Shown here piece after piece: positions 1-64,000 of a stretch of DNA of 64,000 bases. The stretch lies in NCBI GenBank assembly GCA_903831575.1, contig CAIKYB010000040.1, forward strand, positions 124,001-188,000. The letters are read 5' to 3'. How positions within the stretch are numbered: the first letter of the stretch is position 1; every line of letters starts with the position of its first letter. A program made the position numbers and the translations under genes. This DNA comes from an uncultured Bacteroidota bacterium (GTDB lineage: Bacteria > Bacteroidota > Bacteroidia > Chitinophagales > Chitinophagaceae). The notes below the pieces were generated by a model that saw only the letters and a program-made list of their open reading frames with translations, did not search any database and was not told the origin of the DNA.

Positions 1-1088
1 CCAAATCCACCCATTCCTGCTGTCAATTGCATAGCGCCGCCATCGGATGCCAATGAGCCTGCTAATAACGATCCTAAGATAGGGCCAGTGCAGGAAAATG
101 AAACTAAGGCTAATGTAAGTGCCATGAAGAAAATACCAATCACATTACCCGGCCCTGCTTTACTATCGGCACCTGTAGAAAAAGATGCAGGCAACGTAAT
201 TTCATAAAAGCCGAAAAAAGAAAAAGCAAAAATCACGAAAATGATGAAAAAGAAAACATTGAGATAAACATTCGTTGAAATATTATTGAGAAACTCAGGA
301 TTAATGCTGTCTAAAAAATGAAAGGGCAAGCTTAATAGGATGTAAATAATAAAGATAAAAAAGCCGTATAAAAATGCATTTGATATACCTGCTTTTTTAG
401 ATGTCGCTTTTTTGGTAAAAAAAGAAACAGTAAGTGGAATCATTGGAAATACGCAAGGGGTAAACAATGCAATTATTCCACCCAGAAATCCAATAAAAAA
501 AAGACTCCACAGACTCTTTGAGGTTTTATTTGAACCTGAAGTTGCCTGGTCTCCAATCCCACAATTGTTGAGGGGATGATTAATATCTATTGATGTTATG
601 CGTATTCTTGCCTTGGGTTGATTAGCAGCACTTGAGTCTATTGTAATTTTTATCAATTGTTCTTCTTGAATATAATTTGCTGCATAACCGCAATCATAAC
701 TGATTTTTAAATTCAAGAAGGGCTGATCAGTATTAGTAAAATGAAACTCTTGTTCCATTTCGATATTCCTTTCAACAACTTGCTTTTTTTTGTTATCAAA
801 AAGGGGATCGTTAATGGATTTAAAAGCAGCATTAAATACAATGTCATTTTTTTTAATCGAAGAATCATTATACCTGATGAGTATGCCAGGAATATCATCA
901 ACAACATCTTTTGCATACAAATGCCATCCTGGCTTTATTTCACCTTTCAATTTGAAACTAAAATGATGATCTTTAATCTTCGATAATTGAGTTGTCCATT
1001 TTACTATCGTAGTATCTTGTGCCAAGCAGACAGAAGTCCAAAATAAGAGGATAGTTAAGGAGAGTATAAATGTTTTAATCATTTTCAT
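1..1088 (-). CDS. dsbD: Protein-disulfide reductase DsbD family, C-terminus cut by window edge
   Basis: Reading frame open from the ATG at 1088 to the left edge, about 362 residues visible. It starts with a signal peptide (about residues 1-24). A DsbD-alpha-like periplasmic domain follows to about residue 170. A CcdA/DsbD-type membrane domain starts near residue 190. Its two expected cysteines are visible: Cys212 in TPCVFPMIPLTVSFF and Cys333 in SFSCTGPILG. In this family the membrane cysteines carry electrons from cytoplasmic thioredoxin to periplasmic thiols. The thioredoxin-like C-terminal domain, if present, lies outside the window. The neighbour at 1230-1688 is a stand-alone copy of the alpha domain. 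The start is preceded by a conserved 31-nt element (1115-1145) that also occurs upstream of two other genes. Confidence 0.88.
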   Translation of the reverse strand, partial: MKMIKTFILSLTILLFWTSVCLAQDTTIVKWTTQLSKIKDHHFSFKLKGEIKPGWHLYAKDVVDDIPGILIRYNDSSIKKNDIVFNAAFKSINDPLFDNKKKQVVERNIEMEQEFHFTNTDQPFLNLKISYDCGYAANYIQEEQLIKITIDSSAANQPKARIRITSIDINHPLNNCGIGDQATSGSNKTSKSLWSLFFIGFLGGIIALFTPCVFPMIPLTVSFFTKKATSKKAGISNAFLYGFFIFIIYILLSLPFHFLDSINPEFLNNISTNVYLNVFFFIIFVIFAFSFFGFYEITLPASFSTGADSKAGPGNVIGIFFMALTLALVSFSCTGPILGSLLAGSLASDGGAMQLTAGMGGF

Positions 1089-1114
1089 AAGTCATTCAGC
1101 TTTTAAATTTTAAT

Positions 1115-1160
1115 CACATCTTGTAGTCTTTATTATCATTCTCGGTTGGTATAAGCCAAC
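1115..1160 (-). promoter_or_regulatory. Copy A of a recurring 31-nt leader element plus adjacent hairpin
   Basis: On the minus strand the core (1145 to 1115) begins CCGAGAATGAT and ends ATGTG, 26 nt before the dsbD ATG. Directly upstream is a perfect 5-bp stem, GTTGG with loop CTTATA and CCAAC (1160-1145). The core matches copy B (59227-59257) at 27 of 31 positions and copy C (55417-55447) at 18 of 31. Function is unknown. It could be a structured mRNA leader, an operator, or an alternative sigma factor promoter. Confidence 0.6.
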
Positions 1161-1183
1161 GCAGATAGGTATTTCATGACATT

Positions 1184-1211
1184 TAATAAAAAATCCCGAA
1201 TAAGTCGGGAT
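1184..1211 (-). terminator. Intrinsic terminator after the DsbD-alpha-like gene
   Basis: A perfect 7-bp stem, ATCCCGA / TCGGGAT (1193-1199 and 1205-1211), with a 5-nt loop. Read on the minus strand it is followed by a T-rich tract (TTTTTTATT). It lies just after the stop of the 1230-1688 gene and separates that gene from dsbD downstream. Confidence 0.75.
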
Positions 1212-1229
1212 TGATTCAAAGTTATAAAA

Positions 1230-1688
1230 TTATTTGTTGTCGATTTTTACCAAAAAAGGAAGATCTTTTGGGGGCAGGCATTTGCGATCATTACAAACCA
1301 TATAGGTTAATGTGCCTTTAATATTGGTAGAAGCTTTAGACTTTAAAGTTACTTTCTGGATAAAATCAACTTTGTGTTTATAAAATCTCAATGTTGAATT
1401 AAAATTTTGATCAAAAGCCGTCTCCAATTTACCCACTTCCTTCACTTTGCCTACATATTTTATCAGTGGATTTTTATTGAAAATAAAACTTGTTGGTTCT
1501 GGTCCTTTTCCAGCATCCTGAGCATAAATATGCCAATTATCTTGAATGTTAGCTATCAAATGAATTTCATATTGCTTGTTGGCGATTTTACTTGCAGAGA
1601 AAGTCCAAACAACTGGATTTTCAATTTGAGCCATAGTCATAATGCTGAGGCTAAACAATAGAACAAAAGTGAGGATTATCTTCTTCAT
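1230..1688 (-). CDS. Secreted DsbD alpha-domain-like protein (DsbC/DsbD N-terminal superfamily)
   Basis: 152 residues with a clear signal peptide (residues 1-20, ending in MTMAQ). The mature part resembles the N-terminal immunoglobulin-like domain of DsbD, which receives electrons from the membrane domain and passes them to periplasmic partners. Two cysteines, Cys132 and Cys137 (MVCNDRKC), sit where the domain's redox pair is expected. It has no membrane or thioredoxin domain of its own. The next gene downstream is a fuller DsbD with its own alpha domain, so this may be an extra electron acceptor for it; that is inference. A TAAATTTG element at 1706-1713 (minus strand) fits a Bacteroidota -7 box. 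Confidence 0.78.
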   Translation of the reverse strand: MKKIILTFVLLFSLSIMTMAQIENPVVWTFSASKIANKQYEIHLIANIQDNWHIYAQDAGKGPEPTSFIFNKNPLIKYVGKVKEVGKLETAFDQNFNSTLRFYKHKVDFIQKVTLKSKASTNIKGTLTYMVCNDRKCLPPKDLPFLVKIDNK

Positions 1689-1771
1689 GTGTTAATAAAA
1701 AATTTCAAATTTATATCGAAAAATCTAGAATTTAAAGTTAGGTAAAGATATTTAGGATTGAGGGATAAAAT

Positions 1772-2758
1772 TTAGTGAATGGTATCATAAACCCCAATCA
1801 GTATGGATAATATTACAAAAGTCCAATGAATTACAAAGGGGAACCATTTTTTATTTGGATAGACAAAGCCAGCGGCTGACAAAACGCTTATCGGGGCTAC
1901 TATTAGGAAAAAGTCATGAAACGAGGCGGACTCATCAATAAAAGGAATCAAGAAGGAAATGGCCAGGTAAAATAATATGATTGCCCATGTATTTCTTGAT
2001 TGAACCAGCAAGCGGCGCATGTTAATTTGAACAAAATAAAAACCAACAAAAAGCAGGAGTGTAATAACAATTGCAGCTATAAGTTCCCCTCTCATCAATG
2101 AAAAAGATGGAATACCGATAGCGAATTTCGAATATGAAACAACAGTATTTTTATCAAATAAATAGCTATAGGCCCATAGAAAATAAAAGGGTGTACCTAA
2201 ACCAAAAAATAAAATTATCCATTCCGGCAAACGAAAGGGCCTCATTATAGACAATCCAATAAGTGCTAATAATAAAAACAAAATGGAAGGAAAAAAAATC
2301 AAAGTAGCCAGTCCCAATAATATAGCAACATTAAATAAAGTTTTTTTGGGGTCTGGAATATTTGAAAGGCGGGAAAGAATTGATAAAACCCATATTAATA
2401 GAGTAGCTGCAAGTAATACTGAACTAAATGCTGACCAAAATGAAAAAAGTGAAGTTAAAAGCAAGTAGCTCATACCAGTGAGATAATTAGTTTTTGAAAA
2501 TAAACGCTGGTTAATAACAATTCGATTTAGAAAAACTGCTTGGAAATAAATTAATAAAAAAACGATAACACTATAAAACAAAGGAGCACTGTGCCCTAGT
2601 AAAAATACAAATGTCAAAATTGATTTAAAGAATAAGGTGTCAGTACTTAAGGCCACAGGTGTAACAGGATACACAAACAATGCCCACTTCAATATCAACC
2701 CATAAATCAGCAGTAAAAAATTATTGTATGGTAAGTTGGCTTTAAAATTACCTATCAC
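1772..2758 (-). CDS. Polytopic inner-membrane protein, DUF6427-like
   Basis: 328 residues made up almost entirely of hydrophobic segments, roughly nine or ten membrane helices. I see no catalytic motif. The N-terminus (MIGNFKANLPYNNFLLLIYG) and overall layout resemble Bacteroidota membrane proteins of the DUF6427 type, but I cannot confirm this without a profile search. It lies between two envelope genes on the same strand, with gaps of about 80 bp, so co-transcription is possible but not shown. Function unknown. Confidence 0.6.
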   Translation of the reverse strand: MIGNFKANLPYNNFLLLIYGLILKWALFVYPVTPVALSTDTLFFKSILTFVFLLGHSAPLFYSVIVFLLIYFQAVFLNRIVINQRLFSKTNYLTGMSYLLLTSLFSFWSAFSSVLLAATLLIWVLSILSRLSNIPDPKKTLFNVAILLGLATLIFFPSILFLLLALIGLSIMRPFRLPEWIILFFGLGTPFYFLWAYSYLFDKNTVVSYSKFAIGIPSFSLMRGELIAAIVITLLLFVGFYFVQINMRRLLVQSRNTWAIILFYLAISFLIPFIDESASFHDFFLIVAPISVLSAAGFVYPNKKWFPFVIHWTFVILSILIGVYDTIH

Positions 2759-2832
2759 GATGATGAAATTAATGAATACAAAAGTGCTTAATTATTACTA
2801 TTTAAAAAAATGTTTGTCCTAATATTAATGAG

Positions 2833-4344
2833 TTAAAAATCAATCTTAGCAAAACCAATATTACCAAAATAAACATAAGGGATAAGCATTTGATCTATAC
2901 CAACTTGCTTGCCCAATTTCGGCATAAATTCATACCCATTTTCATTGCTTTTCAACGTTGGATACCTTTTCAACTCTCCTGTAGAAAAAATACTATTATT
3001 ACTTATAATATCCTTTTTATTATCCTTTTCAATAAATAAAAAGTGGACTTCTCTTCCAGAATTTAAAATAGCGTAAGAAATGAAATTGTCGTTGTCTACA
3101 TCGTACTGTTTTTTATGGATAATATTGTTCCAATTCATATGTAGTGAACTATCAATATTAGCGACTACAATGTCATTATAGAAATATCTTTTGATTTCAT
3201 TTTGATTGTAATTATTCCAATAACGATTAGCATTTCCATAGGAATTATACCCATAATAATCATACGAATTAGGGAACCCATTATAATAGAAATTCTTATT
3301 CAAAATATTATCTGTAGAACGTGTTTGCGTATACACACTTTCTGAAATCAACAAAAAACCACCATCCTTTTTTAAAATAATATTTTGCGGTTTCAGGTCA
3401 TCAAGATTATCATTTGAATTCCCTTCTCCATTCAATCCATCTCTTATTGCATCTGAAAATAAATTAAAATTGCTAGTAGATAAGGAATCAGCAATAGTAG
3501 GAATACGAGCTGTAAAGATTCCTTGAACATGTCCTCTATTTTCATTAAAGAAAAATGCATTAATTATATAAGAATGATTAAGATTATCTATTTTAATAAA
3601 AGATTCGTCTACAAATTTATTATCAAGCGGAAGTAAAAAGACATTGTTTGTATCAGTGCCTCTTTTATGAACAAAGACCTCTAGTTTATTTACAAAGCCA
3701 TTCGCATTTTTTTGAGTCTCTTTAGTATATAAGAAATTACCATTATTGTCTACATAACAATCACTAAAATTCTCTTTTCTTGAATTGTATGGGAAAGTAT
3801 TTTTAGAGGCCTCTAATAAATTAAAATCCTGATCAAAAAGTTTCGTGGCAATTTCTATTTTATTATTTTTAGCATTTTGTTTAGCAATAAGAATTTTTGT
3901 TTTGTCTTCACTAAATGAAGTTGTATAAATAGTGTTATCAGAAAAATAACTGATTTCTGTAGTATCCATACCGATAGGCTCTCCTATTATTTTTGCATTT
4001 CCAGAAAATTTTAAAGCATTGCAATAAACTATACTATTTTTTTGAAATTGATAAATGATGATAGTATAGTCTTTTCGGTTAATGAAATCTATGTTTATTA
4101 TTTTTTCCGGAATAGCATCAAGTGAATGATTGTCAACAACGTTCATTGCTTCATCGTAAGTAGTAATATAATGATGGCGTGAAACATTTTTATAGACTAA
4201 AAAATGATTGTCAACTTTTCCAATAATTTCGAAATACATTCCTTTTGTATCTTTCTTTACAATTGGAGAATACGTTATTTCCTGGGCAGTAGATGTTAAT
4301 ACATCCAGAGAAAATAACGTAAAAATCAAAATCATTTTATTCAT
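2833..4344 (-). CDS. Secreted protein of unknown function
   Basis: I place the start at the ATG at 4344, giving 503 residues. That makes the N-terminus MNKMILIFTLFSLDVLTSTAQ, a normal signal peptide. The frame stays open upstream to 4515, but that extension would run into the divergent gene at 4445 and put the signal peptide inside the protein. The mature part is rich in Asn, Tyr and Asp and has repeated short beta-strand-like segments, which could form a beta-propeller. A Tyr/Asn-rich stretch (FPNSYDYYGYNSYGN) lies near the middle. I do not recognise the family; a periplasmic or surface location is inferred from the signal peptide alone. Confidence 0.65.
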   Translation of the reverse strand: MNKMILIFTLFSLDVLTSTAQEITYSPIVKKDTKGMYFEIIGKVDNHFLVYKNVSRHHYITTYDEAMNVVDNHSLDAIPEKIINIDFINRKDYTIIIYQFQKNSIVYCNALKFSGNAKIIGEPIGMDTTEISYFSDNTIYTTSFSEDKTKILIAKQNAKNNKIEIATKLFDQDFNLLEASKNTFPYNSRKENFSDCYVDNNGNFLYTKETQKNANGFVNKLEVFVHKRGTDTNNVFLLPLDNKFVDESFIKIDNLNHSYIINAFFFNENRGHVQGIFTARIPTIADSLSTSNFNLFSDAIRDGLNGEGNSNDNLDDLKPQNIILKKDGGFLLISESVYTQTRSTDNILNKNFYYNGFPNSYDYYGYNSYGNANRYWNNYNQNEIKRYFYNDIVVANIDSSLHMNWNNIIHKKQYDVDNDNFISYAILNSGREVHFLFIEKDNKKDIISNNSIFSTGELKRYPTLKSNENGYEFMPKLGKQVGIDQMLIPYVYFGNIGFAKIDF

Positions 4345-4444
4345 ATACCTTAGGTTTACCCATAAAAATACAATAAAAAATACGGCGTACCGATTAAAAC
4401 AATTCATAAAATTAATTGTTAGTATCTTCCAATAAAGAAATAAC

Positions 4445-5374
4445 ATGCAAACTGTATTAATCACAGGCGGGACGGGTTTAGTTGGCAAGGCTTTAAGTAA
4501 CTTGTTATTATCCAAAGGCTATCAAGTTATCATTCTAACAAGAAGTTTAAAGCAATCTACAGCAAAAGAAAATCTCAGTTATGCATTATGGAACATTGAA
4601 CAAGAATTCATAGATCAGGATGCCATTCGGGAAGCTGATTTTATTATACATCTTGCAGGTGCAGGTGTGGTGGATAAAAAATGGACGACTGCTTACAAAA
4701 AAGAAATCGTGGATAGCAGAATTAAAAGCAGTGAGTTGATCATTAAAGTTTTAAAAAATAATCCACACAAAGTTCAGGCAATAGTTAGCTCATCAGCAAT
4801 TGGCTGGTATGGTGCAGATACAATAGAAGGGCATCAATTTATAGAAACAGATGCTTCAGATGAAAGCTTTTTAGGAGAAACCTGTAAACTGTGGGAAGCA
4901 AGTATAGAAGGCGCAAATGCTCTAGGGATAAGAGTTTGTAAATTAAGAACCGGAATTGTACTGAGTAATAAAGGTGGCGCTTTGGCAGAGTTTATAAAAC
5001 CGATAAGATTGGGATTTGCAGCGATACTTGGAAGTGGGAAACAAATAATCAGCTGGATTCATGTTGATGACCTTTGCAGAATGTTTGTTTATGCCATGGA
5101 AAATAAAAACATGAAGGGCTCCTACAATGCGGTTGCGCCTCATCCTGTTAGCAATAAAAATTTAACAGTAACACTCGCGAAAATAATGAAAGGCATTTTT
5201 TTTATCCCTCTTTATGTGCCTTCTTTTATTTTAAAAATAATAATGGGGAAACGAAGCATTGAAATTCTAAAAAGTGCAACAGTAAGTTGTGAAAAAACAA
5301 CTAACGCCGGATTCACCTTTTACTATCCTGGAATAGAGATTGCATTAAAAGAATTGATTTCAAGAAAATCATAA
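4445..5374 (+). CDS. TIGR01777-type NAD(P)-binding epimerase/oxidoreductase
   Basis: 309 residues. The N-terminal Rossmann motif is LITGGTGLVG (glycines 8, 9, 11 and 14). SSSAIGWYG at residues 115-123 is typical of the YfcH/SDR39U1 (TIGR01777) branch of extended short-chain dehydrogenases. The C-terminal portion matches the DUF1731-type end of this family. The substrate is unknown for most members. It is transcribed divergently from the secreted protein at 2833-4344, and its last bases overlap the stop of the convergent ABC permease gene by 6 bp. A TATCTTCC stretch about 18 nt before the ATG could be a weak promoter box. Confidence 0.85.
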   Translation: MQTVLITGGTGLVGKALSNLLLSKGYQVIILTRSLKQSTAKENLSYALWNIEQEFIDQDAIREADFIIHLAGAGVVDKKWTTAYKKEIVDSRIKSSELIIKVLKNNPHKVQAIVSSSAIGWYGADTIEGHQFIETDASDESFLGETCKLWEASIEGANALGIRVCKLRTGIVLSNKGGALAEFIKPIRLGFAAILGSGKQIISWIHVDDLCRMFVYAMENKNMKGSYNAVAPHPVSNKNLTVTLAKIMKGIFFIPLYVPSFILKIIMGKRSIEILKSATVSCEKTTNAGFTFYYPGIEIALKELISRKS

Positions 5375-6193
5375 ATCTTTTTTAAGAATAATCCTTCTGC
5401 TCATAAAATAAAAAAGGACAAGATAGCCTACAGACAGCAACATCACCAACCATGTATAATCAGTAGGCAAGGCACTTTTGGCAAATGATTTTAAAGGGTT
5501 ATCAGGAAAAGCCAAAAGCCCATCAGAAGCACTTAGGGGAAGATAATCGCCCATGCTGCCAAAATCAAGATGGTGATCTCTTTTAATAATCATACTCCAA
5601 CCATCCATTATTTGAGCAAGAATATTTTCAGCACCCAAATAAATAAATAAAACACCTATTGCAAATCCTGTTCTTCTAATCATTACAGAAAGAAGCACTG
5701 CAAATAAATTGTAAGAAAATGCTTTTATAAAAAAATATCCCACATGAGAAAATCCATCAAATGATATTTCAGTTTTTGTTCTGAATGCAAATACAAAACC
5801 TGCAAGCACAACAACTATTGTGGAGCATAAAGCAAAAATTAAAGCCAATACTATTTTCACATTTATGAATTGTGATCGGCTCCAGCCATCTATAATATTT
5901 TGCCTGTTGGTACGAAAAGCAAATTCATTGGTTACTAAAATAATCAATAGCATGGCAGGGAGCATTAATAGAAATCCACTCGTATAGCTTACCGATTGCC
6001 AAACATATTTAAATTCATAGGGATTAAATTTATTGAGCAATACTGCGGCTTCTGACTTATTGACTACATTTTGAAACAGACTATAAACAATATAATTCGC
6101 TGCAAAAATTCCAATTAGAAAAAATAGGATCATGAAAAGAAAAACCCTGTAATTTTTTATTTTAAGCCATTCTATTTTAAGTAAATCAAGCAT
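5369..6193 (-). CDS. ABC-2 type transporter permease
   Basis: 274 residues with about six hydrophobic segments, starting with a short cytoplasmic N-terminus (MLDLLKIEWLKIKNYR) typical of ABC-2 type permeases. It lies 10 bp downstream of its likely ATPase partner (6204-7091) on the same strand, so the two should form one exporter or membrane-remodelling transporter. The substrate cannot be inferred. The 3' end overlaps the convergent gene at 4445-5374 by 6 bp. Confidence 0.85.
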   Translation of the reverse strand: MLDLLKIEWLKIKNYRVFLFMILFFLIGIFAANYIVYSLFQNVVNKSEAAVLLNKFNPYEFKYVWQSVSYTSGFLLMLPAMLLIILVTNEFAFRTNRQNIIDGWSRSQFINVKIVLALIFALCSTIVVVLAGFVFAFRTKTEISFDGFSHVGYFFIKAFSYNLFAVLLSVMIRRTGFAIGVLFIYLGAENILAQIMDGWSMIIKRDHHLDFGSMGDYLPLSASDGLLAFPDNPLKSFAKSALPTDYTWLVMLLSVGYLVLFYFMSRRIILKKDL

Positions 6194-6203
6194 GTTGTAA
6201 TTT

Positions 6204-7091
6204 TTAATTGGTGAGTTCCAGAAACTTGCTTTCCAGACTTTTCTTTTTTAGTTGAAGTTGTGACAAAACAATTCCTCTTTCAAAACAAAATCTGTTCACC
6301 TCTTCCAGATTGGCAGTTCCTGCAGGAAAATTAAGATGCACAACATTTTCTTTTATTTGTACTTGAGGATTTCCCGGAAAATTTATTAATGCATTCTTCA
6401 GTTTTGCTACATCTATTGAGGCAACTTCTACAATATCATCATTGCTCAAAATCTCATTCACATCTCCATGGGTAATCAGATGTCCGTACTTCAAAATGGC
6501 TACATGTGTACATACTTTTTCAACTTCGTCAAGCATGTGACTCGCCATGATAATCGTTTTGCCTTGCTGAGCGAGTTGTTGAATCAGCATTCTGATTTCA
6601 GCAATTCCTACAGGATCTAATCCATTTGTAGGTTCGTCTAAAACCAGCACTTCAGGATCACCCAATAATGCATTAGCAATAGCCAAGCGTTGTTTCATTC
6701 CCAAACTATACGTGCTGAATTTCGAGTGTTTTCTTTGTGTAAGATTTACAACATCCAATACCCTGTCTATATCCTCTACAGGTCTGTTTTTAATAGCTGC
6801 TGTAATTTTTAAATTTTGAACCGCGCTTAAATAATGATAAAAATTAGGCGTCTCCAATAATGTGCCTATTCGTTTTCGATGAGAATCGGCAGGATTTTCA
6901 TCAAATAATTGATACGACCCTCCGGATGATTTTAAAACATCCATAATAATCCCAAGCAATGTCGTTTTTCCGCTACCGTTAGGTCCTAATATTCCGTAAA
7001 TAGAACCTTCAGGAACATGGAAGCTAATGTTTTGAAGTGCTTTTATTTTCCCGTAATCTTTAGAAAGATTGTCAACTTTTAAAATGCTCAT
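6204..7091 (-). CDS. ABC transporter ATP-binding protein
   Basis: 295 residues. Walker A is GPNGSGKT (36-43), the signature is YSLGMKQ (128-134), Walker B is VLVLDEP (148-154) and the switch histidine is His185. The C-terminal 80 residues form an extension common in the CcmA/NatA-like class of ATPases that pair with ABC-2 permeases. The permease gene follows 10 bp downstream. The peptidase gene upstream ends only 6 bp before the ATG, so the order peptidase, ATPase, permease is probably one operon. Confidence 0.92.
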   Translation of the reverse strand: MSILKVDNLSKDYGKIKALQNISFHVPEGSIYGILGPNGSGKTTLLGIIMDVLKSSGGSYQLFDENPADSHRKRIGTLLETPNFYHYLSAVQNLKITAAIKNRPVEDIDRVLDVVNLTQRKHSKFSTYSLGMKQRLAIANALLGDPEVLVLDEPTNGLDPVGIAEIRMLIQQLAQQGKTIIMASHMLDEVEKVCTHVAILKYGHLITHGDVNEILSNDDIVEVASIDVAKLKNALINFPGNPQVQIKENVVHLNFPAGTANLEEVNRFCFERGIVLSQLQLKKKSLESKFLELTN

Positions 7092-7097
7092 TATTTA

Positions 7098-9254
7098 TCA
7101 GTGTAAATTTTGCATAAAATAATCGGTTACTTTTTGATACAAGTGCACTCTGTCTTTCCCCAAAACATTGTGCTCATGACCTGGATAAATCATATAGTCC
7201 ACCTGAACGCCTTTATCCACTGCGGCTTTAACCAGATTCACGGAATGCTGCATCAACACTACATTATCCTGCATTCCATGAATGAGCAATAACTTCCCTT
7301 TTAAATTTCCAATTCTTTTGGTAAGGTCTGACGCATCATATCCTTCAGGATTTTCCTGTGGCTTATCCATGTATCTTTCGGTGTACATGATTTCATAAAA
7401 TTTCCAATTAGTAACAGGACCGCCTGCAACGGCAGCTTTGAAAATACCGGGATGGGTAAGCATGAAATCTATTGTCATAAAGCCTCCATAACTCCAGCCA
7501 AACAAACCCATATTATTTACATCGGTATACTTTAATGATTTTAAATAATCAATGCCTGACATCAAATCTTCCATTTGTTTTTCTCCCGCTCTTCTGAAAA
7601 TTGATTGCTCGAAAGCCTTACCACGATTGGCGCTTCCACGAGTATCCAAGGTAAATACCAAGTAGCCTCTTTCCGCCATAAACTGGAACCAATAATCTCC
7701 TGCTCCGCCGTTCCATCCATTTAAAATCATTTGTGCATGAGGGCCGCCATACCAATATACCAGGACAGGATATTTTTTGCTGCTATCAAAATTTACGGGG
7801 GTAAACATCCTACAATACAAATCAGTTCCTTCAGCATTCTTTATCGTAAAAATATTCAATTGTCCCTTGCTGTATTTATCAAGTGGATTCGCAGATTGAA
7901 GCAGTTGTTTTGTTTTATTTGTTTTGATGTCTATTAGATTAATTGTTCTTGGATTTTGAGGCGTACTGAAATTATCAATCACATAATTTCCATCCAAACT
8001 AATGGAAGTATTGTGAACCGCATTGCCTGCTGTTATTGATTTCAATTTGCCATTTTTCAAATTAACTGTATACAGATTTTTCGAAATCGGGCTCACCTGT
8101 GTGGATACATAATAAAGGTTCTCGCCATTATCATCAAAACTTTTCACTTCAATAACATCCCATTCTCCTTTAGTCAATTGCTTAACAAAAGAACCATCTG
8201 CATTATACAAATACAAGTGATTCCATCCATCTCTTCTGCTTTGCCAGATAAATTGTTTAGGATTATTTTTCACAAATAACATCGGAACTAGCGGTTCAGC
8301 ATATTTGTCATCAGATTCTTCAAATAATGTTTTTACAAAATCGCCAGTTGTTGCACTATATTGATTTACTGAAAAATGATTCTGCTCTCTATTCAGCATT
8401 ACGATATATACAAATTGATCATCGGGACTCCAGGCGATATTGGTGAGGAATTGTTCATTAGGTCCTGTTGTTTTTACCCAAATGGTATTTTTAGTTACTG
8501 CATTATATATGCCCAATGTTACATGGTGACTTGAATCACCTGCCATAGGATAGCGAATATTATTAACTTTCGCCGGACGCTCTGTCCAATCTACAATCGG
8601 ATAATCCGGCGTAATGGATTGATCCATTTTGTAAAAAGCAAGCAACTTTCCATTATTGCTCCAGAAAGTTCCTTTTGTAATACCAAATTCACTTTGATGA
8701 ACTGTTGAAGCGTAAACAATATCTTCACTTCCGTCTTCTGTTACTTTTTTGGTGTCATTATTTTTTGTAACAAATAAATTGTGATTATCTACATAAGCGA
8801 TATAACCACCGCTGCTTTCTTCTACATTTTCTTTTGTTGCAGTCGTTTTGTCAATTAAAATCTTAGTGCTGTTGTCATTAGCAAAGAACATTTTCTGACC
8901 TTTTATTGTTGTGATGAAATTGTCTTTGTTGAATTGAATGGCTGGCATTGAAGTCAAGGTATCCAATGATGCTGCGCGTAACTTTTGATTAAACTGTACT
9001 AGATTCAAGATTGGCATTTCCTCTTTTGAAGAAAAATCCGCTTGAAACCAGGTATCCAGCCCATTCACTTTCTTTAGATACACATAATTATTGGTTCCTT
9101 TTATAAACTGAAGCTGTTTTAAATTTTCGGGCGCCAATGTAGTCCTGGCATTAAGCATGGCTTCTTCGATGGTCAATTGTTTTTGCTGTGCAAAAGCGAG
9201 GGTGATGACAAAAGCAAACAATAAAGAGCAGATTATTTTTTTCATAAATGACAT
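7098..9254 (-). CDS. S9 family peptidase, dipeptidyl peptidase IV-like
   Basis: 718 residues. The start may be either Met1 or Met4 (MKKIICSLLFAFVITLAFAQ), and both give a signal peptide. The N-terminal ~450 residues form a DPP-IV-type beta-propeller. The C-terminal alpha/beta hydrolase domain carries the nucleophile Ser588 in GWSYGG, Asp663 in HGMQDNVV and His695 in GHEHNV. Enzymes of this type release N-terminal dipeptides, usually after Pro, in the periplasm. The aligned order of the triad and the full length suggest an intact enzyme. It likely heads an operon with the ABC transporter genes downstream. Confidence 0.93.
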   Translation of the reverse strand: MSFMKKIICSLLFAFVITLAFAQQKQLTIEEAMLNARTTLAPENLKQLQFIKGTNNYVYLKKVNGLDTWFQADFSSKEEMPILNLVQFNQKLRAASLDTLTSMPAIQFNKDNFITTIKGQKMFFANDNSTKILIDKTTATKENVEESSGGYIAYVDNHNLFVTKNNDTKKVTEDGSEDIVYASTVHQSEFGITKGTFWSNNGKLLAFYKMDQSITPDYPIVDWTERPAKVNNIRYPMAGDSSHHVTLGIYNAVTKNTIWVKTTGPNEQFLTNIAWSPDDQFVYIVMLNREQNHFSVNQYSATTGDFVKTLFEESDDKYAEPLVPMLFVKNNPKQFIWQSRRDGWNHLYLYNADGSFVKQLTKGEWDVIEVKSFDDNGENLYYVSTQVSPISKNLYTVNLKNGKLKSITAGNAVHNTSISLDGNYVIDNFSTPQNPRTINLIDIKTNKTKQLLQSANPLDKYSKGQLNIFTIKNAEGTDLYCRMFTPVNFDSSKKYPVLVYWYGGPHAQMILNGWNGGAGDYWFQFMAERGYLVFTLDTRGSANRGKAFEQSIFRRAGEKQMEDLMSGIDYLKSLKYTDVNNMGLFGWSYGGFMTIDFMLTHPGIFKAAVAGGPVTNWKFYEIMYTERYMDKPQENPEGYDASDLTKRIGNLKGKLLLIHGMQDNVVLMQHSVNLVKAAVDKGVQVDYMIYPGHEHNVLGKDRVHLYQKVTDYFMQNLH

Positions 9255-9333
9255 TTGTTATAAATAAAAGTAAGGAATAATTGCTGTGGTTTGTGTATGA
9301 CCAACAAAATTGAATAGATGTGGGTCATAATTT

Positions 9334-9365
9334 TTTGCCCGATGGCTTCAATTGCGGTATTTTTG
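9334..9365 (+). promoter_or_regulatory. Bacteroidota-type promoter of metG, probably leaderless
   Basis: TTTG at 9334-9337 and TATTTTTG at 9358-9365 are separated by 20 bp. Both elements and the spacing match the known Bacteroides/Flavobacterium consensus (TTTG, 19-21 bp, TAnnTTTG). The metG ATG begins 5 nt after the -7 element, so transcription should start at or next to the start codon. Confidence 0.65.
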
Positions 9366-9370
9366 CCGAG

Positions 9371-11500
9371 ATGACTACCCCAAAAAGATATTTAATAACT
9401 TCTGCGCTGCCTTACGCAAATGGTCCAAAACATATTGGCCATCTGGCTGGTGCGTATTTACCAGCAGATATTTATACCCGCTATTTGAGAGCACAGCAAC
9501 GTGATGTGGTTTTTGTATGTGGCAGTGACGAACATGGAGCAGCTATTACCATCCAGGCCATGAAGGAAAATACCACGCCGAAAGACATCGTAGATAAATA
9601 CCATGCGCTGCTGGAAAGTAATATGCATGATCTGGGCATATCATTTGATATTTATCATCGTACGTCTTCGCCTATTCATCATGAAACTGCTCAGGAGTTT
9701 TTCACCAAACTCAATAACCACGGCGATTTGGAAATTAAAGAATCAGAACAATACTTTGATGAATCTGCCAATACCTTCTTAGCCGATCGTTATATTATAG
9801 GTACTTGTCCCATTTGTAGTAATGATAATGCTTATGGTGATCAATGTGAAAAATGCGGCACATCCTTAAGCCCGGAACAATTAATTAATCCAAGAAGTAC
9901 ATTAAGCGGCAACGCACCTTCCAAGAAAAAAACAACCCATTGGTACCTGCCTTTGGATAAGCATGAAGATTTTCTACGTCAATGGATACTCGAAGGACAT
10001 AAAGACGATTGGAAAACAAATGTTTTAGGTCAATGTAAAAGCTGGATTGAAGCAGGTCTACAACCAAGGGCAGTTACAAGAGACTTGGATTGGGGTGTGA
10101 AAGTTCCTGTTGCTGAAGGTGAAGGCAAAGTGCTCTATGTATGGTTTGATGCACCAATCGGCTACATCAGCGCGACCAAACAATGGGCTATCAATAATAA
10201 TAAAGACTGGAAACCATATTGGGAAGATAAAGATACTAAGCTGGTTCATTTCATTGGTAAAGACAATATCGTTTTTCATTGTATTATTTTTCCTGTGATG
10301 CTCAAACTTCATGGGAATATTTTACCGGAGAATGTACCCAGCAATGAATTCATGAATCTTGAAGGAGATAAAATGAGTACAAGTCGTGGATGGAGCATCG
10401 AAATGGATGAATACATTACCGATTTTGTGAAGAAGGAAAATGGCGGTGATATGATGGTGGATGCCTTGCGATATTATTTAACAGCCATTGCGCCAGAAAC
10501 AAAAGACAGCGAATTTACATGGAAAGGTTTTCAGGACGCCTTAAATAGTGAGCTTGTTGCTGTTTTCGGAAATTTCGTAAACCGTGCTTTTGTATTGATG
10601 CATAAACTTTGCAATGGAAAAGTGCCCTCACTACATGCTACCATTATAGATGATGCTGATCGTAAATTAGTAGCAGATATTCAGGAAGCAAAAATTGCTA
10701 TTGAGAAAAATATCGAAAATTATAAATACCGTGATGCCTTATTTGAAGTCATTGACCTTGCCAGAAAAGGTAATAAATACATGCAGGATAAAGAGCCATG
10801 GATTGTTGCAAAACAAACAGGAGAAAATGGACTTCCTACAGTAGAAGCACAGCAAAAAATTGATAATTGTTTACATTATTGTCTGCAACTTACTGCAAAC
10901 ATGGCTGTTTTAATTAATCCTTTTCTTCCTTTCACTGCAAAGAAGATGTGCTACATGATGAAAGTGGTAGACAAAATGCTGAACTGGGAAAATGCTGGAA
11001 AAGTGAATTTATTAAGCGTTGGCTATTCTTTAAGAGCACCTGAATTATTATTCAGGAAATTAGAAGATATAGAAATAGGTGAACAGATTGAAAAATTAAA
11101 AAACAAAAGTAAAAAATTAATGGAAACAACTTTAAATACACAACCAGAAAATACTCCAGAAAAAGTAGAAGAGAAAAAAGCAACTATCCAATTTGATGAT
11201 TTCGCGAAAATAGACTTGAAAACAGGAACCATTATTGCTGCAGAAAAAGTTGAGAAAGCAGACAAATTGCTTAAGCTGGAAGTTGATCTTGGTTCCGAAC
11301 AAAGAACTATTGTTAGTGGTATTGCAATGCATTTTCAACCAGAAAATATCATCGGCCAAAAAGTTGTGGTTGTTACCAACCTTGCGCCAAGAAAGATGAG
11401 AGGAATAGAAAGTAATGGGATGATTTTAATGGCAGAAGATAAAGAAGGCAAATTGGTTTTTGTGAGCAGCGATGTAAACAATGGAAGTAATGTTAGTTAA
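9371..11500 (+). CDS. metG: Methionine--tRNA ligase with C-terminal tRNA-binding domain
   Basis: 709 residues from the ATG at 9371. I chose this start because the frame upstream of it contains the promoter and the family begins at MTTPKRYLITSALPYANG. The class I signature is HIGH (21-24) and the KMSKS loop is KMSTS (334-338). A zinc knuckle has Cys146, Cys149, Cys159 and Cys162. The anticodon-binding helical domain follows. A C-terminal EMAP/Trbp111-like OB fold starts with the segment DLKTGTIIAAEKVEKADKLL, so this is the long, dimerising form. The linker between the two is Lys/Glu-rich. The enzyme charges tRNA-Met in the cytoplasm. The next gene starts 5 bp downstream. Confidence 0.97.
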   Translation: MTTPKRYLITSALPYANGPKHIGHLAGAYLPADIYTRYLRAQQRDVVFVCGSDEHGAAITIQAMKENTTPKDIVDKYHALLESNMHDLGISFDIYHRTSSPIHHETAQEFFTKLNNHGDLEIKESEQYFDESANTFLADRYIIGTCPICSNDNAYGDQCEKCGTSLSPEQLINPRSTLSGNAPSKKKTTHWYLPLDKHEDFLRQWILEGHKDDWKTNVLGQCKSWIEAGLQPRAVTRDLDWGVKVPVAEGEGKVLYVWFDAPIGYISATKQWAINNNKDWKPYWEDKDTKLVHFIGKDNIVFHCIIFPVMLKLHGNILPENVPSNEFMNLEGDKMSTSRGWSIEMDEYITDFVKKENGGDMMVDALRYYLTAIAPETKDSEFTWKGFQDALNSELVAVFGNFVNRAFVLMHKLCNGKVPSLHATIIDDADRKLVADIQEAKIAIEKNIENYKYRDALFEVIDLARKGNKYMQDKEPWIVAKQTGENGLPTVEAQQKIDNCLHYCLQLTANMAVLINPFLPFTAKKMCYMMKVVDKMLNWENAGKVNLLSVGYSLRAPELLFRKLEDIEIGEQIEKLKNKSKKLMETTLNTQPENTPEKVEEKKATIQFDDFAKIDLKTGTIIAAEKVEKADKLLKLEVDLGSEQRTIVSGIAMHFQPENIIGQKVVVVTNLAPRKMRGIESNGMILMAEDKEGKLVFVSSDVNNGSNVS

Positions 11501-11505
11501 TTAAT

Positions 11506-12417
11506 ATGATTACAATTCCACCATACTTAAAAAAAGGCAGCACCATAGGAATCACTTGTCCTTCGGGATATATGCCTGCGGCTAATGCTGAAAGTTGTAT
11601 TCTTACATTGCAACAATGGGGTTACGAAGTGATGGTTGGAAAAACCTTGGGTAGTACCTCTAAAAATTATTTTAGTGCTCCTGATGAAGATAAAATAGAA
11701 GAGTTGCAGGCGATGCTTGACGATAAAAACATTCATGCAATTTTATTTGGAAGAGGGGGTTATGGCATGAGCCGAATTATTGATCAACTCGATTTTAAAA
11801 AATTTAAAAAAAATCCGAAGTGGCTGATTGGATTTAGTGATGTTACCTTAATGCATTCACATGTGTATGCTAATTATAACATTTCCAGTATCCATGGATC
11901 GATGGCCGCTGCATTCAATCTGAAAAATAATTCCCCTATTTGTGTTGATTCCATCAAAAATTGTATTACAGGAAAAAAAATAAAATACAGTTGTGTATCC
12001 CATCCTAATAACAAACAAGGAACTGTAACAGGTAAATTGGTAGGTGGGAACTTGGTATTACTTTCTACTGCAATTGGAACAACTTCAGCAATTGACACAA
12101 AAAATAAAATTCTTTTTATTGAAGATATTGGTGAATACCTGTATAGTGTTGACAGAATGCTGCAGCAGTTAAAAAGAAGTGGAAAGCTGAAAAACCTTGC
12201 TGGTCTTATTGTTGGAGGATTTACAGATATGAAAGACACTGATCGTCCTTTCGGAAAATCGATTGAAGATATCATCAGTGACGTTGTGGCAAACTACAAT
12301 TATCCTGTTTGCTTCAACTTCCCAATCAGTCATGGAAAAGAAAATGTCGCCGTAAAAATTGGTGTGGACTACGAATTAAAAATTACCAAAAATAAAACAA
12401 CTCTTAAAGAGCTTTAA
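11506..12417 (+). CDS. Muramoyltetrapeptide LD-carboxypeptidase (peptidase S66)
   Basis: 303 residues, typical S66 length. The likely Ser-Glu-His triad is Ser111 in GFSDVT, Glu206 in IEDIGEYLYSVDRML and His276 in ISHGKEN, by analogy with Pseudomonas LdcA. There is no signal peptide, which fits the cytoplasmic role of trimming the terminal D-Ala from recycled murein tetrapeptides. Some S66 members instead cleave antibiotic-peptide conjugates, so the exact substrate is inferred. It starts 5 bp after metG and is probably co-transcribed. It is convergent with the hydrolase gene, leaving a 1-bp gap. Confidence 0.88.
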   Translation: MITIPPYLKKGSTIGITCPSGYMPAANAESCILTLQQWGYEVMVGKTLGSTSKNYFSAPDEDKIEELQAMLDDKNIHAILFGRGGYGMSRIIDQLDFKKFKKNPKWLIGFSDVTLMHSHVYANYNISSIHGSMAAAFNLKNNSPICVDSIKNCITGKKIKYSCVSHPNNKQGTVTGKLVGGNLVLLSTAIGTTSAIDTKNKILFIEDIGEYLYSVDRMLQQLKRSGKLKNLAGLIVGGFTDMKDTDRPFGKSIEDIISDVVANYNYPVCFNFPISHGKENVAVKIGVDYELKITKNKTTLKEL

Positions 12418-12418
12418 A

Positions 12419-13243
12419 TTACTTCAGTAAAGAATCAATTAGGTTTTTATATTCTTTACTTTCTATTAAATTCTCTTCAGCATTTTTTTTAATCTCGTGG
12501 AAATCTTTTTTGTAATTGGATAATGTGTTCAAAGTATTGTTCACTTCTTTTGAAAAGGCATTGCATTTCAATTCACCATTATCGCCATAGATAACAGTTA
12601 TGGGAAAGTTGTCATCACTTTTCCAAACCGACCTGAAAAGATCAAACTTATTAGTTGACATCAGCTTCCATGGATAAACAAACGTATACTTATCCAGCAA
12701 TTTAGACACGCTGGGATATGGACACTCTAGAATAAGTCTTTTAATTTTTGTTGTAGAAGCATCAGCAGCTAATAGACAACCGAATGACTGACCATATAAA
12801 ATGATTTGCTCTGGGCGATACTGGCTTTCTGCCATTTTCTTAATTTGATAGGCCTGTTCATATAATTTGATTACGGAGAATTCGCCGCTGCTCTTTCCAA
12901 ATCCAGGATAGTCGGGCATCCACACTTCATAGCCGTTTTCAAGAAATGGTTTTGCATTTTTTGCATAATACGCTACATTTTCTTTACTTCCATGAAAATA
13001 AATGACAACGCCTTTTCGAAAGCTGTCTGCGGGGAAAAATCGAATCAGATTAATCGTGTCTGTTTTACTAAAAGGAATACTTACTTCTTTAAATGGAGTA
13101 TCAAATTTGAAGATGTAATCCTGGTCAATTTTTTTCGGATGTAACCATATTTTATCTTGCAAATAATACAATGCGATACCAACACCACAATAAATAATGA
13201 TGATAACTTTTAACCAGCGAAATATTTTTCTTCTTGTAGACAT
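12419..13243 (-). CDS. Membrane-anchored alpha/beta hydrolase
   Basis: 274 residues. One N-terminal membrane segment (about 10-28) is followed by an alpha/beta hydrolase fold with the nucleophile elbow GQSFG (Ser153). The oxyanion-side segment IYFHGSKENV and the motif PDYPGFGKSSG match the BEM46/ABHD13-like group of serine hydrolases. The substrate is unknown. It is the third gene of a tight group with rhodanese (30-bp gap) and kup. Nothing in the sequence links it to potassium transport, so I read this as simple co-transcription. Confidence 0.8.
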   Translation of the reverse strand: MSTRRKIFRWLKVIIIIYCGVGIALYYLQDKIWLHPKKIDQDYIFKFDTPFKEVSIPFSKTDTINLIRFFPADSFRKGVVIYFHGSKENVAYYAKNAKPFLENGYEVWMPDYPGFGKSSGEFSVIKLYEQAYQIKKMAESQYRPEQIILYGQSFGCLLAADASTTKIKRLILECPYPSVSKLLDKYTFVYPWKLMSTNKFDLFRSVWKSDDNFPITVIYGDNGELKCNAFSKEVNNTLNTLSNYKKDFHEIKKNAEENLIESKEYKNLIDSLLK

Positions 13244-13273
13244 GGGTAGGAATTTATTGTATTGTAGTGCCGA

Positions 13274-13576
13274 TTAGACAACTATTGTTTTTTTCCAGGC
13301 ATCCATTCCGCCTTGTAGATTGATGAGGTGATTGAAACCGAATTTTTGCTGGAGTCTTTGTATGGCAATTTGACTTCTGATTCCTTTTTGACAATAGACC
13401 ACAATGGGTTTATTGTTTTCGAATTTTTCTTTTTGATCAAAAATGGCATGTAATGGAATTGATATTCCTCCAATATTAAAATTTTGATGTTCAAAAAGTT
13501 CGCGAACATCAATCAACATAATATCTTCTCCTTGAAGCAATTTGTTTTGTAATTCTGTGGGGCTGAAGGACTGCAT
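13274..13576 (-). CDS. Single-domain rhodanese-like protein
   Basis: 100 residues covering one rhodanese fold. The active-site loop is CQKGIRS with Cys62, and the entry strand is IMLIDVRELFEHQNFNIGG. This short GlpE/PspE-like form carries sulfur as a persulfide in the cytoplasm; the acceptor is unknown. There is no signal peptide. It starts 3 bp after the kup stop codon, so translation is likely coupled to kup. Confidence 0.88.
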   Translation of the reverse strand: MQSFSPTELQNKLLQGEDIMLIDVRELFEHQNFNIGGISIPLHAIFDQKEKFENNKPIVVYCQKGIRSQIAIQRLQQKFGFNHLINLQGGMDAWKKTIVV

Positions 13577-13579
13577 GAT

Positions 13580-15562
13580 TTAGTATTGATCTTCTTCATT
13601 ATCCCAAACACGATTCAACTTTAATTTACTTACCGGCGCCACCACTAATGGAAATTTTTCTACAGCAACATTGCTTTGTTCTAATCCAAAGCTTCTTTCC
13701 TCACTTATACTCAATTCTTTCAACCAGAAATACAAACGCATTACAATGTGTTCAAAAATGGGCAATTCATTATCCTGGCTCAGGAATTTTTCCATTACAA
13801 TAAATTGAAAATCGCCAACCATATTATTTCTTTGTTGACTTTCATAACGGCTGGTAATATTTACTTCTCTGTTTGCCACTAAATCTTCTACTACTTTTTT
13901 AAACATTAAATTTAATCTTGGCTGAATTCTGAAACCTAATCTGAATTCAACTCTTATAATGTCATTAGGAATGATATGCTCTACAGAATACTCGCTGGTA
14001 TAGGGTTCATCTAACGTGTGTACATGTACGAACCAATAAATATCAGCGCGCTTTGGTTTGCCGCGAAGAATACTGTAAATAATTTTGTGCTCGATTTCCT
14101 TGGGGTTATTTGCACTGGTTAAATAAACAAGGTGCGTAGCACATTTTGGCACTGTAGTATCATTACTAAGCTCTTCAATTTTAGGAATGTATTCTTCTAC
14201 TCTTACAAATTCAACGTACCTGTTCTTTATTTTTCTAGCACGGAACCATACATACATTACCGTAAATAAACATCCTCCAATAATTAAGGTAACAAATCCT
14301 CCGTGAGGAAATTTATCAAGATTAGCAATCAAAAACGCTATTTCAATACCGATATACAAAATTAAAAACATCCAAATTAATATCGGAGTAACTCTTCTGG
14401 AAACTAAATAATTAGAAAATAAAATGGTGGTCGCCAGCATACATAGCGTAATGGCTAAACCATATGCAGCCTCCATTGCACCAGATGACCTGAAATATAG
14501 CACGATGGTACAACATCCTGCAAACAACAAAGAATTGATGCCAGGAATAAACAATTGTCCTTTGGCTTCAGTAGGATATTTTATTTTCATCTTTGGCCAC
14601 AGATTCAATCGAATGGCTTCACTGATTAATGTAAACGACCCACTTATTAAGGCCTGACTCGCAATAATGGCAGCTGCGGTAGCAATGATAATTCCCCACA
14701 ATAAAAACCAATCAGGCATAATGCCATAGAATGGATTTCTCATGTTCACCCCATTTGTAAACACTACCCCTTTATGATTTAAAAGCCATGCGCCTTGTCC
14801 AAGATAATTGAGAATTAAACAAGCTTTTACAAAAATCCAGGAGATTCGAATGTTCCCTCTTCCGCAATGCCCTAGATCACTGTACAATGCTTCAGCGCCC
14901 GTTGTACATAAAAAAACTGCTCCTAAAATCCAGAAGCCAGAAGGATAAACCGTCAATAACTTTATGGCGTAATAAGGATTAAATGCTTTTAAAACAGAGA
15001 AGTCAGCAGATATATGAGAAAGGCCAAGTAAAGCGAGCATCAGGAACCAAACAGACATAACAGGACCAAACATTTTACCTATTGAATTGGTTCCGAATTG
15101 TTGCATAAAAAACAAAACGGCTAAAATTGCAAGTACAATAATGATAATGGTGTTGTCTTGAATATCATTGAAAACTGGAATGTTTTTCAACCCCTCAATG
15201 GCAGAAGTAATAGAGATGGGCGGTGTAATCATACCATCAGCCAATAATGCAGCGCCGCCAAGCATTGCCGGTATTACCAACCATTTTTTTTGTCTTCTCA
15301 CTAATGTATACAATGAAAATATACCTCCTTCTCCTTTATTATCTGCCTGCAAGGTTAACAGTACATACTTTAGTGTAGTCTGCAACGTTAGTGTCCATAT
15401 GATACAGGATAGTCCGCCTACAATTAAGAGTTCTTCTATAGGTTTACCATTAATAATAGCACTAAATACATACAAAGGCGAGGTTCCAATGTCTCCATAA
15501 ATAATTCCTAATGCAATTAATAAACCAGCGGCAGATACCTTATTAAAATTGTGTTTTTCCAC
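13580..15562 (-). CDS. kup: Kup-type potassium transporter
   Basis: 660 residues beginning with GTG at 15562. The N-terminal sequence AAGLLIALGIIYGDIGTSPLYVF is the Kup/HAK/KT signature. Twelve or so membrane helices follow to about residue 450, then a ~200-residue cytoplasmic tail. The family imports K+ together with protons. The length is close to that of E. coli Kup (622). It heads a minus-strand group with rhodanese and a hydrolase. A TACATTTG element on the minus strand (15613-15620) lies about 50 bp upstream of the start and could be the -7 box; a TTTG at 15645-15648 is slightly too far (24 bp) for a perfect -33 match. Confidence 0.95.
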   Translation of the reverse strand: MEKHNFNKVSAAGLLIALGIIYGDIGTSPLYVFSAIINGKPIEELLIVGGLSCIIWTLTLQTTLKYVLLTLQADNKGEGGIFSLYTLVRRQKKWLVIPAMLGGAALLADGMITPPISITSAIEGLKNIPVFNDIQDNTIIIIVLAILAVLFFMQQFGTNSIGKMFGPVMSVWFLMLALLGLSHISADFSVLKAFNPYYAIKLLTVYPSGFWILGAVFLCTTGAEALYSDLGHCGRGNIRISWIFVKACLILNYLGQGAWLLNHKGVVFTNGVNMRNPFYGIMPDWFLLWGIIIATAAAIIASQALISGSFTLISEAIRLNLWPKMKIKYPTEAKGQLFIPGINSLLFAGCCTIVLYFRSSGAMEAAYGLAITLCMLATTILFSNYLVSRRVTPILIWMFLILYIGIEIAFLIANLDKFPHGGFVTLIIGGCLFTVMYVWFRARKIKNRYVEFVRVEEYIPKIEELSNDTTVPKCATHLVYLTSANNPKEIEHKIIYSILRGKPKRADIYWFVHVHTLDEPYTSEYSVEHIIPNDIIRVEFRLGFRIQPRLNLMFKKVVEDLVANREVNITSRYESQQRNNMVGDFQFIVMEKFLSQDNELPIFEHIVMRLYFWLKELSISEERSFGLEQSNVAVEKFPLVVAPVSKLKLNRVWDNEEDQY

Positions 15563-15704
15563 TAAACAGATTTTTCGGTGATTTTTTCAATCAAGAAATA
15601 AAAAGGACAGCACAAATGTAAAAGTAAAATGTTTATAAACTTGGCAAATCTGTTTAAAATATTATACTCCTACTCAATTTGATTTGGAAAGGATTTTATA
15701 ACAA

Positions 15705-15731
15705 GAGCCCCTTTCTTTTGAAAAGGGGCTC
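15705..15731 (-). terminator. Strong hairpin ending the dcw cluster after ftsZ
   Basis: A perfect 10-bp stem, GAGCCCCTTT / AAAGGGGCTC, with a 7-nt loop, 66 bp past the ftsZ stop. On the minus strand only a weak T-rich stretch follows (TTGTTAT), so it may be an imperfect intrinsic terminator or an mRNA 3'-end stabiliser. It lies between ftsZ and kup on the same strand. Confidence 0.65.
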
Positions 15732-15796
15732 CAAACAAACAATAATCACAAAACAAATGTTAATTCAATATTGGTATTTTAGTCTTTCGGTAAAAA

Positions 15797-17704
15797 TTAG
15801 TCTGGCTTTTTACCATCTAAAAAAGTATTGATCGTGCTTAATTCTATCTTATTGTCTTCAGTCGGTTTAACTGTATAATTACTATAGAATGTTTCAACAT
15901 CTGCAATCTGAACCGTCATGTCCATATTGCGGCGAAGGTAAGCTGGTACAGTTTCAAACTCATTGTTTGGATCGGCAGCATTTACATTGAACGATAAGTT
16001 ACGCAGTTTTGCTATCCTTTCCGTAGCCCGGCGCCTAAGTTCTTCTGTTTCGTCCTGCAAAGCGGGCTCCTCAACAGTAGAATTCATGATGGGCTGAATT
16101 TGTTGTACAAGCGACTCCTCCGCCGCTGTTGGGAAATCTTTAACGACCAACTGCATTTCAATAGCAGGTTCGTCTTCCTGATCTGAACTCTGCAATGGGT
16201 GTTGATCTTCAATAGAATTGGATTCAGAAGTAATTGGCCTTTCCTCTGCATAAATTTGCATTGGTTTAGCCAAATAGCTACCTGACGAAAGGTTGCTAGC
16301 ATTATTAAAGTCTTCAATAATTTTATTTTCAGTTGATGAAACATTTTTAGGTTCTGCTATTGGAAGGTCTTTCTTTGGTTCAGCAGATATTTCTTCAAAA
16401 GATAGTTTAGTAGTTGGGATTTGATCAAATGAAGAAGATATTTCAAAAAAAACTGACTCATCTGATTCTTCCTCAACAGCAAAACTTATAATAGGGTCAA
16501 CCTCATCATACTCCGCTATTGTAGGCATCATCGGATCAATCGTGGATGAATTTTCTGGGATATCTTTTACAAGAGTGGTTTCAATTTCAGCAACAGGCAA
16601 TGCTGTTTTCTTTGTGTCTAAAATAATCTCAGATGTAACGGGTATAGAGAATGCCGGTTCTTTAGGAATGTCTAATTCAAAAACAATCTTGTCTGTTTCT
16701 AAAGATTTTTCGATTTTTGAATGTTGAGAAAAAGGGTCTTTATGATTAAATCCTGTAGCAATAAGGGTTATACCAATGTTATTTCCCAAAGTATTGTCAT
16801 AGCCTAATCCTAAAATCACATCAGTATCTTCTCCTGCTTCTGATAATAAATGATTTTGTATCACTTCCACTTCGTCCATAGTAAATTCGTGTTCTCCTTC
16901 TGCACTATTAATATTAATTAAAATCCACTTCGCACCTCTGATTTCACTGTCATTTAACAATGGAGAGGTCAAGGCGTTTTCGATTGCTATCTGTGCTCTG
17001 TTTTCTCCTTCTGCAGTTGAACTTCCTAATATTGCCACGCCGCCTTCGCTCATTACGGTACAAACATCCGCGAAATCGACATTAATTTGACCGGTACTAT
17101 TAATGACATCTGTAATACATTTTGCAGCAGTTGCCAAAACATTATCCGCTCTGCCAAAAGCTTCTTTCATTTTTAAATTCCCAAACTGGTGACGAAGTTT
17201 ATCATTGCTTATTACCAATAAAGTATCTACATGATCTTTTAATTGATTAATACCCGCCTGTGCTTGAGCTAATCTTTTTTTGCCTTCATACGCAAATGGA
17301 GTTGTTACAATTCCTACCGTCAGAATGCCTAATTCTTTACAGATTTGAGCAATGATTGGTGCGCCACCAGTTCCTGTACCGCCACCCATGCCTGCTGTGA
17401 TGAAGGCCATCTTGGTATTCACTTCCAAAATACGCTTAATTTCTTCCAGACTTTCTTCAGTAGCCTGACGACCAATTGAAGGATTCGCTCCCGCACCCAA
17501 ACCTTGTGTAAGGGTTGGACCAAGCTGTATTTTATTAGGCACTTTACTCAATGCTATTGCTTGCGCATCTGTGTTGCAAATGATAAAATTCACCCCTTCA
17601 ATGTTTTGAGAAAACATGTGATTAACAGCATTGCTACCACCTCCACCTACACCAATTACTTTGATGATGGAGGATTGTTCTTTAGGTAAATCAAAATGAA
17701 TCAT
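15797..17704 (-). CDS. ftsZ: Cell division protein FtsZ
   Basis: 635 residues. The tubulin-like GTPase domain fills the first ~320 residues, with VIGVGGGGSNAVNHM near the N-terminus and the tubulin signature GGGTGTGG at 107-114. A long acidic linker follows, rich in Glu, Pro and Ser. Near residue 575 is VPAYLRRN, resembling the conserved FtsA-binding tail peptide of other FtsZs. Unlike in E. coli it is not terminal: about 50 more residues follow, ending NTFLDGKKPD. FtsZ polymerises into the division ring. It is last in the dcw cluster, 63 bp after ftsA. Confidence 0.98.
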   Translation of the reverse strand: MIHFDLPKEQSSIIKVIGVGGGGSNAVNHMFSQNIEGVNFIICNTDAQAIALSKVPNKIQLGPTLTQGLGAGANPSIGRQATEESLEEIKRILEVNTKMAFITAGMGGGTGTGGAPIIAQICKELGILTVGIVTTPFAYEGKKRLAQAQAGINQLKDHVDTLLVISNDKLRHQFGNLKMKEAFGRADNVLATAAKCITDVINSTGQINVDFADVCTVMSEGGVAILGSSTAEGENRAQIAIENALTSPLLNDSEIRGAKWILININSAEGEHEFTMDEVEVIQNHLLSEAGEDTDVILGLGYDNTLGNNIGITLIATGFNHKDPFSQHSKIEKSLETDKIVFELDIPKEPAFSIPVTSEIILDTKKTALPVAEIETTLVKDIPENSSTIDPMMPTIAEYDEVDPIISFAVEEESDESVFFEISSSFDQIPTTKLSFEEISAEPKKDLPIAEPKNVSSTENKIIEDFNNASNLSSGSYLAKPMQIYAEERPITSESNSIEDQHPLQSSDQEDEPAIEMQLVVKDFPTAAEESLVQQIQPIMNSTVEEPALQDETEELRRRATERIAKLRNLSFNVNAADPNNEFETVPAYLRRNMDMTVQIADVETFYSNYTVKPTEDNKIELSTINTFLDGKKPD

Positions 17705-17767
17705 ATTGTTAAAATTATGGGTTAGTATATGGGTTATTGTTAGTTCTTTTTATTATTCGTCCTGTAT

Positions 17768-19210
17768 TTAGAATTTAGTATCCTCTTCCTCTTTGAAAAT
17801 GTCTATTAAGTTATCTTTGAATGAATCCAAAAATGCCTTTAATGACTTACGCTGTGTAACAGCAACACCTTTTGTTTCTGTTGCTTCTTCAGGTACAATA
17901 GGTTCTGTAACTGTTTCATCTTCAACGATGGAGGGCTCATTCACGAGTACAGGCTGTCCCATCTTGATAAAATTAGCAGACATCTGCTTTTGTTTATTTT
18001 CATAATCATTATACCCTTTTAGAATCAAGCCGATACAAGTACTGTACATTGGCATGGCAATTTCATCATTGTGTTCTCCTGATAAATGTTCATTAGGAAA
18101 ACCTATTCGAGCATTCAATCCCGTTAAATATTCAGTTAATTGCAAAAGATGTTTTAATTGCGAACCACCACCAGTTAAGATAATGCCACCATTAAGCATG
18201 CGATTATCCAACCCAACTTGCTTTAAATGAAATGAAACAAAATCCATAATTTCACTCATACGCGCCTGGATAATATTTGCAAGATTTTTTACTGAAATTT
18301 CTTTTGGTGCCAATCCACGCAAACCTGGAATAGTAATAAATGTATTCGCTTTAGCCTCATCACTTAATGCACTACCGAATTGAACTTTCATGGCCTCTGC
18401 CTGAGTTTTTAAAACACCCAATCCCAACTTGATGTCGTTAGTAATATTTTCTCCTCCGAAAGGTATCACTGCTGTATATTTCAACACACCTTCATGAAAT
18501 ACAGCAAGATCAGTAGTTCCGCCGCCGATATCAACAATGGCCACTCCAGCTTCCAAATCTTGATCACTCATAACAGCTGCTGCAGATGCTAGTGGTTGTA
18601 AAACCAAATCCTTTGTAATCAAACCAGACTTCTCAACGCTTCTATTGATGTTGCGAATTGCATTTTTGTCACCTGTGATAATATGAAAATTAGCACCGAC
18701 TTTTACCCCGCTGTATCCAATTGGATTTGCAATATTCGGAAAATTATCTACGGTAAATTGTTGCGGAATAACATCTATGATTTGATCACCCAATGGAATG
18801 TAGGTACGATATTGATCAGCAACCAATCTGTCAATCTCATCCTGACAAATTTCATCTTCCGTATTTTGTCTGACAATATCTCCCCTTGTTTGCAAACTCT
18901 TAATATGTTGTCCTGCGATACCAACATAAACTTCATTGATTTGTAACTCAGGATTATTTTCATAACATCTTTCCAAAGCTGTTTGGATTGCTTTGATGGT
19001 CTGGTCGATATTTAAAACCATACCATGTTGTACTCCATTACTATTAGCACGCCCAAATCCAAGGATTTCAAGCTTGCCAAATTCGTTTTTTCTTCCCGCG
19101 ATAGCGGCAATTTTTGTAGTGCCTATATCTAGACCTACAATAATGGGTTGTTCGTGACTCATAGTGTTTGTTTGTGTGATTGTTTGTATGATTTGTTCTT
19201 TTGTTTCCAT
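17768..19210 (-). CDS. ftsA: Cell division protein FtsA
   Basis: 480 residues; Met17 (MSHEQPIIVGLDIGTTKIAA) is an equally plausible start. The actin-like fold shows the phosphate-1 motif GLDIGTTK, the phosphate-2 motif VDIGGGTTD and a later adenosine-site motif GIILTGGGSQL. The C-terminal stretch SLKAFLDSFKDNLIDIFKEEE is the expected amphipathic membrane-targeting helix. FtsA tethers FtsZ filaments to the membrane. It lies between ftsQ (46-bp gap) and ftsZ. Confidence 0.97.
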   Translation of the reverse strand: METKEQIIQTITQTNTMSHEQPIIVGLDIGTTKIAAIAGRKNEFGKLEILGFGRANSNGVQHGMVLNIDQTIKAIQTALERCYENNPELQINEVYVGIAGQHIKSLQTRGDIVRQNTEDEICQDEIDRLVADQYRTYIPLGDQIIDVIPQQFTVDNFPNIANPIGYSGVKVGANFHIITGDKNAIRNINRSVEKSGLITKDLVLQPLASAAAVMSDQDLEAGVAIVDIGGGTTDLAVFHEGVLKYTAVIPFGGENITNDIKLGLGVLKTQAEAMKVQFGSALSDEAKANTFITIPGLRGLAPKEISVKNLANIIQARMSEIMDFVSFHLKQVGLDNRMLNGGIILTGGGSQLKHLLQLTEYLTGLNARIGFPNEHLSGEHNDEIAMPMYSTCIGLILKGYNDYENKQKQMSANFIKMGQPVLVNEPSIVEDETVTEPIVPEEATETKGVAVTQRKSLKAFLDSFKDNLIDIFKEEEDTKF

Positions 19211-19256
19211 TTTATTTTATATTTTTTATACCTTTTCTATTACAATTGAATTGATG

Positions 19257-20438
19257 TTATTTTTTCTTCCTTACTGATTTATGTTTTGATGTTTTTATAA
19301 TTTTAGCTGGTTTTTTATTTGTTGTTTTTTCTTTCGATTTTTGGACTTTATTTATTCCTTCCTTACTTTTTATTCCAGGCTTTGCAATAATTTCATTCGG
19401 CTTCACAGCTTTTGGAGCTTCCTGGACTTTCATTTCTATTTTCTGTGGAATTACAGTTGCATTATCCTCGACTTCATCTCTTGAAAAAGACTGTAAAATC
19501 ATTGTCATATCTGTGGTATTGATAGCATTATCCTGCACAAGAGTCTGTGTGGTATCACCTGCCATTCGCAAAGAATAATCTGCCATTGCTTTCATCATAG
19601 CCATTGTTCTTAAAGAATCTGCTTTAACATCTTCAATTCCTTTTATACTCGCAACAATTTGTCCTGAAAAGTCAAGTCTAATTTTATTATACTTTTTCCA
19701 TCCATAAATAGGAATTATTTTTTTATAGAATAAGGTAAACTTCTCAAATTTGTCCTCCATATTTTTATCATCACCAAATAAAATAAGTTGTTCGCCCATT
19801 TTAGGTATCAATTCAAAATGGTTTTGTTCAACTATATTCACCTGGTCTATCATTGCCATTAAAAAACTGTCCTTTTGAATATACAAACTCATTTGTTTTA
19901 TGCCTTTTAACAAAGTACTATCCGCTTTAGACATCACTTTAAATGAAGTTGGAAAATTCGTAAAAACGGGAAGTCTTGCAGAGTGCCTACTGCTTAATGG
20001 AAGAATGTTCAAAGTTTGATCTATATAAAAAGAATTGCCATCTATCGCAAAGATTCTTGCTACAGGATCTTTCTCAATAATATCTGCTTTCAATAACCCA
20101 TTCTTATCAAAATACAATTCTGCTTTGCTAACCCATACATCTTTCTTTAATTCTCTTTCTATAACATCCAGACGGAATTCATTTATAGGTTTCCCTTTTA
20201 TTTTATTGCCAGCTGAATGTTGAATAATCTCAAGAACATCATGCTTATCGATAAAAAAATTATTACTGACACCCAAAATCTCAATATAAAGTCCGGTACA
20301 ACGTTTTGCTTCTTTTACATATAATCCACTAACCAATAAGGTTACTGTGCCCGCACCCAAAAGAATCCAAATGGTAGACAGGATTATTTTTTTGAAATTT
20401 ATTTTCTCTAACAGCTTCATTTTATATTTATTAAACAA
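19257..20438 (-). CDS. ftsQ: Cell division protein FtsQ
   Basis: 393 residues as drawn, overlapping murC by 8 bp. The in-frame ATG at 20420 (MKLLEKINFKKIIL) gives a 387-residue protein starting 10 bp after murC and may be the true start. A short cytoplasmic N-terminus, one membrane helix (about 15-37), then a POTRA-like domain (ILGVSNNFFIDKHDVLEII) and a FtsQ/DivIB beta domain. The C-terminus carries a very basic tail ending SVRKKK. FtsQ organises the FtsB/FtsL part of the divisome. Identification rests on fold order and position between murC and ftsA. Confidence 0.9.
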   Translation of the reverse strand: MFNKYKMKLLEKINFKKIILSTIWILLGAGTVTLLVSGLYVKEAKRCTGLYIEILGVSNNFFIDKHDVLEIIQHSAGNKIKGKPINEFRLDVIERELKKDVWVSKAELYFDKNGLLKADIIEKDPVARIFAIDGNSFYIDQTLNILPLSSRHSARLPVFTNFPTSFKVMSKADSTLLKGIKQMSLYIQKDSFLMAMIDQVNIVEQNHFELIPKMGEQLILFGDDKNMEDKFEKFTLFYKKIIPIYGWKKYNKIRLDFSGQIVASIKGIEDVKADSLRTMAMMKAMADYSLRMAGDTTQTLVQDNAINTTDMTMILQSFSRDEVEDNATVIPQKIEMKVQEAPKAVKPNEIIAKPGIKSKEGINKVQKSKEKTTNKKPAKIIKTSKHKSVRKKK

Positions 20439-21849
20439 CTTGTTCTAAAATATTTTTTATGGGCAATACCATGGTGTCTATATCTCCTGCACCGGCCATA
20501 ATCAACATCTCAATTGTATTATTATTTTTTTCTTTTTTTATACATTCTATCAACGCTTCTTTTGTACAACATGTCGCTTTTTGAACATCCATTTTTGATG
20601 CTACCATTTCGCTTTCTATACCAGCAATCGGCTTTTCTCTTGCAGGATAAATAGGCAACAAAAAAACCTCATCAGCAAGATTTAAAGCAGCAGCAAATCC
20701 CTCAGCAAAATCTCTTGTTCTGCTGTATAAATGTGGTTGAAAAACCACTGTACATTTCTTGTTAGGATACAATCCCTTAGCGCCTTTTATCAAAGCATTT
20801 AATTCCTGAGGATGATGGGCGTAATCATCAATCATAACCATTGAATCATTTTTGATAATATATTCAAACCTTCTTTTTACTCCTTTGAATGCCGAAATAG
20901 CGCTTTTAATTTTATCGTTTGAAATGCCAATTTTTTTGGCAACTGCAATCGAAGCAACCGCGTTCTCAATATTATGAAGACCGCCCATATTCAAAGAGAT
21001 ATTTTCTACAACTTCCTCATTCATTTTCACATCAAATAAATAACTCCCATTAGCAATACTGATATTACTTGCATAACAATTTGCCTTTCTATCATTTAAA
21101 CTGTAGGTAATATTTCGAGGTGATTTAAAATTATCTGAGTTTTCTAAACCATATTTACTGATTAGAATTCCATCTTCCTTAACTTTTCCACTAAATTCAA
21201 CAAACGCTTCTGCGAATTTTTCAACAGTACCATATATGTCAAGATGATCAGGGTCTATTGCTGTTATTATCGCAATATCCGGATTCAATTTCAAAAAACT
21301 TCTGTCATATTCATCAGCTTCTACAACACAAACATTTTTTTCACTTCCCCAAAAATTAGTCTCATAGTTAGAGGCAATCCCACCAAGAAATGCATTGCAT
21401 CCGTATTCGCTGTGTCTGAGTATATGTGCAATCATGGTGCTTGTTGTTGTTTTACCATGAGTGCCAGCAACACAGATATTAAAAGTATCGTGTGTAATTA
21501 ATCCGAGCACTTCACTTCGCTTCATGATAGTATAACCATTCTCTAAAAAAAAGTTGTACTCTTTGTGATCTAAAGAAACAGCAGGTGTATAAATTACTAA
21601 GGCCGCATCTTTATTAATCAAGTCAATATTATCTTCATAATGTATCGCGATTCCTTCTGCTTGCAATTGCATAGTTAGTTGCGTTGCTGTTTTGTCGTAG
21701 CCACTTACTTCCACTCCTCTACTATTAAAATACCTTGCAAGGGCGCTCATACCAATTCCGCCAATACCAATGAAATAAACAGACATAGCGCTACCCTCTC
21801 CAGTTTGAAGTTTGTTGATTACGTTTAGAATATGACTATTGTTTTTCAT
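20431..21849 (-). CDS. murC: UDP-N-acetylmuramate--L-alanine ligase MurC
   Basis: 472 residues. Met22 (MSVYFIGIGGIGMSALARYF) is the more usual start for the family, so the first 21 residues may not be translated. The UDP-binding glycine motif is GIGGIGMSA, the ATP P-loop is GTHGKTT (129-135), and the Mur ligase motifs DPDHLD and DDYAHHP are present. It adds L-Ala to UDP-MurNAc in the cytoplasm. Its ATG overlaps the murG stop codon by 1 nt (TAATG type), so translation is probably coupled. Confidence 0.97.
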   Translation of the reverse strand: MKNNSHILNVINKLQTGEGSAMSVYFIGIGGIGMSALARYFNSRGVEVSGYDKTATQLTMQLQAEGIAIHYEDNIDLINKDAALVIYTPAVSLDHKEYNFFLENGYTIMKRSEVLGLITHDTFNICVAGTHGKTTTSTMIAHILRHSEYGCNAFLGGIASNYETNFWGSEKNVCVVEADEYDRSFLKLNPDIAIITAIDPDHLDIYGTVEKFAEAFVEFSGKVKEDGILISKYGLENSDNFKSPRNITYSLNDRKANCYASNISIANGSYLFDVKMNEEVVENISLNMGGLHNIENAVASIAVAKKIGISNDKIKSAISAFKGVKRRFEYIIKNDSMVMIDDYAHHPQELNALIKGAKGLYPNKKCTVVFQPHLYSRTRDFAEGFAAALNLADEVFLLPIYPAREKPIAGIESEMVASKMDVQKATCCTKEALIECIKKEKNNNTIEMLIMAGAGDIDTMVLPIKNILEQVV

Positions 21850-22943
21850 TAATTTAAATAATTCAAAATTTCCTTTGCCACTATTTCATCTGCATTTAAT
21901 ACACTCATTTTTTTGATATTAACTTTCATTTTTTCTTGCAAATCAATATCATTAATCAAGTCAATTACTTTTGGCATCAATTCTTTTACCGCATTTTTAT
22001 CTGCTACTATCATAGCAGCATTTTTGTCTGCTAATTTTTTTGCATTTACAGTTTGATGATCTTCTGCAGCATGTGGGAAAGGCACAAACACAACAGGCTT
22101 TCCTGTGATACACAATTCTGAAACTGCCATTGCTCCACTACGACTTATAATAACATCTGCGGCTGCGTAAGCATATTCCATCTGAACAATAAAATCACTT
22201 ACGAATACAGTTGCTTTTTCCTTACATTTTGCCATTGCTTTTTCCAAATAAGGCCTTCCTGTTTGCCAGATTAACTGTAATTTTTGTTGTTCAAAGACAT
22301 CAATATTATTATCAATGGCTTCATTGATACTTTTTGCACCAAGACTTCCACCAATAACTAAAACAGTTTTTTTGTCAGTACTTAAATTAAAATGTTTCAA
22401 TCCTTCTGCCTGACTAACCGCCATCTTTACAATCGATGTTCTCACAGGATTTCCACTAACAATAATTTTAGCTAATGGAAAAAACTTTTCCATACCATCT
22501 GTAGCTGTAAAAATTAATGCCGCTTTTTTCCCAAGCATCATGTTGCTTTTTCCTGCAAAAGAATTGGCTTCATGAATAAAGGTCGGGATACCTTTTGCTT
22601 GAGCATATTTCAATACAGGGAAACTAGAATATCCTCCTACACCGATAATGGCATCAGGCTTATACCTTTTTATAATGCTGGAAACCTGAATAAAACTTTG
22701 GATAAGTTTAAAAGGCAATCCAATATTTTTTATCAAAGAACTTCTATTAAATCCTGCAATGGTCAAACCCTCAATTTCATATCCCGCCAGTGGTACTTTT
22801 TCCATTTCCATTTTTCCTTTTGCGCCGATAAAAATAAAGGTCGAATCTGGCGCTATCTTTTTTATCGCGTTAGCAATAGCAATAGCCGGAAAAATATGTC
22901 CCCCAGTTCCTCCTCCCGCTATTATAAATCTCTTGCCTGACAT
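21849..22943 (-). CDS. murG: UDP-GlcNAc:lipid I N-acetylglucosaminyltransferase MurG
   Basis: 364 residues, the usual MurG length. The N-terminal glycine motif is AGGGTGGH (9-16). The second, GT28-type C-terminal domain carries the UDP-GlcNAc site (ISRSGAMAVSELCITGKPVVFVP, with a Glu seven residues after the RSG). It turns lipid I into lipid II on the inner face of the membrane. Placed between ftsW (24-bp gap) and murC, as in most dcw clusters. Confidence 0.97.
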   Translation of the reverse strand: MSGKRFIIAGGGTGGHIFPAIAIANAIKKIAPDSTFIFIGAKGKMEMEKVPLAGYEIEGLTIAGFNRSSLIKNIGLPFKLIQSFIQVSSIIKRYKPDAIIGVGGYSSFPVLKYAQAKGIPTFIHEANSFAGKSNMMLGKKAALIFTATDGMEKFFPLAKIIVSGNPVRTSIVKMAVSQAEGLKHFNLSTDKKTVLVIGGSLGAKSINEAIDNNIDVFEQQKLQLIWQTGRPYLEKAMAKCKEKATVFVSDFIVQMEYAYAAADVIISRSGAMAVSELCITGKPVVFVPFPHAAEDHQTVNAKKLADKNAAMIVADKNAVKELMPKVIDLINDIDLQEKMKVNIKKMSVLNADEIVAKEILNYLN

Positions 22944-22967
22944 GATTCAAATTTTGCTATTAACCTT

Positions 22968-24305
22968 TTATTCCTCAGTTGTATCTTTTACAGCCGTTGC
23001 TTGCTCTTCAATTTTTGCCAATTGCGACCCTTCCAATTGTTCCACATTTCTAGCTACACTTAAAATAATTCCAATAGAAACACAAGTGAAGAAAAAACTA
23101 CTTCCTCCCATGCTTACCAAAGGAAGCGTTACTCCTGTATTAGGAAACAAACTCACATTTACACCCATGTTGGCAATAGCTTGAATAACCAAGGTAAAAC
23201 TCAATGCTAAGGCAAGGAATGCACCAAAAGCAAAAGGACATTTCCTGTAAATTCTGATACATCTGAATAAAAAAAACATGTAAATAAACAACATGAATGC
23301 CGCACCAAACAATCCATACTCTTCTATAATAATTGCATAAATAAAATCACTGTAACAATGTGGTAAAAAATTTCTTTGCACACTATTCCCGGGACCAAGC
23401 CCAAAAAATCCACCATTTGCAATGGCAATTTTTGCCTGATTAATTTGATAAGTTTTTTCGCCATCATCATCTTTCTTACTATATAAAAAAGTTTGAATTC
23501 TACTCACCCATGTTGGCACCCTGCCTGAAGCTAGAAAAACGGGAAGCTTTTTTGACTGGTTCGTTTCTTTATCATAATTAGAAACAGCAACACTTACCAG
23601 CATAATAATTGGCAATAGAGCAATGCCAATAGTCAATAAAATATGTTTTGTGCTTACCCTTCCAATAAACATCAATAAAATACTCGTACCAAAAATGAGC
23701 AACGCAGTAGAGAGATTCGCTGGTGCAATCAATAAGCATATCAATATAACTGGAACGATTATTGGCATAAACCCTTTGAAAAAACTCTTGATAACAAGTT
23801 GTTTTCTACTCAACATTCTGCTCATATACATAAACAAAGCAAGCTTAGCCAAATCAGAAGTTTGAAAGGTCATATTGATTACTGGCAACTTGATCCATCT
23901 GCTCCCCGCATTTAATTCAACTCCAAAAAACAAGGTATAAATCAACAAGGGTATTGATATTAAAAATATATACAAAGCCAGTTTTGAAAAGAACGTATAA
24001 TTAATTCTATGTGTAAAATAAATTACAACTAATCCAACCAATATAAAAGCGAATTGTTTAAATAAATAGCTCTCTGTAGATCTACTCATTCTATATGCCA
24101 ATGAACCAGTACTGCTATAAACCAATAACAAACTAGCTAAAGTTAAAATCAGCACAATAGCCCAGATTATTTTATCCCCTCTCGTTTTGCTGGCAATATT
24201 TGCGGGTACATCTCCGATATTTTTGAACGGTGCACTTACAGCCAATTCTCTTTCATCAGAAAGGCCCAAAAAGTTTTTTACTCTGTTTTTAAATGGCGTC
24301 ATCAC
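22968..24305 (-). CDS. ftsW: Lipid II polymerase FtsW (SEDS family)
   Basis: 445 residues with about ten membrane helices. SEDS features include SRWIKLPVINMTFQTSDLAKLAL and the C-terminal GVTLPLVSMGGSSFF. The extra 30-residue loop with YDKETNQSKKLPVF is typical of the long extracytoplasmic region. SEDS proteins polymerise glycan strands together with a class B penicillin-binding protein, here probably the FtsI at 28829-30952. Start at ATG 24305; MMTPFKNRV precedes a ~45-residue cytoplasmic N-terminus. Confidence 0.95.
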   Translation of the reverse strand: MMTPFKNRVKNFLGLSDERELAVSAPFKNIGDVPANIASKTRGDKIIWAIVLILTLASLLLVYSSTGSLAYRMSRSTESYLFKQFAFILVGLVVIYFTHRINYTFFSKLALYIFLISIPLLIYTLFFGVELNAGSRWIKLPVINMTFQTSDLAKLALFMYMSRMLSRKQLVIKSFFKGFMPIIVPVILICLLIAPANLSTALLIFGTSILLMFIGRVSTKHILLTIGIALLPIIMLVSVAVSNYDKETNQSKKLPVFLASGRVPTWVSRIQTFLYSKKDDDGEKTYQINQAKIAIANGGFFGLGPGNSVQRNFLPHCYSDFIYAIIIEEYGLFGAAFMLFIYMFFLFRCIRIYRKCPFAFGAFLALALSFTLVIQAIANMGVNVSLFPNTGVTLPLVSMGGSSFFFTCVSIGIILSVARNVEQLEGSQLAKIEEQATAVKDTTEE

Positions 24306-24353
24306 TTTATTTCAAGAACATGATTAATTAATTATCGATACTTGTACTCATTA

Positions 24354-25694
24354 TTACAAATCCCGAACAGCTTCCTTAAACTGGTTGCCCCTGTCTTCAT
24401 AATTTTTAAACAAATCAAAACTTGCACAGGCAGGGCTCAGCAATACAACCTCTCCTTTATTTGCATAATGAAAAGCAGATTGAACGGCCTCTTTTGCACT
24501 TTCCGTATCCACAATCAAAGGCACAATCTCTCCGAAGGCTTCATGAATTTTAGCATTATCTGTTCCCATACAAATAATAGCTTTCACTTTTTCTGAAACC
24601 AACTCTTTCAATAAATCATAGTCATTCCCTTTATCAACCCCGCCAAGAATCATAATAACAGGCTTGTTCATGCTTTCCAAAGCATACCAGGTACTATTCA
24701 CGTTAGTGGCCTTGCTGTCATTTATAAACTCTACCCCTTTTATGGTAGCCACTTTCTCCATTCGATGTTGCAAACTTTCAAATGTTTGTAAAGCTTCTCT
24801 TATTTTTTCTTTGCGTATATCCAACGCTGTTGCTGCCATACTTGCTGCCATACTGTTATATTGATTGTGCTTTCCTTTAATAGCAAAATCCTCTACACTC
24901 ATCTGCATCTCTTCATTCTTCCATTTGAGATACATTTTAGCATTTGTCAAATAGGCACCTTGTGGTATTTCTTTACTCATAGTGATGGGAGCTTTGGTTG
25001 ATTTTATGGGATAGTGATTAAGATATTCGTTTGTAGTTTTATCATCAAGATTATAAATGAATACATCTCCTTCTTGCTGATTTGCTGTTATTTTAAATTT
25101 ACTCGAAATGTAATTTTCAATTTTATAGTCATATCTGTCTAAATGATCTTCTGTAATATTTGTAATTACAGCTACCTGTGGGCGAAAGTTTACAATGTCA
25201 TCTAATTGAAATGAACTGATCTCTGCAACATAGATTGATTTTGGATCTTGAGCTACTTGGCGTGCAAAAGAAAATCCAATGTTGCCAACTAATGCACAAT
25301 CTTGTCCTGCATGTTTACAAATATGATAGGTCAATGCAGTTGTTGTAGTTTTACCATTACTACCTGTTATTGCAACTATCTTGCTCTTGCCAATATATCG
25401 ATAGGCAAATTCAATCTCGCTGATGATTGAAATGTTTTTCTCTCTTATTTTTTTGATGATCAATGCCTTTTCAGGAATGCCAGGACTTTTTACAACTTCA
25501 TCTGCATTAAGAATAAGTTCTTCGTCATGTCCGCCTTGCTCAAATGAAATTTGATGATCATTAAGTTCTTTAATGTAGCTGTCTGCGATAGATCCACCAT
25601 CACTTACAAAAACATCAAAGCCTTTTTCCTTGGCAAGTAGTGCTGCGCCTACACCACTTTCACCAGCACCAAGTATGACTACTCTTTTTTTCAT
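24354..25694 (-). CDS. murD: UDP-N-acetylmuramoylalanine--D-glutamate ligase MurD
   Basis: 446 residues. The N-terminal Rossmann motif is LGAGESGVGAA, the P-loop is GSNGKTT (111-117), and the family motifs NITEDHLDRY and FINDSKATNVNST are intact. It adds D-Glu to UDP-MurNAc-L-Ala. It lies 48 bp before ftsW. The 318-bp gap upstream to mraY is unusual for this pair, which are normally adjacent or overlapping, and holds inverted repeats described separately. Confidence 0.97.
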   Translation of the reverse strand: MKKRVVILGAGESGVGAALLAKEKGFDVFVSDGGSIADSYIKELNDHQISFEQGGHDEELILNADEVVKSPGIPEKALIIKKIREKNISIISEIEFAYRYIGKSKIVAITGSNGKTTTTALTYHICKHAGQDCALVGNIGFSFARQVAQDPKSIYVAEISSFQLDDIVNFRPQVAVITNITEDHLDRYDYKIENYISSKFKITANQQEGDVFIYNLDDKTTNEYLNHYPIKSTKAPITMSKEIPQGAYLTNAKMYLKWKNEEMQMSVEDFAIKGKHNQYNSMAASMAATALDIRKEKIREALQTFESLQHRMEKVATIKGVEFINDSKATNVNSTWYALESMNKPVIMILGGVDKGNDYDLLKELVSEKVKAIICMGTDNAKIHEAFGEIVPLIVDTESAKEAVQSAFHYANKGEVVLLSPACASFDLFKNYEDRGNQFKEAVRDL

Positions 25695-25731
25695 TTAGTT
25701 CTTAGATAATTAAATACATGTGTTCAATTTG

Positions 25732-25783
25732 ATCCTACTGAGTTTTAAAACGGATAGTAATCCGAATATAATCTCAGTAGGAT
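25732..25783. repeat. Nested inverted repeat between murD and mraY
   Basis: The outer arms are a perfect 11-bp pair, ATCCTACTGAG (25732-25742) and CTCAGTAGGAT (25773-25783). Inside is a second perfect hairpin, CGGAT with loop AGTA and ATCCG (25751-25764). Neither arm is followed by a long T tract on either strand, so a simple terminator is not favoured. Confidence 0.7.
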
Positions 25784-25875
25784 TAAAAAGGTTCTTCAAT
25801 GGTATTGACATTTACAGGACAATCCTTAAATGTTTTTGTTGGTTAGGACATTCTTTTTTTCGCTTCAACATTAGA

Positions 25876-25899
25876 TTTCACAGTTGATGTACTGTGAAA
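25876..25899. repeat. Perfect 9-bp stem-loop in the murD-mraY gap
   Basis: TTTCACAGT (25876-25884), loop TGATGT, ACTGTGAAA (25891-25899). It could be a protein-binding palindrome or an RNA hairpin; no T tract follows on either strand. Confidence 0.6.
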
Positions 25900-26012
25900 A
25901 CCAACGAAGTTTTGAAAAAATGGTTCTTCAAAAGCATCGAATTTAATGGGTAGTAATTTTCTAAGGGTTGCCGATTAACTTTAAAAACAATTCTTTATTA
26001 ATTCCAAAATAT

Positions 26013-27311
26013 TTATCTCAATTTCAAGGTCACAATTGCAAGTGCCACGCTCAAAATCGTCACAATCCAAAAACGCACAGCAATTTTACTTTCATGAAGA
26101 CCTTTCTTCTGAAAATGATGATGTAGAGGGCTCATTAAAAAAACCCTTCTGCCTTCACCATATTTCTGTTTGGTGTATTTGAAATAACTAACCTGAATCA
26201 TCACGCTCAGATTTTCAATCAAAAACACCATACAAAATATTGGGATTAATAATTCTTTTCTAACAATGATAGCTAAGGCGGCAATAATTCCACCAAGAGC
26301 CAAGCTTCCGGTATCACCCATAAATACTTGCGCGGGATAGGAATTATACCACAAGAAACCAATACACGCTCCAACAAAAGCAGCAATAAAAATGGATAAC
26401 TCGCCAAGGTTGGGGATGTACATAATATTCAAGTACTCTGCAAATTTTATATTGCCACTTACATAAGCGAAAATCCCCAAACAAATACCAATAATGGCAC
26501 TGACACCAGTTGCAAGTCCATCTAAACCATCGGTAATATTGGCACCATTTGAAACGGCTGTTACAATAAAAATAACAATGAGGATATAAATGATATAAGA
26601 GTAATCTTCTAAGTTCTTAGGAAGTAACTTTGCATAATTAAATTCGTGACCTTTTACAAATGGTATTGTAGTGATCACACTTTTCGCATCAGTAAATACT
26701 CTCGTTTTTCCGTCAACACTTATGGTATCGTATTTTATTTTGATTCCTTTTTTATTATAAACTGCTGCTGCATTCGTACTAAGAACTTCTCTTTTTACAA
26801 CAACATTTTGATTAAAATAAAGTGTTGCGCCAACTATAACACCAAGCATCACTTGTCCGAAAATTTTAAACTTACCCGCAAGACCATCCGCATTTGTTTT
26901 TTTGAAATCTATACCTTTTTCTTTGGCGATTTTCTTTGCTTTTATTTTAAGATAATCATCAATAAATCCAATAGCACCCAACCAAACAGTACAAAGCAGC
27001 ATTAACCTGATATATACTTTGTCAAGATTGGCCAACAACAACGTAGGAATAAGAATAGCTAAAATAATAATGATTCCTCCCATTGTAGGCGTCCCTTTCT
27101 TCTGTTCTTCTCCCGCTAACCCCAAATCTCTTACTGTTTCGCCTAATTGTTTTTTCTGTAAAAACTTTATCAACTTCTTTCCGTAAACTGTAGTAATAAT
27201 CAATGATAATATCAGCGCCAACAATATCCGGAAGGTGATGAATTGAAAAAGTCCTCCTCCCGGAAACCGGTAGTGTTCTTTTGCAAACCATTGAAATAGA
27301 TGATAGATCAT
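26013..27311 (-). CDS. mraY: Phospho-N-acetylmuramoyl-pentapeptide transferase MraY
   Basis: 432 residues, longer than the ~360 of E. coli. About ten membrane helices with the conserved [20 protein letters not shown] (the aspartate pair), [22 protein letters not shown] and [11 protein letters not shown] motifs, all intact. The extra length is a ~60-residue insertion around residues 170-235 ([18 protein letters not shown] onward), which is common in Bacteroidota MraY. It makes lipid I from UDP-MurNAc-pentapeptide and undecaprenyl phosphate. It starts 46 bp after murE. murF, normally found between murE and mraY, is missing. Confidence 0.97.
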
Positions 27312-27357
27312 TTTTTATTTTATTGATTTTTCAGTGCTTATTAAAAAATCATTTTTT

Positions 27358-28818
27358 TTATTTTTCCAGCAAGTCAAACATCTCCATTAAAACCTGCTTG
27401 TCGTCAAATTCATATTGTACGCCATTCACTTCTTGGTATTTCTCATGCCCTTTTCCCGCTACTAAAACAATATCTTCTTTTTCTGAAAGACTAACAGCTG
27501 TTTTAATCGCTTCTCTTCGGTCAGAAATGGTAATGGTTTTTTTTCTTGATACCACATTGATGCCCGCTTCCATTTGCTTTAAAATATCAGCTGAATCTTC
27601 AAACCTTGGATTGTCTGATGTTAAAATAACTTTATCGCTATACTGACAAGCAACTGCGGCCATAATAGGACGTTTTGTTTGATCTCTGTTTCCACCACAC
27701 CCTACTACTGTAATAATTTTTTTATCGCCCTTTCTTAAATTCTTAATCGTTACCAACACATTCAACAAGGCATCCGGAGTGTGGGCGTAATCAATAATTC
27801 CAACTACATTTTCATGCTCACTGATAATATAATCAAATCTTCCTTCGGCACCGGTAAGTGTACTAAGAATCTGTAGTACTTGATTTTTATCTTCTCCCAG
27901 ACAAACGGCTACTCCATAAACAGCCAGTAAATTATAAGCGTTAAACTCTCCGATTAATTTAAAATAAACTTCCAGATCATTAATGGTCATGTGCAAACCA
28001 GTTAACCCATTTTCAAGGATTTTTCCTTTGAAATCGGCAAGTGTTTTTAAACTATACAAATATTTTTTTGCAGGAGTATTTTGCAACATCACTAGTCCTC
28101 TTTTGTCATCTGCATTACTTATGGCAAATGCATTTTTCGGCAAGGCATCGAACCATGATTTTTTTACCCTGATGTATTCTTCAAAAGTTTTATGATAATC
28201 CAAATGGTCATGGGTAATGTTACTGAATACGCCGGCACAAAATTCAATTCCAGCGATACGATGCTGATCAATAGCGTGGCTACTACATTCCATGAATACA
28301 TAATCGCATCCTTCATTTACCATTTGACTCAATAAACTATTAAGAGTTATGGCATCAGGTGTCGTATGTGTTGAAGAAATAAACTGTTCGCCAATTTGAT
28401 TTTGCACTGTACTTATCAACCCACATTTATAACCTAAGTTGGTATATAATTTAAAAAGCAATGTAGCGATAGTAGTTTTTCCATTTGTACCGGTAACGCC
28501 TACTACTTTTAATTTCAATGATGGCGCTGCATAAAAGTTATGACTCATTAATCCCACAGCAATGGAGCTATTTACAACTGACACATAAGTAATGCCATCT
28601 ACCATTTTTTCAGGTAGTATTTCGCATATGATAGCCGAAGCGCCATTTTCAATGGCATCCTTAATAAAATCGTGCCCATTTATGGAATAACCTTTCAATG
28701 CAATAAAGCAAGTCCCTGGGGTCACTTTTCTGGAATCAATTTGTAGATTCTTAATGTCAATGGAAGTATCTCCTTTTACAGACTGGATGTTTACCTTATA
28801 TAATATATCCTTTAGCAT
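27358..28818 (-). CDS. murE: UDP-MurNAc-tripeptide synthetase MurE (meso-DAP type)
   Basis: 486 residues. P-loop GTNGKTT (110-116), motif NITHDHLDYH, and the C-terminal DNPR box in ILTSDNPRFED. The DNPR motif marks enzymes that add meso-diaminopimelate rather than lysine, so the wall is predicted to be the A1gamma type usual for Gram-negatives. It lies 10 bp after ftsI and is probably translated from the same mRNA. Confidence 0.97.
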   Translation of the reverse strand: MLKDILYKVNIQSVKGDTSIDIKNLQIDSRKVTPGTCFIALKGYSINGHDFIKDAIENGASAIICEILPEKMVDGITYVSVVNSSIAVGLMSHNFYAAPSLKLKVVGVTGTNGKTTIATLLFKLYTNLGYKCGLISTVQNQIGEQFISSTHTTPDAITLNSLLSQMVNEGCDYVFMECSSHAIDQHRIAGIEFCAGVFSNITHDHLDYHKTFEEYIRVKKSWFDALPKNAFAISNADDKRGLVMLQNTPAKKYLYSLKTLADFKGKILENGLTGLHMTINDLEVYFKLIGEFNAYNLLAVYGVAVCLGEDKNQVLQILSTLTGAEGRFDYIISEHENVVGIIDYAHTPDALLNVLVTIKNLRKGDKKIITVVGCGGNRDQTKRPIMAAVACQYSDKVILTSDNPRFEDSADILKQMEAGINVVSRKKTITISDRREAIKTAVSLSEKEDIVLVAGKGHEKYQEVNGVQYEFDDKQVLMEMFDLLEK

Positions 28819-28828
28819 TGATTGGTGC

Positions 28829-30952
28829 TCAATTGAGCATTAAAATTATTTTTTGTCCTTTTGTAAAATTTGTACCTGCTGCTATACTTTGTGTAACAAC
28901 TTTTCCTCTTCCGGAAACAACAGCTGTTAAACCTTTATTTTCCAATAAATACAAGGCGTCTTTCAAACCCATTCCTTTTACATTGGGTGTTACGAATGCC
29001 ATGTTTAAAGAATCTGATGGATTATTGAGTTGGGCTGCATTACTTTTTAGATTTACATTTCTCCAAGCACCTGATTGTATGGAGTCCTGATAAGAAATAT
29101 TGATGCCTTTAAGAATAGTTTGCAAATCTGTTTTCATTCCAAAATAACTGTAAAGAGTAGAGTCAACAAGAAGTGGCTTTTTTTGACTTTTAGTCAAAAA
29201 TCTTCTGTAGATATGATCACTTACTTTTTTGAAAACTGTTCCTGCCACATCAGCACCATAATATCTTTTCGAATCCTTATTGTTCTGGATTACAACAGCC
29301 ATAGAGTAAATCGGCTTATCAGAAGGAAAATATCCAATAAAAGAAGACTGATAAATTTTATTCCCTTTATTGTAGCCATTATTATCAAGTGCGGTAACTG
29401 CAGTTCCGGTTTTTCCGGATATGGAATATGCACTATCAAATAAAATCCTGTGGCCAGTTCCATGTGCACTATCCACAACTGCTCTCAAACATTCTTTAGC
29501 CTGAGCAATCGTTTCATCGGAACAAATTTTTTCCACTAATATTTCCGGAAGTATTTTCTTTACTTCAATCCCATATTCTTTTACAGAAGAAACCAAATAA
29601 GGCTTCATCATTTTACCATTATTCGCAACGGCATTATATAACATCAACATATGCAAAGGAGTAACCAATTCTTCATACCCATGAGCCATAAACGGAATGG
29701 TTGTTGCACCCCAGCTTTTACTGTTTGGATTTTTGATTGTAGGTCGGCCTGCTGAAGCTACAATATCAATTCCGGTCATTTTATTTAACCTGAAATGATC
29801 CAAATGCTTCCACCATTTCATAGGATCATTTTGATAATATTCAAATGCTAATTTTGCAAAAGCAACATTACTACTTCTTGTAAATGCATCTTTAACAGTT
29901 ATAGTACCTGTTCCTAAATGCGAATCCTGTATTTTCAACCCGTAAAAATATTTTCTTCCTCCTTCACAATCAACAGGTGTGTTAATCGTAACATATTTAT
30001 CTTCCAATAAACTCAATAAAGTAGCCAATTTGAAAATAGATCCCGGCTCTGTTGATTTCCCAATTCCATAATTCAAATCTTCTGTGAAACTGCTGTCCGG
30101 TTGTATTCCGAGATTAGCTATTGCCTTTATTTTACCGGTTGCAGTTTCCATTACAATAACAGTTCCATGTTGAGATTTATTATTCACCATCATATCCATC
30201 AACTCATTTTCTGCAACATCCTGAATATAAGTATCTAATGTGGTGATGATATCTTTACCATTGACTGGGTCTACTTCCGCTCCTTCAACAGGCATATAAG
30301 ATCCTGCTGTGTATCTCATCAATCGTTGGCCTGAAGTTCCTCTTAATAAATAATCATAAGTTTTTTCAAGACCAACGTTTTTTGATGAATCCTTTCTGGA
30401 AAGCCCAATAGTTCTATTGGCTAATAATACATAGGGGTTAATTCTTTTATCACGAATATCATAAATAAAGCCGCTTTTGTTTCTGCCTAATCTTACCAAA
30501 GGGAAACTGCGTAATTCTTTTAAATCATCAAAGGATATTTTTCTTTTCAATAGATAATAACGCTCTGTATTTTTATACGCTAGCTCTAATTGATTTTTAT
30601 AATCTTCTGGTGTCTTGTCTTGGAATAAATTGGCTAAACACAAACTCAAAGAGTCTACATTGTCTTTAAATCTGTATCCGCCTTTTTCTCTTAAGCCTCC
30701 TGCACCAAAATCTACATAGATATCATAAATCGGAACAGATGTACTGAGTATACTTCCATCTTCACTATAAATGGTACCTCTCTCCGCATTAATAGGCATG
30801 TATTTTAAATGAAGACTATCACCCATACTTTTCCAGTAGCTTCCTTCAACTCTTTGAATATAAAATGCTCGTCCTAAAACTAATACTCCCAAAAGTATCA
30901 TGCCTAAGAAGCATAAATAAACTCTCCACAATATGTCTTTTTTGATTTCCAA
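28829..30952 (-). CDS. ftsI: Division-specific transpeptidase FtsI/PBP3 with PASTA domain
   Basis: 707 residues. A short N-terminal cytoplasmic tail and one membrane helix (about 9-28), then a class B dimerisation domain starting near RGTIYSEDG. The transpeptidase domain has SIFK (Ser305-Lys308), SSN (360-362) and KTGT in SISGKTGTAV. The final ~65 residues form one PASTA repeat (VTPNVKGMGLKDALYLLENK). It cross-links septal peptidoglycan in the periplasm, probably paired with FtsW. The PASTA tail resembles Gram-positive homologues and is regular in Bacteroidota. Confidence 0.95.
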   Translation of the reverse strand: MEIKKDILWRVYLCFLGMILLGVLVLGRAFYIQRVEGSYWKSMGDSLHLKYMPINAERGTIYSEDGSILSTSVPIYDIYVDFGAGGLREKGGYRFKDNVDSLSLCLANLFQDKTPEDYKNQLELAYKNTERYYLLKRKISFDDLKELRSFPLVRLGRNKSGFIYDIRDKRINPYVLLANRTIGLSRKDSSKNVGLEKTYDYLLRGTSGQRLMRYTAGSYMPVEGAEVDPVNGKDIITTLDTYIQDVAENELMDMMVNNKSQHGTVIVMETATGKIKAIANLGIQPDSSFTEDLNYGIGKSTEPGSIFKLATLLSLLEDKYVTINTPVDCEGGRKYFYGLKIQDSHLGTGTITVKDAFTRSSNVAFAKLAFEYYQNDPMKWWKHLDHFRLNKMTGIDIVASAGRPTIKNPNSKSWGATTIPFMAHGYEELVTPLHMLMLYNAVANNGKMMKPYLVSSVKEYGIEVKKILPEILVEKICSDETIAQAKECLRAVVDSAHGTGHRILFDSAYSISGKTGTAVTALDNNGYNKGNKIYQSSFIGYFPSDKPIYSMAVVIQNNKDSKRYYGADVAGTVFKKVSDHIYRRFLTKSQKKPLLVDSTLYSYFGMKTDLQTILKGINISYQDSIQSGAWRNVNLKSNAAQLNNPSDSLNMAFVTPNVKGMGLKDALYLLENKGLTAVVSGRGKVVTQSIAAGTNFTKGQKIILMLN

Positions 30953-30984
30953 AAAAAAAACGATTTATTTATTTTTATAAAATA

Positions 30985-31341
30985 TTATTTATTTTTTTGC
31001 ACTGCTGAATCAGAAACCTCAATTATAGTTGGAGGCTCTTTTAATTCCTTAAGTCCTAATGGTTCTACTGCTTTTACAATTTCACTGGGCTTACTCCTAT
31101 AAATCACTTCACTTTTAATCGTCTTGTATTCGTATTCTAATTCCTTTACATTTTTTTCTGACGCGGTTGATTTCCTGATCAATTTATCTGCATAGTGCCC
31201 ATTGTATATATAACCAATTGCCAAGAGGGCTAAAAAAAGAATAAAGGGAATATTTTCAACTATACTGCGATAATTAAAATATTTCTTAATCTCTGATTTT
31301 CCTTTTATTGATGAATCAACTGTTTTATTTTCTTGTTTCAT
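30985..31341 (-). CDS. ftsL: FtsL-like cell division protein
   Basis: 118 residues. An N-terminal cytoplasmic region (KSEIKKYFNYRSIVENI), one membrane helix (about 33-51) and a coiled-coil-like segment (STASEKNVKELEYEYKTIKSEV). This layout and the position between rsmH (10-bp gap) and ftsI fit FtsL, a small divisome protein that works with FtsQ and FtsB. Sequence similarity in this family is low, so the call relies on topology and gene order. The final 25 residues are Pro/Glu-rich. Confidence 0.8.
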   Translation of the reverse strand: MKQENKTVDSSIKGKSEIKKYFNYRSIVENIPFILFLALLAIGYIYNGHYADKLIRKSTASEKNVKELEYEYKTIKSEVIYRSKPSEIVKAVEPLGLKELKEPPTIIEVSDSAVQKNK

Positions 31342-31351
31342 TTATAAACAC

Positions 31352-32311
31352 TTATTTTTTTTCTGCAATTCTAAGCTTTGCGCTTCTTGATCTTGAATTG
31401 CTTTTTATCTCTTGATCAGATGCTACCATTGGTTTTTTTGATATTATTTCCAATTGACTATTTGGTCTGGTTCCAAAAACATCATCCGCTTCTACTTCTT
31501 CATTAGAACCATTTCTAAAAAAATTCTTTACTATTCTATCTTCCAGAGAATGAAATGTTATTAATACTACTCTTCCTCCAGGTTTTAATAATCCAATACA
31601 TTGTTCAAGCATTTCCTTTAGTGACGTAATCTCATCATTAACGGTAATACGTAATGCCTGAAATACTTTTGCATGATATTTATTAGGGTTACCCTTTACA
31701 ATTTGATGAATAGCTTGTTTAAACTGGTTAATTGTTTTAATCGGAGCTATACTTCTTTGTGTAACGATAGTTTTGGCGAGTGTCTTTGCATTGGTTACTT
31801 CTCCATATTTTTCAAAAATCAATTGGAGTTGTTTCTCTGAATAGCTTTCTAGAATTTTAGCTGCAGTTATTGGCTGTCTGTTATCCATACGCATATCCAA
31901 ATCAGCATCAAATCTTGTAGAAAAGCCTCTTGCTGGCTCATCAAACTGATGACTAGATACCCCTAGATCAGCTAAGATTCCATCAACTGCCATAATTTTA
32001 TTCACTCTCAAAAACTTTTGCAAATGCCTGAAATTTTGTTGAATAAAAAAAACCCGATCGTCTTTGGGAACATTTATGCTTGCATCAGCATCCTGATCAA
32101 ATACAAATAGCTTCCCTTGAGGACCTAACTGTTTAAGAATTTCTTTACTATGCCCGCCACCTCCAAATGTGCAATCCACATATATCCCGTCGGGCACAAT
32201 TTTTAATCCTTCCATACATTCATGAAGCATGACTGGAATATGATAACCATTAGTCGATTCTGTTGAATAATCATTGTCAGATGTACTGTTTTCTTTCGAC
32301 ATCATAATCAA
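31352..32311 (-). CDS. rsmH: 16S rRNA (cytosine(1402)-N(4))-methyltransferase RsmH
   Basis: 319 residues. The class I SAM motif is YVDCTFGGGGHS, followed by the RsmH-specific ILADLGVSSHQFDEPARGFS and VLITFHSLEDRIVKNFF. It methylates C1402 in the ribosomal P site. The ATG overlaps the mraZ end by 4 bp. The first ~20 residues (MIMMSKENSTSDNDYSTEST) are low complexity and may not all be translated; Met4 is possible. Confidence 0.96.
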   Translation of the reverse strand: MIMMSKENSTSDNDYSTESTNGYHIPVMLHECMEGLKIVPDGIYVDCTFGGGGHSKEILKQLGPQGKLFVFDQDADASINVPKDDRVFFIQQNFRHLQKFLRVNKIMAVDGILADLGVSSHQFDEPARGFSTRFDADLDMRMDNRQPITAAKILESYSEKQLQLIFEKYGEVTNAKTLAKTIVTQRSIAPIKTINQFKQAIHQIVKGNPNKYHAKVFQALRITVNDEITSLKEMLEQCIGLLKPGGRVVLITFHSLEDRIVKNFFRNGSNEEVEADDVFGTRPNSQLEIISKKPMVASDQEIKSNSRSRSAKLRIAEKK

Positions 32312-32775
32312 CTGTTCAACTTATCATTTTTCCTATTCATTACTTCATTAGCCAAATTGCTAAATGTCTCTGGTGACATTGAGTCAAAGAACTGTTGGTA
32401 TTTTATTTTATCCCAGATTTCAATTTTATTTACAGCAGACACCAAAACGATATCCTTACCTAGGCCGGCGTATTCCATTAAATTCTTAGGTAATAACAAT
32501 CTTCCCGCACCATCAAATTCAATTTGAGTGGCTCCATTTAAAAAATAACGTCTGAACTCTCTAACTTTGGGGTCAAAATCGTTTAATTGGCTGATCTCTT
32601 CAAAAAGTGGTTGCCAACTTTGGATGGGATAAAGGGTGAGGCATTTTTCAAATCCCCTGTTCAATACAAAAGATGCAGCCTCTGTCTCAGGAATTTGTTT
32701 TTTAAATCCTGATGGCAAAAGGAAGCGGCCTTTCGTGTCAATTGTAGATTCATATTCGCCTATGAAACTTATCAT
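32308..32775 (-). CDS. mraZ: Transcriptional regulator MraZ
   Basis: 155 residues with two AbrB-like SpoVT/MraZ half-domains, the first starting at FIGEYESTIDTKGRFLLPSGFK and the second at QIEFDGAGRLLLPKNLMEYAGL. MraZ forms rings that bind short direct repeats in front of its own operon and repress it. Here such phased repeats lie 35-70 bp upstream of the ATG. It is the first gene of the dcw cluster. Confidence 0.96.
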   Translation of the reverse strand: MISFIGEYESTIDTKGRFLLPSGFKKQIPETEAASFVLNRGFEKCLTLYPIQSWQPLFEEISQLNDFDPKVREFRRYFLNGATQIEFDGAGRLLLPKNLMEYAGLGKDIVLVSAVNKIEIWDKIKYQQFFDSMSPETFSNLANEVMNRKNDKLNS

Positions 32776-32809
32776 TTGGGGTTTTTTGGGTTGTTATTCT
32801 AATAATCGA

Positions 32810-32845
32810 CACAAATTAACACTTTTTCCCACTTTATAACACCAA
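32810..32845 (-). promoter_or_regulatory. mraZ: 10-bp-phased GTG repeat array, likely MraZ operator
   Basis: CAC occurs at 32810, 32820, 32830 and 32840, exactly 10 bp apart. On the mraZ coding strand these are four boxes ending in GTG: TTGGTG, AAAGTG, AAAGTG and TTTGTG; the middle two are identical. MraZ sites in E. coli and Mycoplasma are also short GTG-containing direct repeats with 10-bp spacing. The array ends 35 bp before the mraZ ATG, so autoregulation is likely. Confidence 0.65.
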
Positions 32846-32860
32846 ATAAGCAATAGTTTT

Positions 32861-32962
32861 TTATCCACAAATGAGTATAATCATGACTATAAAGGGTTTT
32901 AGGGCTGATTTATGATGTTTTTTAAACAACCGATGTGAATTGATGTGGATAAGTGTGGATAA
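32861..32962. promoter_or_regulatory. Cluster of three perfect DnaA boxes, candidate oriC or DnaA-regulated site
   Basis: TTATCCACA on the plus strand at 32861-32869, and its reverse complement TGTGGATAA at 32944-32952 and 32954-32962, the last two in direct repeat with 10-bp spacing. A degenerate fourth box, TGTGAATTG, lies one more 10-bp step away at 32934. The ~65 bp between the first box and the repeat block is AT-rich and contains no gene. I noticed no other exact copy of this 9-mer in the window. Confidence 0.6.
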
Positions 32963-32966
32963 GATG

Positions 32967-33013
32967 AAGTCCTATACCATATTGACTCAGTAATGGACTG
33001 AGAACTAGGACTT
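32967..33013. repeat. Nested palindrome at the 3' end of the histidine kinase gene
   Basis: Outer arms AAGTCCTA (32967-32974) and TAGGACTT (33006-33013, inside the kinase gene and covering its stop codon). The inner stem is CTCAGT (32986-32991) and ACTGAG (32997-33002) with a 5-nt loop. No T tract follows on the minus strand, so it is an uncertain terminator. It sits beside the DnaA boxes. Confidence 0.5.
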
Positions 33014-34336
33014 TTCGACAAATGGAATAGAAATGATAAAAGTGGAGCCCTTTCCCAAAGCGCTTTCTGCAGAAATTTTTCCTTTATGGGCCTCCGCCAT
33101 TGTTTTTACATAACTGAGCCCTAAACCAAACCCTTTTACATTATGAATATTGCCGGTATGCGCTCTATAAAATTTCTCAAATATTCTGCTTAAGGTATCT
33201 TTATTCATACCAATGCCATTGTCCTGAATTTTTATGATAAGCTGTTGTCCTACATTTTCTGTACTTACTTTAATAATCAATTCGTTTTCTTTTGAATATT
33301 TTATTGCATTATCAATCAAATTATTGATCAGATTCACAAAATGAATTTCGTCAGCCATAATCAAATCCTGTTTGGCGTTAAATATTATCTCAATTCGGCC
33401 ATTCTTTTCCTCTAATGATAATTTTGTGTTGTGAACTGCACGGTTAATTAACTCTTGCGCTGATATTTTTTGGAGGTTCAATTGAATCTCATTTTTATCA
33501 AGCAATGATGCCTGTAGAATAATTTCTACCTGTTTATTCATTCTGATATTTTCTTCCTTAATGATATTGGTAAAATAAGCTGATTTTTCTTTGTCGGTAA
33601 TAACTTTCTCATTTCTTAAAGCATCAACAGCAAGTGAAATGGTTGCAATTGGCGTTTTAAATTCGTGAGTCATATTGTTAATAAAATCAGATTTAATTTC
33701 ACTCAGTTTCTTTTGTTTGATTAATGCACGAATGGTGAGAAAAAAAGCAGTAATAATAATCAACGTAAATAATATGGTTCCGGTGATATACCAGAATATT
33801 TCTTTGTAAACTATCGTATTCTGATTAGGAATGATAATTACTAGGAATTCTTCCTTCGTAAGATTCTCGAAATCGCTCCCAGGAGGAGATTCTAAAGGAA
33901 TGGCGAAGTTGGTGTTGTGAACAGAATCCAGAAAATATTTCATAAAGTTATCACTCTGTACCTGATCTCCGGTGATACTATTGTCAGAAACCGCAAACTC
34001 AAAATAGATTCCCTCAAGAAAATGTTTATCCATAGACTTTCTGATTACGGATGCAATCTCATCTTTGGAATATCGCTGAATAACTGATGGTCTTATAATC
34101 TCCATCTTCATTTTGTCACTCGTAAAAAACTGGTTTGAATTTTTATTCAATGATAAAAATCTATTGTAATCTTCCATTAAATTCTCAGCAGCTTCTGTTG
34201 AGGCAAGAAATATATTTTCTCGAAGTTGTTTCTCTTTAGTTTCTCTGGCAGTTGTCAACCAAATTACTTGAAAATAAATCAACCCTAAAAGAGAAAGGGA
34301 AATTAATACAGATATGACAGGGAAAATTCTCTTCAT
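33005..34336 (-). CDS. Two-component sensor histidine kinase
   Basis: 443 residues. Two membrane helices (about 5-27 and 180-203) enclose a ~150-residue periplasmic sensor domain. A HisKA domain has the phospho-acceptor His224 in MTHEFKTPI, followed by an HATPase domain with N, G1 and G2 boxes (NLIDNAIKYS, QDNGIGM, GFGLGLSYV). It resembles the RprX-type kinases of Bacteroides. No regulator is adjacent; the OmpR-type regulator at 56595 looks like RprY and is a plausible partner, but that is inference. Confidence 0.9.
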   Translation of the reverse strand: MKRIFPVISVLISLSLLGLIYFQVIWLTTARETKEKQLRENIFLASTEAAENLMEDYNRFLSLNKNSNQFFTSDKMKMEIIRPSVIQRYSKDEIASVIRKSMDKHFLEGIYFEFAVSDNSITGDQVQSDNFMKYFLDSVHNTNFAIPLESPPGSDFENLTKEEFLVIIIPNQNTIVYKEIFWYITGTILFTLIIITAFFLTIRALIKQKKLSEIKSDFINNMTHEFKTPIATISLAVDALRNEKVITDKEKSAYFTNIIKEENIRMNKQVEIILQASLLDKNEIQLNLQKISAQELINRAVHNTKLSLEEKNGRIEIIFNAKQDLIMADEIHFVNLINNLIDNAIKYSKENELIIKVSTENVGQQLIIKIQDNGIGMNKDTLSRIFEKFYRAHTGNIHNVKGFGLGLSYVKTMAEAHKGKISAESALGKGSTFIISIPFVEKS

Positions 34337-34519
34337 TTATTTTTTATCTAAAAAATATTCATTTGATGATTGTTTGAGAAATTACAAATAGCAAAACAAA
34401 ATTAATGCAAAATTAATGAAGCCTAAGGTATGATTTTTTTATACGAAAATTTAACTAATCTATTTATAATAAATGCTCAATTACTATAAACTTTCTTGAT
34501 AAATTACTACTTTAGAAAA

Positions 34520-35071
34520 ATGATAACAATAAATGAAAATATGCTGCTGATTGCAGACCCATTTTTGAAAGATAAAAATTTCATACGTTCTGTAATCTAT
34601 TTGTGTAGTCATCATGCAGAAGGAAGCCTCGGATTCACGCTAAATAAAAAAACTAATTTGAAATTAAATCAAATAATTCCAGGATTAGATTCATGTACAG
34701 TACCAGTTTATGCAGGAGGCCCAGTTGGTTTAGACACTATCCATTTTTTACACCAACTTCCTGAGCTCATTCCTGATAGTCAACAAGTGGCAGCAAATAT
34801 CTATTGGGGAGGAGATTTCGAAACATTAAAAGACCTGATGAGAAAAGATTTAATAAATTTAAAAAAAATAAAATTCTTTATCGGATACAGTGGCTGGAGC
34901 CCAGGTCAATTGGAAAATGAAATAGAAGAAAAAACTTGGCTATCTTCGGGCAGTAATTATAGTATCATTTTCAATACTCCTGATGATGAAATTTGGAAAC
35001 AAAGCATCAAGTTGTTAGGACCTAAATTCGAACCCTTAATTAACTACCCAATTGATCCACAATTAAATTAA
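34520..35071 (+). CDS. YqgE/AlgH family protein
   Basis: 184 residues from the ATG at 34520 (MITINENMLLIADPFLKD); eight more residues are possible from 34496 but do not match the family start. The YqgE fold is indicated by FIRSVIYLCSHHAEGSLGFTLNK near the N-terminus, YAGGPVGLDTIHFLH in the middle and FIGYSGWSPGQLENEI near residue 130. Function is not established; in some proteobacteria AlgH affects alginate regulation. A TACTTTAG element lies 4 nt before the ATG, one base off the -7 consensus. Confidence 0.9.
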   Translation: MITINENMLLIADPFLKDKNFIRSVIYLCSHHAEGSLGFTLNKKTNLKLNQIIPGLDSCTVPVYAGGPVGLDTIHFLHQLPELIPDSQQVAANIYWGGDFETLKDLMRKDLINLKKIKFFIGYSGWSPGQLENEIEEKTWLSSGSNYSIIFNTPDDEIWKQSIKLLGPKFEPLINYPIDPQLN

Positions 35072-35092
35072 TAAAAAAAATCTTACTTCATC

Positions 35093-36052
35093 TTGCTATT
35101 TCGAATCATTAAAATACCTGCCAAATTTGCACTTCGTATTTATTGCAGAAAAATAATTATCAACAATGCAGCTGCTTTGTCAAAAAATGGACCGCTTCTT
35201 ATTGCCTCAAATCATCCTAATTCCTTCCTTGATGCCATCATATTGGCGTGTTTATTTAAAAGACCCATTTACTCTCTTGCTAGAGGTGATTCTTTTAAAA
35301 ATAAATGGATCACTAAACTATTAATCGGGTTAAATATTCTTCCAATTTACCGACTCAGCGAAGGCGCAGAAAACCTGAACAATAATTACGATACTTTTAC
35401 AAAATGCAGAGAAATCTTTAAAAAAAATGGGATTGTACTTATTTTTAGCGAAGGCCTGTGTATTAATGAATGGAAATTAAGATCATTAAAAAAAGGCACT
35501 GCCAGATTAGCTTTCAGCAGCTGGGAAGAAGGAATTGATCTCACCATTTTACCAACGGGAATCAATTACCACTCGTTTACTTCTTTTGGAAAAAATGTTC
35601 AAGTCAATTTCGGTAATACATTCAATTGGAATGAGTTTGACCGTAAAAATATGGATGGAATTAGTATCAATCAATTCAATACAAAATTGAAAAATGAATT
35701 AACAAACCTTGTTGAACACATTGATTCAAAAGATATCGAAACAATTAAAAATAAATTCTCCACTTCTCCTTCTGCCATAAAAAAAGGATTGCTTTTTTTT
35801 CCTTCCCTTATTGGAAAATGGATCCATGCTCCATTGTATTTACCCCTTCAAAAGTGGAGTTGGAAAGCGGTCGGAGGAAATGACCATTATGATTCGGTAT
35901 TGATAGGATTGCTCTTTATCTTATACCCTTTTTACCTTTCTATTTTTTCTTTTGTCATTTATGCTTTTGTGGGAAGCTGGTATTGGATGATTCCTTTTTT
36001 ATTGTTGCCATTACTGGCATGGGCTTTTGTGCAGACAAAAAGGGAATTCTAA
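35093..36052 (+). CDS. Glycerophospholipid acyltransferase (PlsC-like domain)
   Basis: 319 residues with a TTG start. The acyltransferase motif is NHPNSFLD (His41, Asp47); the HX5D spacing is that of the Bacteroidota branch of this superfamily rather than the HX4D of E. coli PlsC. A second block, FSEGLCINEW, corresponds to the FPEG motif. Two or three membrane helices near the C-terminus (LFILYPFYLSIFSFVIYAF) suggest a membrane-bound enzyme adding acyl chains to glycerol-phosphate-type lipids. The exact acceptor is not clear. It starts 21 bp after yqgE. Confidence 0.85.
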   Translation: MLFRIIKIPAKFALRIYCRKIIINNAAALSKNGPLLIASNHPNSFLDAIILACLFKRPIYSLARGDSFKNKWITKLLIGLNILPIYRLSEGAENLNNNYDTFTKCREIFKKNGIVLIFSEGLCINEWKLRSLKKGTARLAFSSWEEGIDLTILPTGINYHSFTSFGKNVQVNFGNTFNWNEFDRKNMDGISINQFNTKLKNELTNLVEHIDSKDIETIKNKFSTSPSAIKKGLLFFPSLIGKWIHAPLYLPLQKWSWKAVGGNDHYDSVLIGLLFILYPFYLSIFSFVIYAFVGSWYWMIPFLLLPLLAWAFVQTKREF

Positions 36053-36101
36053 ACAGCCGCTTACTTTCGCGCTTTATTAGTATGTCAACTAGGAGTGAAC
36101 C

Positions 36102-37241
36102 CTATTTCAAAATCTCTCTGCTGATTACTATTTTCTGTATTTCACTCGTCCCTTCTCCTATTGTACAAAGTTTGCTGTCTCTATAAAACTTCTCTACAGG
36201 AAAATCTTTCGTGTAGCCATAGCCGCCAAATATCTGAATAGCATCTGTGCTAATTTCAACGGAGATTTCACTGGCATAATATTTGGCCATCGCAGATTCT
36301 TTTGTCATAGGAAGACCTCTCATTTTTAAATTACAGGCTTGATTAATCAACAATTCTGCACACTCAATTTTTGTTGCCATATCAGCCAGTTTAAATGAAA
36401 TTGCCTGAAAGTTTGCAATGGGCTGGTCAAATTGATACCGTTCTTTTGCATACTTCAAAGATGCTTCATACGCGCCTTTAGCGATGCCTAAACTCAATGC
36501 TGCTATTGAAATGCGTCCTCCGTCAAGAATTTTCATTGATTGTTTGAACCCTGCTCCAATTTCACCCAAACGATTTTCATCAGAAATAATACAATGGTCA
36601 AAAATCATCTCTGCCGTTTCACTGGCTCTCATCCCAAGTTTGTTTTCTTTTTTTCCTCCAGAAAATCCAGCTGTATTACGGTCAACAATAAACGCAGTAG
36701 AATTATTTTTGGCTCTTGGTTCGCCCGTTCTGCAAATCACAACAGCAACATCGCTGGATTTGCCATGTGTAATCCAACTTTTGGTACCGTTAATAACCCA
36801 ATTATCACCTTCTTTTACTGCGGTTGTTTGCATATTACCTGCATCACTTCCAGTATTAGGTTCTGTAAGTCCCCAAGCACCAATGAATTCGGCAGTGGCC
36901 AGTTTGGGTAAATATTTTTGTTTCTGCATTTCATTTCCGAATGTCATAATATGTCCTGTGCATAAGGAATTATGAGCAGCTAAGGAGAGCCCAACAGAGC
37001 CGCACACTTTAGCTATTTCCTGAATAATGACACTGTATTCAAAATAACTCAATCCTGTTCCCCCGTATGCTTCTGGCACCAATACTCCCATCATGCCTAG
37101 CTTGCCTAGTTCTTTAAAAATATGGACCGGGAATTCCTGAGATTCATCCCATTCCATAAGATTCGGACGGATATACTGGTTGGCAAAATCTCTTGCAGTT
37201 TGAGCTACTTGCTGGGTTAATTCAGTTTGTAAAAAGTCCAT
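36102..37241 (-). CDS. Acyl-CoA dehydrogenase
   Basis: 379 residues, full length for the short-chain acyl-CoA dehydrogenase group. FAD/substrate motifs include WGLTEPNTGSDAGNMQT and YGYTKDFPVEKFYRDSKL. The expected catalytic base is Glu363 in IGEGTSEIQ. It oxidises acyl-CoA to enoyl-CoA with FAD and passes electrons to an electron-transfer flavoprotein. The chain-length preference cannot be read from the sequence. It is convergent with the acyltransferase gene, leaving a 49-bp gap. Confidence 0.95.
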   Translation of the reverse strand: MDFLQTELTQQVAQTARDFANQYIRPNLMEWDESQEFPVHIFKELGKLGMMGVLVPEAYGGTGLSYFEYSVIIQEIAKVCGSVGLSLAAHNSLCTGHIMTFGNEMQKQKYLPKLATAEFIGAWGLTEPNTGSDAGNMQTTAVKEGDNWVINGTKSWITHGKSSDVAVVICRTGEPRAKNNSTAFIVDRNTAGFSGGKKENKLGMRASETAEMIFDHCIISDENRLGEIGAGFKQSMKILDGGRISIAALSLGIAKGAYEASLKYAKERYQFDQPIANFQAISFKLADMATKIECAELLINQACNLKMRGLPMTKESAMAKYYASEISVEISTDAIQIFGGYGYTKDFPVEKFYRDSKLCTIGEGTSEIQKIVISREILK

Positions 37242-37306
37242 AACAGGTGATTATTTGTTCCGCAATTTACCGAATATTAAATACCAACAACTGTTAGTTT
37301 TTTTTA

Positions 37307-38221
37307 TTATTCCACAACTAAATAATGCTGTATTTTATTATACGATTCAACGTTAAGCAAGGTGATTTTTTGAATATCCTCTAATGATTTAAAACTTCCA
37401 TGCTGAATACGATAATTAATAATGGCCTGGGCTAATTTGTATCCAATGTAAGGATGCGATTTCAATGTTTCAAAAGGTGCATGATTAATGTCAATTGTAC
37501 TGGTTTTTGTATCCTTTATGATTAATTGTTCTTTAATTTTCTGAAAAATGGAATCTTGTAAACCCCAAACCTCAGCCAATTGATGCACTTCATAAAATCC
37601 ACCCAATTTATTCCTAAACAATATGATTCGTCTGGCTAATGCAGGCCCAATACCATAGATACTTTCGAAGCAAGAAGAATCTGCGAGATTCACATCAACT
37701 AATTTCCTGGTTATTTTTTTGTCATTATATATTTTAATATTAGTGACGTTTATGTTCTGATCAGCTTCTCTTATAACAACAAAAGGCATCAAGTCTGCGC
37801 ATTTCTTTTCAGCTATTCCCCAAATCTTTTTGATATCCTCCGGCTTCCGAAATCGACCACCTTTGGATTTGTATTTTTGTATGGTTTGAATGGTTTTATC
37901 CTTAAGGCCTAACTCCTTCCATTCGGCTTCAGATATGATGTTGGGATCGAATTTCTTATATCGAATACTAACAGGAGGTTCTTCTTTATATGAAACATAT
38001 TTTGCGGAATAGTTGCTAATATTACTACTGTCTGCATCCAACTTTTTCAACTGCCGAAAAGCCGTTTCCAAGATTTGCATTTTAATTGGTTTTTCGGGAA
38101 ATATTAAGTCGTAAAAATGTGGTAAAAAAAATAATCCCAAATTAAATAACAGTACTAAAATAATTCCATTCTTCTCTTTTTTTGTAAAATAAAAAAAAGC
38201 ATGGTTGTTCTTTTTTTGCAT
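37307..38221 (-). CDS. Membrane-anchored helix-hairpin-helix (ComEA-like) protein
   Basis: 304 residues. One N-terminal membrane helix (about 17-36), then three helix-hairpin-helix units: EAEWKELGLKDKTIQTIQKY, then VDVNLADSSCFESIYGIGPALARRI near residue 190, then IDINHAPFETLKSHPYIGYKLAQAI near residue 250. HhH units bind DNA backbone non-specifically, and ComEA uses them at the cell surface in DNA uptake. Bacteroidota carry many such proteins of unproven role. TACTTTTC lies 4 nt before the ATG and may be a -7 box. Confidence 0.8.
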   Translation of the reverse strand: MQKKNNHAFFYFTKKEKNGIILVLLFNLGLFFLPHFYDLIFPEKPIKMQILETAFRQLKKLDADSSNISNYSAKYVSYKEEPPVSIRYKKFDPNIISEAEWKELGLKDKTIQTIQKYKSKGGRFRKPEDIKKIWGIAEKKCADLMPFVVIREADQNINVTNIKIYNDKKITRKLVDVNLADSSCFESIYGIGPALARRIILFRNKLGGFYEVHQLAEVWGLQDSIFQKIKEQLIIKDTKTSTIDINHAPFETLKSHPYIGYKLAQAIINYRIQHGSFKSLEDIQKITLLNVESYNKIQHYLVVE

Positions 38222-38272
38222 GAACGAAAAGTAATGCAGGAAGCAGAAAGAAAAAGGAGAAAAAAAACAGAA

Positions 38273-39052
38273 TTAATTGCAATTAATCACTTGGTTGTCA
38301 AAAGCTAATTGAATTCCTTTTGGCAATTCAGCAGCTACCTGCTGATGTTTACCAAGCTGGTGACTAATATGGGTAAAATAAGTTTGGGACACAGCGAGCG
38401 ATTGCGACATTTCTATAGCTTCCTGAAGGGTGAAATGTGAAAGGTGCTTTTCCTTGCGAAGTGCATTTAATACAAGTATTTCAGACCCCCTTATTTTTTG
38501 CTGTTCGGTGTCATCTATTCTGTTGGCATCCGTGATATAAGTAAATGCTCCAAACCGAAATCCTAATACAGGCATTTTTAGATGCCATACTAAAATAGGG
38601 ATTACAGGAATATCCCCGATAATAAAGGCTTGGTCAGTTATTTCATGTAAAGTAATATCCGGAACTCCAGGATATTTATGCTCGTCAAAAACATAACTGA
38701 ATTCTCTTTTTAATGCGACTTGTGTTAAAGCATTTGCAAATACTTTCATCGGTTGCTGTTGAAAATAATTGAACGCCTTAATATCATCAAGCCCCGCAAT
38801 ATGGTCTTTATGAGAATGTGTAAATAGAACTGCGTCTAATTTTTTTACATTTGCCCTGAGCATTTGCGTTCTGAAATCAGGAGTGGTATCTATGACAATT
38901 GTGGTAGTATCACTTTGAACAAGGATACTACTTCTCAGTCTTTTGTCTTTACTATCGGAGGAAGAACAAATCTCACAATCACAGGCAATCATTGGAACAC
39001 CGCCACTTGTGCCTGTACCCAAAAAAGTAATCGTTAGCGGAGGAGAAAACAT
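38273..39052 (-). CDS. Metallo-beta-lactamase fold hydrolase, PhnP-like
   Basis: 259 residues. The metal-binding motif is HSHKDH (His79, His81, Asp83, His84). An N-terminal CDCEIC cluster (Cys24, Cys26, Cys29) resembles the structural zinc site of PhnP. PhnP-like enzymes are cyclic phosphodiesterases, but no phn genes are nearby, so the substrate is unknown. A further conserved histidine occurs in THISHQLGKHQQV. It lies between a small unknown gene and the HhH protein, with gaps of about 50 bp on the same strand. Confidence 0.82.
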   Translation of the reverse strand: MFSPPLTITFLGTGTSGGVPMIACDCEICSSSDSKDKRLRSSILVQSDTTTIVIDTTPDFRTQMLRANVKKLDAVLFTHSHKDHIAGLDDIKAFNYFQQQPMKVFANALTQVALKREFSYVFDEHKYPGVPDITLHEITDQAFIIGDIPVIPILVWHLKMPVLGFRFGAFTYITDANRIDDTEQQKIRGSEILVLNALRKEKHLSHFTLQEAIEMSQSLAVSQTYFTHISHQLGKHQQVAAELPKGIQLAFDNQVINCN

Positions 39053-39102
39053 CAGTAAAGTAGAAATGAAAAATTTGCAGAAAGTATAAAAAAAAAGAAT
39101 AA

Positions 39103-39372
39103 TTATTTATCAATCACAACAGTCATCAATTCATCATAAAGTTTTTGGCTTTCATGTGTAAGATCGTCGATATTAATTTTGAGTAAAGGCAGCAAATCTA
39201 TCAAAGTATTAATTCTACCTTCTGTTTGTAAAAATTTATTGAGTACAACGACCTTTTTTTCCTGAAGAATACAATAACCGCTTTGAAAAGTTCCTCTCTC
39301 ATAACGAATGATATATCCACCTTCTTCGATGACTCTTTCAGTTTTATCTAATGTATTTTGAGTGAATTTCAT
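39103..39372 (-). CDS. Small conserved-looking protein of unknown function
   Basis: 89 residues with no signal peptide or membrane segment. The sequence alternates charged and hydrophobic residues (VIEEGGYIIRYERGTFQSGYCILQEKKVVVLNKFL) and looks like a small alpha/beta fold. I do not recognise the family. It lies between porX and the PhnP-like hydrolase on the same strand. Coding potential looks normal for the window, and the ATG at 39372 follows a long AT-rich leader. Confidence 0.65.
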   Translation of the reverse strand: MKFTQNTLDKTERVIEEGGYIIRYERGTFQSGYCILQEKKVVVLNKFLQTEGRINTLIDLLPLLKINIDDLTHESQKLYDELMTVVIDK

Positions 39373-39492
39373 AAGTCGATTTATTTAACTATTTAACCAG
39401 ATGCAACTTCCAACAATTAAGGCTGATCATGAAATATACTTTTCAACAAACGTTAATAAAAAAAGAGGCCGATTGGCTATTAATCCTGTCCC

Positions 39493-41049
39493 TTATTTTT
39501 TAGACATTTTAATTATAGGAACAATCATTTCTTCCAAACTGATTCCGCCATGCTGAAAGGTGTTTCGGTAATAATTGACAAAGTGATTATAATTGTTTGG
39601 ATAGCAAAGGAAATGATCCCCCTTCGCGAAAATAAAGGATGAATTTACATTAGGAACAGGTAATCCAGCTTCTCTTGGATCTCTGAAAGCCAAAACCTCC
39701 TTTGGCTCATAACTCAAATTGCGACCATGCTTATACCTAAGATTTGCGGTAGTTTGCTTGTCACCTATAACCTTTGCAGGTGTCTTTACCCTAGTACTTC
39801 CATGGTCAGTTGCAACAATCAAATTTATATTTTTATCGGCTATTTTTTTCAAAGCCTGATGAAGAGGACTATGCTCAAACCAACTCGCAGTAAGGCTTCT
39901 ATAGCTTGTTTCATCCCCTGCTAACTCTTTTAATACTTCCATTTCTGTTCTAGCATGGCTGAGCATGTCAACAAAATTATACACAATCACATTCAAGTCG
40001 TTTTGCATTAAATTATGCATATTATCGACCAATTTCTGTCCATCATGATTATTGGTGATTTTTGTATATGAAAATTTAATGTCGCTCTTTCCCAGTCTTT
40101 TCAAATTTGATTTTAAGAACGCTTCTTCATGTAAATTTTTACCCCCTTCTTCGTCATCATTTTTCCATTCTACCGGAAACTGCTTTTCAATATCAATAGG
40201 CAATAAGCCTGAAAAAATCGCATTGCGGGCATATTGAGTTGCCGTAGGAAGTATCGCATAAAATGTTTCTTCCTCATTTATCCGAAAACTCTCTGCAAAA
40301 ATGGGCTGAATTGTTTTCCATTGATCAAACCTTAAATTATCTATTAAAATAAAAAACAAAGGGACCCCTTTTTCTAAATGTGGTAATACCTTAAATTTTA
40401 GTAGATTATGGCTCATTATTGGAGCATCGATGCTCTTTGGCGAAACCCAGGATGCATAATTTTTAGAAATAAATTTAAAAAACTCTGTATTGGCTTCTTG
40501 TTTTTGAGTACTGAAAACTTCCTGCATTTCGGGGCTGTCACTCTTCTGAATCTCCAATTCCCAATAGACTAATTTTTTATAAATCTCCATCCATTCTTTA
40601 TAATCAGGAGTGCCACTCAATGCCATAAATAAACTGCTGAATTCTTGCTGATATGCAGTAGTGGTTTTTTCCGCAACAAGTCGTTTGTTGTCTATGATTT
40701 TTTTTAAACTGAGCCAAACCTGATTTGGATTAACTGGCTTGATTAAATAATCACTAATCTGACTGCCAATAGCTTCATCCATAAGGTTTTCAGCCTCATT
40801 CTTTGTGATTAAAACTATTGGAAGATTACTGTTAAGCTCTTTGATTTGTTGTAAAGTCTGCAACCCTGTAATACCTGGCATTGTTTCGTCAAGTAAAACA
40901 ACGTCAACGATATTATTTTTCACATATTCCACTGCATCAAACCCATTAGTAATCGTATGGACAACATATCCTTTATTTTCAAGAAATATAATCTGTGAAT
41001 TCAGGCTTTCAATTTCATCATCAACCCAAAGGATTTTTGCTACACTCAT
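39493..41049 (-). CDS. porX: PorX-type response regulator with PglZ domain
   Basis: 518 residues. An N-terminal receiver domain has WVDDE (acid pocket), phospho-acceptor Asp54 in VLLDETMPG and Lys104 in YLIKPV. The rest is a PglZ-type, alkaline-phosphatase-like domain with LIDNLRFDQW, FVDMLSHAR and VATDHGSTR carrying metal-binding residues. This domain pair defines PorX, which with PorY controls the type IX secretion system in Porphyromonas and Flavobacterium. PorX-type proteins have been reported to hydrolyse phosphodiesters. No other T9SS gene is in the window. Confidence 0.93.
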   Translation of the reverse strand: MSVAKILWVDDEIESLNSQIIFLENKGYVVHTITNGFDAVEYVKNNIVDVVLLDETMPGITGLQTLQQIKELNSNLPIVLITKNEAENLMDEAIGSQISDYLIKPVNPNQVWLSLKKIIDNKRLVAEKTTTAYQQEFSSLFMALSGTPDYKEWMEIYKKLVYWELEIQKSDSPEMQEVFSTQKQEANTEFFKFISKNYASWVSPKSIDAPIMSHNLLKFKVLPHLEKGVPLFFILIDNLRFDQWKTIQPIFAESFRINEEETFYAILPTATQYARNAIFSGLLPIDIEKQFPVEWKNDDEEGGKNLHEEAFLKSNLKRLGKSDIKFSYTKITNNHDGQKLVDNMHNLMQNDLNVIVYNFVDMLSHARTEMEVLKELAGDETSYRSLTASWFEHSPLHQALKKIADKNINLIVATDHGSTRVKTPAKVIGDKQTTANLRYKHGRNLSYEPKEVLAFRDPREAGLPVPNVNSSFIFAKGDHFLCYPNNYNHFVNYYRNTFQHGGISLEEMIVPIIKMSKK

Positions 41050-41153
41050 ACTTTCGTTTTTTTAACAGGCGAAAAGAAACAATACCTGGATTATTATTAA
41101 AATCAACTTAAATTGCCAATGCTGCAAATTTAATTTTTTAGGCGAATGGTTTG

Positions 41154-41161
41154 TAGATTTG
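41154..41161 (+). promoter_or_regulatory. TAGATTTG, candidate -7 element for the HD gene
   Basis: Exact match to TAnnTTTG, 50 bp before the ATG at 41212. The -33 region at the right distance (near 41130) is T-rich but lacks an exact TTTG. Confidence 0.4.
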
Positions 41162-41211
41162 TGCCAGTTTCTATTTCATTTAACAGATAATTCCAAATTT
41201 AATACTAATAA

Positions 41212-42393
41212 ATGCGATTTCATAAAATAATAAACGATCCCGTATATGGTTTCATTACCATTGATGATGAACTGATTGCGCAAATCATTGCTCATCCTTT
41301 TTATCAAAGACTCAGAAGAATCAATCAAATGGCATTGGCGCATTTAGTTTATCCTGGGGCCATTCATTCCAGAATGCATCATTCTCTTGGCGCATACCAT
41401 CTTATGCGTTCCGCCCTGCTTGAATTAATAGGCAAGGGCGTTGAGATTTCAGAAGAGGAACAACAAGCTGCAAAAATTGCTATTCTCTTACACGATATTG
41501 GCCATGGCCCTTTTTCGCATGCTTTAGAAAATGTTATAGCCGAAGGAATGCACCATGAAGACCTCTCTTTACTACTGATTCAAGAATTAAACAAACAGTT
41601 TGAAGGAAAACTTCAAATGGCGCTGGATATCTTCACCAACAAATACCATAAAAAATATTTACAGCAGCTGATTAGCGGCCAGCTTGATGTTGATCGAATG
41701 GATTATCTGACCAGAGATAGTTTTTTTACGGGTGTAAATGAAGGGGTAATTGGCTACGATCGTATCATTAAAATGTTAACTGTACATCATGGTGAATTAA
41801 TGGTGGAAGAAAAAGGCATATACTCAATTGAAAAATTTTTAGTAGCAAGAAGATTGATGTACTGGCAAGTTTACCTTCACAAAACGGTATTGTGTGCCGA
41901 ACAAATGTTGCAGCGAATTATCAAAAGAGCCAAATATATTCATGCAACTTGCTCAGAACCACTTTTTACCTTAATGAATCAACCGGTAGAAAAAATCTCT
42001 TTGAAACAGTTTTGTAATATTGATGATTATGATGTGATGATGGCTATCAAAAATTGGTGTCACCACGAAGACAAAGTATTGGCTGTATTATGTAATGGCA
42101 TTATCAATAGAACTTTGTTGAAAATAAAATACTTTTCATCACCCATCACAGAGAGTTTATTGGAAGAAAAAAGGATTGAAGCAGAACAAAAATTAAATCT
42201 ATCAAAGGAAGAAGCAGAATGGCTGGTTTTTTCAGGTCTGGCATCAAGCAGTACTTATAATTTCGAAAATGAAAATATCAAGATCCTTTTTAAAAATGGA
42301 GAGGTAAAAGATATCACAGAAGTAGACAATGCACTTATTAATGAAAACATAAGAGGCATTGTTAAAAAATATTATATTTGCTACCCAAGATAA
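41212..42393 (+). CDS. HD-domain phosphohydrolase (dNTPase-like)
   Basis: 393 residues. HD motifs are RMHHSLG (His56/57), LLHDIGHGPFSHALE (His94, Asp95) and QLDVDRMDYLTRDSF, the order seen in YdhJ/SAMHD1-like triphosphohydrolases that cut deoxynucleoside triphosphates. The N-terminus KIINDPVYGFITI is shared by that family. The substrate is not proven. It lies 40 bp before lpxD on the same strand, a common Bacteroidota arrangement as far as I recall, so the two may be co-transcribed. Confidence 0.9.
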   Translation: MRFHKIINDPVYGFITIDDELIAQIIAHPFYQRLRRINQMALAHLVYPGAIHSRMHHSLGAYHLMRSALLELIGKGVEISEEEQQAAKIAILLHDIGHGPFSHALENVIAEGMHHEDLSLLLIQELNKQFEGKLQMALDIFTNKYHKKYLQQLISGQLDVDRMDYLTRDSFFTGVNEGVIGYDRIIKMLTVHHGELMVEEKGIYSIEKFLVARRLMYWQVYLHKTVLCAEQMLQRIIKRAKYIHATCSEPLFTLMNQPVEKISLKQFCNIDDYDVMMAIKNWCHHEDKVLAVLCNGIINRTLLKIKYFSSPITESLLEEKRIEAEQKLNLSKEEAEWLVFSGLASSSTYNFENENIKILFKNGEVKDITEVDNALINENIRGIVKKYYICYPR

Positions 42394-42433
42394 TTTATAG
42401 CATTATTACTCAAACAAAAACTGATTTTTTAAT

Positions 42434-43477
42434 ATGCAATTCTCTGCAAACCAAATAGCATTAATACTTAGTGGTAATATTGAAGGAAATCCCGAAGTGA
42501 AAGTTGATTCTTTTGGAAAAATTGAAGAAGCAAAAAATGGACAAATTGCTTTTTTAGCCAATCCTAAATATGAAGATTATTTGTACACTACTGAAGCATC
42601 TATAGTTATAGTTAATGACTCTTTATTGCTTAAAAAAGAAGTTAATGCAACACTCATCCGCGTTCCAAATGCATACCTAGCTTTCGCAACTATGCTTGAA
42701 AAATACCAGCAAATAAAATCTCAACAACCCATTGGAATACAGGACCCCATTTACAAACATCCTTCTGCTAAAATTGGCGAAGATGTTTTTATTGGCGCAT
42801 TTGTTTACATCGGAGAAAACACAGTGATTGGGAAAGGCGCAAAAATTTATCCCGGTGCTTATTTGGGAAATAATGTTGCAATAGGAGAAAATGCTACTGT
42901 TCATGCAGGAGTAAAAATTTATTTTGATTGTCAGGTAGGTGCCAACGTAACTATCCATGCAGGAACTGTAATTGGAAGCGACGGCTTTGGTTTTGCACCT
43001 TTGCCAGATGGTACTTATAGAAAAGTTCCACAAATTGGAAATGTAGTTATTGAAGATGGCGTAGAAATTGGCTCAAATGCTACCATCGACAGAGCTACTA
43101 TTGGCAGTACAATAATTAGAACCGGAGCTAAACTTGACAACCTTGTTCAAGTGGCTCATAATGTAGAAATAGGCAAAGACAGTGTGGTGGCAGCGCAAAC
43201 CGGAATCAGCGGAAGTACTAAGATTGGTAAGAATGTAATGATTGGCGGACAAGCTGGAATAGTGGGGCACATCCATATTGCAGATGGCAGTAAAATCAAT
43301 GGGCAAAGCGGAATTACGAAATCTATAACCTCACCAAATACAGCAGTTACCGGTTCCCCTGCTACAGAATTCACTGCTTCATTAAGAAGCCAGGCCTCAC
43401 TCAGAAAATTACCTGAAATGGAAAAAAGAATTAAAGCATTAGAAATAATGCTGAAAGAATTAAAAGATAAAAAATAA
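42434..43477 (+). CDS. lpxD: UDP-3-O-(3-hydroxyacyl)glucosamine N-acyltransferase LpxD
   Basis: 347 residues. A ~95-residue N-terminal uridine-binding domain is followed by a left-handed beta-helix of hexapeptide repeats ([20 protein letters not shown] onward) and a C-terminal helical segment ([20 protein letters not shown]). The catalytic histidine of the family corresponds to His in [10 protein letters not shown]. It adds the second 3-hydroxyacyl chain in lipid A synthesis. First lipid A gene of this block. Confidence 0.96.
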
Positions 43478-43490
43478 ATAACCCCACCAA

Positions 43491-45998
43491 TTGAATTCGA
43501 CAGATCATAACACCTCTTTTATACCTGTAAAAACATTTATTTTACTATTCTTTTCTTTTTTATCAACGGCATGCTTTTCTCAAATCGACTTCCTTCACGG
43601 AACTATACAAGACGGCTTGACAAAAGAGCCGATTGGTTTCGCTTCCATTTATTTAAAAAATAATGGCAATGGAAAGATTACGGATAGCTCTGGAAACTTT
43701 AGATTCAATATAGAAAATTTCAATAACGACACTTTAATGGTGAGCTATATTGGATATGAAACATTCGCCATTCCATTAAATTTGATTGATACTAAAAATC
43801 CACTAAATATCTCTTTGGAAAGAAAGGGGAAAAGCGGAGAAGTTGTGGTGAAACTAAAGATTAATAAAGGTTTGTTTTTGTGGAAAAAAATAATGAGTAA
43901 AAAGAAGTACTTCGACAGAACAAAAAAACAAAACTACGCTTACGAGGCCTACAATAAAATAGAAATTGATCTAAAAAATTTAAACGTAAAAAAACTAAAG
44001 CGGAATTTTATTCTAAAGCCTTTTGGATTTGTTTTTGATAACGTTGATAGTTCATCAGAACCAGAACCATTTTTGCCTGCTTATCTAATAGAGAGTATAA
44101 GCGACTACAGCTATCAGAAATCACCCAAAAAAACACATGAAAATATTAAAGCTTTAAGTTTAAAAGGAATTGAGAATGAAAGTATCACAAAGTTTCTCGG
44201 CGTGATGAATCAAAACGTAAATATTTTTGACAATTACATCAGCGTTTTGGGAAAAGACTTTATCAGCCCTTTTAATGACAATGGTGATTTTTATTATACT
44301 TTTTCAGTTGCTGATACCCAAATTATTGATAATAAAAAGACCTTTCATTTTATCTTCAAACCTAAAAGGTCAGGAGAAAATGTATTTGAAGGAGAAGCCT
44401 GGGTTAGAGCTGGCACTTTTGTTGTAACCAAAATCTCCATGTTCCTTGGCAAGGACGCAAATATTAACTTTATTTCAAGAATAGGAATAGTTCAGGAGTA
44501 TACTAAAATAGATGACACTACTTTCTTTTTAGGAAGAGATAAGTTTTTCGCAGATTTTAATGCGCTTGGTAAAAAATCATTAACACTGATTGGAAGAAAA
44601 ACCACTTCATACAGGAATATTGTCATTAATAGCGACTCCATTTCAAAAGAACTCAATAAACAAAAAATAGAAGAAATTGTAGAGACAAATGCTAAAGCAA
44701 AACTTCAAGCTGATTCAAATTGGACTACATTAAGGCATGATTCTCTTACTAAAAATGAAAAACAAATTTATGAAACGGTAGACAAATTACTGGCAATGCC
44801 AAAGTTTCAAAAACTTCAAAAAACATTACGCTTTATTGGAACTGGATATAAAAATGTTGGACTTTTTGAAATCGGACCTTGGTTTAACTGGATTAGCAAT
44901 AATTCATTGGAAGGATATCGTTTTAGATTTGACTTAGGGACCAATACCAAATTGTTTAAAAATATTTATTTGCACGGCTATTTAGCTTACGGAACCAAAG
45001 ATAATTCCATTAAGGGAAAAGCAGAAGCTTACTGGATTGCAAACAGAGATCCCAATAGGTTAATCCTACACGCCTCTATTTCTGAAGATATTGATAATGG
45101 CATAAGTGAGATTGGACAAGTAAGTCAGGATAATATCTTTTCACTGGCCATAAGAAAACCCAATGTCAGCCAAAAATTTATTCGGTTAAAAGAGCGAAAT
45201 TTTGATATCAATAAAGACTGGGGAAACGGATTTTCTTCAGGATTATATTTTTCAAACCGTTCATTTGAGCCCTTAAAATACCTGCCGAATAAACTCAACT
45301 ATTTAGATGGGGAATCAGATCTTTTGTCCTCCTTTGAAATAGCATTGAAACTCAGATTCGCTTACCTTGAACAATTCCTGAATTGGGATTATTTCCGATA
45401 TTCTCTTGGATCCAAATATCCAATAACCGAAGTCACTTTTACAAAAGGAATATCAGGCATCTTAAACAGTAAAAACAACTACACTAAAATAACAGCAGCT
45501 ATTAGCGACGATATTAAAATAAATCCTTTGGGGAAATTGTCCGTGAAAGTTTATGGAGGAAGTATCAATGGTGTTTTACCTTTTGCATTTTTAGAAAACC
45601 ATCTGGGAAATGATATTTATTATTATAATAGCAACTCCTTAAACTTAATGAACAGATTTGAATATTTGAGCGATAAGTATGCAGGTATCAACCTTGAACA
45701 TCAAATCGGTTCTGGTATTTTCAAATTAATTCCACTTACCCGAAAATTAAAATGGAGACAATTCTGGAACATTAAATCTCTTTGGGGAAGCCTAAGTGAA
45801 GAAAATAAGAAATTGAATGGCACCGACAATTACTTCAAATCATTAAATAATAATATGTATACTGAAGTAGGAACAGGAATTGACAATATTTTTAAAGTAT
45901 GTAGAATTGACTTTGTTTGGAATATCACACCTAATAGTACGAATCTAGCTAGAGGTAGCAAATTTGGCATTTTCGGCAGTTTCAGAATTCAATTTTAA
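43491..45998 (+). CDS. DUF5686 outer-membrane protein with carboxypeptidase-like regulatory domain
   Basis: 835 residues with a TTG start 13 bp after lpxD. A signal peptide (ending about residue 31, TACFSQ) is followed by a CarboxypepD_reg-like domain (HGTIQDGLTKEPIGFASIYL). A long C-terminal region rich in beta-strands ends in phenylalanine-rich FGSFRIQF, typical of outer-membrane barrels. This combination marks the DUF5686 family of Bacteroidota; its function is not established. It lies inside the lipid A block, which suggests an envelope role. Confidence 0.82.
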   Translation: MNSTDHNTSFIPVKTFILLFFSFLSTACFSQIDFLHGTIQDGLTKEPIGFASIYLKNNGNGKITDSSGNFRFNIENFNNDTLMVSYIGYETFAIPLNLIDTKNPLNISLERKGKSGEVVVKLKINKGLFLWKKIMSKKKYFDRTKKQNYAYEAYNKIEIDLKNLNVKKLKRNFILKPFGFVFDNVDSSSEPEPFLPAYLIESISDYSYQKSPKKTHENIKALSLKGIENESITKFLGVMNQNVNIFDNYISVLGKDFISPFNDNGDFYYTFSVADTQIIDNKKTFHFIFKPKRSGENVFEGEAWVRAGTFVVTKISMFLGKDANINFISRIGIVQEYTKIDDTTFFLGRDKFFADFNALGKKSLTLIGRKTTSYRNIVINSDSISKELNKQKIEEIVETNAKAKLQADSNWTTLRHDSLTKNEKQIYETVDKLLAMPKFQKLQKTLRFIGTGYKNVGLFEIGPWFNWISNNSLEGYRFRFDLGTNTKLFKNIYLHGYLAYGTKDNSIKGKAEAYWIANRDPNRLILHASISEDIDNGISEIGQVSQDNIFSLAIRKPNVSQKFIRLKERNFDINKDWGNGFSSGLYFSNRSFEPLKYLPNKLNYLDGESDLLSSFEIALKLRFAYLEQFLNWDYFRYSLGSKYPITEVTFTKGISGILNSKNNYTKITAAISDDIKINPLGKLSVKVYGGSINGVLPFAFLENHLGNDIYYYNSNSLNLMNRFEYLSDKYAGINLEHQIGSGIFKLIPLTRKLKWRQFWNIKSLWGSLSEENKKLNGTDNYFKSLNNNMYTEVGTGIDNIFKVCRIDFVWNITPNSTNLARGSKFGIFGSFRIQF

Positions 45999-46069
45999 CT
46001 AATAAGAAGTGCTATTTCGGTGATTTAAGGTTTTTTTAGGGTAACTTCGCACGAATTTATCAAATCTAT

Positions 46070-47479
46070 ATGGATAAAAATTTTAACCCAGATAAGCAGC
46101 ACACTTTAGCCAGCTCTATTAGTATTTCAGGCACAGGATTGCATACTGGGATTAATGTGGATATGACAATCAAGCCGGCCAATCCTGGATATGGTTATCA
46201 TTTTCAAAGAATTGATCTCGTTGGAACACTTCCTATTAAGGCTGATTGTGATCTTGTAACTGACACTTCCAGAGGTACTACTTTAGAACAAGGCGAAGTA
46301 AAAGTAAGCACAGTAGAACATATTTTGGCAGCATTGGTAGGAATGGGTGTTGACAATTGTCTTATTGAAGTAAATGGACCAGAAATTCCAATTATTGACG
46401 GAAGCAGTGGCCCATTTATTGAAATTATTGAAAAGGCTGGAGTGATAGAACAGGATGCCACAAAAGCCTGGTATAGTATCGATACGAATATTTCGTTCTA
46501 TGACGAAAATAAACGAGTAGAGATGACTGCCCTTCCCGCTACAAATTATGAAATCACTACGCTGATAGACTTTAACAGCAGTGTTTTAGGCACACAACAT
46601 GCAAGCCTGAAAAATATAAGTGAATTTAAATCGCAAATTGCTCCATGCCGGACATTTTGTTTTCTTCACGAATTAGAAATGCTGATTGATAATAATCTTA
46701 TTAAAGGAGGAGATATCAACAATGCAATAGTGGTTGTTGATAAACCAGTTACAGAAGACGAAATGAGTAGATTGGCAAAAGCATTTGGCAGAACAAAAGT
46801 TGAAGTTAAAACAGAAGGCTACTTAAACAATTTAGAACTTCGCTTCCCTAACGAACCTGCACGACATAAATTACTTGATGTAATAGGAGATTTGGCCTTA
46901 ATTGGCTACCCTATCAAATCTCATATTATTGCAAACAGACCCGGTCATAGTAGTAATGTTGAATTTGCAAAGAAAATAAAACAATACATCAAGAAGAATA
47001 AACACACAAAAGAAATTCCGGTTTACAATCCTAGTCAGCCAGCTGTATATTCATTACAACAAATAGAAAAAACACTACCTCACCGCTACCCTTTTTTACT
47101 GGTTGATAAAATAATTGAACTCAACCAGAATTCAATTATAGGAATTAAAAACGTCACCTTCAATGAATTTTTCTTTCAAGGCCATTTCCCTGGAAATCCA
47201 GTAATGCCGGGTGTTCTTCAAATTGAAGCCTTGGCTCAAACAGGCGGTATCTTATGTATTAATTCAATGCCAGAAGGAAATTATGATACTTACTTTTTGA
47301 AAATAGACAACTGTAAATTCAAACAAAAAGTAGTCCCAGGAGACACCATGATTTTGAAAATGGAACTGGTAGAACCCATTAGAAGAGGGATTTGTGTGAT
47401 GAAAGGAAGTGTTTATGTTGGAAATAAACTTTGTACCGAAGGAGAATTTACAGCACAATTAGTAAAAAGAGATAATTAA
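46070..47479 (+). CDS. lpxC/fabZ: Bifunctional LpxC deacetylase / FabZ dehydratase
   Basis: 469 residues. Residues ~10-310 are LpxC, with the zinc motif TVEHILAAL (His84) and KAFGRTKVEVKTEGYL; residues ~335-469 are FabZ, with LPHRYPFLLVDKI and the catalytic GHFPGNPVMPGVLQIEA. LpxC removes acetate from UDP-3-O-acyl-GlcNAc, the committed step of lipid A, and FabZ dehydrates 3-hydroxyacyl-ACP. The fusion joins two enzymes that share 3-hydroxyacyl-ACP flux and is a known Bacteroidota trait. TAACTTCG about 20 bp before the ATG could be a weak -7 box. Confidence 0.97.
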   Translation: MDKNFNPDKQHTLASSISISGTGLHTGINVDMTIKPANPGYGYHFQRIDLVGTLPIKADCDLVTDTSRGTTLEQGEVKVSTVEHILAALVGMGVDNCLIEVNGPEIPIIDGSSGPFIEIIEKAGVIEQDATKAWYSIDTNISFYDENKRVEMTALPATNYEITTLIDFNSSVLGTQHASLKNISEFKSQIAPCRTFCFLHELEMLIDNNLIKGGDINNAIVVVDKPVTEDEMSRLAKAFGRTKVEVKTEGYLNNLELRFPNEPARHKLLDVIGDLALIGYPIKSHIIANRPGHSSNVEFAKKIKQYIKKNKHTKEIPVYNPSQPAVYSLQQIEKTLPHRYPFLLVDKIIELNQNSIIGIKNVTFNEFFFQGHFPGNPVMPGVLQIEALAQTGGILCINSMPEGNYDTYFLKIDNCKFKQKVVPGDTMILKMELVEPIRRGICVMKGSVYVGNKLCTEGEFTAQLVKRDN

Positions 47480-47494
47480 AAACTAGTCAATAAC

Positions 47495-48292
47495 ATGATT
47501 CACCCACACACCTACATTCATCCAAATGCTAAATTAGCAACGAATGTAAAAATTGATCCATTCAGTGTAATACACCAGAATGTAGAAATTGGAAGCGGTA
47601 CCTGGATTGGAAGTAATGTTACTATCATGGAAGGCGCCAGGATTGGAAATAATTGTCGCATTTTCCCAGGAGCCGTTCTTGCAGGGATTCCACAGGACTT
47701 GAAGTATGAAGGAGAAAACACCACGGTTATTATTGGCGACAATACCACTATTAGAGAATTTGTAACCATCAATCGGGGAAGTAAAGATAAATGGACAACC
47801 AAGGTTGGAGATAATTGTTTAATTATGGCATATAGCCACATTGCTCACGATTGTGTAATTGGAAATAATTGCATCATGAGTAACAATACTCAAATGGCAG
47901 GGCACGTAAGTCTCGGCGATTATTCTATTCTTGCAGGCATGTGTGCAGTTCACCAGTTTGTGCAAATTGGTCAACATGCTTTTGTTGCCGGAGGATCTTT
48001 AGTAAGCAAAGACGTTCCTCCATACATCAAAGCAGGAAGAACGCCATTAAGTTATGCAGGTGTAAATTCTGTTGGATTAAAACGCAGAGGATTTTCACTT
48101 GAAAAAATAAATCATATCCTGGATGTCTACCGAATTATTTACAATAAAAATCTAAACACCTCTCAAGCCCTTAATTATATTGAAGAAGAATTAGCTGCCA
48201 CTGATGAGCGAGATGAGATTGTAACTTTTATCAGAGAAAGTGGAAGAGGTATTATTAAAAGATTCAGCAAAGGGAATAATGATGAAGACTAA
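47495..48292 (+). CDS. lpxA: UDP-N-acetylglucosamine acyltransferase LpxA
   Basis: 265 residues. Hexapeptide-repeat beta-helix (VKIDPFSVIHQNVEIGSGTWIG onward) with the catalytic histidine region MAYSHIAHDCVIGNN near residue 120, and the LpxA-type C-terminal helical domain. It performs the first acylation in lipid A synthesis. It starts 15 bp after the LpxC-FabZ gene, so the two are almost certainly co-transcribed. Confidence 0.96.
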   Translation: MIHPHTYIHPNAKLATNVKIDPFSVIHQNVEIGSGTWIGSNVTIMEGARIGNNCRIFPGAVLAGIPQDLKYEGENTTVIIGDNTTIREFVTINRGSKDKWTTKVGDNCLIMAYSHIAHDCVIGNNCIMSNNTQMAGHVSLGDYSILAGMCAVHQFVQIGQHAFVAGGSLVSKDVPPYIKAGRTPLSYAGVNSVGLKRRGFSLEKINHILDVYRIIYNKNLNTSQALNYIEEELAATDERDEIVTFIRESGRGIIKRFSKGNNDED

Positions 48293-48354
48293 ATAGCATT
48301 TTTCTTTCCTTCATATTCCTTTTTTGAGATTCATAGAAAAAGTTTCGATTGTAA

Positions 48355-48972
48355 ATGCAAATTACTTTAACCAATACAGGCAAACGCTTTAATCTGGAAT
48401 GGATTTTTCGCCATGTCAACTTTACCTTTTTTACCGGAAATGCTTATGCAATAGTTGGATCAAATGGATCTGGGAAATCCACCTTGCTACAAGTAATAGC
48501 CGGTGCACTCCTCCACAGCGAAGGACAAGTGTCTTTCAAGAATGACGCAGACAAGAAAAATATCAATGAAGAAGACGCGTTCAAAGAAATTGCTATTGCA
48601 ACACCCTATCTTGAGCTAATTGAAGAGATGACTGCAGTTGAATTTTTAAAATTTCATGAAACATTTAAACCACTTTCTTCAAGTATCGAAAGTATTCTTC
48701 AGGAAACAAGTCTCTCTGCAGCTTCCCACAAACAAATCAGATATTTTAGTAGCGGAATGAAACAAAGACTAAAATTAGCTCAGGCCATTTTTAGCAAAAC
48801 AAGCGTGTTGCTTCTTGATGAACCCTGCACAAATTTAGATACTGCCGGAATAGAATTATATCATACCCTCATTAGGAAATATACAGCCGACAGATTAATT
48901 ATTGTTTCCAGTAATGATAAAACGGAATATAGTTTTTGCAAAGAAATTATTACAATTGAAAACTACAAGTAA
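48355..48972 (+). CDS. Stand-alone ABC ATP-binding protein, CcmA-like
   Basis: 205 residues. Walker A GSNGSGKS (35-42), signature FSSGMKQR, Walker B VLLLDEP. The small size and the pattern of an ATPase without C-terminal extension resemble CcmA. No permease gene is adjacent, so the partner must be elsewhere or the protein may act in another way. It follows lpxA by 62 bp on the same strand and is convergent with alanine dehydrogenase (2-bp gap). Confidence 0.85.
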   Translation: MQITLTNTGKRFNLEWIFRHVNFTFFTGNAYAIVGSNGSGKSTLLQVIAGALLHSEGQVSFKNDADKKNINEEDAFKEIAIATPYLELIEEMTAVEFLKFHETFKPLSSSIESILQETSLSAASHKQIRYFSSGMKQRLKLAQAIFSKTSVLLLDEPCTNLDTAGIELYHTLIRKYTADRLIIVSSNDKTEYSFCKEIITIENYK

Positions 48973-48974
48973 GC

Positions 48975-50189
48975 TTACCTCCTACTCGCAATAAGCAAAT
49001 TAAGATCGGTGTATTTCAAATCAAATCTTTCACTGAGATAAAAATTGGTAAGGCTTCCTTTAAATAGATAAATGCCACTTCTGACATTTACCTTGTGCCA
49101 GACCATGCTATCAATGCCTCCATCCTCGCCCGTTTCCAATAACAGTGGCATCAATACATTGCTGATGGCCTGAGAAGCTGTACGAGCAAATCCACTTGGT
49201 ATATTAGGTACGCAATAATGAATGACATCATATTTGGTGAAAATCGGATTTTCATGAGAAGTAACCATACTTGTTTCAAAACAACCCCCATGATCAATAC
49301 TAACGTCAACGACTACTGCACCCGGACGCATATTACTTACCATCTCTTCTGAAACTACTACAGGCGTTCTGCCCGCAGCTCCACTTAGTGCGCCAATCGC
49401 AACATCACAGGTCTTCAATTGCTTGCTTAAAATTTTTGGCTCGATAACTGACGTCCACATTCTTACGCCGATATTATTCTGTAAACGTTTTAATCTGTAA
49501 ATACTATTGTCAAATACCTTAACGCTGGCACCCATCGCCAAGGCAGTTCTAGCAGCATATTCTCCAACGATACCCGCTCCAATAATGATAACTTTCGTTG
49601 GAGGTATGCCACTTATTCCTCCAACAAGAACACCTTTTCCATTATTGGCATTGCTTAAATAATGACCAGCAATTAACATCACAGCACTCCCCGCAATTTC
49701 ACTCATGCTTCTGACAATAGGATTGTGACCACTATCGTCTTTTAAGTTTTCAAAACTAATAGCAGTAACTTTTTTTTCCATCATTTTCTCCAGAATACTC
49801 TTTTTCACAATAGCCATATGAATGGGAGAAATAATATTGGTATTAGGTTTTAATAATTCACAATCCTCCTCACTAACAGGTGCGCTTTTTACAATGACAT
49901 TGCAATTGAAAATTTCTCTTTTATCATGAACTATTCGAGTACCCACTTCGCTGTAGGTATTGTCACTATAATTGGAACCCTTTCCGGCATTAGATTCCAT
50001 AACAACTTCATGTCCGTTAGCAATCAAAACACCAACAGCTTCTGGTGTAAGCGCAATTCTATTTTCATTAAAAGAATTCTCCTTTGGAATCCCAATAAGA
50101 AGAGACTCCCCTTTAGGTTTTACATCAAGGGTTTCTTCAAGTGTTTCATAAGAAAAAGTAGAAGAAATGAAGGGTTTTTTTGTTGCCAT
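48975..50189 (-). CDS. ald: Alanine dehydrogenase
   Basis: 404 residues. N-terminal AlaDH/PNT catalytic domain with IGIPKENSFNENRIALTPEAV, and a C-terminal NAD-binding Rossmann region with VIIIGAGIVGEYAARTALAMGA and VVDVSIDHGGCFETS. The motifs fit alanine dehydrogenase rather than the transhydrogenase alpha subunit, which would be longer. It converts alanine and NAD to pyruvate and ammonia in the cytoplasm. The N-terminal ~35 residues (SSTFSYETLEETLDVKP) are an extension compared with the bacterial core enzyme. TATATTCG upstream could be a -7 box. Confidence 0.9.
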   Translation of the reverse strand: MATKKPFISSTFSYETLEETLDVKPKGESLLIGIPKENSFNENRIALTPEAVGVLIANGHEVVMESNAGKGSNYSDNTYSEVGTRIVHDKREIFNCNVIVKSAPVSEEDCELLKPNTNIISPIHMAIVKKSILEKMMEKKVTAISFENLKDDSGHNPIVRSMSEIAGSAVMLIAGHYLSNANNGKGVLVGGISGIPPTKVIIIGAGIVGEYAARTALAMGASVKVFDNSIYRLKRLQNNIGVRMWTSVIEPKILSKQLKTCDVAIGALSGAAGRTPVVVSEEMVSNMRPGAVVVDVSIDHGGCFETSMVTSHENPIFTKYDVIHYCVPNIPSGFARTASQAISNVLMPLLLETGEDGGIDSMVWHKVNVRSGIYLFKGSLTNFYLSERFDLKYTDLNLLIASRR

Positions 50190-50229
50190 AATAAAAAAAA
50201 TGATGTTTTATAGTTGCCGAATATACAAA

Positions 50230-50643
50230 TTACAAAATTATTTTCAGCTTTCTGGTATCAGCATCAATTGTGATTAAAAAGCAATGAACCGTATTATCTG
50301 GAAAAAGACCAGGTGCTTTTTCTGGCCACTCCACAAAACAGTATTGATTGGAATAAAGACAATCTTCCACTCCGGCTGATACAGCTTCTTGTTCATCTTT
50401 GATTCTGTATAAATCTATGTGATAAATATTTGTTCCGGACGCAGTACTATATTCATTGATTATTGAAAAAGTTGGACTACTGGCGATATGCTCTGCACCT
50501 AATACATTACAGACTACACTGATAAAAGTAGTTTTACCAGCACCCATTTCACCATGAAAAGCAATACATCTTGAAGTGTTTATATTGGTTAGAAACCAAT
50601 TTGCTGCATGAGCAATATCATTTAACTTAAAAATCAATTCCAT
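50230..50643 (-). CDS. tsaE: tRNA threonylcarbamoyladenosine biosynthesis protein TsaE
   Basis: 137 residues. P-loop GEMGAGKT (31-38) followed by the family motif SSPTFSIINEY and the acidic segment IYHIDLYRI. TsaE is the ATPase of the TsaB-TsaD-TsaE complex that adds threonylcarbamoyl to A37 of ANN-decoding tRNAs. It lies 40 bp upstream of alanine dehydrogenase on the same strand. TATCTTTA lies 4 nt before the ATG. Confidence 0.94.
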   Translation of the reverse strand: MELIFKLNDIAHAANWFLTNINTSRCIAFHGEMGAGKTTFISVVCNVLGAEHIASSPTFSIINEYSTASGTNIYHIDLYRIKDEQEAVSAGVEDCLYSNQYCFVEWPEKAPGLFPDNTVHCFLITIDADTRKLKIIL

Positions 50644-50693
50644 GGGATAAAGATAATTTCATAATTAGTAACTATGAACCTATTTTATTAAGA

Positions 50694-50701
50694 TATTTTT
50701 G
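50694..50701 (+). promoter_or_regulatory. TATTTTTG directly before the metal ATPase, possible leaderless promoter
   Basis: Exact TAnnTTTG match ending 4 nt before the ATG at 50706. No exact TTTG lies 19-21 bp upstream. The same octamer sits 5 nt before the ATG of metG and of arfB. Confidence 0.45.
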
Positions 50702-50705
50702 TAAA

Positions 50706-52820
50706 ATGGAAAAAATCAATTGGGAGGTAGCAGGAATGACTTGCAGCAACTGCGCCTTAAGCGTTACAAAATATTTAGAAAAAGAAGGCATGCAGGAAGT
50801 TGCAGTTAATCCAATTAGTGGGAAAGTTACTTTTGTCAATCAAACAGAGGTTGATATTGACAAGTTACAGAAAGGAATTGCGCATCTTGGCTATAAGGTG
50901 CTGGATGAAAAATTGAATTCAATTCCTCAAAAGAAATGGCTTTCCAATAACAAACAAAGATTTCTATTTACCCTTCCCTTTACCTTGGTTTTGATGTTGC
51001 ACATGATACACCATTGGTTACCTATTCATCTTCTTGCAAATCCATGGTTTCAATTAATCATGTGCTTGCCTGTATTTTTTTTAGGCATGTATTATTTTGG
51101 CAGAAGTGGCCTAAAGAGTCTTACAAGTGGCATTCCAAATATGAATGTACTCATCAGTCTGGGTGCATTAGTTGCTTTTGTTTACAGTCTTGTTGGTATG
51201 TTTTATTATCACAATAGCGATTATCTTTTTTTTGAAACTTCTGCATCTATAATAACATTGGTTTTTTTAGGGAACTATCTTGAAGAAGCTACCATGCAAT
51301 CCACTCAAAAATCTTTGGGTACTTTAATGAAATCACAAAAGGTCATGGCTAACATGATTGCCTTCGACGCAGATCACCAGGAGCAAATATTCCCAATAGA
51401 AAACAGCCAATTAAGAACAGGCGATTTGATTTTAATTAAAACCGGCGAACAAATTCCTATTGACTGCAAAATATTGTGGGGAGATTGCAGCGTTAATGAA
51501 GCGATTATCACCGGAGAAAGTATTCCATTATCAAAAACAAAAAAAGATTTTCTTATTGGAGGAAGTGTTTTGGAAAGCGGAACGGTAAAAGCACAAGTCA
51601 CCGCTACAGGAAATGAAACAGTACTTTCCGGGATTCTCAAAATGGTACAATCAGCTCAGGCAGAAAAACCGCCCATGCAAAAACTTGCTGATAAAATAAG
51701 TGCCGTATTTGTGCCAGTGATTATTGCCATTTCAATGTTGACATTTTTTTTAAACTATATTGTTTTTGATATTGCTTTTGATCATTCCTTAATGCGCGCC
51801 ATTGCCGTATTGGTCATCTCTTGTCCGTGTGCCATGGGATTAGCTACACCTGCAGCCATTTCTGTAGGATTGGGACGAGCCGCAAAAAAAGGAATTGTAT
51901 TTCGAAATGCCTCATCGCTTGAATCATTCAAAAAAATAAAGCAAATTGTTTTTGATAAAACCGGAACCTTAACAACGGGGAATTTTTCTATTAAAAATTA
52001 CAAATCTTTTATTGACGACCTCACTTTTAAAGCAGTTGTTTATTCCATAGAAAAATATTCAAACCACCCTATCGCAAAAGGTATTGTAAAAGAATGGAGC
52101 TCATCAACATTTATCAATTGGAAAAAAATAGAAGAAATTAAAGGCTTGGGAGTAAAAGCGGAAGATGCAGCAGGGAATATTTTTGAAGTAGGGTCTTTAA
52201 GTTTATTAAAACAAAAAAATCACGAGGAATTACACAATATTTATGTAATTAAAAACGGCGAATGGATTGGATGGATTGATGTTAAAGATGAAATCAGGCC
52301 AGAAGCAAAAGAAGTCATCCAATGGTTTAATAAGAATAACATAAAAACAATTATGCTTACCGGAGATCTGAAAGAAAAAGCAACATTAGTAGCGGATGAA
52401 TTAGGCATAAAAGAATTTTATGCAGAACAATCGCCTGCACAAAAAATGGACACCATAAATACTTTAAACCAGATAACTCCTACAGCGATGGTTGGAGACG
52501 GCATCAATGACGCTCCTGCTCTGGCAAAAGCAACTGTTGGGATCTCATTAAGCGATGCATCACAATTAGCCTTACAACATGCCGATATCGTATTGATGAA
52601 TCAAGGACTCACCAATTTACCATTAGGATTAGGATTGGGAAGACATACATTTATCACCATCAAACAAAACTTATTCTGGGCATTTGCTTATAATATCTTC
52701 GCCGTTCCTATTGCATCTGTTGGTCTTCTAACACCTACCTTCTCCGCTTTAGCGATGGGATTCAGCGATGTCATGCTGGCTGTTATTTCCCTGCACTTAT
52801 TTATTAAAAAGGTTGTTTAA
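50706..52820 (+). CDS. Heavy-metal-translocating P1B-type ATPase, probably copper
   Basis: 704 residues. An N-terminal HMA domain has GMTCSNC (Cys13, Cys16). Eight membrane helices carry CPC (Cys373-Cys375) in the ion path, the phosphorylation site is DKTGT (Asp417), and the hinge is GDGINDAPAL. The seventh helix keeps the YN motif (FAYNIFAVP). CPC plus YN points to P1B-1, the Cu(I) exporters. In the last helix, however, the usual MxxSS is MGFSD, with Asp replacing the second Ser, so transport specificity could differ. No metal regulator or chaperone gene is adjacent. Confidence 0.9.
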   Translation: MEKINWEVAGMTCSNCALSVTKYLEKEGMQEVAVNPISGKVTFVNQTEVDIDKLQKGIAHLGYKVLDEKLNSIPQKKWLSNNKQRFLFTLPFTLVLMLHMIHHWLPIHLLANPWFQLIMCLPVFFLGMYYFGRSGLKSLTSGIPNMNVLISLGALVAFVYSLVGMFYYHNSDYLFFETSASIITLVFLGNYLEEATMQSTQKSLGTLMKSQKVMANMIAFDADHQEQIFPIENSQLRTGDLILIKTGEQIPIDCKILWGDCSVNEAIITGESIPLSKTKKDFLIGGSVLESGTVKAQVTATGNETVLSGILKMVQSAQAEKPPMQKLADKISAVFVPVIIAISMLTFFLNYIVFDIAFDHSLMRAIAVLVISCPCAMGLATPAAISVGLGRAAKKGIVFRNASSLESFKKIKQIVFDKTGTLTTGNFSIKNYKSFIDDLTFKAVVYSIEKYSNHPIAKGIVKEWSSSTFINWKKIEEIKGLGVKAEDAAGNIFEVGSLSLLKQKNHEELHNIYVIKNGEWIGWIDVKDEIRPEAKEVIQWFNKNNIKTIMLTGDLKEKATLVADELGIKEFYAEQSPAQKMDTINTLNQITPTAMVGDGINDAPALAKATVGISLSDASQLALQHADIVLMNQGLTNLPLGLGLGRHTFITIKQNLFWAFAYNIFAVPIASVGLLTPTFSALAMGFSDVMLAVISLHLFIKKVV

Positions 52821-52842
52821 CTTCATCCCTCAACATTAATCA

Positions 52843-54750
52843 TTGAGTAATAGTTTAGAGATATTAAAAAAGTATTGGGGGCACCAGCAATTCAGACCGC
52901 TTCAGGAATCTATCATTAATGCCGTCATTGAAAAAAAAGATGTATTAGCCTTGTTACCAACTGGTGGTGGAAAATCAATTTGTTTTCAAGTTCCAGCCAT
53001 GATCAACGAGGGCATTTGTATTGTGGTTAGTCCGCTAATTGCATTGATAAAAGATCAAATCGAAAACTTAACAAAAAAAGGAATTCCTGCTTTAGCTATA
53101 TATTCAGGCATGTCATTTTTCGAAGTAAAAAAGACACTGCAAAATGCAGCATTTGGAAATTATAAATTCCTTTACGTTTCACCAGAAAGACTGGAAACAA
53201 ATTTATTTGCAGAATACCTTCCTGCCATAAAGCCCACTTTGATTGCTATTGATGAAGCGCATTGTATTTCTCAATGGGGTTATGATTTCAGGCCTTCTTA
53301 TTTAAAAATTGCAGAATTAAGAGCACAATTGCCTGGTGTGCCAATTATTGCACTTACGGCTTCTGCTACACTTGAAGTTCAAAATGATATTTGCGAAAAA
53401 TTATTATTTGATAAAACACAAGTACGCTTTCAACAATCCTTTGAAAGGCCTAATTTATCTTATAGTGTTTTTGAACCTATTGCAAAACAAGTCAAATTAC
53501 TTGAGGTATTAAAAAATGTCAAAGGAAGTTCAATTGTTTATTGTAAAAGCAGAAAGCAAACACAACAGATTTCAGATTTGTTAAAGCAACATCAGCTAAA
53601 CTCAGATTATTATCATGCAGGTTTAACTAACACAGAAAGAACAACCAAGCAAAAACGATGGATTGAAGGTGACACAACTACTATTGTTTGTACTAATGCA
53701 TTTGGCATGGGAATCGATAAGCCAGATGTAAGAGTGGTCGTGCATATGAGTATGCCTGAAAGTCTAGAAAATTATTATCAGGAAGCAGGTCGAGCCGGTA
53801 GAGATGGGAAAAAATCTTATGCGGTTTTACTTCAGGATAAAAAAGAAGCGGAGGAACTCTTACAAATAAATGAATTGCGATACCCCAATTTAGATACCTT
53901 AAAAAAGATTTATCAGGATCTCATGAATTTTTTTCAGGTACCTGCCGGCATCGGAGAAAACCAGGTTTTTGATTTCGATATTACTTTTTTTGCCGAAAAA
54001 TTTAAATGGAAATTATTGCAAGCTACTTATGGTTTACAAGCTCTTGCTCAGGAAGGCATTTTAAGTTTTACAGAATCTGCTCATAAAGCTTCCACCCTTA
54101 TTTTTACAAGTTCCAAAGAAGAATTAATAGAGTTTGAAGAAAGGGAACCCTTATTGGAAGAACTTATTAAGGCCTTATTGAGAAGCTATGAAGGAATTTT
54201 TGATTATCCCACTGCTATTTATGAAACTAAATTGGCTGGTTTCCTATCTTGGCCAATCGACAAAGTAAAAGCAGCATTAGAACAACTAAACAAATATAAT
54301 ATCGTTAAATACACACCACGGTCAGACAAGCAACAAATCATTTTATTGCAAAACAGAATGTACAAAGATGATTTCAAGTTCAATATGATGGCTTTAGTGA
54401 AAAGGAAAACAAAACATCTGGATAGAATCAACGCCATCATTAATTATTCAAAAGAGCAATCGATTTGCAGGAGCGTATTGATTGGCAATTATTTTAATGA
54501 TAAAAAAATACAGCCCTGTGGTATTTGTGACAATTGCATTGAAAAGGAATCTAACCAATCAAAGGAAACAGATACGACTACCCTTTTAAATAGAATAAAA
54601 ATTTCACTACAAAAGGAAGATTTAGACTATCAAGAATTAGAAAATGAAATGAAGGATTTTCATAAAAAAAATATCCAAGAGGCCATACAATTTCTTCAAT
54701 CAGAAAATATTATTACAACAAATAAAGAAGGAAAATACAAATTAAAATAG
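52843..54750 (+). CDS. ATP-dependent DNA helicase RecQ
   Basis: 635 residues with TTG start at 52843, 22 bp after the ATPase gene. Walker A is TGGGKS (40-45), the DEAH box is in IDEAHCISQWGYDFR, and the helicase C-terminal domain has EAGRAGRDG. The zinc-binding RQC region shows CRSVLIGNYFNDKKIQPCGIC with further Cys. No clear HRDC domain follows; the C-terminus is a ~100-residue Lys/Glu-rich tail, as in several Bacteroidota RecQ paralogues. It unwinds DNA 3' to 5' in repair and recombination. Confidence 0.93.
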   Translation: MSNSLEILKKYWGHQQFRPLQESIINAVIEKKDVLALLPTGGGKSICFQVPAMINEGICIVVSPLIALIKDQIENLTKKGIPALAIYSGMSFFEVKKTLQNAAFGNYKFLYVSPERLETNLFAEYLPAIKPTLIAIDEAHCISQWGYDFRPSYLKIAELRAQLPGVPIIALTASATLEVQNDICEKLLFDKTQVRFQQSFERPNLSYSVFEPIAKQVKLLEVLKNVKGSSIVYCKSRKQTQQISDLLKQHQLNSDYYHAGLTNTERTTKQKRWIEGDTTTIVCTNAFGMGIDKPDVRVVVHMSMPESLENYYQEAGRAGRDGKKSYAVLLQDKKEAEELLQINELRYPNLDTLKKIYQDLMNFFQVPAGIGENQVFDFDITFFAEKFKWKLLQATYGLQALAQEGILSFTESAHKASTLIFTSSKEELIEFEEREPLLEELIKALLRSYEGIFDYPTAIYETKLAGFLSWPIDKVKAALEQLNKYNIVKYTPRSDKQQIILLQNRMYKDDFKFNMMALVKRKTKHLDRINAIINYSKEQSICRSVLIGNYFNDKKIQPCGICDNCIEKESNQSKETDTTTLLNRIKISLQKEDLDYQELENEMKDFHKKNIQEAIQFLQSENIITTNKEGKYKLK

Positions 54751-54784
54751 GGGAATATTGGTTGGTTCACTATGTTGTAAAAAT

Positions 54785-54845
54785 AAAAAAGGGACCAAGA
54801 TAAAAATCTAGTCCCGCTTTAAAATCCAATATCCTATGAAAAACC
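54785..54845 (+). repeat. Copy 1 of a 60-nt hairpin repeat, downstream of recQ
   Basis: Begins AAAAAAGGGAC, forms a hairpin GGGAC...AGAT-AAAA-ATCT...GTCCC (54791-54815), then runs through AATCCAATATCCTATG to AAAAACC. It differs from copy 2 (61385-61444) at about 4 of 61 positions. The outer stem pair differs in a matched way between copies. On the minus strand the hairpin is followed by TTTTTTATTTTT, so it can serve as a terminator there; on the plus strand it closes recQ. Confidence 0.7.
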
Positions 54846-54982
54846 GAAACGAAGATAGGATACAAATTCTTGTAAAAAAAGAATTTGTCAAATATTTTTT
54901 TAGGTATGTTAATATAATTCCCCCCCCCCCCTCAATATTAGAGAAATCTCTTATTTTTTATGGTTTTATATGCTCCTGTTGA
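54836..54982 (+). other. Possible 48-codon frame carrying the poly-C tract
   Basis: Starts at the ATG inside the repeat (MKNRNEDRIQILVKKEF...) and ends SFICSC-like at a TGA at 54980-54982. The run of 12 C (54920-54931) is in frame as four CCC codons. It overlaps the end of the decayed minus-strand gene. I have no evidence that it is translated; the matching ATG in copy 2 opens only eight codons, which argues against a conserved peptide. Confidence 0.2.
54920..54931 (+). repeat. Homopolymer tract of 12 cytosines
   Basis: A run of 12 C in an AT-rich background, the only long C or G run I saw in the window. Such tracts slip during replication and can switch genes in phase-variable systems, but here no functional gene is clearly attached. 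Assembly uncertainty in its length is possible. Confidence 0.75.
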
Positions 54983-55230
54983 AAATAAATCATTTGCGCC
55001 TTGATACCAGGCGATTGTAGTATTAATAAGCTTTCCATCAGTTTTAATGGGCATATTCATACCCGTCTTAAAATCAATTTTATACATTCTGACTTTTTGT
55101 TTGGGTAGTTAAAAATAACAACGCTTCCAATCCTGTTTCAGTCATTATTCCTAAACCTTAAAAGTTTTCAGCAAAAAAACTATTATCACCCAATACTTCA
55201 TTCGTATAAATTAGGAAGTAAACTATAAAT
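54938..55230 (-). pseudogene. Decayed gene fragment
   Basis: On the minus strand, protein-like sequence can be read in pieces across frames. The upstream piece reads YTNEVLGDNSFFAENF, then a stop, then GLGIMTETGLEALLFLTTQT. The frame must shift near 55085 to continue with YKIDFKTGMNMPIKTDGKL and TTIAWYQGANDLFSTGAYKT, ending at a stop at 54938-54940. At least one stop and one frameshift interrupt it. I do not recognise the family. The hairpin repeat at 54785-54845 would terminate its transcript. Confidence 0.5.
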
Positions 55231-55378
55231 TGGGTTTCATTTTTTTGATGCACATTTTTTTTCAAAATTAAAAATCAAAAAAAATGGGAGTGGAAAAGAA
55301 AGTCGAAACAAGCAAATCATAATAAATATAATGGGAAATATTTCGGAAATTGACAATCAAACCCGGATTGTTAACTTT

Positions 55379-55447
55379 ACAAGATTGTAATGCGGAGAAA
55401 CCGCTGCTCTTGTCAACCGAAGACGACTATTTAGGGCGTAACATGTG
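55379..55447 (+). promoter_or_regulatory. Copy C of the recurring leader element with upstream hairpin
   Basis: The core (55417-55447) begins CCGAAGACGAC and ends ATGTG, 28 nt before the GTG start of the cytochrome c peroxidase gene. It matches copy B at 21 of 31 positions. Just upstream, ACAAGA (55379-55384) can pair with TCTTGT (55408-55413) around an inner perfect stem GCGG-AGAAA-CCGC (55392-55404). The extra GTAACATGTGG segment is shared almost exactly with copy B. Confidence 0.55.
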
Positions 55448-55475
55448 GTAATAGTTCAACAATAAAAATACATAG

Positions 55476-56429
55476 GTGAAATATCTTAAAACAACTTTTT
55501 TATTACTTTTGGCCATCGGATTTATTGGGTTTTCAGTAATCGAAAAACCTGCAACAGTAATGACTAAAGCCGCTTTAGGGAAATTACTTTTTAATGAGAA
55601 GATTTTGTCAAAAGATTCATCAATAAGTTGTAGCTCCTGCCATCATCCTGATTTAGCATTTGCCGACACATTGCCTTATAGCGTAGGAATTAATGGAAAA
55701 TTAACCAAGAGAAATACGCCTTCTGTGCTTAATATGAAAAACAGACCCTACTATTTTTTCGACGGCAGGGCATCTTCATTACAAGAACAAGCCTTAATGC
55801 CTATCCGAAATCCTGACGAAATGGGATTACCCATTCAGGAAGCAGTACAAAGATTAAATAACTCTTCCTTCTACAATAAGCAATTTCAGCTTGTGTTTAA
55901 AAGCAATGCAAACGAAAAAAATCTTGCTGACGCTTTTGCCGCTTATGAAAATACGCTTGAAACTACAGACAGCAAATTTGACGACTGGAGTAATAATATT
56001 AAAAAATTATCGCCAGCTGAAGAGAGAGGTCGCCAGGTTTTTTTGAGCGATAAGGCAAAGTGCTTTGATTGTCATTTTCAAGTAGATTTTACTGATGATG
56101 GGTTTAAAAATATTGGATTGTTTAATGGAAAAGAATGGAATGATAGTGGCCGATATTTAATCACCAATAATATTCAGGATATTGGAAAATTCAAAACTCC
56201 CGGATTAAGAAATATTGCTGTTACCGCTCCTTATATGCATAATGGGATGTTTAAAACTTTGGAAGAATTGGTTGAGTATTATAATAACACCAAAAAAATA
56301 GTTCCCAATAGTGTCAATATCGATCATGCATTGAAAGAACCGCTTGGACTTTCCAAACAAGAACAAAAAGATATTGTGGCCTTTTTGAAAACACTTACAG
56401 ATAAGCGATATGTCAAAAAAAATAGCTGA
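55476..56429 (+). CDS. Di-haem cytochrome c peroxidase
   Basis: 317 residues with GTG start at 55476. A signal peptide (about 1-22) precedes two haem c sites: CSSCH (52-56, high-potential side by family rule reversed order possible) and CFDCH (194-198). The segment NTPSVLNMKNRPYYFFDGR and the C-terminal TAPYMHNGMFKTLEELVEYY are characteristic of the CcpA/MauG family. It reduces H2O2 in the periplasm using electrons from small c-type cytochromes, or acts in a related oxidation. Copy C of the recurring leader element lies directly upstream. Confidence 0.93.
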   Translation: MKYLKTTFLLLLAIGFIGFSVIEKPATVMTKAALGKLLFNEKILSKDSSISCSSCHHPDLAFADTLPYSVGINGKLTKRNTPSVLNMKNRPYYFFDGRASSLQEQALMPIRNPDEMGLPIQEAVQRLNNSSFYNKQFQLVFKSNANEKNLADAFAAYENTLETTDSKFDDWSNNIKKLSPAEERGRQVFLSDKAKCFDCHFQVDFTDDGFKNIGLFNGKEWNDSGRYLITNNIQDIGKFKTPGLRNIAVTAPYMHNGMFKTLEELVEYYNNTKKIVPNSVNIDHALKEPLGLSKQEQKDIVAFLKTLTDKRYVKKNS

Positions 56430-56482
56430 TAGCTATTAGTCGTATATATGTCTAATTTTATTTTTATCAAATCCCAATCCCC

Positions 56483-56490
56483 TATTTTTG
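56483..56490 (+). promoter_or_regulatory. TATTTTTG, candidate promoter for the response regulator
   Basis: Exact TAnnTTTG match 104 bp before the ATG at 56595. The region about 20 bp upstream is T-rich but lacks an exact TTTG. This would give an unusually long leader of about 100 nt. Confidence 0.35.
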
Positions 56491-56594
56491 TGCAGCTAAG
56501 AATTAAATTAAGAACCGCTTTAACAAAATATTAGAGTCAACAACGTCACTTTAAGTTTTCATTTGTATAATTTGGAGTAACTAAAATCAATTTT

Positions 56595-57293
56595 ATGGAA
56601 ACATCTAAGCCAAAAGTTTTACTCTGCGAAGACGATACGAATCTTGGCATGGTACTGAAAAATTATCTCGAATTAAATGATTACGAGGTAACACTTGAAA
56701 GAGATGGACGTCTTGGTCTTGCAGCCTTTCAAAGAGAAAAGTTTGATATCTGTCTGTTAGATGTAATGATGCCAAACATGGATGGGTTTACAGTAGCAGA
56801 AGCTATAAGGGATATTAATCCTGATGTGCCGCTTTTCTTTTTGAGCGCAAAAACCATGAAAGACGACATTATTCAAGGTTATAAACTCGGTGCAGATGAT
56901 TATATTACTAAGCCATTTGACAGCGAAGTTTTATTACACAAAATAAAAGCCATCATCAAACGCAATGAGGAAACCCATCGTGAAGAAGTAAATGCAGAAT
57001 ATGATCTTGGAAAATATCATTTTAATCCCCGTCTTCGCGAGCTCTCTGCCGACGGAAAAGTGGATGTACTTTCTCCTAAAGAGAATGAGTTACTAAAGAT
57101 GCTGGCAGATTATAAAAATGATTTATTACCAAGAGAAGTAGCCTTGAAAAAAATATGGGGAAGTGATACTTACTTCAACGGACGTAGCATGGATGTTTAT
57201 ATTGCCAAGCTTCGCAAATATTTAAAAGACGATTCGAAATTAGAAATAGTGAATATTCATGGGAATGGTTTCAGACTCGTGGAAACTGCATAA
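56595..57293 (+). CDS. OmpR-family response regulator, RprY-like
   Basis: 232 residues. Receiver domain with acid pocket CEDD (11-14), phospho-acceptor Asp56 in LLDVMMPNMDG and Lys106 in YITKPF. The C-terminal winged helix ends FNGRSMDVYIAKLRKYLKDD and NIHGNGFRLV. It resembles the RprY regulator of Bacteroides. No kinase gene is adjacent; the kinase at 33005-34336 is a candidate partner. It is convergent with ruvB, leaving a 7-bp gap. Confidence 0.92.
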   Translation: METSKPKVLLCEDDTNLGMVLKNYLELNDYEVTLERDGRLGLAAFQREKFDICLLDVMMPNMDGFTVAEAIRDINPDVPLFFLSAKTMKDDIIQGYKLGADDYITKPFDSEVLLHKIKAIIKRNEETHREEVNAEYDLGKYHFNPRLRELSADGKVDVLSPKENELLKMLADYKNDLLPREVALKKIWGSDTYFNGRSMDVYIAKLRKYLKDDSKLEIVNIHGNGFRLVETA

Positions 57294-57300
57294 ATCCTTT

Positions 57301-58338
57301 TTAACTTCCAAATAAACCATGTTGAGTGCCGCCTTTGTGCGGCACTTTTCCTAGGTGCTTATATGCTTTTTCGGTAGCTTCCCTTCCTCTTGGCGTTCTC
57401 ATGATAAAACCTTCCTGAATTAAAAAGGGCTCGTATACTTCTTCTAAAGTACCCGTTTCTTCTCCAACTGCAGTTGCGATAGTTGTAATACCCACAGGTC
57501 CGCCTTTGAATTTATCAATTATGGTACTTAAAATTCGGTTATCCATTTCATCCAATCCATGCTGGTCTACATTCAACGCCTTTAATGCATGCTCGGTAAT
57601 ACCCATGTCAATCACCCCATTTCCTATGACTTGTGCAAAATCACGTACTCTTCTAAGTAAACCATTAGCAATTCTTGGTGTGCCCCTGCTTCTTCTTGCA
57701 ATTTCCGCTGCGGCATCGCTGGTGATTTTTGTTTGTAAAATATTGGCGCTGCGCAATAGAATATTCTTCAAAGTTTCAGCATCATAATACTCTAATCTGG
57801 CTTTGATACCAAACCTCGATAACAAAGGCGCAGTGAGCAATCCGCTTCTTGTAGTGGCACCAATCAAAGTGAAAGGATTTAAAGTCAATTGCACACTTCT
57901 TGCGTTAGGACCGCTATCAATCATGATGTCAATTCTAAAGTCTTCCATCGCAGCATATAAATACTCTTCTACAACAGTACTCAATCGATGAATTTCATCT
58001 ATGAACAGCACATCATTTGGCTCTAAATTCGTAAGTAATCCTGCTAAATCACCTGGCTTTTCAATAACAGGGCCAGAAGTCTCTTTAATACTAACTCCCA
58101 TTTCATTGGCAACGATTCTAGAAAGAGTTGTTTTACCCAAACCAGGAGGACCATGAAATAAGATATGATCCAATGCCTCTCCTCTTAATTTGGAAGCCTT
58201 AATAAAAATTGAAATATTGTCAATGATTTGTCCTTGACCGCTGAATTCTTTGATATATCCAGGTCTGATGTTATTCTCAAATTCTTTATCAGGAGAATGT
58301 AAAAAGTCTTTATTTGTATTTAAATTGGGAGTGGACAT
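57301..58338 (-). CDS. ruvB: Holliday junction branch migration helicase RuvB
   Basis: 345 residues. Walker A GPPGLGKT (63-70), Walker [10 protein letters not shown], sensor 1 [19 protein letters not shown] and the C-terminal winged helix domain ([19 protein letters not shown]). With RuvA and RuvC it drives branch migration of Holliday junctions. ruvA and ruvC are not in the window, which is common outside the proteobacteria. A 17-bp tandem duplication lies 35 bp upstream of its start. Confidence 0.97.
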
Positions 58339-58373
58339 GTATGCAATTACTATGTTGTAAAGCTAGGATATAA

Positions 58374-58407
58374 AAATTTAAAGGTTTAAGAAATTTAAAG
58401 GTTTAAG
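58374..58407. repeat. 17-bp perfect tandem duplication
   Basis: AAATTTAAAGGTTTAAG occurs twice in a row (58374-58390 and 58391-58407), between ruvB and the GGGP synthase gene. It lies at the 3' end of the latter. No function is apparent; it may be a simple replication-slippage product. Confidence 0.75.
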
Positions 58408-58416
58408 AAACTCGTG

Positions 58417-59193
58417 CTATAAAATTACAGAAGCAATATTTCCATGAACTGCAGATGATATTTCCTTAATTAAATTTTCGTCTTTTTCTATTGCATTTCC
58501 AACAACGATCAAATCCGCTCCTGCTTTGCAGTTTAAATAAGCCTTTTCTGGATTAATGATGCCACCACCAACAATCAACGGAACCTCAATACAAGAAGCT
58601 ACTTTTTGAATCATGGATTCTGAAACAGGTTTTTTGGCGCCACTCCCTGCATCCATATAAATTAATTTCATACCAAGCATTTCACCCGCCATTGCTGTAC
58701 ACATAGCGATTTCATTTTTATCTGCAGGCAACGGATTAGCATTGCTAATATAAGAAACGGTAGTGGGTGCGCCGCCATCAATAACCATATATCCTGTAGA
58801 AAGTATTTCCAAGCCACTTTGCTTTACAGCAGGTGCAGAAACAACATGCTGACCAATTAATAATTCGGGATTACGCCCACTTATCAGGGAAAGATATAAA
58901 AGGGCATCAGCATGTTTGCTAATTTGAGAAGGACTTCCTGGGAAAAGTATTACGGGGATATTACAGTTCTCTTTTATGGCTAATACACATTGATCCAGAT
59001 AATCAGAAACAACTAAACTGCCTCCAACAAAAAAGTAATCAACCTTGGCATCTATAGCAAGACGGATAAGTTTTTCCATGCGCTTTTCATTGACTTTATC
59101 AGGATCAACTAAAACAGCAAAAGATTTTTTTTGCTGCTGTTTCCTTTCCATCAATGAATTATAAATGCTGTTCTTCATGCCTAACTTATACAT
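58417..59193 (-). CDS. Geranylgeranylglyceryl phosphate synthase-like protein (PcrB family, group II)
   Basis: 258 residues from ATG 59193; Met6 (MKNSIYNSLMERKQQQKKSF) fits the family start better. The TIM-barrel shows FAVLVDPDKVN near the N-terminus, FVGGSLV, VILFPGSPSQI and two phosphate-binding glycine segments (YMDAGSGAKKPV and LIVGGGI). The family joins a polyprenyl diphosphate to sn-glycerol-1-phosphate, the first step of archaeal-type ether lipids; group II members occur across Bacteroidota, where their products are not well established. Copy B of the recurring leader element lies upstream. Confidence 0.88.
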   Translation of the reverse strand: MYKLGMKNSIYNSLMERKQQQKKSFAVLVDPDKVNEKRMEKLIRLAIDAKVDYFFVGGSLVVSDYLDQCVLAIKENCNIPVILFPGSPSQISKHADALLYLSLISGRNPELLIGQHVVSAPAVKQSGLEILSTGYMVIDGGAPTTVSYISNANPLPADKNEIAMCTAMAGEMLGMKLIYMDAGSGAKKPVSESMIQKVASCIEVPLIVGGGIINPEKAYLNCKAGADLIVVGNAIEKDENLIKEISSAVHGNIASVIL

Positions 59194-59226
59194 TTCATAT
59201 GTTGATAATTATTGTTTTTCTTTTAC

Positions 59227-59270
59227 CACATGTTATAGCCTTTATGATCATTCTCGGTTAGTAACAAACG
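59227..59270 (-). promoter_or_regulatory. Copy B of the recurring 31-nt leader element
   Basis: On the minus strand the core (59257 to 59227) reads CCGAGAATGATCATAAAGG, then CTATAACATGTG. It lies 33 nt before the ATG at 59193 or 48 nt before Met6. Directly upstream, GTTTG and CTAAC can form an imperfect stem at the position of the perfect stem in copy A. The segment continues GTAAAAG, closely matching copy C (GTAATAG). Confidence 0.6.
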
Positions 59271-59368
59271 ATATTGCTATTTGATGCAAAAATGTACAAT
59301 TTTTCGTTCATACCGAAATATTGTCCTTAGTAAAATGGGTATATTATCAAACTCGGTCTATTTATTGG

Positions 59369-59376
59369 TATTTTTG
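59369..59376 (+). promoter_or_regulatory. TATTTTTG directly before arfB, possible leaderless promoter
   Basis: Exact TAnnTTTG match ending 5 nt before the ATG at 59382. No clear TTTG lies 19-21 bp upstream. Same octamer and spacing as for metG. Confidence 0.45.
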
Positions 59377-59381
59377 AGCTA

Positions 59382-59780
59382 ATGATTGATGTAATAAAGG
59401 AAATAACATTCAAAACGGCTAGAAGCGGAGGAAAAGGAGGGCAGCATGTAAACAAGGTTGAAACCATGGTTGAAGGATATTGGAAAGTAGAAAGCTCCAA
59501 ACTGTTTTCAGAGGAAGAAAAAAAATTGATAACCGATAAATTGGCTCGTAAAATAAATGCAGCTGGTTGTCTGCTCGTAAAAAGTCAATTGGAAAGAACA
59601 CAATTTGCCAATAAAGAAGACGTTGTCAGGAAAATTAACGCCCTTATCCAAAAAGCATTAATTGTTCCGAAAAAAAGAAAACCAACAAAGCCAACAAAAG
59701 CATCAAAACAAAAAAGATTATCATCAAAAAAAATAGCATCAGAAAAAAAAGAAGTCAGAAAAAAAATAAAACCAAATTAA
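59382..59780 (+). CDS. arfB: Ribosome rescue peptidyl-tRNA hydrolase ArfB
   Basis: 132 residues. A class I release-factor catalytic domain carries GGQ (19-21) in SGGKGGQHVNK. It lacks codon-recognition domains and ends in a Lys/Arg-rich tail (about residues 98-132), which in ArfB enters the empty mRNA channel of stalled ribosomes. It frees peptides from non-stop complexes. The tail is richer in Lys and Ser than in E. coli ArfB. A TATTTTTG octamer directly upstream suggests a leaderless transcript. Confidence 0.93.
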   Translation: MIDVIKEITFKTARSGGKGGQHVNKVETMVEGYWKVESSKLFSEEEKKLITDKLARKINAAGCLLVKSQLERTQFANKEDVVRKINALIQKALIVPKKRKPTKPTKASKQKRLSSKKIASEKKEVRKKIKPN

Positions 59781-59843
59781 AGAAGCTGCTGTTTTCAATC
59801 AAACCATCATTTATTCTGTAAATTAGATTTAAACTTTACATCA

Positions 59844-61358
59844 TTGAGTGGAATAAAAAAATTAGTCGGACAAACATTATGGTATGGCGTACCAACAATT
59901 GCCTATCGTTTTCTTGGATATTTGATGAATATGGCCTTGCCCTTTTTTATTGAAATGCCAGAAGAAACTGCGGATCTAGTTCAGGTATATGCCATGATTC
60001 CATTTTTAAATGCAGTTTATGCTTATGGTTTAGAAACCTCTTATTTTAAATTTTCTCAAACACACGACAAGACAAAATTATACAGTACGCTTTCGATTTC
60101 TTTAATTATTTCAACCTTCTTTTTTAGCATCATTCTATGGCTTTGCAGAGGTTCGATTACATCCGTTGCGCATCTTAATGAACATCCGGAATATGTTTTA
60201 TGGATGATTGGCATTTTAGCCATTGATAATTTAAATACACTTCCCTTTGCAAAATTGCGTCAGGAGAATCGACCTAAAATGTATGCATTTGCCAGAGTAG
60301 CGGCTATTTTTACCAATATAGGTGTCGTTATTTTTTTCTTGGGAATAGTTCCTTCGATTCTTAAAAAAAATCCGGAAAGTTTCTTGTCGCACTTCTATTT
60401 TCCTCAATTGGGGATTGGATATTATCTCGTTGGTAATATCATTGAGAATATTGTTACGCTAATCATTTTACAAAAAGTAATACGACAGATAAAATTAAAA
60501 TTCAGTTTTAAATTGTGGAAGGAAGTCATGAAATACAGCGCACCATTGATCATCGTAGGATTGGGTGGCATGGTTAATGATGTGCTGAGCAGATTGATTT
60601 ATCGACATGTTGTTGATTTACCCATACAGCAAGCCAATCATGAAGCAGGCATTTTTGCCAATATTTTCAGACTGGCGTTGCTTACCACTATAATGATTCA
60701 GGCATTCAGAATGGCAGCTGAGCCGTTTTTTTTCAACCAAAGTAAAAATGAAAATGCACAACTTACTTATGCCAGAGTCATGAAATTTTTTGTAATTGTA
60801 TGCTGTTTTATGTTTCTATTCATCGGATTATTTCTTGATGTTTTCAAATGGATATTCCTGACTTTTTCAAATAAACACTGGGTAGAAGGATTTGGCGCCA
60901 TTCCAATATTAGCATTAGGAAATATTTTTTTAGGGATTTATTACAATTTGAGCATCTGGTATAAACTGACGAATAAAAATACTTATGGTGCAATGATTAC
61001 GATTGTTGGCGCGCTTATTACCATTGTGCTGAACATTTTATTGATTCCGAAATTACATTATTATGGCGCAGCTATTGCTACTTTTTCTTGCTACTTTTTT
61101 ATGATGGTGAGTAGTTATAAACTTGGTCAAAAGCATTACCCCGTACCCTATGCTGTAAAAAAACTTTCCGCCTATGTATTTCTTGCAGTGCTGCTTTATT
61201 TGTCACATCTAGGACTTACTCAGTTGGTAAAAGACAACTTATCCTTTTCCATTACTACAGGATTAATTTTACTGGCTATTTTTATAAGATTTATTGGAAA
61301 AGTTGAAGCGAAAGAATTTTCAAACCTTCCTGTTGTTGGAAGATTTTACAAGAAATAA
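59844..61358 (+). CDS. Polysaccharide flippase, MATE/Wzx-like
   Basis: 504 residues with TTG start at 59844. About fourteen membrane helices cover nearly the whole protein. The N-terminus GIKKLVGQTLWYGVPTIAYRFLGY resembles oligosaccharide flippase (Wzx/MurJ superfamily) proteins of Bacteroidota. It probably moves a lipid-linked glycan across the inner membrane, but no glycosyltransferase genes are nearby to tell which one. It is followed by copy 2 of the 60-nt hairpin repeat, which may end its mRNA. Confidence 0.85.
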   Translation: MSGIKKLVGQTLWYGVPTIAYRFLGYLMNMALPFFIEMPEETADLVQVYAMIPFLNAVYAYGLETSYFKFSQTHDKTKLYSTLSISLIISTFFFSIILWLCRGSITSVAHLNEHPEYVLWMIGILAIDNLNTLPFAKLRQENRPKMYAFARVAAIFTNIGVVIFFLGIVPSILKKNPESFLSHFYFPQLGIGYYLVGNIIENIVTLIILQKVIRQIKLKFSFKLWKEVMKYSAPLIIVGLGGMVNDVLSRLIYRHVVDLPIQQANHEAGIFANIFRLALLTTIMIQAFRMAAEPFFFNQSKNENAQLTYARVMKFFVIVCCFMFLFIGLFLDVFKWIFLTFSNKHWVEGFGAIPILALGNIFLGIYYNLSIWYKLTNKNTYGAMITIVGALITIVLNILLIPKLHYYGAAIATFSCYFFMMVSSYKLGQKHYPVPYAVKKLSAYVFLAVLLYLSHLGLTQLVKDNLSFSITTGLILLAIFIRFIGKVEAKEFSNLPVVGRFYKK

Positions 61359-61384
61359 ATAAAAAATCTCTGCTGCTCAGATAT

Positions 61385-61444
61385 AAAAAAGGGCCAAGAT
61401 AAAAATCTAGCCCCGTTTTTAAATCCAATATCCTATGAAAAACC
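61385..61444 (+). repeat. Copy 2 of the 60-nt hairpin repeat, downstream of the flippase
   Basis: Same organisation as copy 1: AAAAAAGGG, hairpin GGGC...AGAT-AAAA-ATCT...GCCC, then AATCCAATATCCTATG and AAAAACC. Relative to copy 1 the stem changes GGGAC/GTCCC to GGGC/GCCC, so pairing is kept. Followed by GTTTTT on the plus strand and by TTTTTTATA on the minus strand, so it can terminate both the flippase and the convergent mutase transcripts. Confidence 0.7.
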
Positions 61445-61569
61445 AATGCAATAATACATAGAATAGTAGGACATGCTATCATGCCGCATCTCCTATTTCA
61501 TAGATGTGATGAATCCCCTCTTTTTCGTGATTACTTTTATATTCAAAATTATGGAGCCATGAAATATAC

Positions 61570-64000
61570 TTACATATTTCTTCGGTACTGGCCTCCTACT
61601 TTATAAAGTGCATTGGTGATTTGACCTAAGCTGCAATATTTTACCGTTTCCATTAATTCTTCGAAAAGATTGCCATTATTGATGGCAACTTGTTGTAAAC
61701 GGGTGAGCATTTCTGCCGAATCCTTTGCATGTAAATTTTTAAAGGATTCTAGTGCGGCTATTTGCAATTCTTTTTCTGCTGTAGTAGATCTGATAACTTC
61801 TGTAGGCAAAATTGTTGGAGAGCCATTTTTACTTAAAAAAGTATTGACACCAACAATAGGATATTCGCCTGTATGTTTTAAAGTTTCGTAATACAAACTT
61901 TCTTCCTGAATTTTATTTCGCTGGTACATTCTTTCCATTGCTCCCAACACGCCTCCCCTTTCTGTAATGCGATTAAATTCTTTCATTACTGCATCTTCAA
62001 CCAAGGCTGTCATTTCTTCAATTAAAAAAGCACCCTGATTGGGGTTTTCATTTTTTGCTGTTCCTAACTCTCTATTGATAATAAGTTGTATGGCCATTGC
62101 ACGTCTTACACTTTCTTCTGTTGGTGTAGTTATCGCCTCATCATAAGCGTTAGTATGAAGCGAATTACAGTTATCATAGATGGCATACAGCGCCTGTAAT
62201 GTTGTGCGTATATCATTAAAATCTATTTCCTGTGCATGCAAACTTCGTCCGCTGGTTTGTATATGATATTTTAACTTCTGGCTTCTGCTGTTTCCTTTGT
62301 ATTTTATCTTAATGGCTTTTGCCCAGATGCGTCTTGCAACACGACCAATAACACTATATTCGGGATCCATTCCATTACTGAAAAAGAAAGAAAGGTTTGG
62401 AGCAAGGTCATCAATATTCATTCCCCTGCTTAAATAATATTCAACATAAGTAAAACCATTTGCCAGCGTAAATGCCAACTGCGTGATAGGATTGGCGCCT
62501 GCTTCAGCGATATGATAGCCACTGATACTTACACTGTAAAAATTCTCAACATTATTATTAATAAAATATTGTTGCACATCGCCCATTAATTTCAATGCAA
62601 ATTCTGTAGAAAATATACAGGTGTTTTGTGCCTGGTCTTCTTTTAAAATATCTGCTTGCACGGTACCTCTAACTGTTGAAAGTGCTTTTGCTTTTATTTG
62701 TTCGTAAACTGCTTTTGGAAGCACATCTTCGCCACTAAGTCCTAATAATCTTAAGCCAAGTCCATCGTTACCTGCTGGCAATGCACCATGAAGTTCACCT
62801 TCTTTTGGTTCAACATTTTTCCCATCAGTACCAATATATTTAGGAAGCAATTGAATATTAAATTTAGCCGCTATAATTTTATTTACTTCCTCTTTTAAAT
62901 TATTCTCGAGAATGTATTTTTCACATTGCTGGTCAATTGCCGCATTCATAAAAAAAGCCAGGATAATTGGTGCAGGACCATTGATTGTCATGCTAACGGA
63001 TGTTTTTGGATCACACAAATCGAAGCCGCTGTATAATTTTTTGGCATCATCAACCGTTGCAATACTCACACCACTATTTCCAACCTTGCCATAAATATCT
63101 GGTCTTGGTGCAGGATCTTCTCCATATAAGGTAACGCTATCAAACGCAGTGCTGAGGCGCTTTGCAGGCTGACCAACACTCACATAGTGAAATCTTCTGT
63201 TTGTTCTTTCGGGACCGCCTTCACCAGCAAACATCCTGGTTGGATCTTCTCCATCTCTCTTTAAAGGAAACACGCCTGCAGTAAATGGAAATTCTCCGGG
63301 AACATTTTCCTGCAATTGCCATTGTAAAATATCTCCCCAATCTTTATAAGTCGGTAAATACACTTTTGAAATAACCGTTCCCGACAAACTTTTATAAGTA
63401 AGCGGTTGTTTTATTACTTTATCCCTTACCTGAAATTCATACACATCTTTACTATAACGCTCACGAACAGCCGCCCAATGCTGAATTAATTTTTTATTGC
63501 TGGGATCCAGTTTTGATTCAATGGTTTCAACTGCTTTTTGTATTTCATCCCTTATATCAGCAGACGCATTTGAAAGCGTTTTTTTTGTTCCCTCTAATTG
63601 ATACAATTTTGTTGCCAACTGACTTTGAGCCAACGCATGATTATCATATTCTTTTATCGTATCTACTATTTCTGATAAATACCTTACCCTGCTTGGTGGA
63701 ATGATAGTAGACTGCGTTGTTGATTCAACGGAGCTTTTGTTGCTAACATGCTCCTCATTAAATGAAACAGCCGTTTTTTCAAAAACCTTCGCCATTAAAA
63801 TTTCAAAAAGTTCGTTTACTCCAGCGTCATTAAATTGAGCAGCAATTGTTCCAACGATTGGCAACTCTTCATCTTTGGCAGTCCACAAACTATGGTTGCG
63901 TTTATATTGTTTTCTTATATCATGAAGCGCATCCAAAGCACCCGCCTTGTCAAATTTATTTAAACAGATTACATCTGCATAATCAAGCATGTTTATTTTT
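61570..64000 (-). CDS. icmF: IcmF-type fused isobutyryl-CoA mutase, N-terminus beyond window
   Basis: The frame runs to the right edge without a stop, so the visible 806+ residues are the C-terminal part of a larger protein. The first visible portion is the end of a MeaB/ArgK-like G domain with the G4 motif NKFD. After a linker with a helical region comes a methylmalonyl-CoA mutase-like TIM-barrel domain ([27 protein letters not shown]-like, [17 protein letters not shown]). IcmF proteins join the B12-binding domain, the G-protein chaperone and the mutase domain in one chain and rearrange isobutyryl-CoA and n-butyryl-CoA. The B12-binding domain would lie outside the window. Confidence 0.88.

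Follow-up and report, generated by a model that had tools for sequence, protein, structure and literature searches.

A gene-less two-hairpin element in front of unrelated Chitinophagales genes is probably a transposase-less mobile DNA family

The question raised by this locus is why three non-homologous genes are preceded by the same short sequence. In the window (the whole 64,000-nt stretch of DNA that was analysed), a 31-nt core is found upstream of a dsbD-like ORF (copy A; 1115..1145, minus strand), a GGGP synthase ORF (copy B; 59257-59227, minus strand) and a cytochrome c peroxidase-like ORF (copy C; 55417-55447, plus strand). The original prediction interpreted this core as a regulatory element. 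Its coordinates and strands hold on re-reading of the sequence, and recounting gave the same pairwise identities (27/31, 21/31 and 18/31). The core ends 26 nt (A), 33 or 48 nt (B) and 28 nt (C) before the start codon, the same distances as predicted earlier, where they were listed in an order that differs from that of the copies. A composite pattern of the three copies matches the window three times, compared with a mean of 0.09 matches over 100 dinucleotide shuffles (0/100 reach three), a test that is biased because the pattern was derived from those very copies. As this test is partly circular, the rest of the genome serves as an independent control. In the window's genome (2.44 Mb, 46 contigs), the pattern has 14 matches at three or fewer mismatches versus 3 for a reversed-pattern control; judged by context, the matches look like family members with the sole exception of L012.

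The core is the middle of a larger element of ~87-120 bp, and in the aligned genome copies conservation spans from ~35 nt before the core through the start codon. The element is ~87-92 bp in length (~115-120 bp with an extra inner hairpin) and contains no gene. Its left hairpin reads ATAGCC ..CTC..CCAACCGAG..AATGATAATAAA.. GGCTAT and is followed by AA; its right hairpin reads CATGTG ..ACCAAA..A/U-rich.. CACATG and is followed by a terminal AA, with the ATG of the gene inside the right arm. The small stem described earlier directly upstream of the core is the inner stem of the larger left hairpin (GTTGG/CCAAC in copy A). A subfamily in G005/G011 (L084, L085, L128-L130, L140, L141 and L145) has ~25 extra nt that form a second inner hairpin in the left loop, e.g. 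CCCCGAAATTTCGGGG. A covariance-model search had been proposed as a check on the core. When run with a model built from 12 copies (R1), it gave about 24 matches at E<0.01 in the window's genome and many more in congeners, where further copies lie upstream of genes. One covariance-model match, L150 before rlmH, is a false positive: the gene that precedes rlmH contains the same sequence in both relatives.

Single-strand folding predicts two hairpins in the better-preserved copies (z-scores down to -3.2, the best reached by 0/200 shuffles), whereas the window copies fold weakly (A, z -1.3; B, z -0.1) or, for C, no better than shuffles. In the tested helices, counted over 99 fitted matches, both sides change in 118 cells, compared with 53 in shuffles (0/500) and 27-47 in slid controls. 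These counts over named structures were used in place of RNAalifold, which predicted no pairs on the fitted 99-row alignment, probably due to gaps and decayed rows. A MAFFT alignment of 37 diverse units, made without fitting to the structure, shows 91% pairing in the left stem, where AU/GC/GU and GC/CG/UA exchanges occur; 0/500 shuffles reached its covariation score. The right stem is nearly invariant within this sample, but each of the four complementary forms is found among the copies as a whole: CATGTG/CACATG, CATTTG/CAAATG, CATCTG/CAGATG (G250, G265 and G044, three genomes from families f9 and f10, and congener G024) and CATATG/CATATG. Two divergent copies, L058 (G013) with a perfect 15-bp left stem (GCTATAAAAATTATC/GATAATTTTTATAGC) and L070 (G006) with a long imperfect left stem, share the ACCAAC loop motif and the right hairpin. 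The left-stem exchanges and the four right-stem forms bear out the suggestion of a structured element with compensatory changes; on these alignments, both hairpins are supported and the structure is evidently selected in the family. An extended stem joining the internal CATGTG to the left flank was considered and rejected: its support is weak because the left flank is host DNA, and the internal arm of CAGATG-type copies pairs with the right end of the element. Rfam covariance models gave no gathering match in the window and two sub-threshold chance matches in 12 loci.

The three window copies appear to be old, partly decayed insertions. Copy A is a degenerate element of 89 nt (1084..1172, minus strand; R1 and R2 covariance-model matches of 77.0 and 59.1 bits). 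Its left flank is GTCATGAA (1180-1173), its inner stem GTTGG cttata CCAAC (1145..1160) is visible both in the sequence and in the fold, and its right end (..ACTTATGAA) falls on the start (ATGAAAATG) of the dsbD-like ORF (1..1088, minus strand), which is cut by the window edge with at least 362 aa in the window. Copy B is an exact 87-bp insertion (59194..59280, minus strand; model matches of 82.8 and 70.8 bits) with the sequence ..GCATCAA / ATAGCAATA...CATATGAA / ATGTATAAG.. from host to host. Its left hairpin (59235..59280) has the arms ATAGC(A) (59280-59275) and GGCTAT (59240-59235), and in its predicted right hairpin (59196..59232) CATGTG (59232-59227) pairs with CATATG (59201-59196). The GGGP synthase ORF (58417..59193, minus strand) has 258 aa from 59193, and an ATGAAG at 59178 aligns with the start in relatives. 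Copy C is the most degenerate (91 nt; 55390..55480, plus strand; model matches of 67.1 and 49.3 bits), with the right end ..CATAGGTGAA. The cytochrome c peroxidase-like ORF (317 aa; 55476..56429, plus strand) has a GTG start at 55476 that occupies the position of the element's former ATG, and its G011 orthologue also has the element at its start.

Comparison of close relatives revealed the same sites in filled and empty states, read from MAGs that are fragmented. A unit is located in front of hicB in G016 and is missing in G029, which reads AAAAAAATAAATTATGAAAATTG. In G029, a unit is located inside hicA, where the reading frame has CATGAAAT. At an MKNF.. lipoprotein-like gene, the unit follows CATTCATGAAA in G005:C29, while G011:C34 reads CATTCATGAAAAATT; the comF site is filled in G011 and empty in G005. 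In G029, one hepT ORF is split by a unit at a point where the G011 sequence is GATGAATTT, and a second interrupted hepT of G029 has a paralogue in the same genome that is intact at that point. These G029 insertions in toxin-antitoxin-type genes (two hepT and one hicA; L153, L155 and L157) are all in the sense orientation, and the frame resumes beyond the unit. Several copies of a ~290-bp MITE of G029/G016 (terminal inverted repeat [TIR] AACCCGGATTTTGCAGTTG) bear the unit as well, and a copy in the upstream flank of L091 is empty, with GCATATTGAAATATGG uninterrupted. The MITE was observed at L159, L092, L151, L152, L154 and L156 (G016/G029), mostly with the two-hairpin element inside.

In the window, copy B is a site of this kind. 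The 15 GGGP synthase orthologues that could be read all lack the element, and excision of exactly 87 bp produces GTACATTTTTGCATCAAATGT, which is identical to G110 over the same stretch upstream of GGGP synthase. At copy B, CATCAA is the host sequence to the left and ATATGAA the right end; the corresponding sequences in the MITE are TATTGAA and CACATGAA. In both cases the left host sequence and the right end differ; the right end is therefore part of the element, and the target was not duplicated. TGAA is found on both sides at most other filled/empty sites, so target duplication is possible there. Orthologues of dsbD were not found by DNA search and so copy A has no empty-site comparison, and the G005 orthologue at copy C has no recognisable element in an alignment too weak for an empty-site call. 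In six alignable G005/G011 pairs that share an insertion, identity within the element (0.81-0.99) is mostly similar to that of the flank (0.75-0.96), as expected for inert DNA, and does not suggest strong constraint after insertion. Sequence comparison shows the insertion, its target and the ends of the element, the absence of target duplication at two sites, the conserved hairpins, the tandem arrays and the enrichment at start codons. Taken on that basis, this gene-less two-hairpin element of ~90 bases is very probably a transposase-less family of mobile DNA that was apparently active recently.

The copies are strongly enriched at start codons. Right ends coincide with the exact start of an ORF in 64 of 99 copies, compared with 22 of the 304 ordinary CATGAA sites that this DNA contains, and many of the remaining right ends belong to internal array units, are MITE-borne or intragenic, or are cut by contig ends. 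We infer that survival bias rather than function explains this enrichment, since most other insertions do harm; a selected benefit may also be compatible with it. Units additionally occur in tandem arrays of 2-4 with a period of ~87-92 nt (G005:C49 has four units; G005:C239, G011:C9, G108:C25 and G102:C46 have three each; many places have two), several of which are at contig ends so that the copy numbers are lower bounds. At one locus, array size differs between close relatives (L149 versus L088), with two units in G011 and one in G005. Within arrays, the right end of each unit is the target for the next.

As the element is mobile, the regulatory reading is mostly wrong. What remains of it is that the element is structured and recurs directly upstream of non-homologous genes in the genus; a regulon-type riboswitch, an operator and a sigma-factor promoter are not supported. 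The downstream genes, which we take from sequence recognition to encode dsbD, GGGP synthase, cytochrome c peroxidase, thiolase, SucC, NadC, a UmuC-type polymerase, ThrC, AroC, phosphoglycerate mutase and toxin-antitoxin proteins, share nothing, and the element is not a promoter or the mark of a regulon: there is no common pathway, presence varies among close relatives, and copies are found inside ORFs, in a MITE and in tandem arrays. Any regulatory effect would be secondary, and the element may affect translation. One such possibility is that the right hairpin with its start codon acts as a portable translational leader of variable copy number, such that insertion rewires the 5' UTR and changes in tandem number tune it or, in an RNA version, that the element is skipped or removed and ORF insertions are tolerated; this is a rather long shot.

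A vertically inherited cis-regulatory leader (a riboswitch, RNA-binding-protein site or thermometer) that defines a regulon, with the right hairpin gating translation, would account for a structure with compensatory changes, for a start codon within the right stem, for the position of those 64 of 99 copies at ORF starts and for retention at certain orthologues, for example ThrC of G005/G011. It is nonetheless distinctly unlikely given that the genes downstream are unrelated housekeeping genes, that the same sites are filled or empty in close relatives, that hepT and hicA ORFs and a MITE contain copies, that the structure is decayed in old copies such as window copy C, and that Rfam has no match. 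Very unlikely too is an element that is mobile at the RNA level, either a retro-inserted structured RNA or one bypassed in or spliced from the mRNA so that ORF insertions are tolerated. All three intragenic cases (hicA and two hepT) are in sense, direct repeats flank the insert, and the conserved ACCAAC loop and the covariation are RNA-like, but three sense cases have a chance of 1 in 8 and neither a ribozyme core nor an Rfam ribozyme match was identified. An alternative sigma-factor promoter with the core as -35/-10 is almost certainly wrong, for despite the fixed start-codon distance and the AACC..TATAAC look of copies A-C, the conserved positions include covarying hairpin arms and, at GGGP synthase, the promoter box TACATTTTTG precedes the element and persists in relatives that lack it. 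This box (59287..59296, minus strand) is a likely -7 promoter element of the Bacteroidota type, located 6 nt upstream of copy B and conserved upstream of GGGP synthase in several relatives, and so the element is probably transcribed as a leader rather than forming a promoter.

Among known systems, the mobile two-hairpin element is most readily compared with the PATEs of Haloquadratum (PMC3119063), which are likewise too short for a transposase and have no terminal inverted repeats, near-terminal palindromes, no target duplication and a short left target motif. The ends of the element (ATAGCC... and ...CACATGAA) are not inverted repeats, the palindromes correspond to two hairpins with compensatory changes, and target duplication is absent at copy B and the MITE, the other sites being uninformative with TGAA on both sides. 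These features match the descriptive PATE definition. In contrast to PATEs, the element is bacterial (Chitinophagales), is ~90 bp in length, has hairpins at its very ends, docks at start codons and forms tandem arrays. With respect to IS605-type ends, different hairpins flank the genus's Y1 genes, and a limited search returned no longer version; the element is therefore not filed as a PATE, which would call for a link to an IS605-type transposon. Autonomous IS200/IS605 elements encode a Y1 transposase, for which this element is too short. REP sequences are 21-65 nt, are largely intergenic and have a GT[AG]G foot (PMC6006769). The REP/BIME system with TnpA-REP (RAYT) is similar in its hairpins beside a tetranucleotide, many copies and clusters (PMC6006769), whereas the present element is larger, has two different hairpins, lands on an ATG and has a TGAA foot; no intact copy is located at the Y1 loci searched, and the inspected Y1 genes are flanked by other hairpins. 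In the BrickBuilt MITE of Porphyromonas gingivalis, 23-nt repeats are enclosed by a leader and tail whose ends are inverted, and copies are always intergenic at a distance of 49-591 nt from genes (PMC4596501). BrickBuilt too is a miniature Bacteroidota element with head-to-tail repeats, but the element described here repeats in tandem as a whole, lacks a TIR and directly adjoins the start codon. The terminal inverted repeats of DDE-type MITEs are lacking, as is their target duplication at the two informative sites, and integron attC core sites (RYYYAAC/GTTRRRY) are not apparent by eye. BOX and RUP of Streptococcus pneumoniae are small hairpin-forming repeats near genes that are probably mobilised in trans; they differ from this element in phylum, architecture and target. 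The family had no match in Rfam or in the literature searched.

No autonomous relative or linked transposase was found in the genomes searched. Y1 (HUH) transposases (PF01797) are encoded by 15 of 16 element-bearing genomes and also by most congeners without the element, in which they are just as common. As a linked mobiliser, Y1 was rejected, since other hairpins flank the genes and their presence does not discriminate between genomes with and without the element. No Y1 transposase was detected in G016, despite an insertion there that is absent from G029. The Y1 genes inspected (G000, G011 and G029; L187, L192, L197 and L198) have their own short hairpin repeats, e.g. AGCCCACCGTTGAAACGGTGGGCT, GCTCCAGAGGAGC and ATCCCGATGGGAT. 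Several Y1 proteins of the genus carry the Y..NQE.HH motif of TnpA subclass 1.2, which generally lacks typical terminal structures (PMC6006769), and this is a lead only. A limited half-element pattern search for a longer autonomous version returned only chance matches, an interrupted copy in G000:C26 and a truncated copy in G005:C144. In the former (L316; G000:C26:12930 to about 12790, minus strand), the right half is seemingly interrupted by unrelated sequence before the start codon.

The proposed model for the movement of the element is as follows. The element inserts 3' of a short host motif, usually (A)TGAA, with CA(N)ATGAA as its own 3' end. On landing at an ATGAA-type start codon, it supplies a new start codon behind an unstructured A/U-rich stretch, its right end restoring CANATGAA in frame with the gene. 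As translation can continue after an insertion of this kind, such insertions would survive and accumulate. Tandem arrays could form via insertion beside an existing copy, circle integration or replication slippage. The element would presumably move as single-stranded DNA, with the two hairpins recognised by an enzyme supplied in trans (HUH/Y1-like or other), as suggested by its anatomy and by analogy with IS200/IS605 and PATEs (PMC3119063). Considered alone, the HUH single-strand mechanism is advanced tentatively, as a reasonable option more than as the probable answer. We favour a PATE-like element that lacks a transposase of its own and is moved in trans, perhaps by an HUH enzyme.

At E<=1e-4, matches are present in 22 of the 93 genomes of the genus. 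Sampling of the order gave matches in 7 of 299 genomes. Two of these are the window's own genome and congener G111, and five belong to another genus of the same family and to three other families. The order-level copies that were read are located before ATGAAA, mostly at gene starts. Named matches are from MAGs of Chitinophagaceae or unclassified Bacteroidetes, with one further match in a MAG labelled Streptomyces griseus. The latter MAG bears the element at L103 (CALPIT020000028.1), and its label is probably wrong. Viral contigs had no exact pattern match.

The family thus spans several families of one order. Scans for upstream motifs would take the element for a regulon or an undiscovered riboswitch, compensatory changes included. 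A mobile element can mimic a structured leader in this way because its own end supplies the start codon, so that it becomes the new leader sequence of the gene. The element also provides a defined substrate, with two hairpins and cleavage after TGAA, for testing the orphan Y1/HUH proteins of Bacteroidota, and it represents a natural case of 5'-UTR rewiring combined with tandem expansion.

Follow-up and report, generated by a model that had tools for sequence, protein, structure and literature searches.

The window, a 64 kb stretch of contig C40 from a Ferruginibacter-like genome (2.44 Mb in 46 contigs), carries a dcw operon on the minus strand. Its first gene is mraZ (32308..32775; Pfam MraZ, E 1.6e-32), whose product finds its best matches in Chitinophagaceae and Ferruginibacter assemblies (closest 93%). 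The remaining dcw genes follow across 15797..32311 (minus strand) and comprise rsmH, ftsL, an ftsI-type transpeptidase gene, murE, mraY, murD, an ftsW-like gene that scores under its curated cut-off, murG, murC, an ORF, ftsA and ftsZ; the ORF (19257-20438), which occupies the usual place of ftsQ, has no NCBIfam match. Upstream of mraZ, a gap of 229 bp, the length given in the initial annotation and borne out by the gene coordinates, leads to a histidine kinase gene (33005-34336, minus strand). Since the kinase gene and mraZ share the same direction, the gap is not divergent.

The gap contains a cluster of DnaA boxes. The promoter-proximal box is an exact match, TTATCCACA, at 32861..32869 on the plus strand; on the coding strand of mraZ this is TGTGGATAA, starting 94 bp before the ATG. 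Two further exact boxes, TGTGGATAA at 32944..32952 and again at 32954..32962 (both minus strand), form a direct repeat of exactly 10 bp in an orientation opposed to the proximal box, and a degenerate fourth box, TGTGAATTG (32934..32942, minus strand), lies one 10-bp register beyond this pair. All four, including the 10-bp phase of the degenerate box, lie where they had been reported. The accompanying estimate of less than one exact 9-mer per 64 kb at even base composition compares with 0.67 copies of TTATCCACA expected and three found, a count that is only mildly unusual in itself and is reached in 4 of 100 mononucleotide-shuffled controls. Genome-wide there are 16 exact TTATCCACA boxes (27 for the reversed control pattern), three of them in the mraZ gap, and with 16 copies only ~3e-6 triplets of such spacing are expected by chance. 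The gap holds the only exact DnaA-box triplet and the densest exact-box cluster in the genome. Tandem boxes of the form TTATYMACA occur at three genome sites: the mraZ gap, the gap upstream of nadA, and a site on contig C34 (21887-21927) that contains TTATCAACA and TTATTCACA. The segment between the mraZ boxes, previously described as AT-rich, is only slightly so (29.7% GC versus 34.5% for the window), unlike the nadA gap.

Conservation was assessed in 80 Chitinophagaceae loci (80 kept of 216 relatives) together with the window, giving 81 sequences, of which L128, L157 and L160 have uncertain mraZ starts. When the best match is taken from a 40-bp interval, a proximal box similar to TGTGGATAA with at most two mismatches is present in all 81 sequences (no mismatch in 41, one in 39 and two in one). 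Relative to the ATG, its position is -92 to -97 in 76 sequences; the other five have it at -82 or -83. The words used are TGTGGATAA (41), TGTGGAAAA (33) and seven others that occur once each; 76 of the 81 fit TGTGNAWAA, and the base that mainly varies is either A or T, in keeping with the DnaA consensus. Upstream boxes in the opposed orientation (TTWTNCACA) are found in 43 of 80 sequences against 1.0 expected, L127 being too short for this count, and 15 sequences have at least two. The distances from upstream to proximal boxes follow a period of 10.4-10.6 bp (57 boxes, resultant 0.80; matched in 0 of 2000 uniform draws), and a period of ~10.5 bp implies that the proximal box and the upstream group lie on one helix face. 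No strict upstream box was found in 37 of the 80 family sequences; thus, only the proximal box is general. Exact boxes number just one or two in most relatives. Of 30 same-genus loci fetched separately, some from genomes that overlap the 80, 22 have one or more exact boxes close to mraZ. Because the sequences are related, these counts are not independent.

The proximal box is directly upstream of a second conserved element in the family sequences. The nearly invariant block AAAGTGGGAAAAAGTGTTATTTTGTG lies downstream of the proximal box, ahead of the ATG, and in the window the corresponding element (GTGTTATAAAGTGGGAAAAAGTGTTAATTTGTGT on the coding strand; 32809..32842, minus strand) consists of GTG repeats every 10 bp in near-invariant alignment columns. 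Published MraZ sites comprise direct repeats of AAAGTG[T/G] in Mollicutes (PMC8475190) and, in Burkholderia, repeats of 7 nt that are built on a GTG core and separated by 3-nt spacers (PMC7761207); GTG is said to be kept in distant bacteria (PMC7761207). The match of this block to the published sites identifies it as a putative MraZ operator. The DnaA boxes adjoin this array but do not follow its 10-bp register: the offset between the proximal box and the array is predominantly 36 bp (41 of 81) or 26 bp (27 of 81), with other or no offset in 13. The conserved bases of the proximal box also lie 3’ of GTGG (AWAA), whereas the AAA or TTT found ahead of GTG in the array shows no conservation there. 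Out of register and with different conserved flanks, the box is read as a DnaA site and not as an additional MraZ repeat. A separate TGGGG-N5-TGGGT motif at 32777-32791 (plus strand), directly upstream of the mraZ ATG, presumably resembles the E. coli MraZ repeat.

The association extends across the class Bacteroidia. Among 51 mraZ loci, 43 could be scored for the consensus TTWTNMACA within 220 bp on either strand, including L290 and L331 with doubtful mraZ starts; the other eight (L279, L283, L288, L291, L320, L321, L325 and L333) have no recognisable mraZ start. A box is present in 37 of the 43 promoters, with 4.5 expected, and outside Chitinophagaceae a DnaA-like box occurs in 33 of 39. This relaxed consensus was set after part of the sequences had been seen, and among the loci freshly fetched afterwards 20 of 21 scored positive. 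The 39 promoters from outside the family include 31 boxes in the TTWTNMACA orientation with a measured distance to the MraZ repeats; 20 of these start 10-12 bp before the first repeat, 17 of them at exactly 11 bp, and their words are TTATTAACA (8), TTTTCAACA (6), TTATCCACA (2), TTATCAACA (2) and TTTTCCACA (2). Many of the class-wide words have A at position 6, unlike the E. coli consensus. However, the cores ATTAACA, ATCAACA and ATCCACA, the same kinds as at mraZ, alternate in the box of the nadA origin region described below; as such variants replace the TTATCCACA type in an origin unwinding box, DnaA plausibly reads them. In other classes only 4 of 23 loci are positive (1.7 expected), yet GTGG repeats of the MraZ type are common there. 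Within the phylum-level genome sample, one family (f29; G092, G124, G151, G165, G169 and G177) shows no MraZ match in any of its six sampled genomes.

The chromosomal origin itself likely lies upstream of nadA in Chitinophagaceae, as judged from sequence signatures and skew. In the window's genome, the nadA gap lies outside the window on contig C16 (~192.4-193.0 kb), has 15-25% GC and contains a tandem TTATTAACA pair. An origin signature, defined as a DnaA box, then a spacer that is short and mostly GC-rich, then three or more TA[AG] trios (the DnaA-trio concept of Richardson et al. 2016, as cited in PMC7561715), is located there at C16:192460-192480 (locus L240). Of the 31 nadA loci scored (among L204-L233, L240 and L293), 29 carry the signature ahead of nadA, against 0.1 expected, and always 184-202 bases before the NadA motif; L294 also has the signature but is left out of the count (31 of 32 scored), as no NadA motif could be located in it. 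With fixed spacing, the signature has a single genome-wide match, lying beside nadA, in each of the window's genome (G000), G098 and G072, three matches in G045, one of which is beside nadA, one match in G159, and none in G122. Skew along the closed same-genus chromosome G045 (3.76 Mb), computed from 40 sampled 20-kb stretches followed by a 495-kb reading, is lowest at position ~460 and highest opposite, near 1.9 Mb. The minimum falls within an AT-rich gap that separates nadA from a gene read from its ORF as PpiD-like. Local skew on C16 shows a weak minimum ~19 kb from nadA. An origin at dnaA was considered and rejected: dnaA is on the same contig as the window, ~90 kb off, its promoter has no consensus DnaA box, and in G045 the gene is 0.56 Mb from the skew minimum. 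A word one mismatch from a DnaA box, GGTGGATAA, is present ~84 bp upstream of dnaA (C40, L042).

These observations bear on the proposal in the initial annotation that the mraZ gap is oriC, which a cumulative GC-skew analysis was to check. Such a reading accommodates the tight exact-box cluster, the transcription of the dcw operon away from the gap, and skew that, over 30 kb, is more strongly negative on the left side (-0.107) than on the right (-0.020). However, skew is negative on both sides, and cumulative skew along the contig drops towards the gap and then stays flat, forming no V; there is thus no sign change at the gap in either window or contig. In G045, mraZ is at 3.227 Mb, 0.53 Mb from the skew minimum and inside the negative-skew arm, and in G098, a closed genome of the same family with weak skew, mraZ lies in the falling arm. 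A distant closed genome, G159, is ambiguous, with a broad sampled minimum at ~2.99 Mb and mraZ nearby at 2.85 Mb; its TTATCCACA cluster at 1.94 Mb, tried as a positive control, failed as such by lying away from the minimum, an outcome that speaks for the origin reading. That cluster comprises five exact TTATCCACA boxes in 168 bp (G159:C1:1941001-1941168; L351). The box, spacer and trio signature that marks the nadA loci is absent from all 81 regions upstream of mraZ (0.16 expected). Given the absence of a skew sign change, the mid-replichore position of mraZ in G045 and the unwinding signature upstream of nadA, the oriC reading is refuted for practical purposes and retains a negligible probability.

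Three further explanations accept a regulatory or binding role for the boxes but assign it differently. MraZ binds GTG-containing repeats every 10 bp, as the tandem TGTGGATAA boxes resemble, so the boxes may be extra operator repeats; the 10-bp spacing of the upstream pair, the GTGG core common to boxes and array, and the activity of MraZ at this promoter in other phyla, as described in PMC7761207 and PMC8475190, are consistent with this. The out-of-register offsets and 3’ conservation of the proximal box argue otherwise, as does the class-wide box, which reads TTWTYMACA on the GTGG-bearing strand and is thus in the opposite orientation; the candidate is mostly rejected on register and orientation and is considered unlikely. 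The density of exact boxes, the highest in the genome, would also suit a DnaA reservoir or reactivation site of the datA or DARS type that lies here by chance, but across many genomes the boxes keep an almost constant distance from mraZ and from the MraZ repeats, and most relatives possess no more than one or two exact boxes, which makes this quite unlikely. Finally, the sites may serve another, unknown transcription factor or a promoter element that resembles a DnaA box. DnaA binding to the boxes is a prediction, and A at position 6 departs from the E. coli consensus in many class-wide words; against this, similar words alternate at the origin unwinding box and position 3 is A or T as in the DnaA consensus, and this explanation is judged very improbable.

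Control of the dcw promoter by DnaA, which the initial annotation had raised as the alternative to an origin, is supported by the conservation of the boxes at fixed promoter positions. The boxes are probably sites at which DnaA, the replication initiator, regulates transcription of the dcw operon. The host encodes a DnaA with the DNA-recognition domain, and its domain IV aligns to that of E. coli DnaA (1J1V, E 2e-20) with GGRDHTTV intact. DnaA would bind the proximal box, which adjoins the core promoter and the MraZ operator on their upstream side, and in Chitinophagaceae the upstream boxes, ~7 to 11 helical turns away, pointing at the proximal box and on the same helix face, may assist it. 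With boxes on one face, DnaA at both sites could loop or polymerise across the gap. From the adjacent repeats, MraZ would repress this promoter too, and the dcw operon would thereby respond to the initiator as well as to the product of its own first gene. Points that weigh against this reading are the absence of a consensus box from the genome's own dnaA promoter, the family sequences that have no strict upstream box, the relatedness of the sequences counted, and the position of mraZ near the broad skew minimum of G159. The predicted effect of DnaA on dcw transcription could be activation or repression; our guess is activation, because the proximal box lies ~55-65 bp upstream of the start site presumed from sequence. 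More broadly, we regard it as an evenly balanced proposition that the dcw head promoter throughout Bacteroidia is a composite DnaA-MraZ switch, in which the initiator, bound next to the MraZ operator, governs transcription of the entire operon and couples division capacity to initiation, and which in Chitinophagaceae has grown into a two-sided array capable of looping.

In Bacillus subtilis, ftsL sits in a mraZ-rsmH-ftsL operon. DnaA is present at the ftsL promoter in vivo (PMC8203912, in the part concerned), which is likewise a division-gene promoter; the loci described here differ in having several conserved boxes ahead of mraZ itself that are linked to the MraZ repeats. Similarly, DnaA binds the ftsZ promoter of Caulobacter crescentus in vitro, again a division-gene promoter, although that case involves ftsZ alone and another phylum, and section 12 of PMC8203912 does not mention an adjacent MraZ operator. 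The DnaA boxes of E. coli ftsQA also lie in the dcw cluster, but within genes, and were found not to regulate ftsZ transcription (PMC8203912, same part); this precedent counts against a DnaA-controlled promoter, whereas the boxes reported here are conserved and located in the head promoter. Among the open-licence PMC articles found by literature searches, no title or abstract opening concerns DnaA boxes at mraZ, and the text matches to mraZ in PMC7561715 are to the author name Mrazek. The DnaA-like site before dcw in 33 of the 39 promoters outside the family, often at fixed spacing to the MraZ repeats, points to a direct link between initiation and division in a large bacterial class, and the same comparisons also place the likely Chitinophagaceae origin. 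Elsewhere in the window's genome, an exact DnaA box (C37:189872; L203:1501-1509) lies ~95 bp upstream of a gyrase-B-type gene, which is possibly another replication gene controlled by DnaA.
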